Virus record (IMG/VR): IMGVR_UViG_3300048586_000854
Location: 1-34,803 of that record
Origin: a virus
Length of the DNA: 34,803 nucleotides
Reading direction: 5' to 3' (one strand)
Shown here: positions 1 through 34,803 of the stretch, piece after piece
Position numbering within the stretch: position 1 is the first letter of the stretch
Layout: every line of letters begins with the position of its first letter
Notes under the pieces: generated by a model
What the model saw: only the letters and a program-made list of their open reading frames with translations
Database searches by the model: none
What the model was told of the DNA's origin: nothing
Position numbers and translations under genes: made by a program

Positions 1-483
1 ATGAGCCACGCCTTTGCCCTCGCGGGCCGGTCCTTCCGTGGGCTGGCGCCCGTTCTCGCCCTCGCCGCCCTGCTTCTGGCGAACCTGCTGCCGGCCGGCG
101 CAGCGCCTGAAAAGCTCAACATCCTCACCAAGGCGGGGCCGGTCGCGGTGAATATCGAACTGGCGGTGACGCCGGCCGAGCGGGCCAAAGGCCTGATGTA
201 CCGGACCGAACTGGCGCCCGATGCGGGGATGCTGTTCGACTTCGGCGTCGAGCAGCCGATCTATATGTGGATGAAGAACACCTATATCCCGCTCGACATG
301 CTGTTCATCCGCTCCGACGGGCGGATCGCCAGCATCGCCACCGACACGGTGCCGCTGTCCACCGAGACCATCTCTTCCGGCCCGCCGGTGCGGGCGGTGC
401 TTGAATTGCCCGCCGGCACGGTGCGCGCCAAGGGAATCGCCGTCGGCGACCGCGTCGAGTACCGGCTGTTCCGCGAGCGCTAA
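1..483 (+). CDS. DUF192 family exported protein (host)
   Basis: A 160-residue protein whose ATG is the first base of the window, so an upstream start cannot be excluded. Residues about 15-34 form a hydrophobic signal segment ending in AGAA, so export to the periplasm is likely. The rest is the compact DUF192 (COG1430) domain: the family signature is visible as ERAKGLMYRTEL, DAGMLFDF and YMWMKNTYIPLDMLFI. The biochemical role of the family is not established. It is a host gene lying just outside the prophage; the left attachment site begins 133 bp after its stop codon. Confidence 0.9.
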   Translation: MSHAFALAGRSFRGLAPVLALAALLLANLLPAGAAPEKLNILTKAGPVAVNIELAVTPAERAKGLMYRTELAPDAGMLFDFGVEQPIYMWMKNTYIPLDMLFIRSDGRIASIATDTVPLSTETISSGPPVRAVLELPAGTVRAKGIAVGDRVEYRLFRER

Positions 484-616
484 CCACTGCCGCGCCGCGC
501 TGTGGGCGGAGGAGATAGCGGGCATGATGCGGTGCTACCGCGTTGAGGGGCACAATGGCGCACGCCGCAGCGAAGGCGCAACCGCCGGGAAATCGTCACC
601 TCGCTTATAGGGTGGA

Positions 617-640
617 CTGGTCGGGGCAGCAGGATTCGAA
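617..640. repeat. attL of outer prophage (24-bp repeat, tRNA 3' end copy)
   Basis: The 24 bases are identical to 33306-33329, including GGGGCAGCAGGATTCGAA, which is the complement of the T-arm and acceptor end of the tRNA-Pro. Immediately after it the sequence departs from the tRNA (aactccc instead of aacctgc). This is the displaced tRNA 3' end expected after site-specific integration into a tRNA gene. The base before the repeat differs between the two copies (a at 616, g at 33305). Confidence 0.95.
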
Positions 641-731
641 ACTCCCTCAAGCCCTTGATTTATCTTGCTTCCGTTCTGACGTTTGCTCACCGGCCCTCTC
701 CCTCGCCCGGCAGGGGCGCCGGGGCGTTCTG

Positions 732-1967
732 CTACTCGTCCTTGGCCTTGGTCGGCCGGCTGCTGGCGCGGATGCGCGCGACTTCGGCCGTCTGCTTCTC
801 GGTCTTGCGGATGTAGCGCGGCGTTGTCGCCAGATTGGAATGGGTGAGGTGCGCGGCGATGGCGCGGATATCGGCACCGGCCTCGAACGCCTCGGTGGCG
901 CCGCCGGCGCGGCTGTCCATGGACCAGACCGAGTCCGGTATGCCGGCCGCGCGGGCGATCTGCCGGAACCATTTCCGATAGCTGCGCTCGCGCACCGGCA
1001 GGCCATGCTCTCCCTTGACGATGGCGCCGGTGCGCTCGTCATGCGGGACGGATTCGAGCAGCGGGAAGAGCAGGGGATAGGACTGCAAGTCGAAGACCGT
1101 CCGCGCCTTGGTCTTCGATGTGCGCAGGCGCAGCCGCCAGCCCGGCAGGTTGTCCCAGCGAAACGCGCCGGTCCATGTCTCATCGCCGTGGTGGATGGCG
1201 CCGGGGGCTTCGGGGTTCGCCGGCCCCCATTCGCCAATGATGTCCTTCTGCCGCAGCATCAGCTCGAATTGCGCGGCAACGCCGATCGCCATGTCGCGCT
1301 CACCAAGCTCGAGCGCCTTGGCGATGAACGCGACGGCCTGGCCGAGGCTCATTTCCTCTTCGCGCGCGCCGGGCCGCTGGAAGCGGAGATTTTTCAGCCG
1401 CTCGGCCAAGGCGCCGCATTCGTCATAGCCGAGGGCGTGACCGAAGCGGAGCAACTGGCGCAGCATAGACACCGCATCATGGGCGCGCTTGGGGCGCGGC
1501 GGCTTGCCCCCTTCGGCCGGTGCGCCCCAATTGCGAAACCAGCGCTTGATATCAAGCACGGTGACACCGGGCACCACGCGCGCGCCGACGGTCGCCTCGA
1601 TGACCTTGAGGCTGTCGACATAGCTCTTGCGGGTGTTGGCCTTCACCTCGCGAAATGAGCTGTCCGGGTGCTCCTGAAACAGCCGGGAGAGGCTGAGGAT
1701 GGTGCCGTCATAGACCGTAAGCGGGCGCTCATTGCCGGCGAAGGTGGCGATCCACTCGCGCAGCCGCTCCGTATGGTCGCGGCAGGCGGCGGCGATCTGC
1801 TCTTCGCTCAAGCCTTCGGCGAGGCGCACCGTGCGGTCAGGATAGCCCTTGCAGTCACGGCAGACCTGAGAGGCCACCCAATAGGCCGCGCGGCGCCCGT
1901 CAGTGCGCGTCCGCCATTTTAAGCCCGGGGCGTCGCTTCTTGGGGGCATCCCAGTTTTCTTCGCCAT
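732..1967 (-). CDS. int: Tyrosine recombinase (integrase of outer prophage)
   Basis: About 411 residues, catalysing integration and excision at tRNA-Pro. Catalytic features in the C-terminal half: Arg in FELMLRQKDII, Lys in TSKTKAR, the box SMDSRAGGATEA, His in AHLTHSNLATT and the Tyr nucleophile in TPRYIR. The usual HxxR motif reads DSR here, with Asp-Ser before the Arg instead of a His. I chose the ATG of MAKKT; a TTG five codons upstream is also possible. The gene lies 91 bp from attL and points towards it, the standard arrangement, and it overlaps the upstream wHTH gene by about 68 bp. Confidence 0.92.
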   Translation of the reverse strand: MAKKTGMPPRSDAPGLKWRTRTDGRRAAYWVASQVCRDCKGYPDRTVRLAEGLSEEQIAAACRDHTERLREWIATFAGNERPLTVYDGTILSLSRLFQEHPDSSFREVKANTRKSYVDSLKVIEATVGARVVPGVTVLDIKRWFRNWGAPAEGGKPPRPKRAHDAVSMLRQLLRFGHALGYDECGALAERLKNLRFQRPGAREEEMSLGQAVAFIAKALELGERDMAIGVAAQFELMLRQKDIIGEWGPANPEAPGAIHHGDETWTGAFRWDNLPGWRLRLRTSKTKARTVFDLQSYPLLFPLLESVPHDERTGAIVKGEHGLPVRERSYRKWFRQIARAAGIPDSVWSMDSRAGGATEAFEAGADIRAIAAHLTHSNLATTPRYIRKTEKQTAEVARIRASSRPTKAKDE

Positions 1968-2211
1968 CCTCGGCCATTCCAACGGTGACAGTTTTGCCCA
2001 GACCGTTGCTCGCGTCCAGCCATGTGCGGACAGCGGGGTAATAGCGCCCGCCGAACTGGGTATTGGCGCGCGGGAAACCCTTGGCCTCCAGCGCCTTCAG
2101 GATCGAGCGGAAACGGTCAAGGCCGATATGCGGAGCCACGATTTCGCGCAGCTGGCGGTCATTGAGAAACAGCGGCGGGGCAGCGCGAAGAGCGGAAGGG
2201 TCGTCGCTCAT
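1900..2211 (-). CDS. Winged-helix protein, probable excisionase/integration cofactor
   Basis: 103 residues. The central part (LNDRQLREIVAPHIGLDRFRS, then ALEAKGFPRANTQFGGRYYPAVRTWLDA) looks like a small winged-helix DNA-binding domain: a helical segment, a recognition-like helix and a beta-hairpin wing. The C-terminal tail overlaps the start of the integrase gene out of frame, so the two are translationally linked. Small wHTH genes directly upstream of tyrosine integrases commonly encode recombination directionality factors; that role is inferred from position and size and no specific family is certain. Confidence 0.6.
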   Translation of the reverse strand: MSDDPSALRAAPPLFLNDRQLREIVAPHIGLDRFRSILKALEAKGFPRANTQFGGRYYPAVRTWLDASNGLGKTVTVGMAEDGEENWDAPKKRRPGLKMADAH

Positions 2212-2414
2212 GAAAGAAGCGCCCAGATGAGCCATGCGACCAGCGAGGCGATGGTGGCGCAGGCGATGTTGATGCAGCCAATGATGGCCGGCCCCATATC
2301 GGGGAAGTAGTTCTTCGGCTCGGCCGGCGGGATTTTCCATATGGCGGCTGCGAACACAGCCACGTTGATGGCCAGCGGGACAACCCACCACCCGAGGCCA
2401 AGCGAAACAGTCAT
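2208..2414 (-). CDS. Small two-TM membrane protein
   Basis: 68 residues with two hydrophobic segments, VVPLAINVAVFAAAIW near the N-terminus and IIGCINIACATIASLVAWLIWALL at the C-terminus, joined by a short polar loop. It should lie in the inner membrane. Its stop overlaps the start of the downstream wHTH gene and its start overlaps the upstream gene by 4 bp, so it belongs to the leftward early operon. No family recognised and no function assigned. Confidence 0.6.
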   Translation of the reverse strand: MTVSLGLGWWVVPLAINVAVFAAAIWKIPPAEPKNYFPDMGPAIIGCINIACATIASLVAWLIWALLS

Positions 2415-2557
2415 GTGCTTGCTCCATGGATAACAGCCCGCAGCGCGGCGATGGCGCTGTCGATGAGGCCGATGTGCTGCACGTCCGTCGCGACCACGCA
2501 GGCGCCGAAGAAAAGCAGCAGGACGATGGTGATGGGGCGGGAGGGGTTGCCGCTCAT
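2411..2557 (-). CDS. Small single-TM protein
   Basis: 48 residues beginning MSGNPSRP, followed by one hydrophobic stretch (ITIVLLLFFGACVVAT) and a short polar tail. It is linked by 4-bp overlaps to genes on both sides in the leftward operon, which is the main support for its being translated. Not recognised. Confidence 0.5.
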   Translation of the reverse strand: MSGNPSRPITIVLLLFFGACVVATDVQHIGLIDSAIAALRAVIHGAST

Positions 2558-2817
2558 AGCCGCGCCTGAAGCTCGGCGAGCCGCTCTTGGCGCACCTTGA
2601 TTTCGGCTTCCAGCCGGCGGATTTCCTCGTGCTCCGTGCGGGACTTGTACTCGGCCGCGACCCCGGCACAGTCGAGCAGATCGGCGGCGAGCGCCTTCGC
2701 CTGTGCCACGGTGAGCAGCGCGACATCTTCTGCCTGGGGCTTGCCACCGGCGGGATCGAGATGGGAGCGCCGCAGCTGGATCATGCCGCGGCTGTGCTCG
2801 GCTTTGACGTTGCCCAT
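2554..2817 (-). CDS. Small coiled-coil phage protein
   Basis: 87 residues. The N-terminal part (LRRSHLDPAGG, VALLTVAQAKALAADLLDCAGVA) is followed by a charged helical C-terminal third (HEEIRRLEAEIKVRQERLAEL) with heptad-like leucine spacing, suggesting a coiled coil. Start and stop overlap the neighbouring genes, including the last base of the sliding-clamp gene. Function unknown; it may be a small DNA- or partner-binding accessory protein of the early operon. Confidence 0.55.
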   Translation of the reverse strand: MGNVKAEHSRGMIQLRRSHLDPAGGKPQAEDVALLTVAQAKALAADLLDCAGVAAEYKSRTEHEEIRRLEAEIKVRQERLAELQARL

Positions 2818-4028
2818 CACGCCGCTTCTCCGTCGCCGAAGAGGGCGCCCTGCTCCGGACGGCGGCGCAGCACCTGCAGCCAGACGACGGCGATGATGCT
2901 GGGGTCGTCCGGGTTGCGCAGGCGGACGGGCTTGTTCTCCGCCGTCGACCAGATCTCGATCGTGCCGCGCCCCAGCGCCTCGATCGCTTTGAGGGCGAAG
3001 GCGGGGCGGATGCCGATGCGGCCGGGGCCGGTGCGCGCAACGATGGGGGCGCTCTCGGCGCCGTAAATGCCCTCGGAATGGTTGTCGAGCCAGAGAGACA
3101 GATCGCCCTCTTCGCCCCATTCCAGCCCCACGGCGCGCTCGTCGCTGCCGGCGACGCTGGCGAGGCGCTTGAGCGCGGCGGTGAAGCTGTCGCCCGCCAG
3201 GGTGAGGCATGTGCCTTCCGCCGGCGGGATCACCCGCTCATAAGGCGGGAAAGTGTTCTCGATCAGCCGGGTGACGTAATGCAGCTTCACCCCGCTTGTG
3301 GCGCCCCGCACGGCGACGACGTTCTCGCCGGCATGGATTTCCAGCGGCACCTCGCCGAGGCGCAGGATATGGGAGACGCTTTCGGCCGGCAGCATGAGCC
3401 CGCGCGGACGGGCGGCGCGGACGCCTTCCGCTTCCCGCCGCTTGGGGAGATCCTGCGCGCCCTCGGGCGCCTCGACATCGGCGGCGAGCAGGACATAGCT
3501 GTCCGTCGCGGCGCCCCACAGCGTGCCGTCATCTTCCGAGGTGTGGAGATAGACGCCCTCCAGATAGGCCAGCGCCGGCTGGCTCTTGGCGGCGGCGGCG
3601 CAGGGCAGATCGAGCACCCGGCGGACTTCCTCCGGCATCAGCATGAAGCGGGCCGTGGCGCCGTTCGGCTCGAAAGCGGAGGGGAAATCGCCGGCCGGCA
3701 GCACATGCAGCTGATAGCGGCTGCGGCCAGCTTTGAGCGTGGCGAGGGCGTCGCCCGCGTCGAAGCTCACTTGCGAACCTTCCGCGAAGTCCTTCACCAG
3801 CCGGGCGAGGATGGCCGCTTCCACACACGCCGCGCCCTCGCGCGACACGACAGCCGGGATTTCGGCCTCGGCATAGGCATCGTGATCCGTGGCGGCGATG
3901 AAGAGGCGATCCCCTTCCGTGCGCAGCCGCAGCATGGCGAGCATCGGGATCTTGGCCTTGGCCTTCGCCAGATGGCCGACCGCGTTGAGGGCGGCGAGCA
4001 GATGGGTGCGCTCGGCAATGATCTTCAT
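2817..4028 (-). CDS. dnaN: Phage-encoded DNA polymerase III sliding clamp (beta)
   Basis: 403 residues, close to the usual 365-400 of bacterial beta clamps, and recognisable along its length. The N-terminal domain begins MKIIAERTHLLAALNAVGHLAKAKAKIPMLA style with the first-domain pattern LRLRTEGDRLFIAATD; LPAGDFPSAFEP lies at the domain 1-2 junction, and the third domain has ENTFPPYERVIPP. A DnaN would form a ring on DNA that tethers a polymerase. I see no phage polymerase here, so it would have to recruit the host polymerase. The ATG is followed 3 bp upstream by the stop of the preceding gene. A second replication-initiation homologue, DnaA-like, is on the other arm of the prophage. Confidence 0.88.
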   Translation of the reverse strand: MKIIAERTHLLAALNAVGHLAKAKAKIPMLAMLRLRTEGDRLFIAATDHDAYAEAEIPAVVSREGAACVEAAILARLVKDFAEGSQVSFDAGDALATLKAGRSRYQLHVLPAGDFPSAFEPNGATARFMLMPEEVRRVLDLPCAAAAKSQPALAYLEGVYLHTSEDDGTLWGAATDSYVLLAADVEAPEGAQDLPKRREAEGVRAARPRGLMLPAESVSHILRLGEVPLEIHAGENVVAVRGATSGVKLHYVTRLIENTFPPYERVIPPAEGTCLTLAGDSFTAALKRLASVAGSDERAVGLEWGEEGDLSLWLDNHSEGIYGAESAPIVARTGPGRIGIRPAFALKAIEALGRGTIEIWSTAENKPVRLRNPDDPSIIAVVWLQVLRRRPEQGALFGDGEAA

Positions 4029-4030
4029 GG

Positions 4031-4306
4031 TCAGGCTCCGGAGGAGGGGCGCGCCGCGCGCTGGGCGGCCATATGGGCGGCGTACGCCTTGCGGCATTCG
4101 TGTTCCGACGCCCATTTCGGGCGCGTCCAAAGGTTCAAGCGGGCGTGCGCCTCTTCGGTCAGCCCGTCGCGAAACAGGCTTTCGGCCTCGCTGGCGAGAT
4201 CGCATTCCAGCCCGCGTGCGCGGACGATCACGCTCTTGAAATCCTCGCGGGTGGCGGTGCCGTTCTTCACAAGGCCCCGAAGCCGGTAAATGCTTTCAGT
4301 GACCAT
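4031..4306 (-). CDS. Hypothetical early phage protein
   Basis: 91 residues, alpha-helical in appearance and mildly charged (YRLRGLVKNGTATREDFKSV, LASEAESLFRDGLTEEAHARL). No motif I can name. It lies 3 bp upstream of the clamp gene and overlaps the upstream zinc-protein gene by 11 bp, so it is co-transcribed with both. Confidence 0.55.
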   Translation of the reverse strand: MVTESIYRLRGLVKNGTATREDFKSVIVRARGLECDLASEAESLFRDGLTEEAHARLNLWTRPKWASEHECRKAYAAHMAAQRAARPSSGA

Positions 4307-4592
4307 GACCGCCCCCATCGGAAGCGGCGACGAGCACCTGATGGACGACGCTGTCCGGCGCCGGCCGACCGTTCTGCAGGAGGCCTGTTTCGCCGCAGCA
4401 GTCGCAGGGGCCGGGCATGCTGAAGTGCCCGCCGCCGCACCCTGCCGTGTAGGTCTGGCGATAAGTCCCTTGCCCTGCACAAACCGGGCAGACCTGGCCA
4501 ATGAAGTCGCGGCGCAGCCGGGATAGCCCGCGCGCCAGCGCCGCCGCGTGCTCGGCCTCGTGGCCATAGGGGATGAGACAAGATCGACGCAT
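4296..4592 (-). CDS. DnaJ-type zinc-finger protein
   Basis: 98 residues. Two cysteine clusters are visible: CPVCAGQGTY in the middle and CDCCGETG about 30 residues later, the CxxCxGxG pattern of DnaJ-like zinc domains, with a third Cys (AGCGGGH) between them. There is no J domain, so it is a free-standing zinc protein. In phages such proteins are widespread but mostly uncharacterised. It overlaps the next gene of the leftward operon. Confidence 0.6.
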   Translation of the reverse strand: MRRSCLIPYGHEAEHAAALARGLSRLRRDFIGQVCPVCAGQGTYRQTYTAGCGGGHFSMPGPCDCCGETGLLQNGRPAPDSVVHQVLVAASDGGGHGH

Positions 4593-4596
4593 TGCC

Positions 4597-5031
4597 TCAC
4601 CCCTCCATCGTCTGGCCGAGAGGGGTGCGCTCGAACGGGATCATGCCCAGCGCCTGCATGTAGAGATCGACAATCGCCGCATGCTCGGCGCGCTGGTCGG
4701 CATCCTCTTTGCGCAGGCGCAGGATGGCGCGCAGGGCCTTCACGTCGAAACCCGTGCCCTTCGCCTCGGCGAAGACATCCTTGATGTCGTCGGCGATGGT
4801 CTTCTTTTCCTCCTCCAGCCGCTCGATGCGCTCGATGAAGGATTTCAGCTGCCCCTTCGCGAAGCCGGCGGCGGCGTCGGACAAGGGCGCATCATCGGGC
4901 TGGTCGTTCGGCCGTTCGGCCCCCTGCTCCAGCGCCGCCGTGGTTTCGGTCGCCTTGGTGGATTTGCGCGGCCGGGGCGCCTCGCTGCCCCAGCGCTCGA
5001 CGGGACCCTTTGCTGCGGAGGATTTGGCCAT
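4597..5031 (-). CDS. GapR-like DUF2312 DNA-binding protein
   Basis: 144 residues. The C-terminal 80 residues carry the DUF2312 pattern: [37 protein letters not shown] and ILRLRKED. In Caulobacter this domain (GapR) clamps overtwisted DNA ahead of replication and stimulates topoisomerases; that is family knowledge. Here the N-terminal 55 residues are a low-complexity, charged extension absent from typical chromosomal GapR. The start is supported by a GAGGTGAGC ribosome-binding region. Its placement in an early operon with a clamp suggests a replication or nucleoid role, by inference. Confidence 0.8.
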
Positions 5032-5033
5032 GC

Positions 5034-5147
5034 TCACCTCCCCGCGCTGGCAGCGAGCAGCAGGCCGACGGCGCCGCTGAGGGCGATGCCCCACAGCGCC
5101 CAGGCGAGGCGGGCGGATGGCGAGAGACGGCGCAGGCAGGCGAGCAT
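5034..5147 (-). CDS. 37-residue single-TM peptide
   Basis: A very short gene reading [20 protein letters not shown], then a hydrophobic stretch ending [10 protein letters not shown] strong GGAGG-rich ribosome-binding region lies just upstream of the ATG, and the stop falls in the ribosome-binding region of the next gene. One membrane-spanning helix with a positively charged N-terminus. Function unknown. Confidence 0.45.
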
Positions 5148-5164
5148 GGGAGCCTCCTCCTCGC

Positions 5165-5287
5165 TCAGGACAGGATGCCGACCCAGACGAGGCCGACGGC
5201 GATGGAGCCGAAAAAGGCCGCGAAGGGCATGGCCTCACGCAAGGCGAGGCCGATATCGCGGGCGGTGATGGGCGAGGGGGCGTGCAT
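5165..5287 (-). CDS. 40-residue single-TM peptide
   Basis: Short gene starting [19 protein letters not shown] and ending in a hydrophobic helix ([16 protein letters not shown]). It fits tightly between the cupin gene and the 37-residue peptide gene in the same orientation. Support is mainly the packing of the operon and the clean membrane segment; no family recognised. Confidence 0.45.
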
Positions 5288-5295
5288 GGGGTGCC

Positions 5296-5838
5296 TCACT
5301 CGCAGCCGGGGCCGACGGCGCCGGGGTCATCCGGCGAGACAAACCGCTTCCACGGAATCCAGCCGCCGGCCGGGCTGCCTTTCGGGCACCAGAAGCCCCA
5401 TTCGCGCACACGCGGGCCGACGATGAAGAGGGTGATGGCCGGACGCGGCGCCATGGCGCGCGGCGACCATGTGAGCGCGAGCCGATGGGCGAAACGCGGG
5501 CCGCGCCAGACGATGGCGCCGGGCGTGAGGTGGCGGGTGCGCTGATGCGCCGGTTCCGCCGCCAGTGCCGGGATGGGCGCATAGGTTTCGATCAGATCGC
5601 CCTGCAGCAGGATGGACAGCGAGGGCCACGGGTGATCGTGCAAGGCGCGGTCATCATCATCCCGCTGGAAATCGTGCAGGTAGATGTTGAAGAGAGCGTT
5701 GCGCGGCAGGAGCCACCAGCGGCGCATATAGGGGCGCTCCGCCCCGCCGATGAGCATATCCGCCGGGCGGCGGGCCATGACGGCGAGGGCGGCGCGCAGC
5801 AGGCGGCGGCGGAGGCCGGCGGGGAGGTGCAGGGTCAT
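5296..5838 (-). CDS. Cupin-like phage protein
   Basis: 180 residues. A metal-binding cupin-type segment is visible in the middle: FNIYLHDFQRDDDDRALHDHPW gives His-x-His plus acidic residues, followed by strand-rich SLSILLQGDLIE, then WRGPRFAHRL with a late His. Conserved aromatic blocks (RRWWLLPRN, WGFWCPKG, WIPWKRF) mark the ends. Proteins of this type recur in alphaproteobacterial prophages, without a known substrate. The stop codon is 9 bp from the start of the next small gene. Confidence 0.6.
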   Translation of the reverse strand: MTLHLPAGLRRRLLRAALAVMARRPADMLIGGAERPYMRRWWLLPRNALFNIYLHDFQRDDDDRALHDHPWPSLSILLQGDLIETYAPIPALAAEPAHQRTRHLTPGAIVWRGPRFAHRLALTWSPRAMAPRPAITLFIVGPRVREWGFWCPKGSPAGGWIPWKRFVSPDDPGAVGPGCE

Positions 5839-6140
5839 TGCGCTGCCCCTTCCAGAGCGGCGACGATCTCCATCCAGTCGTGATCTTCGAGCACGAGATC
5901 CTGATCATCCGGCCTGACGCCGAGAAGGTGGGTCTTGATGAGGTTGGAAAGTGCGAGCCGCCGAGCCTGCGTCTCGGTCTTGAAGACCACGTACTCGCGC
6001 TGGGAGAAGCCGCCGCGCGCACCCACCATCGTGGGGCAGCCGCAGGGCTTCACGCCGTCGAACGCTGCGGCGCCGCAACCGCAGCAGCGAAAGTCCTCCG
6101 AGGAGGGAAGGCGGGGCGTCTTCGGGGTGTGCAGGGTCAT
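5835..6140 (-). CDS. Small zinc-ribbon-like protein
   Basis: 101 residues with an N-terminal Cys cluster, CCGCGAAAF followed by CGCP about ten residues later, enough to bind one zinc. The rest is charged with no further motif (YVVFKTETQARRLALSNL, DDQDLVLEDHDWMEIVAAL). It overlaps the cupin gene by 4 bp. Not recognised. Confidence 0.5.
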   Translation of the reverse strand: MTLHTPKTPRLPSSEDFRCCGCGAAAFDGVKPCGCPTMVGARGGFSQREYVVFKTETQARRLALSNLIKTHLLGVRPDDQDLVLEDHDWMEIVAALEGAAQ

Positions 6141-6415
6141 TGCACCGCTCCGTGCGTCCCGGCGCGCAGCAGGTCCTTTGCATCGGCGGCGGCGCATCTG
6201 GCGCCTTCCGTGATGTCGTCGATCACCTCCTCGGCAGAGCGCCCGGTGGCGACGCTCACCGTGCAGGCATAGGTGCCGAGCATGTACGCCATGGCGATGA
6301 GCATGGTCGAAATGGCGTGCTGCGCCGGCACCTCGCGGCGCTCCGTCTCGCCGCACAGCGCCTGAAAGCCGGCATTGGCGATGCCCTTAATCTCGGGAAA
6401 AGTCGGCGGCGACAT
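6137..6415 (-). CDS. Hypothetical phage protein
   Basis: 92 residues (MSPPTFPEIKGIANAGFQAL at the start). The middle is moderately hydrophobic (AISTMLIAMAYMLGTYAC) and the C-terminus is acidic then basic. It overlaps the next gene by 4 bp. No motif identified; conserved position in the leftward operon is the main support. Confidence 0.5.
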   Translation of the reverse strand: MSPPTFPEIKGIANAGFQALCGETERREVPAQHAISTMLIAMAYMLGTYACTVSVATGRSAEEVIDDITEGARCAAADAKDLLRAGTHGAVQ

Positions 6416-6657
6416 GGCTCGCTCCGCTCCGCGCTGGGTGAATGGGTTGCCGTCTCTCCGGCTGTCACGCCCAAGGTGTCGCGCTGTTGCTCGCCCTCAT
6501 CGCCGCCGGGCGGCTTCTGGGCTCACGCTGAGGACAGGACGTTTTCTCGCTGCGGGAATGAAAGAGCCGGGGCGCGTGGGGCTCAGGTATGAAACACGCG
6601 CCCCGGCGAGTGCCCGGCGGCCAAGGAGGAACCGCCGGGCGCGCCCTGGGAGGAGGC

Positions 6658-6930
6658 TCAGGAGAGATGGCGAGAGGCGCGGGCGCGGACAGTTTCCAGC
6701 GCGTCCGGCAGCGTCTCGACCAGCGCGGGCTTGGACCAGCCAAGCGTCAGCAGGTCTTCCTCCTGCATGCTGCCCTGGCGGGCGATGATGCCCTCAATCT
6801 CGCGGGCAAGACGCTCGACCGTGTCGGTATAGGCTTCAGCCCGCACGGCGGCGGACACGCGGTCGCAAATGGCGCCGGCCTCATGGGGCGGCAGCGCGAG
6901 GGCGGACGTGGGCAGGAAGGGGCTGGGCAT
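6658..6930 (-). CDS. First gene of leftward early operon, hypothetical
   Basis: 90 residues with a helical look. RVSAAVRAEAYTDTVERLAREIEGIIARQGSMQEEDLLTLGW is typical of small phage regulators or replication helpers, but I do not recognise the family. It is the first gene after the PL promoter/operator at 6968-7010; its ATG has a GGGAG ribosome-binding site. About 240 bp without a convincing gene separates it from the rest of the operon. Confidence 0.55.
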   Translation of the reverse strand: MPSPFLPTSALALPPHEAGAICDRVSAAVRAEAYTDTVERLAREIEGIIARQGSMQEEDLLTLGWSKPALVETLPDALETVRARASRHLS

Positions 6931-6967
6931 GGTGTGCTCCCATCAACGCAAGGGGTGATGGGGGCGG

Positions 6968-7010
6968 ACGATACGAAACGTACAGGCGAGCGTCAACACA
7001 AAACGTACAG
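6968..7010 (-). promoter_or_regulatory. PL promoter with two CI/Cro-type operators
   Basis: On the minus strand TTGACG (complement of 6991-6996), a 17-bp spacer and TATCGT (complement of 6968-6973) form a good sigma70-like promoter reading towards 6930. Two copies of the motif CGAAACGTACAG overlap it: ACGAAACGTACAG at 6973-6985, inside the spacer and -10, and CAAAACGTACAG at 6999-7010, just upstream of the -35. The same motif appears at PR, so this is the left operator. Confidence 0.72.
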
Positions 7011-7076
7011 CGCGCCGATGTGCTTGGGGCTTGCGATCGAGATGGCTACAATCAGGCCGATTATTCGGGGGTGGGC

Positions 7077-7532
7077 ATGGGGATAGTTAAATGCCGCGAT
7101 TGCGGCCAGATGGTCGGATCAAGCGCGGATCGATGCATTCACTGTGGCGCGCGGCGCAGGTCTTCCAACGGCGTGGCGGCTATCATCGCTCTGGCCCTGT
7201 TCGGCGGAGCGTTCGCATGGATGGCAACGCGCGAGACCACAACCAGCGGGGACGACCCTGCACTTGCGCAAGCGGCCTCCGCCTGTTGGGTTGCAATCGA
7301 GTATGTGCGACGCACCCTCAAAGCGCCGTCAACTGCCAGTTTCAGCGACTGCAGCGACAGCCGGGAAACGTCCGTTGTCCGGCTCGATGGTGCGCGGCCC
7401 CGCTATAGGGTCGACGGCTATGTCGATGCGGAGAACAGCTTCTCCGCCAAGCTGCGGAGCAACTACAGGGCCGTGGTTGAGCTTGATGACCCTGCCCGGA
7501 AAACTTGGACGTTGGTCGACCTAAAGCTCTAA
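7077..7532 (+). CDS. Zinc-ribbon membrane protein, likely lysogeny cargo
   Basis: 151 residues. The N-terminus has a zinc ribbon (KCRDCGQMVGSSADRCIHCG), then one transmembrane helix (GVAAIIALALFGGAFAWMA), then a domain that should be outside the membrane, containing two Cys (SACWVAIEYVRRTL, SFSDCSDSRE) and a beta-rich end (RYRVDGYVDAENSFSAKLRSNYRAVVEL). It sits between PL and the repressor gene, where lambdoid phages keep genes expressed in the lysogen, such as exclusion functions. That role is inferred only from position. Confidence 0.6.
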   Translation: MGIVKCRDCGQMVGSSADRCIHCGARRRSSNGVAAIIALALFGGAFAWMATRETTTSGDDPALAQAASACWVAIEYVRRTLKAPSTASFSDCSDSRETSVVRLDGARPRYRVDGYVDAENSFSAKLRSNYRAVVELDDPARKTWTLVDLKL

Positions 7533-7534
7533 GG

Positions 7535-8200
7535 TCACTTGGTCATTTTCCGAAGCGCTCGCCCTCGCGCAGATGCATCGAGCCGCCGCCATTGGCCTGA
7601 TCGGATGACGGAATGAACGGCGGCGCACCACTCAAGCCGCACGCCCCGGATCGGCGGCGCATTGTGGCTCTCCAGATCGTAAGTATTTGGCTGCGAGCCC
7701 TTTAGGACGCGCTTGAGATAGCGGCGACCGTCGGCCGTCTTAACCGCCGCTTCCCACCCAAGGATTTCGGCAGGCTGGATGCCCTGGCGCCAGCACAGGA
7801 TCACATCGCCATTGTCATAGCGGGGCCACATGGATTCGCCGGTGATTTCAAAGGCGATGGCGTCGTCTGGCAGCTGGAAGGGCACCTCAATTTCATAGAG
7901 ACCTTCCGGCGGGATTTGCTCGTCGTCGGGAATGATTTCCGCGCCGGCGCCTATCCTGCCCATGATGGCAACCACATTGCGCAGCTCCATGGTTCCTTCG
8001 CCGGTCAACAGCCAGCCGGCGCTTACCCGCAGTCGCTTGGCGTAGCGTTCGGCCACATCGCGGCGCAGGCCGCGCTGTCCGTTCTCGTGGCTCCGGTAGG
8101 TGTTTTCATTCCAGCCGAAGGCATGCGCCGCGTCGGTTGCTTCGGCAAAGCCTGCTGCCCGACGGGCAGCCCGGAGGCGTTCGTGAGGTTCGTCTTCCAT
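7535..8200 (-). CDS. CI-like LexA-type phage repressor
   Basis: 221 residues. The N-terminal HTH spans about residues 5-60 (LRAARRAAGFAEATDAAHAFG, WNENTYRSHENGQRG). A candidate self-cleavage site is Ala-Gly in GRIGAGAEII. The C-terminal S24 peptidase domain has the catalytic Ser in FEITGESMWPRYDNGD and the Lys in GRRYLKRVLKG. Such repressors hold the lytic promoters off and cleave themselves when RecA is activated, so the prophage would have been DNA-damage inducible. The start was set at MEDEPHERL, directly beyond the PR operators. Confidence 0.88.
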   Translation of the reverse strand: MEDEPHERLRAARRAAGFAEATDAAHAFGWNENTYRSHENGQRGLRRDVAERYAKRLRVSAGWLLTGEGTMELRNVVAIMGRIGAGAEIIPDDEQIPPEGLYEIEVPFQLPDDAIAFEITGESMWPRYDNGDVILCWRQGIQPAEILGWEAAVKTADGRRYLKRVLKGSQPNTYDLESHNAPPIRGVRLEWCAAVHSVIRSGQWRRLDASARGRALRKMTK

Positions 8201-8222
8201 CCCTAATGCGTAACAAAACGCC

Positions 8223-8265
8223 CTGTACGTTTCGCCTTGACCGTGGACGGTGCGAAACGTACTGT
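8223..8265 (+). promoter_or_regulatory. PR promoter with two operators
   Basis: TTGACC at 8237-8242, a 17-bp spacer and TACTGT at 8260-8265 form a rightward promoter. The operator motif occurs inverted at 8223-8234 (CTGTACGTTTCG) and direct at 8253-8264 (CGAAACGTACTG), overlapping the -10. The predicted transcription start is only about 0-2 bases before the ATG at 8274, so the Cro-like mRNA may be leaderless. Confidence 0.72.
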
Positions 8266-8273
8266 CGCGCGCC

Positions 8274-8546
8274 ATGATGACCGTTGATGACATCTTTCAC
8301 CTTCTCGGCGGCCCGGCCGAAGTCGGCCGCATCATCGGGAAAAGCACAGAGCATGCGGCTTCCATGCGCCGGCGTGGCTCTGTTCCCGTGCGCTACTGGG
8401 CCGCCATCCTCGATGCATCGACCCAGCGCAACGTTCGCGAGATCACGCACGCGGCTCTTGTCGCGGCGCATACCGCCGGTGCGCCTCAACTCTTAGGCGG
8501 TGCGGCTCCCCCCGAAAATGCCAATCACCCGGAGGTGTTGGGATGA
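8274..8546 (+). CDS. Cro-like regulator
   Basis: 90 residues, first gene downstream of PR and divergent from the repressor. The N-terminal part reads as a YdaS/Cro-type HTH: DIFHLLGGPAEVGRIIGKSTEHAASMRRRG followed by VPVRYWAAILDA. There are two possible ATGs, at 8274 and 8277; no ribosome-binding site is evident, matching a leaderless transcript. The last 13 codons lie in a 40-bp direct repeat (8509-8548) that recurs at 9105-9144. Confidence 0.75.
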   Translation: MMTVDDIFHLLGGPAEVGRIIGKSTEHAASMRRRGSVPVRYWAAILDASTQRNVREITHAALVAAHTAGAPQLLGGAAPPENANHPEVLG

Positions 8547-8548
8547 GC
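8509..8548. repeat. 40-bp direct repeat, copy 1
   Basis: Identical to 9105-9144 (starts CCCCCGAAAATGCCAATCAC and ends GGGATGAGC). It covers the end of the Cro-like gene and the ATGAGC start of a following reading frame. The reverse-strand cargo gene begins one base after this copy. Confidence 0.93.
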
Positions 8549-8549
8549 C

Positions 8550-9020
8550 TCATTCGGCAGGATGTGCGCCTTCCGGATCAAGGGTCCGCCGAAGCGCATC
8601 GGCGAGAGCAGCAGCGTCGTCGTCTGACAACTCTATTACGAGAGGCTGACGCTCGCCTGTTTCCAGCGCCGCTCGGCTGGGAAGAAGATCGAACTGCACG
8701 AGAATGCCTCCGTCGCGGATGCGCCAGCATGTGTAGTCCGTCGCTGGAGAGGCATGGGCTGGCCAAGGCAGATCCACAGGGGCAAGCAGATGGTGCGGAC
8801 GGGCTTTTGCCGCGCTGCGATGCAGACGTGCGAGCGAGCCGGCAAGATCATCTGCCGTATCGTCCAGAAGGATCACCTTCAGTTCTGCTAGCGGTTCTTC
8901 GGGGCCGCTTCGAAGAGCTGGAAGGTGAAGGGTCAACCGAACGCCTTGGGGGCGTAGTTGAGCACACCCGAAATCGCCTAGTAGCGGAACTTCAAACCCG
9001 TTCCCGAAGTCTCTGCGCAT
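8550..9020 (-). CDS. Reverse-strand cargo gene (moron), unknown function
   Basis: 156 residues. The C-terminal two thirds looks like a genuine folded protein (VILLDDTADDLAGSLARLHRS, TDYTCWRIRDGGILVQFDLL, LVIELSDDDAAALADALRRTL); the N-terminal 50 residues are less convincing, so a GTG start near 8886 is possible. The 9020 ATG has AGGTAG upstream. It opposes the rightward early operon and lies between two 40-bp direct repeats. An antisense frame also spans the interval, but its composition is poorer. Function not recognised. Confidence 0.6.
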   Translation of the reverse strand: MRRDFGNGFEVPLLGDFGCAQLRPQGVRLTLHLPALRSGPEEPLAELKVILLDDTADDLAGSLARLHRSAAKARPHHLLAPVDLPWPAHASPATDYTCWRIRDGGILVQFDLLPSRAALETGERQPLVIELSDDDAAALADALRRTLDPEGAHPAE

Positions 9021-9104
9021 TGGACATCTACCTGATCGCCAGCCTTGGCATCGGACGGCTTTGCGATGCCTGCCCGGCCCTTTCGACAGCCGAGCCTAAG
9101 GCTT

Positions 9105-9144
9105 CCCCCGAAAATGCCAATCACCCGGAGGTGTTGGGATGAGC
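9105..9144. repeat. 40-bp direct repeat, copy 2
   Basis: Second copy of 8509-8548, perfect over 40 bp, again ending in an ATGAGC start. The two copies are 596 bp apart and enclose a single reverse-strand gene plus about 80 bp of upstream sequence. Confidence 0.93.
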
Positions 9145-9207
9145 GCTCCCTCTCGTCTGAGACTTTGCTTCGATGCACGGCCGGCCGAGCGGGCGACGGC
9201 CCGCCTG

Positions 9208-9429
9208 CTAGCGCTTGCCGAGGCGGGACAGATTTCGCCGGAAGTCGGCCAGCTTCTTGTCGACGGCCTGGAGGCTCTCTTTCAGTTCCGAACTGTCGAT
9301 CGTGATGACTTCGGCGCAGCCGCCGCAGACGATTTGCGGGTCGTGCTTGAGCCGACCGAGCGTCTCCTTGTTCTCGTGCCCGCATTGCGGACAGGGGACG
9401 GCGATCTCGGCATTGTCGAAGAGGTCCAT
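9208..9429 (-). CDS. Small zinc-ribbon protein (cargo)
   Basis: 73 residues. Two CxxC pairs (VPCPQCGHEN and VCGGCAEVI) form a zinc ribbon, followed by a helical tail (SSELKESLQAVDKKLADFRRN). Small proteins of this design are frequent in alphaproteobacterial genomic islands, with no defined role. It is reverse to the early operon, like its two neighbours at 8550 and 9860. A frame on the plus strand (9139-9564) covers the same bases and is taken as a shadow. Confidence 0.6.
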   Translation of the reverse strand: MDLFDNAEIAVPCPQCGHENKETLGRLKHDPQIVCGGCAEVITIDSSELKESLQAVDKKLADFRRNLSRLGKR

Positions 9430-9560
9430 GTTTCGTCTCCGTGTGCGCCTGACGCGGGGATGAAAGGGGATGGCGCGGTTGGCGCCGGCCATCCCCACCA
9501 CTGTGACACACCAGCCCCGGTTGCGCCTGCGTCTTCGTGCAGCACGGAGGGCGATGCGCC

Positions 9561-9848
9561 ATGACCGGCTTCTGCGCCTTTCGCGCCGGCCAGATGGTCG
9601 AGTGCGTCGATGACGGGTGGGTGAGGGCGGGGCAGGACGCCCCGCCTATCCCGCTGCCGGTCTCCGGCTGCGTCTACATCATTGCCGACCTCAAGCCGTT
9701 CGGCGGCGGGGTGTTCCTGCATCTGGAGCCCTTCGGCCCGGAGATCTGGTTTCTCTCCGCCCATTTCCGCCCCGTGCGGCCGACCTCCATCGAGCCCCTG
9801 CGCGCGTCGCTGGCGCCGCTGGGCGCGCGTGAACGGGAGATTGCGTGA
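9561..9848 (+). CDS. Conserved early phage protein
   Basis: 95 residues, a compact beta-rich protein (MTGFCAFRAGQMVECVDDGW, SGCVYIIADLKPFGGGVFLHLEPFG, WFLSAHFRPV) that looks like a small barrel. It has a good GGAGG ribosome-binding site. It continues the rightward early operon after the cargo genes. I have seen proteins of this shape in alphaproteobacterial prophages but know no function. Confidence 0.6.
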   Translation: MTGFCAFRAGQMVECVDDGWVRAGQDAPPIPLPVSGCVYIIADLKPFGGGVFLHLEPFGPEIWFLSAHFRPVRPTSIEPLRASLAPLGAREREIA

Positions 9849-9859
9849 TGAGCGGGCCC

Positions 9860-10504
9860 TTAAGCCTGCCGAGCCTCGCGCCGAAGCCGGATTTCTTCCG
9901 GCAAGGTGAAGATGTAGCGCAGCAACGTGTCGGTGAAGCCGCGAATGGCCTTCACGTCCTCCGGCGTCACTCCCTCCTCGTCATGTGCAGCGCCGTTGCC
10001 GCCAAGGCGGACTTCGTGCGCCCATTCCCCCATGGCTGCCGGGAGTTCGCGCGACGCGACGAGTTGCTCGATGCGTTGGAACAGCGAGCCGTTGACCTCC
10101 GGGTACCGAATGCGCAGGCCCGTCTCCATGGCGCGCCGATACATCATCGCGGCGGCATCCTCATTTCCGGCGATTCCGAAGTTGCGCTCGGCCTGAAGGG
10201 CGGCACGCTCGACGCTTTCCGGCAGGTGTTGCGGGATGACTGGCGCAGGAACTGCAGGCCAGAATTCTATGACACGATAGTTTTTATCCTGAGGGTCTCC
10301 GTCCTTCCGAACAACAGTTATGAAATAATAATCGGTGTTCGGCAGCGGGTCTGTTCGCAAGATGTGAGCTGCGCTCGGGAACTGGCATTTTGGACACAGG
10401 AGGCCGACCACTCCACTACCATTAGTGTGGGAAACCCCAAATTTTATCTCAAGAGAAACGTGCGCTGTTCGGCAGTGCGGGCAGTCGTGGGCGAGGATGG
10501 CCAT
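9860..10504 (-). CDS. DUF4145-like protein (cargo, possible defence)
   Basis: 214 residues. The N-terminal zinc ribbon has HDCPHCRTAH and LLCPKCQF. The C-terminal half has the features of DUF4145: AAAMMYRRAMETGLRIRYPE, then LFQRIEQLVASREL, GEWAHEVRLGGNGAAHD and a late helix ending IFTLPEEI. DUF4145 proteins often accompany restriction or abortive-infection loci, so a superinfection-exclusion role is possible but only inferred. The upstream ATG at 10516 is an alternative start. Its start codon overlaps that of a plus-strand gene. Confidence 0.65.
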   Translation of the reverse strand: MAILAHDCPHCRTAHVSLEIKFGVSHTNGSGVVGLLCPKCQFPSAAHILRTDPLPNTDYYFITVVRKDGDPQDKNYRVIEFWPAVPAPVIPQHLPESVERAALQAERNFGIAGNEDAAAMMYRRAMETGLRIRYPEVNGSLFQRIEQLVASRELPAAMGEWAHEVRLGGNGAAHDEEGVTPEDVKAIRGFTDTLLRYIFTLPEEIRLRREARQA

Positions 10505-10721
10505 GGGCAACACCATAATGGAGCGGGCATCGCCGCAATTTATACGGGAAGCCCTTTCGCGCACCACAGCGGAAGAACGCTGCGCGGCACTGCGGGAGGT
10601 CTATTCGCTGCTCGACGAGGGCGAGCGCGAGACATTCTTCGCCGAAGCGGCGCGCCACCTTATTGCGGCCGACGAGCGACTGCGGAGCGTCCCTGCGCCG
10701 GTTTGCTGCCGCGAGCCCTAG
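10503..10721 (+). CDS. Small hypothetical early protein
   Basis: About 72 residues, helical (SPQFIREALSRTTAEERCAALREVYSLL, ERETFFAEAARHLIAADERL). Start uncertain: ATGs at 10497, 10503 and 10518 are in frame. It overlaps head-to-head with the DUF4145 gene. No family recognised; it follows the rightward operon. Confidence 0.45.
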   Translation: MGNTIMERASPQFIREALSRTTAEERCAALREVYSLLDEGERETFFAEAARHLIAADERLRSVPAPVCCREP

Positions 10722-10755
10722 GCCGCCCCCTTACTCGCCAATCGGAACGAGCGTC

Positions 10756-11253
10756 ATGAGCAAGCGGCTTCTCCCCGGGAGCGCGCATGACGCGCTCGAC
10801 AAGATGTTCGACAGCATCGGCCGCTCGCATGGCTCCGCTGCTTCCGAAGGCATCTATATCGCCGCCAGCCTGCTCGACGTTTCGCACTGGACGCTGCGGG
10901 CGCAACTGAACCCGGACAAAACGGGCTCGGAAATCTCCTATGCCAAGGTGGTGCAGTTCACCCGCGCCTTTGGCTGCACGGACGCGGCCGAGCACCTGGC
11001 GCTGTGCGCGGGCGGGGTGTTCGTGCCGCTGCCGCGCGAGGGTGACGCTGTTGCCGCCCTGACGGCCGACGCCATGCGCGAGATGGGCGAGGCTGTGGCG
11101 CGCATTTTCGCCAGCACGAGCCCGCTCTCCGAAGGTGGCGCGGCGATCACGGCCAATGAGGCCCGGGCGGCGCTGCCGGAGGTGCACGAGGCGCTGGTGG
11201 CGCTGAGCAACCTCTATTCCCGCCTGAGGGACAAAGCGGAGGGGGCAGTATGA
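10756..11253 (+). CDS. Phage regulatory protein (CII-like position)
   Basis: 165 residues. The N-terminal half resembles the phage regulatory CII/P22-type helical DNA-binding proteins: HDALDKMFDSIGRSHGSAAS, AASLLDVSHWTLRAQLNPDK, ISYAKVVQFTRAFG. The C-terminal half is helical (TADAMREMGEAVARIFAST, ALPEVHEALVALSNLYSRL). It overlaps the next gene by 4 bp (ATGA). A transcriptional role in the lysis-lysogeny decision is plausible from position and fold; not certain. Confidence 0.6.
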   Translation: MSKRLLPGSAHDALDKMFDSIGRSHGSAASEGIYIAASLLDVSHWTLRAQLNPDKTGSEISYAKVVQFTRAFGCTDAAEHLALCAGGVFVPLPREGDAVAALTADAMREMGEAVARIFASTSPLSEGGAAITANEARAALPEVHEALVALSNLYSRLRDKAEGAV

Positions 11254-11786
11254 GCCGCCACCCCCTACTGAGCGCCAAGGGGCGCACCGAGGCGCTGGCG
11301 CGGCACATGGCCGGGTTGCGGCTGGAGCGCGAGGCGGAATGCCGGCTGGCCGAGGTGGCGGGCGTGAGCCTGCGCGTGTGGCGCCGCGCCGCTTGCGCGC
11401 ACCCGGTGGCGGCGGACGCGCATATGGCGATCTGCGCCGTGCTGTTTCTCGATCCGGTGTGGATCAAGGCCTCGACCGCGCCCCGCCCGGCCGGGCCGGT
11501 GTGCTGGGCGACGCTGGGCGCCGGGGTGCGGGTGACGCGCGAGATGCGCGGGCATGGCGTGCGCGAGGCGGCGAAGGCGGTGGGCGTTTCCGCAGCCACC
11601 GTCTCGCGCTCCGAGAACGGGCGGGTGCTTTCCTTCGACGGGCTGGCGCGGCTGGCCGCCTATGTCGGCCTGCATCCGCGTGGCTACACCGTGGCGAGCA
11701 CTGGCCAGCCTGCCGCCGCGCCTCCCGGCTCCACGGGAAACACCCACTGTAACAGCTTGATTTTGCAGGAAGCTGGCCATGATTGA
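11250..11786 (+). CDS. HTH regulator (XRE-like C-terminal half)
   Basis: 178 residues with two possible HTH segments: residues about 25-50 (EAECRLAEVAGVSLRVWRRA) and a clearer XRE-type one at about 92-130 (VRVTREMRGHGVREAAKAVG, VSAATVSRSENGRVLSFDGL). It overlaps both neighbours, so it is part of the early operon. Probably DNA-binding; the regulated promoter is unknown. Confidence 0.6.
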   Translation: MSRHPLLSAKGRTEALARHMAGLRLEREAECRLAEVAGVSLRVWRRAACAHPVAADAHMAICAVLFLDPVWIKASTAPRPAGPVCWATLGAGVRVTREMRGHGVREAAKAVGVSAATVSRSENGRVLSFDGLARLAAYVGLHPRGYTVASTGQPAAAPPGSTGNTHCNSLILQEAGHD

Positions 11787-12999
11787 GATGGGCGACGCGC
11801 TGCCCCCGGGCGTGACCGATGCCGCCGGGTTGATGCGGCACTACAAGGAACTGCGCGCCCGCATGCTGGCGGGGAAGCTGCGCCCGCGCCTGGCGGCGCT
11901 GCGGACGGCGGAAATGGCGCAGGCCGACGCCGCCCCCTTGCAGCAGGTGGAGGCGGCACGGGAGGAAGGCGGATCGCCGCTCAACCCCGGCCTGACTTTC
12001 GCCCGGTTCCATGCCGGGGCGTGCAACCGCCTGCCGCTGGCGATGGCGCAGCGTGTGGCGGGTGAAGCCAATGAGGCGCCCGCCTTCAACCCGCTGGTGC
12101 TGCATGGTGGCGCTGGGCTGGGCAAGACGCACCTTTTGCAGGCCATCGTTGCCGAGGTGCGGCAGGCGGGGCGGCGGGCGCTCTACCTTTCCGCCGAGGC
12201 GTTCATGCTGCGAGCGCTGGGCGCGGCCGACTGCGGGCATTTCCTGCAAACGCTGGACGGGGTGGCGCTGCTGGCGATCGACGATGCGCAGGGACTGCGC
12301 AGCCGTTCGGCGCAGGCTGCGCTGCTGCGGGTGATGCAGGCATGCGCGGAGGCGGGGGGCCAGATGGTGCTGGCGATGGACACGCCGCCGGCCGACTTCG
12401 CCACGGGCGAGGACCGGCTGGCCTCGCGCCTGTGCGGCGGGCTGGCGCTGGAGCTGGAGCCACCGGACCTTGACGCACGCCAGGCAATGGCCGGGATGCG
12501 CGCCGCCGAGATGGCGGAAGGTGCACCCGGCTTTTCCGTGCCTGCCGATGTGCTGGCCTATGTGGCGCGGTGCTGCCCCGGCGGCGGGCGGCAGATCGAC
12601 GGCGCGATGAATCGGCTTCTAGCCGGCAGCGGCATGGGCGCCGCGCCGGTGACGATGGAAGCGGCGGAGGCGGCGCTGCGCGGTCTGACGGGCTGCGCGC
12701 CGCCGCCGGTGCGGGTGGACAATGTGATCCGCATCGTGGCGCGGCATTACAAGGTGGCGCCGGCCGATCTTCTCTCGCAGCGGCGCACGGCTAGCGTGGT
12801 GAAGCCGCGGCAGATCGCGATGTATCTGGCGAAGACGCTCACCCTGCGCTCGCTGCCGGAAGTGGGGCGGCGCTTTGCCGGCCGCGACCACACGACCGTG
12901 CTGCATGCGGTGCGCAAGATCGAGGGGCTGATCGCCAGCGACGCCGCGCTTGCCGCCGAGGTGGCGAGCCTCACCGCCGCGATACGGGAGGCGCGGTGA
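11779..12999 (+). CDS. DnaA-like AAA+ replication initiator
   Basis: 406 residues. The AAA+ domain has Walker A GGAGLGKTH (about residues 113-121) and a Walker B-type strand VALLAIDDAQGL. The C-terminal 70 residues match DnaA domain IV, which binds DnaA boxes: KPRQIAMYLAKTLTLRSLPEVG, then the FAGRDHTTVLHAV signature. The N-terminal DnaB-binding domain of true DnaA is not evident. Probably a phage initiator or helicase loader that borrows DnaA architecture; the upstream 70 residues are unassigned. It overlaps the helicase gene by 1 bp. Confidence 0.88.
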   Translation: MIEMGDALPPGVTDAAGLMRHYKELRARMLAGKLRPRLAALRTAEMAQADAAPLQQVEAAREEGGSPLNPGLTFARFHAGACNRLPLAMAQRVAGEANEAPAFNPLVLHGGAGLGKTHLLQAIVAEVRQAGRRALYLSAEAFMLRALGAADCGHFLQTLDGVALLAIDDAQGLRSRSAQAALLRVMQACAEAGGQMVLAMDTPPADFATGEDRLASRLCGGLALELEPPDLDARQAMAGMRAAEMAEGAPGFSVPADVLAYVARCCPGGGRQIDGAMNRLLAGSGMGAAPVTMEAAEAALRGLTGCAPPPVRVDNVIRIVARHYKVAPADLLSQRRTASVVKPRQIAMYLAKTLTLRSLPEVGRRFAGRDHTTVLHAVRKIEGLIASDAALAAEVASLTAAIREAR

Positions 13000-14393
13000 T
13001 GGGTGACCTTTCCGCCTATCACCAGTTTCTTGCCGCCAAGGCGATTGTCGATCCGCCGAGCGGGATCGCCGCGCCTTCCGGCCTGCCGGAATGCCTGTTC
13101 GACTTTCAGCAGGCCTGCACCAGCTGGGCGCTGCGGCGCGGGCGGGCGGCCTTGTTCGCCGGCACCGGGCTGGGCAAGAGCCTTATGGAGCTTTCCTGGG
13201 CGGACGCCGTGCACCGGGAGACGCAGGGCGACGTGCTGCACCTGGCACCGCTGGCGGTTTCCGCCCAGCTGGGGCGCGAGGCGGGGAAGTTCGGCCTTGC
13301 CGCCCGGGTGGTGAAGGCGGGGCGTGACGCCGAGCCGGGCACGAGCATCACCAATTATCAGAAGATCGACCGTTTCGACCTGTCGCGCTTCGCCGGGGTG
13401 ATCCTCGACGAGTCGTCCATCCTGAAATCCACCGACGGGCATTACCGCACGCGGCTGATCGAGGAATGCGCGCGCATTCCCTACCGGCTGGCGGCGACCG
13501 CGACACCGGCGCCGAACGATTTCATGGAGCTGGGCAACCATGCCGAGTTTCTCGGTGTGATGAGCTACACCGACATGCTCGCCACCTTCTTTGTGCATGA
13601 CGGCGGCGACACCCAGAAATGGCGGCTGAAGGGCCATGCCGAGGAGGATTTCTGGCGCTGGATGGCCAGCTGGGCGGTGATGCTGCGCCGGCCTTCCGAT
13701 CTCGGCTTTGACGATGGCGCCTATGCGCTGCCGCCGCTCAACCAGATCGAGCATCGGGTGGAGGTGGAGCTTTCCGGCGAGGGCTTCGGCCTGTTCGCGC
13801 CCATGGCGGTGACGATGAAGGAACGGCTGGCCGCGCGCCGCGACAGCGTGGGCGCCCGTGTTGCCCGCGCGGCGGCGCTTACCCCGGCGGATCGCCCCTT
13901 TGTGTGGTGGTGCAACCTCAACGCCGAGAGCGAGGCGATCACCGCCGCCATTCCCGGCGCTGTGGAGGTGCGGGGCAGCGACCTTGACGACGTGAAGGAG
14001 CGCAAGCTCGTCGACTTCTCCGAAGGGCGAATCCGCGTGCTGGTGACGAAGCCTTCCATCGCCGGCTTCGGGATGAACTGGCAGCACTGTGCCGACACCG
14101 GCTTTGTCGGCCTGACCGACAGTTTCGAGCAGGTGTATCAGGCCATCCGCCGCTTCTGGCGCTTCGGCCAGACGCGGCCGGTGAATGTGCATTTCGTGGT
14201 GGCGGCGACCGAGGGCGCCGTGCTGGCGAACCTGCGCCGCAAGGAGGCCGATGCCGAGCGCATGGCCGCCGCCATGGTGCGCCACATGGCCGACCTTTCC
14301 ACCCGCGCCGTGCGCGGCGTGGAGCGCGAGCGCCCGGCCTATGCGCCCGGGTACCCCTTTGTTCTCCCCGAATGGATAGGAGCCGGCGCATGA
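12999..14393 (+). CDS. SNF2/DEAD-type helicase
   Basis: 464 residues of a superfamily 2 helicase. Motif I is GTGLGKSL; motif II reads VILDESSILKS (a DESS in place of DEAH); motif III is LAATATPAPND. The second RecA-like domain has VLVTKPSIAGFGMNWQ and the arginine-finger region FEQVYQAIRRFWRFGQ, typical of the SNF2 group. It is directly coupled (ATGA overlap) to a DNA methyltransferase gene, a pairing found in phages and in modification systems. The likely role is DNA translocation linked to methylation or replication; inferred. Confidence 0.85.
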   Translation: MGDLSAYHQFLAAKAIVDPPSGIAAPSGLPECLFDFQQACTSWALRRGRAALFAGTGLGKSLMELSWADAVHRETQGDVLHLAPLAVSAQLGREAGKFGLAARVVKAGRDAEPGTSITNYQKIDRFDLSRFAGVILDESSILKSTDGHYRTRLIEECARIPYRLAATATPAPNDFMELGNHAEFLGVMSYTDMLATFFVHDGGDTQKWRLKGHAEEDFWRWMASWAVMLRRPSDLGFDDGAYALPPLNQIEHRVEVELSGEGFGLFAPMAVTMKERLAARRDSVGARVARAAALTPADRPFVWWCNLNAESEAITAAIPGAVEVRGSDLDDVKERKLVDFSEGRIRVLVTKPSIAGFGMNWQHCADTGFVGLTDSFEQVYQAIRRFWRFGQTRPVNVHFVVAATEGAVLANLRRKEADAERMAAAMVRHMADLSTRAVRGVERERPAYAPGYPFVLPEWIGAGA

Positions 14394-15415
14394 TGGCCGC
14401 CCGCGAGATCCGCGCCATCGAGCAGGTGGTGACGGACACCCATGCCCTCTACCATGGCGATTGCTGCGAACTGATCCGCGCCATTCCCAGCGGGACGGTG
14501 CATTTCGGCGTGCATTCGCCGCCCTTTGAAGGGCTCTACAAGTTCTCGAATTTCGACCGCGACCTCTCGAACAGCGAGGGCGGGCTGTTCTGGGAGCACT
14601 ATGCCTTCCTGATCGCCGAGCTGCTGCGGGTGACGATGCCCGGCCGGCTGCACAGCGTGCACTGCATGCAGCTGCCCACCAGCAAGATCCGCCATGGGCA
14701 TATCGGCATGCGGGATTTCCGCGGCGAGATCGTGCGGGCTTACGAGGATGCCGGGTGGATCTTCCATTCCGAGGTGTGCATCTGGAAAAACCCCGTGGTG
14801 GCGCAGCAGCGCACCAAATCCATCCGCCTGCTGCACAAGCAGGTGCTGAAGGATTCCGCCCTCTCCGGCCAGGGGCTGGCGGATTATGTGCTGACCTTCC
14901 GCAAGCCGGGCGACAACCCCGAGCCGATCAGCGGGCCTTTCGAGACCTTCCACGGCGAGGGGCTCGACCTTTCCCGCCCGGCCTATGAGCGCTGGTGTGC
15001 TGGGCTGGAGGCGGGGGCGAGGCCCTGGCCTTATGACACATGGGTGTCGACGCTGATCTGGCAGCGCTACGCCTCGCCGGTGTGGATGGACATCAACCAG
15101 ACGCGCACCCTGCAATATCGCAGCGCCCGCGACGCCAAGGACGAGCAGCACATTTCGCCGCTGCAGCTCGACGTGATCGAGCGGTGCCTCGACCTGTGGA
15201 GCAACCCGGGCGACACGGTGCTGACGCCGTTCCTCGGCATCGGCTCCGAGGTTTATTGCGCCGTGCGCATGGGGCGGCGTGGGATCGGCTTCGAACTGAA
15301 GCCCAGCTATTTCGCCCAGGCGGTGCGCAACTGCGCCCGTGCCAGCCAGCCCGAGGATGACGGGCTGTTCGCCACTGACGATGCGGCCGACCTCCTGCCG
15401 GAGGCGGCGGAATGA
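14390..15415 (+). CDS. DNA methyltransferase (N4/N6 type)
   Basis: 341 residues of the N6_N4_Mtase family. Near the N-terminus is the catalytic motif IV as SPPF (FGVHSPPFEGLY), preceded by LYHGDCCELIRAIP. The S-adenosylmethionine-binding motif I (FLGIGSEVYCAV) lies near the C-terminus, as in beta-class enzymes, followed by GRRGIGFELKPSYFAQAV. It would methylate adenine N6 or cytosine N4; the target cannot be read from the sequence. No cognate restriction enzyme is nearby, so protection of phage DNA is the likely use. Confidence 0.88.
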   Translation: MMAAREIRAIEQVVTDTHALYHGDCCELIRAIPSGTVHFGVHSPPFEGLYKFSNFDRDLSNSEGGLFWEHYAFLIAELLRVTMPGRLHSVHCMQLPTSKIRHGHIGMRDFRGEIVRAYEDAGWIFHSEVCIWKNPVVAQQRTKSIRLLHKQVLKDSALSGQGLADYVLTFRKPGDNPEPISGPFETFHGEGLDLSRPAYERWCAGLEAGARPWPYDTWVSTLIWQRYASPVWMDINQTRTLQYRSARDAKDEQHISPLQLDVIERCLDLWSNPGDTVLTPFLGIGSEVYCAVRMGRRGIGFELKPSYFAQAVRNCARASQPEDDGLFATDDAADLLPEAAE

Positions 15416-15741
15416 CGCGCGAACTGCTTCCCGTGCGGCGCTTTGCCGAAAGCATGAGCTTCACGCTCGGCAATATCTTTTATGTCGTCACGCTCGGTTA
15501 CTACGATGACGGGCGCGTGGGCGAAGTGTTCGTCGGCGGGCCAAAGAGCGGTTCCGACGCCGAAACCAATGCCCGTGACGCGGCGGCGATCCTCTCCATT
15601 GCCATGCAGCACGGCGTGCCGCCCGCTGCCTTCGCGACGGCCGTGCAGCGCGACAGCGAGGGCGTGCCGCTTGGGCCTATTGGCGCCGTGGTCGACCATC
15701 TGGCCGCGCCGGCGGCTTCCTCTAGCGGGGAGGGGGCGTGA
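15412..15741 (+). CDS. TSCPD-domain protein
   Basis: 109 residues. The span GNIFYVVTLGYYDDGRVGEV, FVGGPKSGSD and DAAAILSIAMQHGVPPAAFA resembles the TSCPD domain found at the C-terminus of B12-dependent ribonucleotide reductases and as free-standing small proteins in phages. The cysteines that give the domain its name are not present here. Possibly a nucleotide-metabolism accessory. It overlaps the methyltransferase gene by 4 bp. Confidence 0.65.
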   Translation: MTRELLPVRRFAESMSFTLGNIFYVVTLGYYDDGRVGEVFVGGPKSGSDAETNARDAAAILSIAMQHGVPPAAFATAVQRDSEGVPLGPIGAVVDHLAAPAASSSGEGA

Positions 15742-16205
15742 TGGTTGTCCGGCTGGTTTCGCAGCAGACACAGCACGACCTTAATGTCGCGCGCGCCAAG
15801 GAGGCCGTCCTGTGGGCCGTGCGGCGCGTGGCTGCGCAGATGTTGAGGCTGTCTTCCGGTTCCGGCGATGAGTTGAAGTTCGCCAATGAACTGATCGCCA
15901 TGACGCAAGTCATGAATGCTTGCCTTGAATTGACCGGCGAGACGTTCGGGGATGGGTGGATCAAACACGCGCTCGATGCGGGGGCCGTGAGCCGGGAGTG
16001 CCGGCCGTGGTTCAACCCGTCATCTCTTAGCGATCACGAGCAGACGATTTTTCGTTTGGAGAACGACATCGTCAAATACGCGCTTCGATCTTATGCGGCT
16101 GCGCTGCTCGACCAGAAATCGATCGAGAACGCGAACCACCATCGTATGATCGGCGCCATTCACGCCCGGGACGCAGCCCTCACGAAGAAATGGGGGCGGG
16201 CATGA
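15741..16205 (+). CDS. Hypothetical early phage protein
   Basis: 154 residues, predominantly helical (AKEAVLWAVRRVAAQMLRLS, FANELIAMTQVMNACLELTG, HEQTIFRLENDIVKYALRSY). It overlaps the genes on both sides. Codon use is less GC-biased in the second half than in its neighbours. No recognised domain. Confidence 0.55.
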   Translation: MVVRLVSQQTQHDLNVARAKEAVLWAVRRVAAQMLRLSSGSGDELKFANELIAMTQVMNACLELTGETFGDGWIKHALDAGAVSRECRPWFNPSSLSDHEQTIFRLENDIVKYALRSYAAALLDQKSIENANHHRMIGAIHARDAALTKKWGRA

Positions 16206-17269
16206 GCAACGAAGCGCAGGCATGGGCATCGAAGCTCGACATCGTGCTGGGTTCCAGCACGCGCTTCGTGCTGATGGCGCTGGCGAACTTCGCCAATGAT
16301 GACAATCTCGCATGGGTCGCCCGGCGCACGATTGTCCGATACACCGAGTTGAGCCTCGCCACCGTGACCCGGGCGCTACGCGATCTGGAGGCGCGCGGGC
16401 TTATCGAGCGCACGGAACGCGCGCGGGAAAACGGCTCCCGCACCACCGACATGATCCGGCTGCTGGTCGGCATTTCGCCGCGCTCTGCCGCCCCCCCTTG
16501 TCATGGTGATGAGGGGGGCACTTGTCATGGTGACAAGGCCCCCTCGTCACCACGATCAGGCCCCCTCGTCACGGTGACGAGTCCAGATCCCTCACTTGAA
16601 CCCTCAATTGAAGAAGAATCCCCCCAAGCCCCCCAAGGGGCAGGGGTGGGGATTTCAAATTCCGATGGGGAAGGGGAGCAGGGGGCGGCACCGGCGGGAC
16701 CGGACACCCAGGCCGATGCGCTGTGGGAAATGTTCGTTCCCGACCCGGCCGCCAGCAAGGCCAAGTTCCTGCGGGCATGGGCTCGCCTCTCGCCCGTCGA
16801 CCGGGCGCAGGCGCTGGCGCTGGCCTCGCGCTTCCTCGACCACTGCCGGGCGGTGAAGCGCCGTATCTGCGACCCGGCAACCTACCTTTCCGAACGACGC
16901 TGGGAGCGCTTCGCCACGCTGCCGGCGACGGCGCCGGCCTCTGACGCGCCGGCCGCGCGGCCGGTGGAGACGGACCCGGTGACCCGGGCCGTGCAATGGG
17001 CGATGAGCGGGCGCACCGATGAGCGCTGGGTGTTCGTCGCGGCCGACAGCGAGGCGTGGCGGGCGTGGCAGGAGGCCTATGCCGCCGCCGGCTTCGGCAA
17101 TCGCATGACCTGCGCCCGCATCCTGACGCGCATGCCGGACGGCACGCACCAGCGCCGGCTGGGGCGGAGCTTTCCCATGCTGTTCCCGCCCAAGCCCGGC
17201 GCCGGCCCGCCGGGCGAGGCGGCGACGAGCGACGACGACATGGCGGCATTTGTGGACGGCGGCGGGTGA
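16202..17269 (+). CDS. wHTH replication protein with internal origin
   Basis: 355 residues. The N-terminal 95 residues form a winged helix (STRFVLMALANFANDD, RTIVRYTELSLATVTRALRDLEARGLIERTE), the organisation of lambda O-like replication initiators. The region of about residues 98-165 is low-complexity and coincides with the DNA iterons at 16497-16581. The C-terminal domain (MFVPDPAASKAKFLRAWARL, YLSERRWERFA) resembles replication-protein C-terminal regions. By analogy with lambda it binds the iterons inside its own gene; that is inference. Confidence 0.68.
   Translation: MSNEAQAWASKLDIVLGSSTRFVLMALANFANDDNLAWVARRTIVRYTELSLATVTRALRDLEARGLIERTERARENGSRTTDMIRLLVGISPRSAAPPCHGDEGGTCHGDKAPSSPRSGPLVTVTSPDPSLEPSIEEESPQAPQGAGVGISNSDGEGEQGAAPAGPDTQADALWEMFVPDPAASKAKFLRAWARLSPVDRAQALALASRFLDHCRAVKRRICDPATYLSERRWERFATLPATAPASDAPAARPVETDPVTRAVQWAMSGRTDERWVFVAADSEAWRAWQEAYAAAGFGNRMTCARILTRMPDGTHQRRLGRSFPMLFPPKPGAGPPGEAATSDDDMAAFVDGGG
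16497..16581. repeat. Four 17-bp iterons, probable phage replication origin
   Basis: Related palindromic units at 16497-16513 (CTTGTCATGGTGATGAG), 16521-16537 (CTTGTCATGGTGACAAG, arms perfect), 16543-16559 (CTCGTCACCACGATCAG) and 16565-16581 (CTCGTCACGGTGACGAG, arms perfect), with starts 22-24 bp apart, about two helical turns. They are separated by C- or G-runs and followed by a more AT-containing stretch at 16590-16622. They lie inside the wHTH replication gene, as the lambda origin does. Confidence 0.7.
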
Positions 17270-17280
17270 GGAGAGGCGAG

Positions 17281-17934
17281 ATGGCGCGACGGGGTAGGCC
17301 GAGGAAGGCGGGCAAGCGGACGGCGTCCGGTCAGCTGTCGCGTTCCACCATGGCGGTGCTGGAGCGCGGCGAGCGCGAGGCGGTGATGGCGCAGCCACAC
17401 CGCGCCAGCCTGCCGGAAGAGCTGCGCATGGACCAGCGGGCCGAGAGCGTGATCGGCCGCATGTTCCTGACCGGGGCCATCAGCGAGGCGCAGTATTGGG
17501 CAGCGGATCGCTGGCGGGCGCTGGTGGCGCAGTTCCATGTGGTGCTGGCCACGCCGATGACGCCCGGCTCCATGCTTGGCCGCATGGTAGCGCCCGCGGC
17601 GGGACAGGAGGAGGCTTCCGGCACCGATGAGCGGCGGGAGACGGAAGAGGAGATGCGCGAGCGCGTGCTGACCCAGCACAAGGCGGCGATGGCCGAGATC
17701 CGCGCGCTCGACTCGGCGCCGCTGATCTTCCGGGCGATGGAGGCAGTTATCCTCAGGGATTGCGCGTGCACCAAGTGGGAGCAGGATCACCTGCAGCGCG
17801 GGCTCGACGCGCTGGCCTGGCTGTGGAAGCTGAGCGATGACAGTGGGTTACGCAAACGCAGGGTGTGGCGCCCGGAGCGTGCCGCGTGGGAACACGAGGA
17901 GCGCGAGATCAGGATCGTCTATAGCGACGCTTGA
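17281..17934 (+). CDS. Hypothetical phage protein with AT-hook-like N-terminus
   Basis: 217 residues. The first ten residues, MARRGRPRKAGKR, include a GRPRK core like that of AT-hook minor-groove binders. The rest is helical and charged (QRAESVIGRMFLTGAISEAQYWAADRW, DHLQRGLDALAWLWKL). It has a strong GGAG ribosome-binding site and sits last in the early operon, a position often held by late-gene regulators or antiterminators. That role is a guess from position. Start chosen at the ATG after AGGCGAG. Confidence 0.5.
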   Translation: MARRGRPRKAGKRTASGQLSRSTMAVLERGEREAVMAQPHRASLPEELRMDQRAESVIGRMFLTGAISEAQYWAADRWRALVAQFHVVLATPMTPGSMLGRMVAPAAGQEEASGTDERRETEEEMRERVLTQHKAAMAEIRALDSAPLIFRAMEAVILRDCACTKWEQDHLQRGLDALAWLWKLSDDSGLRKRRVWRPERAAWEHEEREIRIVYSDA

Positions 17935-17949
17935 CGGTGGGCAGAAGCT

Positions 17950-17967
17950 GTGCGCGTATTTGCGCAC
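17950..17967. other. Short hairpin between early and packaging genes
   Basis: GTGCGC (17950-17955) and GCGCAC (17962-17967) are complementary across a 6-base loop, in the 103-bp gap before the HNH gene. No T-tract follows, so it is not a clear terminator; it may be a regulatory site at the early-to-late boundary. Confidence 0.3.
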
Positions 17968-18037
17968 GAAATGAGATTGTCCAAGTTGTGCCCGGAGCGG
18001 AAACGCGGCCGGGCATTGTCATTTCTGGAGCGTGGCG

Positions 18038-18877
18038 ATGGCGCGGCTGAAGACGCTGCCAGCCCGGCTTGCTCCCGCGCCGTCTCGTCTTGCCACCCAG
18101 ACACATGCAGGTCCTGATCGAGATCGCGCCCGCAGCATCGCGGCGCCGTGGCGCGCTTGGTACGATCTCGCTCGCTGGAAAAAGCTGCGGCGCAGGGTGT
18201 TCCTGCGTGATCTATTCACCTGTCAGAGGCCGGAATGCGGGGCCGTGATCGCGGAGACGTCACGTCTCGTCTGCGATCACATCTTGCCGCATCGCGGCGA
18301 TGAGCGCCTGTTCTGGGATGAGGGCAATCTGCAGACGCTCTGCAAGCCTTGCCATGACAAGGTGAAGCAGGCGGAAGAGCGTCGCGGCATAAGCCGTGAG
18401 GCAGCAAGCAGGGCGGCGCCGGAGATACCGAGGCCGCGCATCCCGGTGGTGATCGTGTGCGGCCCGCCGGGATCGGGCAAAAGCACCTATGTCGCACGGC
18501 ACAAGGGGCCGAACGATCTCGTGATCGACCTCGATGTCATCAGGGCGCGCCTCTCGGGGGGTGGGTTGCATGCCCATGCTCCGGGCTTCACCGGCCACGC
18601 CCTTGAAGAGCGCAACAGAATGCTGGTGTCGCTTGCGACCGATACCACCCACGCCCTCGCTTGGTTCGTTGTGGCGGCGCCCACCGTGCAGGAGCGGCTG
18701 GCGTGGTCGGCGCAATTGGGCGAAGCCCGTGTGGTCCTGATGGATACCTGTCGGGAAGAGTGCCTTCGCCGCATCGCTTCCGACCCCAGCCGCAAGGGTG
18801 AGGTCGAGCGGATGGGGATGCTGGTGGACCAGTGGTTTGAGCGGGCCAAGCAATCCACCACTGCCCCAAGGGATTGA
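18038..18877 (+). CDS. HNH endonuclease fused to P-loop kinase-like domain
   Basis: 279 residues. Residues about 45-110 are an HNH nuclease: VFLRDLFTCQRPECG, CDHILPHRGDERLFWDEGNLQTLC with a CxxC-CxxC zinc site and the DHI catalytic His. Residues about 135-265 are a P-loop domain with Walker A GPPGSGKST, DLVIDLDVIRARL, and VVLMDTCREECLRRI, similar to AAA_33-type polynucleotide kinases. HNH proteins next to terS are needed for cos cleavage in HK97-type phages (family knowledge). Joining the nuclease to a kinase domain is unusual. It precedes the cos-like site and terS. Confidence 0.82.
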   Translation: MARLKTLPARLAPAPSRLATQTHAGPDRDRARSIAAPWRAWYDLARWKKLRRRVFLRDLFTCQRPECGAVIAETSRLVCDHILPHRGDERLFWDEGNLQTLCKPCHDKVKQAEERRGISREAASRAAPEIPRPRIPVVIVCGPPGSGKSTYVARHKGPNDLVIDLDVIRARLSGGGLHAHAPGFTGHALEERNRMLVSLATDTTHALAWFVVAAPTVQERLAWSAQLGEARVVLMDTCREECLRRIASDPSRKGEVERMGMLVDQWFERAKQSTTAPRD

Positions 18878-18925
18878 AGCGGTCGCAAGGTCGGCACTAC
18901 CCCACAAGGGGTCCCACGCGGGGCC

Positions 18926-18999
18926 GGGAGGGGGGTTGGAAAGTCTGGAAGGCCACTCGCTTCCCTACCCGCGCCCCCCATGTTCGGAGATTTTTTCCT
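18926..18999. other. cos-like packaging site of outer phage
   Basis: A G-run, a C-rich core ACCCGCGCCCCCCA and then GTTCGGAGATTTTTTCCT lie between the HNH gene and the start of terS, the usual place of cos in HNH-type siphophages. A 75-bp relative occurs at 21502-21576 in the inner element: 18967-18999 and 21544-21576 match at 32 of 33 bases, the whole at about 63 of 75. The terS ribosome-binding GGAG falls within it. The cut position cannot be read from sequence. Confidence 0.72.
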
Positions 19000-19491
19000 G
19001 TGAGCGATGAAAATTCCGAGCCGGTGCCGCAGGTTGATCTGTTCGGCCAGCCTATCCTGCCGATCCGTGATCGGCGGGGGCGCCCGTCCTTCAAAAAAGA
19101 CAAGACAAATCAAGACTTTGTAGCCGTTCGCGTGGCGGCGGGCTGGACGCAGAAGGCTATCGCCGACGACATGGGCATCGACGAGAAGACGCTGCGCAAA
19201 CATTTTTCCCGCGAGCTGGAGGTGGGGCGGCTGTCGATCGAGGGGCTGATGCTCGACGTGCTGCTCAAGCTGGTGCGCGAGGGGAAGACGGCGGCTGTCG
19301 GGCGGCTGCATGAGATGATGAAAGCCGCCGGGCCGCAGGCCCCCCGCAGCCGCGGCGCGAGCCTCGACGAGGACGACGATACCGAGGACGATCGGCCGGT
19401 GAAGGTGGGCAAGAAGGAACAGGCACAGAGGGACGCGCAGGATATCCCGCCGGACTACGGCGATATCTTCGCCCGGATGCAGCGGCACTGA
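19000..19491 (+). CDS. terS: Terminase small subunit
   Basis: 163 residues, GTG start placed directly after the cos-like site with GGAG 10 bp upstream. It has an HTH (VAAGWTQKAIADDMGIDEKTLRKHFSREL) that would bind the packaging site, a helical middle (LMLDVLLKLVREGKTAAVGRLHEMM) for oligomerisation, and an acidic, disordered stretch (DEDDDTEDD) before a short C-terminal tail that contacts the large subunit in other phages. Its stop overlaps the ATG of terL by one base. Confidence 0.8.
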   Translation: MSDENSEPVPQVDLFGQPILPIRDRRGRPSFKKDKTNQDFVAVRVAAGWTQKAIADDMGIDEKTLRKHFSRELEVGRLSIEGLMLDVLLKLVREGKTAAVGRLHEMMKAAGPQAPRSRGASLDEDDDTEDDRPVKVGKKEQAQRDAQDIPPDYGDIFARMQRH

Positions 19492-19775
19492 TGTCCGTCT
19501 CCTTCGCCTGTCCCGACTGGTTTGCCAAGCTGCAGGCCGGACAGAGCCCGATCCCGGCGTTGCCGCTCGACGACGTGCTGGCCGACTGCGCCGTCGCGCT
19601 CTTCAACAAGCTGCGCGTTCCGGACATCGCCGGCATGCCGACCATGGGCGAGGCCGCCGGCGAGTGGATGCGCGACATCGTGCGTGCGGCGTTCGGCTCG
19701 ATCGAACCGGAAACCGGCCGCCGTTTCGTAGGCGAGATTTTCAACCTCGTGCCGAATAACACCGATAAGCTCTGA
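19491..19775 (+). pseudogene. terL: terL 5' fragment, interrupted in the P-loop
   Basis: The first 88 codons are terminase large subunit: CPDWFAKLQAGQSPIPALPL and FGSIEPETGRRFVGEIFNLVP. After the Pro codon at 19752 the frame runs into six inner-element codons and stops at 19773. The normal family continuation of LVP is the Walker A PKKNGKT, and that is exactly what begins at 29550 on the other side of the inner element. So this fragment and 29550 onwards are one gene split by insertion. The fragment alone cannot bind ATP. Confidence 0.88.
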
Positions 19776-19780
19776 AAACG
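19750..19780. repeat. Inner element left attachment region
   Basis: Core TGCCGAA at 19750-19756, then CTGAAAACG at 19772-19780. The right end carries the same two parts in the reverse order: CTGAAAACG at 29523-29531 and the core at 29548-29554. In the circular form the core would be flanked by direct CTGAAAACG repeats 15-16 bp away on each side. Confidence 0.7.
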
Positions 19781-19800
19781 TATAGTCTAATCAATATCTT

Positions 19801-19835
19801 AACCCGCTTCGGAGGGCTTCCGGGGCGGGTTTCTT
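19801..19835 (+). terminator. Rho-independent-like terminator at inner left end
   Basis: AACCCGC at 19801-19807 pairs with GCGGGTT at 19825-19831, and the inner CGGA/TCCG extends the stem; TTTCTTG follows. It would stop transcription coming from terS and the terL fragment into the element. Confidence 0.6.
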
Positions 19836-19903
19836 GTTGCAAGCACCGCGATAAGAATTTCAATGACTTAGCCGGCTTTAGCCAAGGCTAGCCGCATCTG
19901 CGC

Positions 19904-19920
19904 GCGACAAGGGCGCGACA
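19904..19920. repeat. Inner integrase arm-type site, left copy
   Basis: GCGACAAGGGCGCGACA matches 29491-29507 at 16 of 17 bases. The two copies lie near opposite ends of the element in the same orientation, one just after the integrase stop, the other just before the excisionase gene, as integrase arm sites do. Confidence 0.55.
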
Positions 19921-19936
19921 TGAAAGGAACCTCAAC

Positions 19937-20158
19937 ATGGTCGACGGCTCCGACGCTACCGATTTGCTGTATGGCGTGGAGGCCATTTCGAAGTGCCTCA
20001 ACATGACGACCGCGCAAGTCTACCACCTGCACGCCAGAGGGCAGATACCGACGTTCAAAATCGGCAAGAAGGTCTGTTCCCGGCGCGCATCCCTCGCCGC
20101 ATGGCTCGCTGAGCAGGAGGCTAAGGCCAAGTCCCCCGCATCCGGCGGGATAGCCTGA
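19937..20158 (+). CDS. Excisionase/AlpA-like HTH protein of inner element
   Basis: 73 residues of the excisionase-type (MerR-like) helix-turn-helix: LLYGVEAISKCLNMTTAQVYHLHARGQIPTFKIGKKV, then SRRASLAAWLAEQEAKA. The ATG follows AAAGGAACCTC. Such proteins bend DNA at att sites and favour excision, and in satellites (AlpA) they also act as transcription activators. It is the first gene at the left end, next to the arm-like repeat. Confidence 0.8.
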   Translation: MVDGSDATDLLYGVEAISKCLNMTTAQVYHLHARGQIPTFKIGKKVCSRRASLAAWLAEQEAKAKSPASGGIA

Positions 20159-20171
20159 CGGTCGGTGCAAT

Positions 20172-20747
20172 GTGGCCGGCACCACAAGCAAGGATCGCCT
20201 GCGCTGGTTGCGAGCCATTGGTGTTGACTCTAAAACAACGCCATCTGAATTCTATGTTGCGTGGACTATAGAGCAGAGAATTCGCAACAGCACAGGCGAT
20301 GCACTCATAAGTCGCGAGCATATTGGTAGAATAACCGGACTTGGCGACAGGCGAATATCTGAAATTATTGTGGCGCTTGAAACGCGCCTCTGGCTAAGCG
20401 TGTGGCGCGCGAACGGGTTGGCGAACCGATATCGGCTCACATGGCCACCCTCGGCCGCCGCCGACGATTGCAAGAAAGTGCGCGCGACCGATGCGCCAGA
20501 GCGCGCGGGACCCATGCGCCTGAGTGCGCGCAATAACATCCTTAGAGAACCTTATGGTTCATCCTTGCCGAAATTCCCGGACAGAGCCGCCTATGAGGCG
20601 CAGCTGGCGAGCATCCTCGGCATCGAGCACGCGGACCTCGCGATACCAGACGGGGAGCTGTCTCGGCTGTGCCTGGCCCTCAAGCACGGCCGGATGACTG
20701 AGATTGACCTCGCAATGGCAATTCGCCTTCAACAAAAGAAGAGGTGA
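20172..20747 (+). CDS. wHTH protein, possible satellite replication protein
   Basis: 191 residues, GTG start. Residues about 25-100 form a wHTH (FYVAWTIEQRIRNS, ISREHIGRITGLGDRRISEIIVAL, ANRYRLTWPP), the N-terminal half of replication-initiator-like proteins. The C-terminal part is helical (AAYEAQLASILGIEHADLAI). Base composition is visibly more AT-rich than the outer phage, suggesting separate origin. Could be a regulator instead; no catalytic motif seen. Confidence 0.6.
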   Translation: MAGTTSKDRLRWLRAIGVDSKTTPSEFYVAWTIEQRIRNSTGDALISREHIGRITGLGDRRISEIIVALETRLWLSVWRANGLANRYRLTWPPSAAADDCKKVRATDAPERAGPMRLSARNNILREPYGSSLPKFPDRAAYEAQLASILGIEHADLAIPDGELSRLCLALKHGRMTEIDLAMAIRLQQKKR

Positions 20748-20751
20748 GCAT

Positions 20752-21072
20752 ATGTCGAGTAAGAATAGGCGGCTCATCGATAAGTTGGCGATAGAGGTGT
20801 TTCTCTGGTTCTATGAACTCACACGATCAAAGCGCGTCCGCAGAGGCGATATGATCGTCGCGTGGTTCATTGCCATATCCATGAGAGCGGATATGAAGAT
20901 AGAGATCACGATGAAGAGGCTTTCAGAGGCAGTGAATATGTCGGAACGCGCGCTTTCGTCAGCCATAGGGCGGTTGATCACGGCTGGATACTTGATCGCT
21001 CTGCGCCAGCCCGGGCGGCCGAACCGCTACATGCTGACCTATCCCGTCGATGGTGGTGCTGATGTCGACTGA
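20752..21072 (+). CDS. wHTH protein of inner element
   Basis: 106 residues with ATG after GAGGTGAGC. A winged helix is visible in ITMKRLSEAVNMSERALSSAIGRLITAGYLI and a wing-type end PNRYMLTYPV, which resembles the NRYRLTWPP of the preceding gene, so the two may be distant relatives. Probably DNA-binding. It overlaps the next gene by 11 bp. Confidence 0.6.
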   Translation: MSSKNRRLIDKLAIEVFLWFYELTRSKRVRRGDMIVAWFIAISMRADMKIEITMKRLSEAVNMSERALSSAIGRLITAGYLIALRQPGRPNRYMLTYPVDGGADVD

Positions 21073-21499
21073 TCTGCTGGCGTGGGCATGGAACGTGCCC
21101 GACCTTTCGCCTAGCGCTCGCCTTGTGCTGCTGGTGATCGCCGACACCTGCGACCATGCAGGCTACAGCCCGGCGGATCGCGAGCACCTGGCGATGCGGA
21201 CCGTACAGTCACCTGAGATCATCCAGCGCCGGCTGCGCGAGATGGAGGAGGCTGGGCTGATCGTGGGTCTGGGCAAAGGTATAAGGCTTCTGGCGACCAA
21301 GAGGGCGGTTGAGACAGTGCTGCCTGACCCCGACCGGCGCGCGCTGCGCGATCAGCGGGTGATGCAGGAGATGGAGCGGCGCAGGCTGGAGCGCGTCGAG
21401 CACACGGCAGAGGTGCGCGCGGCTGTAGCGAAGCGAGCCGAGGAAACAATCCGAGCTTTGGGAGGCATTGCCCCTAAGTCGAAGCGCCGTCGCCCGTAG
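21062..21499 (+). CDS. Third wHTH protein of inner element
   Basis: 145 residues. The N-terminal half carries LSPSARLVLLVIADTCDHAG, AMRTVQSPEIIQRRLREMEEAGLIV, a helix-turn-helix of the MarR/Rep type. The C-terminal half is a long charged helix (RVMQEMERRRLERVEHTAEVRAAVAKRAEETIRAL) ending in KSKRRRP. The stop is 3 bp before the cos copy. An ATG at 21050 is an alternative start. Confidence 0.6.
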   Translation: MSTDLLAWAWNVPDLSPSARLVLLVIADTCDHAGYSPADREHLAMRTVQSPEIIQRRLREMEEAGLIVGLGKGIRLLATKRAVETVLPDPDRRALRDQRVMQEMERRRLERVEHTAEVRAAVAKRAEETIRALGGIAPKSKRRRP

Positions 21500-21501
21500 A
21501 G

Positions 21502-21576
21502 GGGAGGGGGGGCTGAAAAGTCTTGGACCCCCCTCGCTTTCAGACCCGCGCCCCCCAAGTTCGGAGATTTTTTCCT
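21502..21576. other. cos-like site copy in inner element
   Basis: Relative of the outer packaging site at 18926-18999, same orientation: G-run, AAAGTCT, TCGCTT, then ACCCGCGCCCCCCA and GTTCGGAGATTTTTTCCT. The core (21544-21576) has one mismatch in 33. Similarity stops where terS begins in the outer phage; no terS follows here, and 427 bp of non-coding sequence leads to the capsid gene. Explained either as packaging-site mimicry by a satellite or as the remaining cos of a degraded phage. Confidence 0.72.
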
Positions 21577-22002
21577 TAGGACGTTTGATTTTTCGGATGT
21601 CCACATCTTTGGCCTAGGAAATAGGAGAAAAAACAATGGCTTAGAACAGGTCCCCTTCTTTGTGCGTGTTATAATTCCCGGCGTTGACGGATCGCTTGGC
21701 AGGGCTCAGTCTTTCCGTCGACTTGGCGCGCGTGATGCAGCCGCAGTTGACCGCATCCTTTGGGCTGCGGGTACGTGTATTCATCCTAGCTCCGCGTGAT
21801 GCAGGTTAGGACCTTCGACCGCATGCCCTGCGCTGCGGACGATCTGCGGGTGAGCGAGATGCAGCCCGATACGTGATCGCCTCGCGCGCCTGGCGCTGTG
21901 GGGCGGATCGCGGCTTCCGATTGGCGAACGGCCTTACCTAGCGTGTCCCGCTGGTGAAGCCCCTTCGCGCCTCAATTTCATCATCACGAAAGGCATAACG
22001 CT
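21577..22002. other. Non-coding leader with promoter and imperfect repeats
   Basis: No acceptable gene. It contains an extended -10 promoter (TGTTATAAT ending at 21675) and two imperfect repeats about 65 bp apart: GCGTGATGCAG at 21730-21740 and 21794-21804, each followed by GACCGCAT (21749-21756; 21817-21824) and CTGCGG (21765-21770; about 21833-21838), with a weaker third GATGCAG near 21858. It may be an untranslated leader, a small RNA or a binding array in front of the capsid gene. Confidence 0.5.
21667..21675 (+). promoter_or_regulatory. Extended -10 promoter
   Basis: TGTTATAAT: a perfect TATAAT preceded by TGn, an extended -10 that does not need a good -35. It lies about 330 bp upstream of the capsid gene and just downstream of the cos copy. 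Confidence 0.5.
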
Positions 22003-23463
22003 ATGAAGGCGTTTCGTTTTCTTGCCGTTCTCGGCATCGTGGCGGCGCTGGTTGCCGTCTCCGTACTGGTCGACCCCAACGCTGCGCATGCCGGTGTTGG
22101 GGCGCTCGCTGACGTATTCTCGATGTCGGCGCTTGCTGCGGCGGCAGCGCCGTCCGTGGGCGCGTCGCCGTCCAATCTGCGGCTCCATTTGGGTGACGCG
22201 TTCCCCGCGTCGCCGCTGGCGTCGATAACGCCGCCTCCGGCGCGCGGCATCATGTCGGTGAATGCTGGGCCGGTCCCCGATGATCCGGTGGCTGTATTCA
22301 ACGAGCTGAAACAGACCTTCGCGAGTTTCCAGACCAAGGAAACGAAGCGGATCGACAATATCATCGCTGGCGTCGATGAGATCAACGCGGCCATGGCTTC
22401 GCTCAAGCTCAGCGGGCTGGGCGGCGGTGGTGGCAATAACCCGCCTTCGTCGGCGCCGCATGACGATGTGAACGCTGCCCTGCGGGCTTACATCAACAAG
22501 GGCGACGATGGACCGTTGGCGGAACTCAATCCGCGCGGCGGGTTCGGTGTGCAGGCTTCGCTGACGTCGCAGTCCAACCCGGATGGCGGCTATACTGTCA
22601 TCCCCTATTTCACCGACTCGATCACCCGTCGCATCTACGACGTGTCGCCGCTTCGTCGTCTGGCGCGGGTGGTGCCCATCGGAACGGGGGCGTTGACGGA
22701 ACTGGTGGACGCCGACCAGGCGGCTGCGGAGTGGGTTGGCGAAGAGGAAGGTCGTCCGGAAACGGCCTCGCCGAAGCTCGGCCAACTGGAGATCCCGGCG
22801 CGTGAAATCTACGCGGCGCCGAAGATCACCCAGACCCTTCTCGATGATTCGAACATCGACCTCGCCAACTGGCTGGTTGAGAAAGTCGGTGATCGTCTGG
22901 GCCTGAAGGAGGGGCAGGCATTCGTTGCCGGCGATGGCGTGAAGCGGCCGCGCGGGTTCCTCACCTATGCCAAGAGCGCGGACGACGATGGGGCCCGGCC
23001 GTGGGGCACGCTGCAGTATGTGCCGAGCGGCAACGCCAGCGGCTTCACTACCTCGCCGTCGCCGGGCGATTGCCTGATCGACCTCGTTTACACCATGAAG
23101 GCGACCTTCCGTCCCGGCGCGGTGTGGCTGATGAACCGCAAGACCGCTGGAACCATTCGCAAGTTCAAGGATGGGGACGGCAATTACATCTGGCACGAAT
23201 CCATGCAGGCCGGCCAGCCGTCGCTTCTGCTGGGGCATCCCGTCGAGCTGGACGAGAACATGCCCAACGTCGCCGCTGGCGCCTTCCCGATCGCCTTCGG
23301 CGACTTCCGGCGTGGCTACACCATCGTTGATCGTCATGCCACGCGCGTGGTGCGCGACCCCTATTCGGCCAAGCCTTACGTGGTCTTCTACTGCTACCGC
23401 CGCGTCGGTGGCGCTGTGAACGACTTCGAGGCGATCAAGCTCCTTAAGATCAGCGAGACCTGA
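22003..23463 (+). CDS. HK97-fold major capsid protein with signal-peptide-like N-terminus
   Basis: 486 residues. From about 84 on it is an ordinary HK97 capsid protein: a delta-like coiled coil (FNELKQTFASFQTKETKRID), then GGYTVIPYFTDSITRRIYD, SPLRRLARVV, E-loop region AAEWVGEEEGRPETASPKLG, and a C-terminal domain with WLMNRKTAGTIRKFKDGDG and LLGHPVELDENMP. Residues 1-30 read as a Sec signal peptide: MKAFR, a hydrophobic core, then NAAHA-G. The ATG has GAAAGG 9 bp upstream, favouring translation of the extension; an internal ATG at 22252 would give a normal-length protein. Confidence 0.88.
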   Translation: MKAFRFLAVLGIVAALVAVSVLVDPNAAHAGVGALADVFSMSALAAAAAPSVGASPSNLRLHLGDAFPASPLASITPPPARGIMSVNAGPVPDDPVAVFNELKQTFASFQTKETKRIDNIIAGVDEINAAMASLKLSGLGGGGGNNPPSSAPHDDVNAALRAYINKGDDGPLAELNPRGGFGVQASLTSQSNPDGGYTVIPYFTDSITRRIYDVSPLRRLARVVPIGTGALTELVDADQAAAEWVGEEEGRPETASPKLGQLEIPAREIYAAPKITQTLLDDSNIDLANWLVEKVGDRLGLKEGQAFVAGDGVKRPRGFLTYAKSADDDGARPWGTLQYVPSGNASGFTTSPSPGDCLIDLVYTMKATFRPGAVWLMNRKTAGTIRKFKDGDGNYIWHESMQAGQPSLLLGHPVELDENMPNVAAGAFPIAFGDFRRGYTIVDRHATRVVRDPYSAKPYVVFYCYRRVGGAVNDFEAIKLLKISET

Positions 23464-23637
23464 TCTCCTCCGAGCAATCGCGGCTTCCTGTCAGGAGGGC
23501 GGGGAGCTGCGAGGCGCGCTGTAGTGCTGCGCGCCCGGACAAGTCGGCGAGTGTCCGCAACAACCCCGACAGCCGGCGGCCCCCGCTCCTCGGGCGCGCG
23601 GCCGGCAACTCCCTCAACACGAATGGAGGCTCGCCCG

Positions 23638-25410
23638 ATGGCGAAAGGACAAGTCGTCGGCGCCCTGCGCGTCAGTCTCGGCCTCGATAGCGCCGAGTTC
23701 GAGAACAGCCTCGCGCAGTCGGGCAAGCAGGCCAAGACCTTCGCGAGGGAAACCGAGGCCAGCATGGGGGCCTTGGCGAAAGGCGTTTCGGCCGCTGCCG
23801 CTGGCATCCGCGCCGGCATCGCCGGGCTCACCTTCGCTGCGGTGACGACTGCCATTCAGGGCTCTGTCAGCGCCCTCGCCGAACTGGACGATCAGGCGAA
23901 ACGCTCCGGCCTCTCGCTCCAGTCTTTCCAAGAATGGAGGTTTGTCGCCGAGCGCAACCGCATCGGCCTCGACGCCATGGTGGACGGGTTCAAGGAATTG
24001 AGCCTGCGCGCGGATGAGTTCATCACCACGGGCGGCGGCAGCGCGGCCGAGGCGTTCCAGCGTCTCGGTTTCAGCGCCGAAGACCTGGCCAAGCGCATGG
24101 CCGATCCCTCGGAGATGATGCTGGAGATCATTAAGCGGCTCGGCGACCTCGATAAGGCGGCGCAGATACGCATTTTCGATGAACTGCTCGGAGGTTCCGG
24201 TGGCGAGCAGTTCGTGCAGCTGATCGACCAAGGCGAGAAGGGGCTGCGGGCGACGATCCAGCGGGCGCACGAACTGGGCGGCGTGCTGCAAGACGACGTG
24301 ATCAAGAAAGCGTCGGAGATCGACAAGCAGTTTCAGGAGATCGCCGCGACCATCAATAACGGCTTCAAGGCTGCCGTGGTCGGCGTCGTGTCGAGCCTCG
24401 ACCAGATGCTGAACCGGCTCGACAAGGTCGGGAAGCAGAAGGACGACACCGTAGCGGCGCGCCTGGACGAAACAAACCGGGAGTTGACCCAGCTTCAGGG
24501 TCTCGCCGATTCCTACGCGCCCGGTTCGTGGCAGAAGGACGCCTTCCTTTCCCAGTTCGGCCCCCGGCTGGAGGCGCTGAAGGCGGAAAAATTCGAACTC
24601 GAAACGGTTCTCAATCTCCGCAAGGCGTTCTCCGCTGTGGATTTCGGCGGCAACCTTCCGCCCGTCGGCTCCGGCGCCCCTCCCGCCACACCCCAAGCGA
24701 CCGGCGGGGCCTCCGCGCCGGCTGAAGATCCGGTGGCGGCTCAACTCGCCTCGCGCATCGAAAGCCTCAAGCTGGCGCTGTCGACCGAGCGCGAGCTTGA
24801 AGTTGCCGCCCATGAGCAGCGACAGGCGGACCTCCTTGCCTCTTTCGAGTCCGGCAAGATGGCGCGCGAGGAATACAACCAGTGGACCGAGCGGGAGCAG
24901 GCGGCGCATGCCGAGCGCATGAGCGCTATCGCCGAAAATCAAGCCGCTTCGGAAAGGCAGAAGCTGCAGGACACATTCAGCTTCACGGCGGACACGTTCG
25001 GCAGCCTGGCGGCGCTTGCGCAGACCTTCGGCGAAAAGGGGTTTGCAGCGGCCAAGGCGTTCGGCATCGCCGAAGCGGTCGTAAACACGGCGGTCGGCGT
25101 CACCAAGGCGCTGGAGCTGCCCTTCCCGGTGAACATGGCAGCGGCTGCTTCCGTTGCCGCTGCCGGCGCGGCGCAGATCGCCACCATTCTTTCAGCCCGG
25201 CCGGGCGGATCGAGCAGGCCGAGCGTGAGGGGCGCAGCTGTCGCTACAACCCCGCCGGCCGGCTCGCGCGACACCGGCGGGGATGGAGGCGGGCGCGTCG
25301 CTTACATCAACATCCAAGGGTCGAGCGTGACGGTGACCAAGGATCAGGCTTTGGAAATGTTCAGGCAGCTTCAGGAACTCATTGATGATGGATACAAGCT
25401 CAAATTCTGA
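23638..25410 (+). CDS. Tail tape-measure protein
   Basis: 590 residues. The start pattern MAKGQVVGALRVSLGLDSAEFENSL is typical of tape measures, followed by a hydrophobic segment (AAAAGIRAGIAGLTFAAVTTAI), helical repeats through the middle, and a C-terminal hydrophobic alanine-rich region (AEAVVNTAVGVTKAL, AAASVAAAGAAQIATILSA). Tape measures set siphophage tail length; at about 1.5 angstrom per residue this predicts a tail near 90 nm (rule of thumb). The GGAGG site supports the ATG at 23638. No major tail protein gene precedes it. Confidence 0.8.
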   Translation: MAKGQVVGALRVSLGLDSAEFENSLAQSGKQAKTFARETEASMGALAKGVSAAAAGIRAGIAGLTFAAVTTAIQGSVSALAELDDQAKRSGLSLQSFQEWRFVAERNRIGLDAMVDGFKELSLRADEFITTGGGSAAEAFQRLGFSAEDLAKRMADPSEMMLEIIKRLGDLDKAAQIRIFDELLGGSGGEQFVQLIDQGEKGLRATIQRAHELGGVLQDDVIKKASEIDKQFQEIAATINNGFKAAVVGVVSSLDQMLNRLDKVGKQKDDTVAARLDETNRELTQLQGLADSYAPGSWQKDAFLSQFGPRLEALKAEKFELETVLNLRKAFSAVDFGGNLPPVGSGAPPATPQATGGASAPAEDPVAAQLASRIESLKLALSTERELEVAAHEQRQADLLASFESGKMAREEYNQWTEREQAAHAERMSAIAENQAASERQKLQDTFSFTADTFGSLAALAQTFGEKGFAAAKAFGIAEAVVNTAVGVTKALELPFPVNMAAAASVAAAGAAQIATILSARPGGSSRPSVRGAAVATTPPAGSRDTGGDGGGRVAYINIQGSSVTVTKDQALEMFRQLQELIDDGYKLKF

Positions 25411-25729
25411 ACCCGATGGGGCGGCGGCTGACGGCTCCGGGGGTGGCGCAGGAATGCGTCACCACCTTATCGCCGCCCGAGCGGAGGCGCAGGCGACCCA
25501 TATCTTGATCGGCGCGCTGCTCGCGCATCTTCGCCTCCGCCGCGCCGTTACTGCCGACTTTGCGGCGACAATCCGCACCCTTGAGGCAGGCGCCACGGGG
25601 CGCCTGGGCGACGTGTACGACGCGGCATTCCGCGACGCCATCGCCATCATGCTTTCGCAGATCGAGCCGGCCGGCGGCGACAAACCCCGCCACCCCAAGC
25701 CCAAACTTTCCCTTGTGACGGAGAACTGA
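25385..25729 (+). CDS. Small helical phage protein
   Basis: 114 residues overlapping the end of the tape measure by 26 bp. Helical, Ala/Arg-rich (HLIAARAEAQATHILIGALLAHLRLRRAV, DAAFRDAIAIMLSQIEPAGG). The next ATG follows its stop by one base. Not recognised; probably part of tail assembly by neighbourhood. Confidence 0.5.
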   Translation: MMDTSSNSEPDGAAADGSGGGAGMRHHLIAARAEAQATHILIGALLAHLRLRRAVTADFAATIRTLEAGATGRLGDVYDAAFRDAIAIMLSQIEPAGGDKPRHPKPKLSLVTEN

Positions 25730-25730
25730 C

Positions 25731-26099
25731 ATGACCGCGTTTCGCAACCCCGGCGCTACCTTGCAGGCCGGCGGCACCACCTATTCGCTTTCCTTCTCCA
25801 TGCGCGCCATGTGTGCGCTGGAAGACGCTCTCAATAGGACCGCGCCTGATGTCGTGGTGGAATTGATAAAAGCGGGAAGTGATGCGAAGACCTTGCGCAT
25901 GAAGACGCTGCTCGTCGTGCTGTGGGTGATGCTGCGGGACAACCATCCCGAGATCGACGAAGACGGGGCGAGCGACATCGCCACTGCGGCCGGCGTTATG
26001 GCGACGCTGGTGGCCGTTGCGGCAGCTGCTGCGGCGGCCTTTCCGCCGCCCAAGAAGGGCGCACAGCCGAAGGAGGAGGCGCGCCCTCAGACGGCGTAG
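25731..26099 (+). CDS. GTA-type tail-assembly-chaperone-like protein (zero frame)
   Basis: 122 residues: NPGATLQAGGTTYSLSFSMRAMCALEDALN resembles the first tail-chaperone protein of gene transfer agent-like phages, and the C-terminus is Ala- and Lys-rich (PPPKKGAQPKEEARPQTA). The neighbouring ORF in the -1 frame has the matching second chaperone domain, as expected if ribosomes slip near the end. Usually this pair lies before the tape measure; here it lies after it, which is unusual. Confidence 0.6.
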   Translation: MTAFRNPGATLQAGGTTYSLSFSMRAMCALEDALNRTAPDVVVELIKAGSDAKTLRMKTLLVVLWVMLRDNHPEIDEDGASDIATAAGVMATLVAVAAAAAAAFPPPKKGAQPKEEARPQTA

Positions 26100-26422
26100 G
26101 GTTCCTAGACCCCGAGCCTCTGTACCGCGCCTGGGTGCGGGCAGGGCTGGACCCTGCGCAGTTCTGGCGCTCCACCTTCCGCGAGGTGGCGGCCTGTATC
26201 GAGGAGCGCGGCGAGGCGGATCGCCTTGAACACAACGACAGGGCATGGATGGCCTGGCACATCGCCGCCCTGTCCCGCATGAAGAAGCTGCCGAAGCTGG
26301 CCGAACTGCTGATAAAGCCCCGCAAGGCACAGCCTGTGCGGCCTCAGACGTGGCAGGAGCAACGGGCCATTTGCATGCAGTGGGTGGCGGTGACGAAGGC
26401 GGCGGCGGCGAGGCGGCGGTGA
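26096..26422 (+). CDS. Second tail-chaperone domain in -1 frame
   Basis: The frame continues through the stop of the previous gene and lacks an ATG near its beginning; GLDPAQFWRSTFREVAACIEE matches the FW..T.RE pattern of tail-assembly chaperone partners, then DRAWMAWHIAALSRMKKLPKLAELL. Production by -1 frameshifting or by a GTG at about 26132 are the options; no perfect slippery heptamer was found. Start is therefore approximate. Confidence 0.5.
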   Translation, partial: VGFLDPEPLYRAWVRAGLDPAQFWRSTFREVAACIEERGEADRLEHNDRAWMAWHIAALSRMKKLPKLAELLIKPRKAQPVRPQTWQEQRAICMQWVAVTKAAAARRR

Positions 26423-26428
26423 CGGGTT

Positions 26429-26737
26429 TTACCCGTTCGCCGCCTTCTCCAGCGCCTCGGCCATGCGGCTGCGCCAATCCTTGCCGCTCGCCTTGAACCT
26501 CTCCACCGTGGCGGGGTCGAGCCGTAGGGTGACAGCCTCCTTCGGGCTTTCCACCTTCGGCCGTCCGCGCGCGCGCTTGATGCTCGCCATCAGGTCCGGG
26601 AACGCCTCGGCGAACGGCTTGGCCTGCGCCATCTGTTCGTCGGTAAGCTCCGGGTTATCGGCATCGGTAGCGATGCCCCGTTGAATGACCGCCTCTTCCT
26701 CGTCGGAGAGCGGGTGCGTGTGCTTGGTGCCGGTCAT
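26429..26737 (-). CDS. brnA: BrnA antitoxin
   Basis: 102 residues. Features of BrnA: an acidic N-terminal half (PLSDEEEAVIQRGIATDADNP, ELTDEQMAQAKPFAEAFPDL) and a ribbon-helix-helix C-terminus (VTLRLDPATVERFKASGKDWRSRMAEAL). BrnA neutralises BrnT and represses the operon by binding the promoter. Order on the minus strand is brnT then brnA, the usual one. Confidence 0.82.
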   Translation of the reverse strand: MTGTKHTHPLSDEEEAVIQRGIATDADNPELTDEQMAQAKPFAEAFPDLMASIKRARGRPKVESPKEAVTLRLDPATVERFKASGKDWRSRMAEALEKAANG

Positions 26738-26751
26738 GAACCCTCCTTGGT

Positions 26752-27006
26752 CTACGGCTGGAGACGACTTCTCTCTTTCCGGGTAGCCCGGCGCATGGAG
26801 ATGACGGAAAGCGCCTCCGAGCCGAGGGGCTTGAAGACGACGGCGACAATGATCCGGCCGTGAAGCTCGCCGACTGCCACATAGCGGCCATCCCGCGAGG
26901 GGACGACGACCGAGCCGGCGAAGAAATCGAGATCGAGGGCGGCGAAGTCCATGCCGTGCTTGGCAAGGTTCGATTGGCGCTTCGGCTCGTCCCACGTGAT
27001 CATCAT
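26752..27006 (-). CDS. brnT: BrnT ribonuclease toxin
   Basis: 84 residues with the BrnT pattern: ITWDEPKRQSNLAKHGMDFAAL, DFFAGSVVVPSRDGRYVAVG, and a C-terminal ISMRRATRKERSRLQ. BrnT is a RelE-fold ribonuclease that blocks translation (family knowledge). ATG at 27006 or 27003. The pair would stabilise the inner element or act in defence. Confidence 0.85.
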   Translation of the reverse strand: MMITWDEPKRQSNLAKHGMDFAALDLDFFAGSVVVPSRDGRYVAVGELHGRIIVAVVFKPLGSEALSVISMRRATRKERSRLQP

Positions 27007-27010
27007 GATG

Positions 27011-27058
27011 AATATGCGTACACGGAAAATAAGAGCCGGTCAATCTTATCTGTGTACG
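27011..27058 (-). promoter_or_regulatory. BrnTA promoter/operator
   Basis: CGTACAC at 27017-27023 and GTGTACG at 27052-27058 form an inverted repeat, with AATAAG/CTTAT also complementary, around a leftward TTGACC (complement of 27038-27043). A -10 (TACGCA) lies 17 bp downstream inside one arm. Fits autoregulation by BrnA. Confidence 0.5.
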
Positions 27059-27070
27059 AAAAATATGCGC

Positions 27071-27242
27071 GCGCCTTCGCATCCCTCTTGGCGAGAGGGG
27101 CGAAGCAGCGCATAAATGGGATTGGGTGTGAGAGCCCGGACGAAAGATAGACCACGGATCGGCTTGGCGGCTGATCGGTGGCGACGCAGGTAGCCCTTTG
27201 GCGAGGGCTTGCTGCAACTGGCGGCACCTTGGCGGGTGCGCC
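27071..27242. ncRNA. Array of hairpins with TTGGCG loops, possible structured RNA
   Basis: Four stems each expose TTGGCG in or next to the loop: 27071-27111 (a long stem, GCGC, CTTCG, CCCTCT paired), 27152-27180, 27192-27209 (AGCCCT/AGGGCT) and 27220-27242 (GGC.G.CACC/GGTG.C.GCC). A related TTGGCC follows near 27257. No gene covers this interval. The strand and any function are unknown; a structured leader for the next gene or a protein-binding RNA are possibilities. Confidence 0.4.
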
Positions 27243-27395
27243 GACCTGGCCATCTTGGCCGGGAGCGGTGCTCTATGTCCAGAGGGTTCGCCCTTAAAAG
27301 TGCGCCGGCTTGTCTCTTTCGCAAGCTCTCACCTCCCGGCTGCTGGCCCGATGCCAGCGACGGCTGTGAGAGGCCGAACGAAAGAGACCAATCCC

Positions 27396-28016
27396 ATGTA
27401 CATCGGAGAAGACTACGGAGGGCCGTTCCCGCCCCCGCTTGCCGACCGGCTGAATGCCCGCCGGGAGCTTTCGCGCATCATCGAGTCGGCGCTGTCCATG
27501 CTCGATGCCCTCGACACTATCGACGCCGACCGCGAGCCGGATGGTGACGAGCTTGATGCCAGCTGGCCGGAGCAATCTGGCCCGTGCATTTCGGGGCGGG
27601 CCGTGCCGCAGGAAGACGACGAGCCTTCGCTCGGCTGGCACGCCATCGGCGGTGGGTGCTGGTACTTCGATGATGGCAGCGACCGTGAACGGGACGCGCT
27701 GGACGAGCCGGACGGCTACGACAGCGACAGGGAGCCCGCTCTGGCCGCGCCGGAGAGTTTTCCCCGCATCTGCTACGGCGGGCCGCTCCCCGCCGCCTAC
27801 GGCTTCCCTGACCGGCTGCGGGGCGCTTCCGGCGGCGATCAATCGCGATGGGCTATCGGCTGCGCCAATGACCGCGAGGAAGACGCGGGCGACGATGCCG
27901 AGGCCGAGAACGAGCACGGCGGCGATATCCTCGACCAGCCGCACGATGACGACGACAGCGGCATCGCCGACCATGACGGCCTGTGGGAGCAGGCGCAGCG
28001 GGAGGCGTGGGCATGA
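27396..28016 (+). CDS. Acidic accessory protein of inner element
   Basis: 206 residues, very acidic, with proline-rich ends (MYIGEDYGGPFPPPLADRLN; DILDQPHDDDDSGIADHDG). A helical segment RRELSRIIESALSMLDALDTID is followed by DEPSLGW, a combination seen in accessory proteins of alphaproteobacterial islands. No fold or activity recognised. It overlaps the next gene by ATGA. Confidence 0.6.
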   Translation: MYIGEDYGGPFPPPLADRLNARRELSRIIESALSMLDALDTIDADREPDGDELDASWPEQSGPCISGRAVPQEDDEPSLGWHAIGGGCWYFDDGSDRERDALDEPDGYDSDREPALAAPESFPRICYGGPLPAAYGFPDRLRGASGGDQSRWAIGCANDREEDAGDDAEAENEHGGDILDQPHDDDDSGIADHDGLWEQAQREAWA

Positions 28017-28249
28017 CGGCGCCAGCCTTGACGCATCTGCGCGAGATCCATCTGCCGGCGTTGGACGCGGCTCGCTTCTGCCTCGCGGCGCGGCTGATGG
28101 TGGAAGGCTTGAGGGATGAGCTAAGCCCGCCTCATTCCGACGCGCTGCAAGCGGTGCTGTTCCATGCCTGCGATAGGCTGGAGCAGATAGACCGGCAGAT
28201 TGAGCACTGGTGTGCAAGCCTCGCCGAGGCCGGCAGCGCCGCGAACTGA
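28013..28249 (+). CDS. Small helical hypothetical protein
   Basis: 78 residues (LREIHLPALDAARFCLAARLMVEGLRDEL, FHACDRLEQIDRQIEHWCASL). Coupled to the acidic-protein gene by a 4-bp overlap, so translated together with it. Function unknown. Confidence 0.5.
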   Translation: MTAPALTHLREIHLPALDAARFCLAARLMVEGLRDELSPPHSDALQAVLFHACDRLEQIDRQIEHWCASLAEAGSAAN

Positions 28250-28256
28250 CACCCTC

Positions 28257-28286
28257 GCCGGCCGCGCCCGGTGAGGTGCGGCCGGC
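28257..28286 (+). terminator. Perfect GC hairpin before integrase gene
   Basis: GCCGGCCGC (28257-28265) and GCGGCCGGC (28278-28286) are fully complementary around a 12-base loop, followed by TTCCCCTC. The T-tract is weak; it could attenuate transcription into the integrase gene or act as a protein site. Confidence 0.5.
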
Positions 28287-28313
28287 TTCCCCTCATATTC
28301 AGGAGTTGAAGCT

Positions 28314-29489
28314 ATGGCGAGCGTGGCAAAGCGCGAGTGGACCCATAAGGGCGAGACGAAAACGGCGTGGGTGGTGCGCTACACCGATCAGGGCGGCAAG
28401 CGCCGCATGAAGACATTCGAGAAGAAAAAGGATGCTGACAAGTATCGCAACAAGGTTGAAACCGAAGTCGAGCGCGGGGAGCACGTCCCGGATCGTGAGA
28501 CCGCCACCGTGTCACAAGCCCTTGATTTGTGGCTCGATCATTGCGAGGGGAGGGTGCGTGTTAAAGATCATCTTCGCCCGCGCACGCTTCGCCATTACCG
28601 GAGCTGGGTCGAAAACCATATTCGGCCGTCCCTAGGCGGCCTGAAGCTCACGTCACTGACAATTCATCTTCTGCAGAAATGGGTGGATGATCAGGCGTTC
28701 GACCGCGAGCGGCCACGTTCTCACGACACGCTGATGAACTCTGCCCTTTGCCTGCGGATGATGTTGAGGCACGCACACCGCCATAATCTGGTGGGTCGCA
28801 ACGTGCTGGTTGATCATGAATTGCGCATTCCCGGCAAAAAGGGCGAGCGACTCGAAATACCGAGCAAGGATGATGTCAGGCGCTTTCTCGAATGGAGTGG
28901 CGAGGTGACAGGCCCGGGCGGCGTGGCGCCATATCTGCGCCCCATGATTTTCACGGCGGTGTTTGCCGGCCTGCGGCAGGGCGAGCTAAGAGCGCTGACG
29001 TGGGAGAATGTCGATTTTGACGCGAAGATCATCCGCGTCCGCCAGTCGGCCGACAATTTCGGGCTAATCACCGAGCCAAAATCGCGGGCGAGCATTCGCG
29101 ACGTGCCGCTGGCGCCCGTACTCTCCATCGAGTTGAAGAAGCACAAACTGGCCTGCGGGCGTTCCAAATCACCGCTTGTGTTCCACACGCGCAGCGGTGG
29201 CGTGATCGATCCTGGGGGGGTGCATCAGGCGTGGCAGCGGCTTCAGCACCGTGCAGCGAATGGCGGCAGGGGGCAGACAGCATGCCCACTCGGCAGGTTC
29301 ACCTTTCACAGTCTGCGCCATGTGTGCGCCAGTCTTCTGATAGAGACGGGCCTGCCGCCCAAGCGGGTGCAGGCGATAATGGGGCACTCTTCGATCCAGA
29401 TGACGTTTGATCGCTACGGTCATCTTTTCGAGGATGGCGATGCCGTCACGGTCGCCATGGGCAAAATTGGTGCCTCCCTCACGGCTTGA
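28314..29489 (+). CDS. int: Tyrosine recombinase (integrase of inner element)
   Basis: 391 residues with the full catalytic set: Arg in FAGLRQGELRALTW, Lys in TEPKSRASIRDV, HSLRH, GHSSIQMTF and the Tyr in DRYGHLF. The N-terminus has the arm-binding domain (REWTHKGETKTAWVVRY, GGKRRMKTFEKKKDADKYR), followed by a SAM-like core-binding domain. All residues needed for activity are present. It ends 58 bp from the right core site. Its target is the terL P-loop coding sequence, an uncommon site. Confidence 0.92.
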   Translation: MASVAKREWTHKGETKTAWVVRYTDQGGKRRMKTFEKKKDADKYRNKVETEVERGEHVPDRETATVSQALDLWLDHCEGRVRVKDHLRPRTLRHYRSWVENHIRPSLGGLKLTSLTIHLLQKWVDDQAFDRERPRSHDTLMNSALCLRMMLRHAHRHNLVGRNVLVDHELRIPGKKGERLEIPSKDDVRRFLEWSGEVTGPGGVAPYLRPMIFTAVFAGLRQGELRALTWENVDFDAKIIRVRQSADNFGLITEPKSRASIRDVPLAPVLSIELKKHKLACGRSKSPLVFHTRSGGVIDPGGVHQAWQRLQHRAANGGRGQTACPLGRFTFHSLRHVCASLLIETGLPPKRVQAIMGHSSIQMTFDRYGHLFEDGDAVTVAMGKIGASLTA

Positions 29490-29490
29490 C

Positions 29491-29554
29491 GCGACAAGAG
29501 CGCGACAAGAACAGCTAAGTGGCTGAAAACGGCTAGGTTAATTCTTCTGCCGAA
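29491..29554. repeat. Inner element right attachment region
   Basis: Arm-like repeat GCGACAAGAGCGCGACA (29491-29507), CTGAAAACG (29523-29531) and core TGCCGAA (29548-29554). The frame is open from the codon after the integrase stop into terL, so stop readthrough would join the two. Confidence 0.65.
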
Positions 29555-31358
29555 GAAGAACGGCAAGACCACGAACGCCGCCGCGCTCGGCCTGATTGCC
29601 CTGATGATGAACCGGCGCCCGAATGTCGATGGCATCATCGTCGGCCCCACGCAGGAGGTCGCCGACAAGTGCTTCGCCCAGGCGGCGGCGATGATTGCGG
29701 CTGACCCCTACCTGTCGCGCCGTTTCAAGGTGAAGGAGCACATCAAGACGATCATCGATCTGCATGTGGACCCGGTCACCGGCGTGCAGATGAATGCGAA
29801 GCTTAAGATCAAGAGCTTTGATCCGAAGGTCGTCACAGGGTCGATCCCCGCCTTTGCGATCCTCGATGAACTGCACGTCATGGCGCACGCCAAATATGCG
29901 AGCCACGTCATCGGCCAGATCCGGGGTGGCATGGTGACGAATGAGGAGAGCCTGCTCATCATCATCACCACGCAGTCTGAGGTGGAGCCGTTCGGGGTCT
30001 TCAAGGAAGAGCTCGACTATGCGCGCGGCGTGCGTGACGGACGCATCACCGAAGGCGTGCGGATGCTGCCGATCCTCTATGAGTTCCCCGAGGCGATGCA
30101 GATCGCCGAAGACAAGCCATGGAAGAATCCGAAGAATTGGCCGGCGGTGCTCCCGAACCTTGGGCGCTCCATCACCATTGATCGTCTGACGGCGGAATGG
30201 CGGACGGCGCAGGACAAGGGCGACGGTGCGGCGCGCGAATGGGCGTCGCAGCACCTCAATATTCAGATCGGCCAGGCGCTGCATCACGGACGGTGGATCG
30301 GGGTCGATTTCTGGCCGGCGGCGGCGGATCGGCGCATCACGCTCGACTATCTCATCGCTCATTCGGACGTGATCACGTTCGGCGGCGATGTCGGCGGGCT
30401 CAAGGATCTCTGGGGCCTTGCCGCTCTGGGGCGGCACAAGGTCACCCGGCATTGGATGCTGTGGGTGCCGCAGATCCTCGGCGAGAACCACGCCATGGTG
30501 GGCTTTGCGACCGTGCAGGACATGGTGCGCGCCTTCCTCGACGACGAGGAAACGCACCTCGAGGCCATGGTGGCCTTCATTCGTGAGGCGAAGATCGACG
30601 ACGATCTGCGCCGCATCGCGGCACTGAAGCGCCCGTCGACGGCCGAGGATTGGCGGGAAGTGGCTCGGGCCTATAACGGCCCGAAATACGCCAAGCACGG
30701 CTACCACACCCGGCTGGCCAAGGCGCATGTGAAGTGGCGCGGCATCGCGGATACGCCGTGGTCGGCGCCGCTACCGCCGGCCCGGCCGGCAGAGGCAACC
30801 GCGCCGGCACCGGCTCCAGTCTCTAGCATGACTGACTATGAGGTGCGCGCGCTGCAGCAGCAGCTGAAGGATGCGCTTTACGATCCGGGCTTCATCGACG
30901 GCAAGATGGGGACGCGCACCCGGGCGGCGCTGTTCGCCTTCCAGACCGACAACGGCCTGCCGGCGACCGGAGAGATGAACGCGGAGACGCGCGCATTCAT
31001 CCTCGCCCATGGCGTGCCGACGCGGCAGCTGGCGCCGGAGCGCGAGCGCGCCACGGCGGCGAGCCTCGCCGAGGCCGGGCGATTGCCACCGGCGGCGCAG
31101 GCGGCCCTCAAGGGCGGCTGGTGGGCCAAGCTGCAGGCGGTGCTTGGCGCCATTGCCATGGCGATCTACGGCGCGTGGGAACGGTCCGGCGACGCGCTGT
31201 CGTCCCTCTCGCCCTTCAAGGAGGATCTGCTCGCCGCCGGGCCGTGGCTGTTCTTCGCCGCGGTGATCGGCATTTCGCTCGTGCTGTGGCTGCGCTCGCG
31301 CAACGCCCTTGACCAGACGGTGCGGGCGGTGCGCCTCGGCCGCGATACGGGGGCGTGA
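29550..31358 (+). pseudogene. terL 3' part fused in frame to muramidase C-terminus
   Basis: From 29550 the frame continues Walker A (PKKNGKTTNAAAL), then Walker B (FAILDELHVM), motif C (LIIITTQSEV) and the first nuclease Asp (FGGDVGGLKDLWGL). At about 30462-30470 (LW|VPQILGEN) it changes to a DUF3380-type N-acetylmuramidase: HAMVGFATVQDMVRAFLDD, ARAYNGPKYAKHGYHTRLAKA. It ends with a peptidoglycan-binding domain (LQQQLKDALYDPGFIDGKMGTRTRAALFAFQ) and a TM helix. The terminase nuclease lacks its later acidic residues, and the muramidase lacks its N-terminal catalytic part. No start codon of its own before 29604. Confidence 0.85.
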
Positions 31359-31361
31359 GCG

Positions 31362-31706
31362 ATGGGGTTGATCTCGCGCAAGCTCCGCACCGTCGAGGGC
31401 GGTGGACTGATGTTTTGGTGCCCCGGCTGCGACGGGGCTCACATGGTGCGCGTCGGCGAGGGTGATGGCCCGCGCTGGGGCTACAACGGCAACCCCGATG
31501 CGCCGACTTTCACGCCCTCCGTTCTGGTTCGTGGCGTCGACCGCCTCACCGACGAGGAGCGCGAGCAGGTGATGGCCGGCCAGCACGTCGAGCCTCGCCC
31601 CATCGTCTGCCATTCCTTCGTGACCGATGGACGAATCCAGTTCCTCGCCGACTGCACGCACGATCTGGCCGGCTTCACGGTCGATCTGCCGGATTGGGAG
31701 TCGTGA
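31362..31706 (+). CDS. DUF6527-like protein of lysis region
   Basis: 114 residues with a Cys pair in FWCPGCDGAHMV and later CHSFVTDGRIQFLADCTHDLAG, matching the small Cys-containing DUF6527-type proteins common next to holin genes in alphaproteobacterial phages. Function not established. Confidence 0.65.
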   Translation: MGLISRKLRTVEGGGLMFWCPGCDGAHMVRVGEGDGPRWGYNGNPDAPTFTPSVLVRGVDRLTDEEREQVMAGQHVEPRPIVCHSFVTDGRIQFLADCTHDLAGFTVDLPDWES

Positions 31707-31708
31707 CG

Positions 31709-32128
31709 ATGGGGCTGACCTGGAAAATCGTCACCTGGGCGCTTTCCTTCGCGTCCAGCGGCACGGTCGGCCGGGTACTCGACACGCTCGACAAGCGGAC
31801 CGACGCGCAGACCGAGCGCGAGCGGGTCGCGGCGGAGGTCACACGGGAGGCCATCCGCGCCGAGGTGGAAGCACGGCGGGCCGGGCGCGACGTGCTGATT
31901 GCCGAGCAGGGCCGATGGTACACGGCCATTATCCGCCCGCTGCTGGCACTGCCTGTCATCATCTTCTTCTGGAAGGTGATTGTGTGGGACAAGGTGTTCG
32001 GCTGGGGCACGACTGACCCGCTCACGGGTGCGGCGGCCGAATGGGCGGGGGCCATCGTCACCACCTATGTCGGTGGGCGCACCGTCGAGAAGGTGGCGAG
32101 CACTCTTTCCGCACGGTGGGGGCGGTGA
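31709..32128 (+). CDS. Holin (3TM type)
   Basis: 139 residues. A long helical charged region (RTDAQTERERVAAEVTREAI) precedes hydrophobic segments ITWALSF-like at the N-terminus, AIIRPLLALPVIIFFWKVIVW and AAEWAGAIVTTYVGG, the pattern of the 3TM_holin family. It would permeabilise the membrane for the endolysin. The stop overlaps the next ATG by one base. Confidence 0.78.
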   Translation: MGLTWKIVTWALSFASSGTVGRVLDTLDKRTDAQTERERVAAEVTREAIRAEVEARRAGRDVLIAEQGRWYTAIIRPLLALPVIIFFWKVIVWDKVFGWGTTDPLTGAAAEWAGAIVTTYVGGRTVEKVASTLSARWGR

Positions 32129-32481
32129 TGGCCGATATCCCGCCTGACCCGGCCCTGTGGGGCATCAAGATCGCCCACCTTGCGGCTGGTTTCATCGGCG
32201 GGCTCGCCCGCTCGCTGACGCACCCGGGCGGCTCGCTGGCGCGGCATGTGTGCGCCGCTGTCGTCGGCACCGCTGTCGCCGGCTATGGCACGCCCATCGG
32301 CGCGCATTTCGCGGCGCGCTGGCTGGCGGCGCCGGAGATATCGCCTGCCTCCGTCGAGGGGATGGTGGGCTTTATCCTGGGGCTCATCGGCATGTCGCTG
32401 TGCGAGGCGGCGATCCGCTGGGTGCGCCGCTGGCGAGACGGCCCGCCGCCAGGATGGAGGCCGCCGCCATGGCCTCGGTGA
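32128..32481 (+). CDS. Membrane protein of lysis cassette
   Basis: 117 residues with three hydrophobic stretches (IAHLAAGFIGGLA, VCAAVVGTAVAGYG, GMVGFILGLIGMSLCEAA) and an Arg/Pro-rich tail. Probably a second holin or antiholin by position; not recognised as a family. Confidence 0.6.
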   Translation: MADIPPDPALWGIKIAHLAAGFIGGLARSLTHPGGSLARHVCAAVVGTAVAGYGTPIGAHFAARWLAAPEISPASVEGMVGFILGLIGMSLCEAAIRWVRRWRDGPPPGWRPPPWPR

Positions 32482-32687
32482 TCGTCGACGCCGCGACCGG
32501 CCTCCGGGCCGATTATCACAAGCCCACGGGCCGGCTGCTCATCGCCGGCCCTTCGTTCTTCGCCATAGGGACGCTGGAAGAGATGGAGCAGATCGAGCGC
32601 TTCATCCGGCACGCCCGGCACCAGGTTCGGGCCGATGCCTATGAGGGCCGCTGGCCGGCACCGCCGGAGATCAAGCCGGAATTCTGA
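32469..32687 (+). CDS. Small hypothetical protein of lysis cassette
   Basis: 72 residues (ASVIVDAATGLRADYHKPTG, FFAIGTLEEMEQIERFIRHARH). The ATG at 32469 has GGAGG 8 bp upstream; an ATG at 32454 is possible. It overlaps the preceding gene. No motif. Confidence 0.5.
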   Translation: MASVIVDAATGLRADYHKPTGRLLIAGPSFFAIGTLEEMEQIERFIRHARHQVRADAYEGRWPAPPEIKPEF

Positions 32688-32763
32688 CATTCGCGCGAGC
32701 GCGCGGATCGCCGCCGGGACGCCTCCCGGTTCATCGCCCTCGGGCGTTCCTCCCTGTCGACTT

Positions 32764-32797
32764 GCCCCGCCGGCCGAAAGGTCGCGCGGGGCTTTTT
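32764..32797 (+). terminator. Rho-independent terminator of lysis operon
   Basis: GCCCCGC (32764-32770) pairs with GCGGGGC (32786-32792), followed by TTTTT. It lies 76 bp after the last lysis gene. Confidence 0.85.
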
Positions 32798-32823
32798 CGT
32801 CGTTTCTGGCCTATGCTCCCGGC

Positions 32824-33066
32824 ATGGCATCCAACGGCACCATCCGCGAGTGCATCACCCTCGGCTACGGCATACGGGCGACATGCCTGGCGTGCTGGCA
32901 TGCGCGGGAACTGGACTTGCCGGCGCTGGCCGCGCGTCTCGGGCCGGACCACGGCGCTCTGCATGACGATCTCGTCCCGCGCCTGCGGTGCGCAGCGTGC
33001 GGCAGCAAGCGAATCGCGCTCACGGCGCTGCCGCCCGACGTGCCGACTTGGGGCGGCGCTACTTGA
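32824..33066 (+). CDS. Small zinc-binding protein near attR
   Basis: 80 residues with two CxxC pairs (RATCLACWHAR and LRCAACGSKRIAL) consistent with one zinc site; the rest is short helices. ATG at 32824 lacks a strong ribosome-binding site. It follows the lysis terminator, so it has its own promoter or is a cargo gene. Function unknown. Confidence 0.55.
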   Translation: MASNGTIRECITLGYGIRATCLACWHARELDLPALAARLGPDHGALHDDLVPRLRCAACGSKRIALTALPPDVPTWGGAT

Positions 33067-33305
33067 GCGACAGCCAGGCCTCACAGTCATCGCACAGGGC
33101 GCCGTCCGGCTTCCGTCGGCCGCAACTCGGCGGACATATCGAACGAACACGCCACAGCCATAAGCGGAGCCAAAGCCGGCGGGCGAAAGCGAGGGGGCAC
33201 CAGCGTCGCCGAGGTTCGGGAACGCCACCGGAACAGGCGTCAGAACGCTTTGTCAGAACGGCGTCAGAACGCCTCGCCAAATCGACTGGCAATTCAATAA
33301 GATGG

Positions 33306-33329
33306 CTGGTCGGGGCAGCAGGATTCGAA
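33306..33329. repeat. attR of outer prophage (in tRNA-Pro)
   Basis: Same 24 bases as 617-640. It forms the 3' part of the intact tRNA-Pro, including the encoded CCA, so integration leaves the tRNA functional. Confidence 0.93.
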
Positions 33330-33383
33330 CCTGCGACCTGAAGTACCCAAAACTTCCGCGCTACCGGGCTGCGCTATGCCCCG
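33307..33383 (-). tRNA. tRNA-Pro (anticodon UGG)
   Basis: On the minus strand the 77 bases fold as a full tRNA: acceptor CGGGGCA/TGCCCCG, D-arm GCGC/GCGC, anticodon stem GAAGT/ACTTC with loop TTTGGGT (anticodon TGG, G at 37), T-arm GCAGG-TTCGAAT-CCTGC, and encoded CCA. Host gene and integration target of the outer prophage. Confidence 0.96.
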
Positions 33384-33505
33384 ACAAGGTTCGTTCCCGA
33401 CGGACGGGACCCTTCTTTCCAGCCCAGTAGGCCGGGCCGCAGTCAGATGGCACAGAAGGGTCCCGCTCGGCAAGATGGCGCGGGGCGGTTCGCTGCCGGC
33501 CCGTC

Positions 33506-33760
33506 TTAGCGGGCCGACGCTGCCTTGCGCTTGACGGGTGCCGGCTTGGCGGCGACAGCCGCACGCTCGCTGGCTTCCTTCGCCAGACGCGCCGCCCGCA
33601 GCTGGGCGGTCTTGGCCTCACGCCGGGCGACTTCCTGCTGGATCGTTTCCATCGCCGCGCGCGAAATCGCCTCGGCCTTGCTTTCCATCCGGGTCATGGC
33701 CGGGCGGGCCACGGGTTCATCGCCGGTGGGGTGAGCGGAGGCGGGGAGCGAAGGGCTCAT
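33506..33760 (-). CDS. Conserved small helical protein (host)
   Basis: 84 residues, Ala/Lys/Arg-rich: [32 protein letters not shown] is one long amphipathic helix, with a basic C-terminal tail ([13 protein letters not shown]). Similar small proteins occur in Hyphomicrobiales. Role unknown. Confidence 0.6.
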
Positions 33761-33805
33761 GGTCGTTTCCTTTCAACGTCGGGAGGCGAGGGACGGTACG
33801 CGCCG

Positions 33806-34087
33806 CTAATCGGCGGCGGGCGCCGGGGCGGCGGGTGCGCGGGCGGGGGCCTGCCGGGTCGAGGGTTTCTTCTTCGGGGCGGCGATCAACCCCTCACGCA
33901 CGGCCTGCTTGCGCGCCACCTTGCGGGCACGGCGAACGGCTTCACCCGCCTCGCGGTTGCGGCGCTCGGAGGGCTTCTCATAAGCGCGGCGCGCCCGCAT
34001 CTCGCGGAAAATACCCTCGCGCTGCATCTTGCGCTTCAGAACCTTCAAAGCCTGGTCGACATTGTTATCGCGTACGAGAACCTGCAA
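33806..34087 (-). CDS. rpsU: 30S ribosomal protein S21
   Basis: 93 residues starting with TTG ([20 protein letters not shown]), the invariant start of alphaproteobacterial S21, then [19 protein letters not shown] and a long basic helix; the last 25 residues are a Pro/Ala-rich extension. S21 helps 30S initiation. The TTG start is set by homology and by the AGGA upstream. Host gene. Confidence 0.93.
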
Positions 34088-34153
34088 ATCCTGTCCAATC
34101 CTATGGTCTGCTCGAATGGTAAAAATCGCCGCCGTGAACGACGACGCTTTGCC

Positions 34154-34182
34154 TATATAGGACGACGGACAGCAAAAGTCAG
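34154..34182 (-). promoter_or_regulatory. Probable rpsU promoter
   Basis: On the minus strand CTGACT (complement of 34177-34182), 17-bp spacer and TATATA (34154-34159), about 70 bp upstream of the rpsU start codon. Confidence 0.5.
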
Positions 34183-34497
34183 GGCCGGTTACGTTTTTGC
34201 CGCGACGCAAGGCGCGCCCGGCACGGGAGGAGGCGGCGCAGGCACGAGGTGGAATGCTGTCACGATGATGGAGAAGTGCTGTCCGCGTGGCCGCGAATGC
34301 TATGGGATGGCGCGGTATCGGCATCCTGCTGCGGGCTTGTCCGCCGGGTGCCGCACGGCAAGGCCGGCTGCAGATGGGGGAAGCCGGCGGGCGGCCATTG
34401 CCAGAACGTTTGGAGCGCCTTAATCAGGGCGGGCAAGGCGCGGGCCCGCCACGAGCCGGAACGGCGGAGCGGCGGTCGCGGCAAGGGAGCGAGGGAA

Positions 34498-34803
34498 ATG
34501 GTCGCACGCATCTACAAGCCGACCCGGACCGCCATGCAGTCCGGCAACGCCCGGACCAAACTCTGGGTGCTCGACTATGAGCCGGAACAGCCCCGTCTGG
34601 TGGAGCCGCTGATGGGCTATACCAGCTCTGGCGACATGAAGAGCCAGGTGCGCCTGCGCTTCGACACCAAGGAAGAGGCGGTCGCCTATGCCGAGCGCCA
34701 CGGCATTGCCTATCAGCTGCACGAGCCGCAGGAGCCGGCTCGCCGCCGCATGGCTTACTCCGACAATTTCAGCTTCCGCCGCATTGGCCAGTGGACCCAC
34801 TGA
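34498..34803 (+). CDS. NADH dehydrogenase NDUFS4-type accessory subunit
   Basis: 101 residues: RIYKPTRTAMQSGNARTKLW, FDTKEEAVAYAERHGIAYQL and YSDNFSFRRIGQWTH are the signatures of the ETC_C1_NDUFS4 family, an 18-kDa supernumerary subunit of complex I present in alphaproteobacteria and mitochondria. ATG with GGGAGCGAGGGA upstream. The stop is at the last base of the window. Confidence 0.92.
   Translation: MVARIYKPTRTAMQSGNARTKLWVLDYEPEQPRLVEPLMGYTSSGDMKSQVRLRFDTKEEAVAYAERHGIAYQLHEPQEPARRRMAYSDNFSFRRIGQWTH

Follow-up and report, generated by a model that had tools for sequence, protein, structure and literature searches.

The window, the whole 34,803 nt stretch of DNA that was analysed, reads from its sequence as a composite of two elements at a tRNA-Pro gene of an Ancylobacter-type host. 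An outer prophage, here the helper, is bracketed by copies of the 3' end of the tRNA gene, and its large terminase (TerL) gene is interrupted twice, by an inner element and by a fusion to a muramidase gene. The features of the outer prophage are as follows.

617-643 (no strand): attL of the outer prophage, 27 bp, copy of the tRNA-Pro 3' end, direct repeat with 33306-33332
732-1982 (-): outer prophage integrase (PF00589, phrog_1)
18874-19491 (+): probable terminase small subunit (TerS) ORF, sitting before TerL, with likewise placed relatives in L003 and L004; phrog_12540 (unknown function)
18926-18999 (+): putative helper cos/pac site, upstream of the TerS-like ORF; 75-bp block, 84% identical to 21502-21576
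19491-19749 (+): N-terminal fragment of the helper TerL, up to Walker A (phrog_7622, terminase); 63% identical to the L003 TerL N-terminus
29548-30464 (+): remainder of the helper TerL, ATPase and start of the nuclease domain (PF03354, phrog_9); about 60% identical to L003
30464-30467 (+): deletion junction TerL/muramidase; L003 likeness ends at 30464, L013 likeness starts at 30466
30468-31358 (+): C-terminal half of the muramidase, peptidoglycan (PG)-binding domain and hydrophobic tail (PF11860 columns 95-174, PF01471); 85% amino acid identity to L013
31362-31706 (+): DUF6527 ORF (PF20137)
31694-32128 (+): holin-like ORF (phrog_3427)
32041-32481 (+): holin-like ORF (phrog_2359)
33306-33383 (-): tRNA-Pro(tgg) (ARAGORN) and attR of the outer prophage, direct repeat

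The outer prophage also has its own DNA polymerase III beta-clamp-like gene (2817-4205, minus strand; PF00712/PF02767/PF02768, phrog_947).

The terminase-muramidase junction and the missing late region

A 605-codon ORF (29541-31358) begins as TerL and continues in frame as the C-terminal half of a muramidase (PF11860). TerL accounts for about residues 1-310/350 (phrog_9, PF03354), residues 311-399 match only columns 95-174 of the 175 in the PF11860 profile, and a PG_binding_1 domain follows. In alignments, likeness to the TerL of L003 (60-61% identity) stops at position 30464, residue W308, and the muramidase of L013, from a prophage of Ancylobacter aquaticus, aligns from position 30466 on with 85% nucleotide identity. 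The junction therefore falls within 30450-30480 and leads from the terminase nuclease domain into mid-muramidase, as the first-pass annotation had it. A TGG codon is present at the junction in both relatives, on the TerL side and on the muramidase side, so any microhomology is at most a few bases. The frame is open for about 600 codons, as had been noted, which is no evidence of upkeep. Each half comes from a gene, and a random join keeps the frame one time in three, so no function is needed to explain it.

Neither the junction peptide nor the junction 27-mer turned up elsewhere, in scans that may have run without the window's own or near-identical records. The fused protein as a query found no relative among the genome contigs, and the late region had no Megablast match among phage records. 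In the muramidase part dN/dS against L013 is 0.17, with no relaxed constraint, and the polarised amino acid changes number 3 on the branch of the window and 4 on that of L013. These values are consistent with a recent deletion and do not decide for or against retention. The endolysin of L005 (9344-10534) has the same C-terminal PG-binding/hydrophobic part as the window muramidase behind a different N-terminal domain, lysozyme-like by eye, a module exchange that occurred in nature close to the site of the fusion.

The extent of the loss can be seen by comparison with a full-length relative, as the first-pass annotation had advised. The portal family PF04860 has no match anywhere in the window and PF03354 matches the helper TerL only. 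In region L123-L126, Xanthobacteraceae bacterium 501b carries a prophage of the same type at the same tRNA-Pro site; it is the prophage also labelled L006/G001, and its att repeats lie at positions 13623 and 68476 of the oriented region. In A. polymorphus (L009) the site is present without such a prophage. The outer integrase region of the window (617-2190) is 86.8% identical to that of 501b. The inner element lies 25,980 bp from the tRNA-Pro in 501b and 3,758 bp from it in the window, a late region of 26.0 kb against one of 3.76 kb, so that the portal, head and tail genes are indeed missing from the outer prophage. The TerL of 501b belongs to a different family from that of the window (24% identity), and the 501b prophage is thus a counterpart and not the direct parent.

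The lysis cassette had been called intact. This stands for the DUF6527 ORF and the two holin-like ORFs, which look whole, and fails for the muramidase, which lacks the N-terminal half that L013 has in full. The N-terminal half of PF11860 muramidases is expected to hold the catalytic glutamate. Taken together, the helper appears to have lost the stretch from the TerL nuclease domain through mid-muramidase, the two gene ends meeting in frame. The fusion itself, on this sequence evidence, reads as a true but ordinary deletion scar in an abandoned helper.

The element inside TerL and its relatives

A further interruption of the helper TerL lies at its Walker A codons, where a 9,798-bp element (19750-29547) has inserted. 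This element has the following features.

19750-19756 (no strand): attL core TGCCGAA, 7 bp in common with 29548-29554 at the TerL discontinuity
19937-20155 (+): HTH_17/excisionase-like gene; 90% amino acid identity to the gene of the L006 element
21050-21499 (+): replication-initiator-like gene (phrog_1032)
21502-21576 (+): copy of the putative helper cos/pac block, matching it at 84%
22003-23463 (+): major capsid protein (PF05065, E 2.9e-85); 44% identical to the 501b satellite capsid
23524-25410 (+): tape measure protein (phrog_10574); 39% identical to the G002 satellite tape measure
25731-26099 (+): GTA-gp10/TAC_11-like tail gene (phrog_2115; PF11836 below cut-off)
28314-29489 (+): tyrosine integrase (PF00589), in a late-gene clade set off by a 100/100 branch
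29548-29554 (no strand): attR core TGCCGAA, 7 bp in common with 19750-19756

The frame 19491-19775 opens with the TerL N-terminus and leaves TerL at Walker A, and TerL picks up again at 29548. The 7-bp core was derived from this discontinuity; a search for long exact repeats gave nothing at the right place. Joining the flanks in silico restores the TerL frame (LVPKKNGKTT). The terminase is fused at its end, as had been claimed, with its N-terminus not lost but cut off at 19491-19749 by the 9.8-kb insertion. The integrase is the last gene of the element and ends 59 bp before the core. The L006 counterpart of the HTH gene matches HTH_17 (just below its cut-off) and phrog_66. No portal or terminase of the element's own was found in 19750-29547, and no prohead protease was found before its capsid gene, where the 501b element has one. 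The capsid ORF has an N-terminal extension of ~100 residues (22003-22300) that starts with a hydrophobic, signal-like stretch. A 274-aa ORF on the minus strand (26429-27253) has a BrnA antitoxin domain confined to residues 199-272; its first 190 residues are without a match and no BrnT partner was identified.

The integrase of the element as a query led to L006-L008 and others. In 501b (L006) a 10,474-bp element with a 16-bp core (copies at 32022 and 42496 of the oriented region) lies in the Walker A codons of a TerL unrelated to that of the window, and carries an HTH gene, a replication gene, protease, capsid, tape measure, tail assembly chaperone and integrase. The elements of G002 (10.5 kb) and G003 (9.9 kb) are within the capsid gene, and a 16.0-kb element in G008 is at the end of TerL, before the portal gene. 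Insertions read by eye from the flanking translation, with left ends not mapped, are in TerL before the nuclease domain (G010 and G011), in the capsid gene (G009) and in the protease gene (G013, L094). When the element is removed in silico, the TerL frame closes again in the window and in 501b, as does a protease-capsid frame in G002 and G003. Among 782 genomes, 397 drawn from the order and 385 from the class, an integrase search at E <= 1e-75 added insertions in portal and in TerL in two more genomes; the contigs of G281 and G300 are too short to show cargo. In G281 an antirepressor-like ORF (pRha/Bro-like by eye) lies beside the late-gene integrase in the portal gene (L150/L151 region, reverse-complement 3930-4730). 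One further candidate, G004, has two portals and two TerLs and was rejected as tandem prophages.

The elements of the window, 501b (G001), G002 and G008 carry both capsid and tape measure. That of G003 has a capsid, and no tape measure was found in it; that of G010 has protease and capsid. A 1178-aa ORF of G010 has no family match but is similar to ORFs of G009 and of the G010 helper region, and we would guess that it is a tape measure. Tape measures of satellite and helper are 648 and 1113, 675 and 686, and 738 and 805 aa, and no claim of shorter tails is made because those of the satellites are not uniformly shorter. The portal occurs once per record and outside the element in G001, G002, G003, G008 and G010, as does TerL in the four of these five with a PF03354 match. 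In G001, G002, G003, G008 and the window the HTH gene comes first in the element and the integrase last, with 51-63 bp between the integrase and the downstream core.

In a tree of 31 integrases, one 100/100 branch parts ten late-gene insertions from sixteen in tRNA genes, frequencies that are biased since the search began from late-gene elements. This final tree is without L121, L138, the outer integrase and the integrase of Eco567.11capE (11capE), which form long branches; a first tree that included them was not clean. More distant integrase matches are mostly in tRNA genes.

In four of the records a putative packaging region ties the element to its helper. When the helpers were divided into tiles (97-175 per record), the best DNA match to the record's own satellite was the tile just upstream of TerS-TerL in four out of four records (E of 9e-18 in the window, 2e-20 in 501b, 5e-15 in G002 and 1e-22 in G003). 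There is one block each, 82-96% identical between helper and satellite. The block sequence differs from pair to pair, and matched pairs are far above mismatched ones. L003 has a similar GC block, ending GAGATTTTTT, in the corresponding position. Most simply read, each satellite likely carries the packaging site of its own helper, a putative cos. No TerS-upstream block in common with the helper was found in G008 and G010, where the similarity to the helpers is in the capsid only. The G002 satellite has two copies of the block, before and after the capsid gene (L105 8619 and 10916). A small-terminase-like gene (phrog_83) is present in the G008 satellite (L109 10555-10911), perhaps as an alternative packaging strategy.

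A probable satellite in an abandoned helper

The inner element does not read as an ordinary second prophage. Being co-oriented in a late gene, without portal or large terminase and with a packaging-site block in common with its helper, it is better described, as far as its sequence goes, as a helper-embedded satellite, which splits the outer TerL at Walker A and recurs in the late genes of other prophages. We put the probability at about 0.85 that the window holds a temperate helper whose TerL is interrupted in its Walker A codons by a 9.8-kb satellite, and which was abandoned through a deletion of which the fusion is the scar. The satellite has inserted in these codons, and the helper appears to have lost TerL nuclease domain to mid-muramidase before or after that insertion. 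While integrated, the satellite would switch off the packaging motor of the helper. On induction it would excise, the helper terminase would cut its copy of cos, and it would combine the portal, tail and lysis functions of the helper with a capsid and tape measure of its own. In the window the helper is dead, and the satellite would therefore be stranded until a related helper enters. Counting against this model are the att core of only 7 bp, the absence from the window satellite of the prohead protease of 501b, and the missing TerS-upstream match between satellite and helper in G008 and G010.

The inner element bears phage head and tail genes and the window is clearly a place of decay, and so the window might hold one ordinary prophage inside another, the inner one being a decayed phage that by chance landed in the outer TerL and has since shed most of its genes. 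This is unlikely, as the same layout, end positions and missing genes are found in independent records, in the late genes of different helpers, and the satellites have helper-matched copies of the TerS-upstream block. Decayed nested prophages do show deleted morphogenesis genes and fused reading frames; here, however, the inner element recurs as a unit whose ends and cargo are defined. A joining of two prophages at the W codon (30464) during assembly would explain why the halves of the fusion have different nearest relatives, and the evidence is from sequence only. Such an artefact is very improbable, given that the attL and attR on either side of the contig belong to a single composite and stand in the expected order, that the host flanks match one genome on both sides, and that the muramidase relative is at the same tRNA-Pro locus in A. 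aquaticus. It is hard to credit that the fusion is functional, or that the remnant is kept for a benefit such as superinfection exclusion or lysis control, in spite of the 605 open codons and of a muramidase part with a dN/dS of 0.17 and no excess of changes. While the satellite is in place the start of TerL is 9.8 kb away and Walker A is split, the muramidase is without its N-terminal half, and the scans made found no second copy of the fusion.

Comparison with known satellites

Helper-embedded PICIs (HE-PICIs) were described in 2023 in Enterobacteriaceae at 14 late-gene sites, with Eco567.11capE as the type element (PMC10111431). They have a cos-region block in common with the helper and captured late genes; many of the helpers are truncated, and satellites abandoned in such helpers are noted (PMC10111431). 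The elements described here resemble them in being about 10 kb, in lying inside late genes of the helper (terminase, capsid, portal, protease) in the same orientation, and in having a capsid gene, an HTH_17/AlpA-type gene and a block of the putative helper cos region aboard, with the interrupted gene not replaced (PMC10111431). HE-PICIs have the integrase and then AlpA at the upstream end, a Bro zone, a primase and a doubled TGTATTGC motif flanking attP (PMC10111431). In contrast, the integrase here is last, at the downstream end, and that of the window falls outside the 11capE clade: it aligns with the 11capE integrase over 215 aa at 22.8% identity and 32 bits, whereas its scores with the other late-gene integrases are 139-427 bits. 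The doubled TGTATTGC motif has 0 matches in the window with up to 3 mismatches allowed. A tape measure and a tail gene are carried beside the capsid. As to primase and Bro-network genes, the satellites gave replication-initiator matches only, in a scan that took in part of the small ORFs. Where the host is known it is Ancylobacter/Xanthobacteraceae or another alphaproteobacterium, whereas the HE-PICI survey was of Enterobacteriaceae. The elements thus appear to work like HE-PICIs yet lack that clade's integrase, layout and attP-motif features.

The cos-type SaPIs with Ccm are a further parallel, as satellites bearing a homologue of the helper capsid protein; SaPIbov5 is reported to redirect the capsid shape of its helper (PMC8569155). 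No earlier description of satellites such as those reported here was found for the Alphaproteobacteria in the openly available journal literature. SaPIbov5 is not known to be embedded in its helper or to carry a tape measure.

It is tentatively suggested that the Alphaproteobacteria hold separately evolved helper-embedded satellites with their own determinants of head and tail length (capsid, tape measure and tail-completion genes), which might hence form satellite-specific particles from the portal, tail and terminase of the helper. The satellite in its abandoned helper is the part worth following, more than the fusion itself. These elements suggest that satellite integrases came to target prophage late genes on more than one occasion, and that this is no enterobacterial peculiarity. 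With the paired sequences it could be tested whether the packaging site of a satellite changes along with its helper, and whether particle size is altered when capsid and tape measure are carried together. Odd nested prophages and split terminase genes of Alphaproteobacteria deserve a second look in this light.
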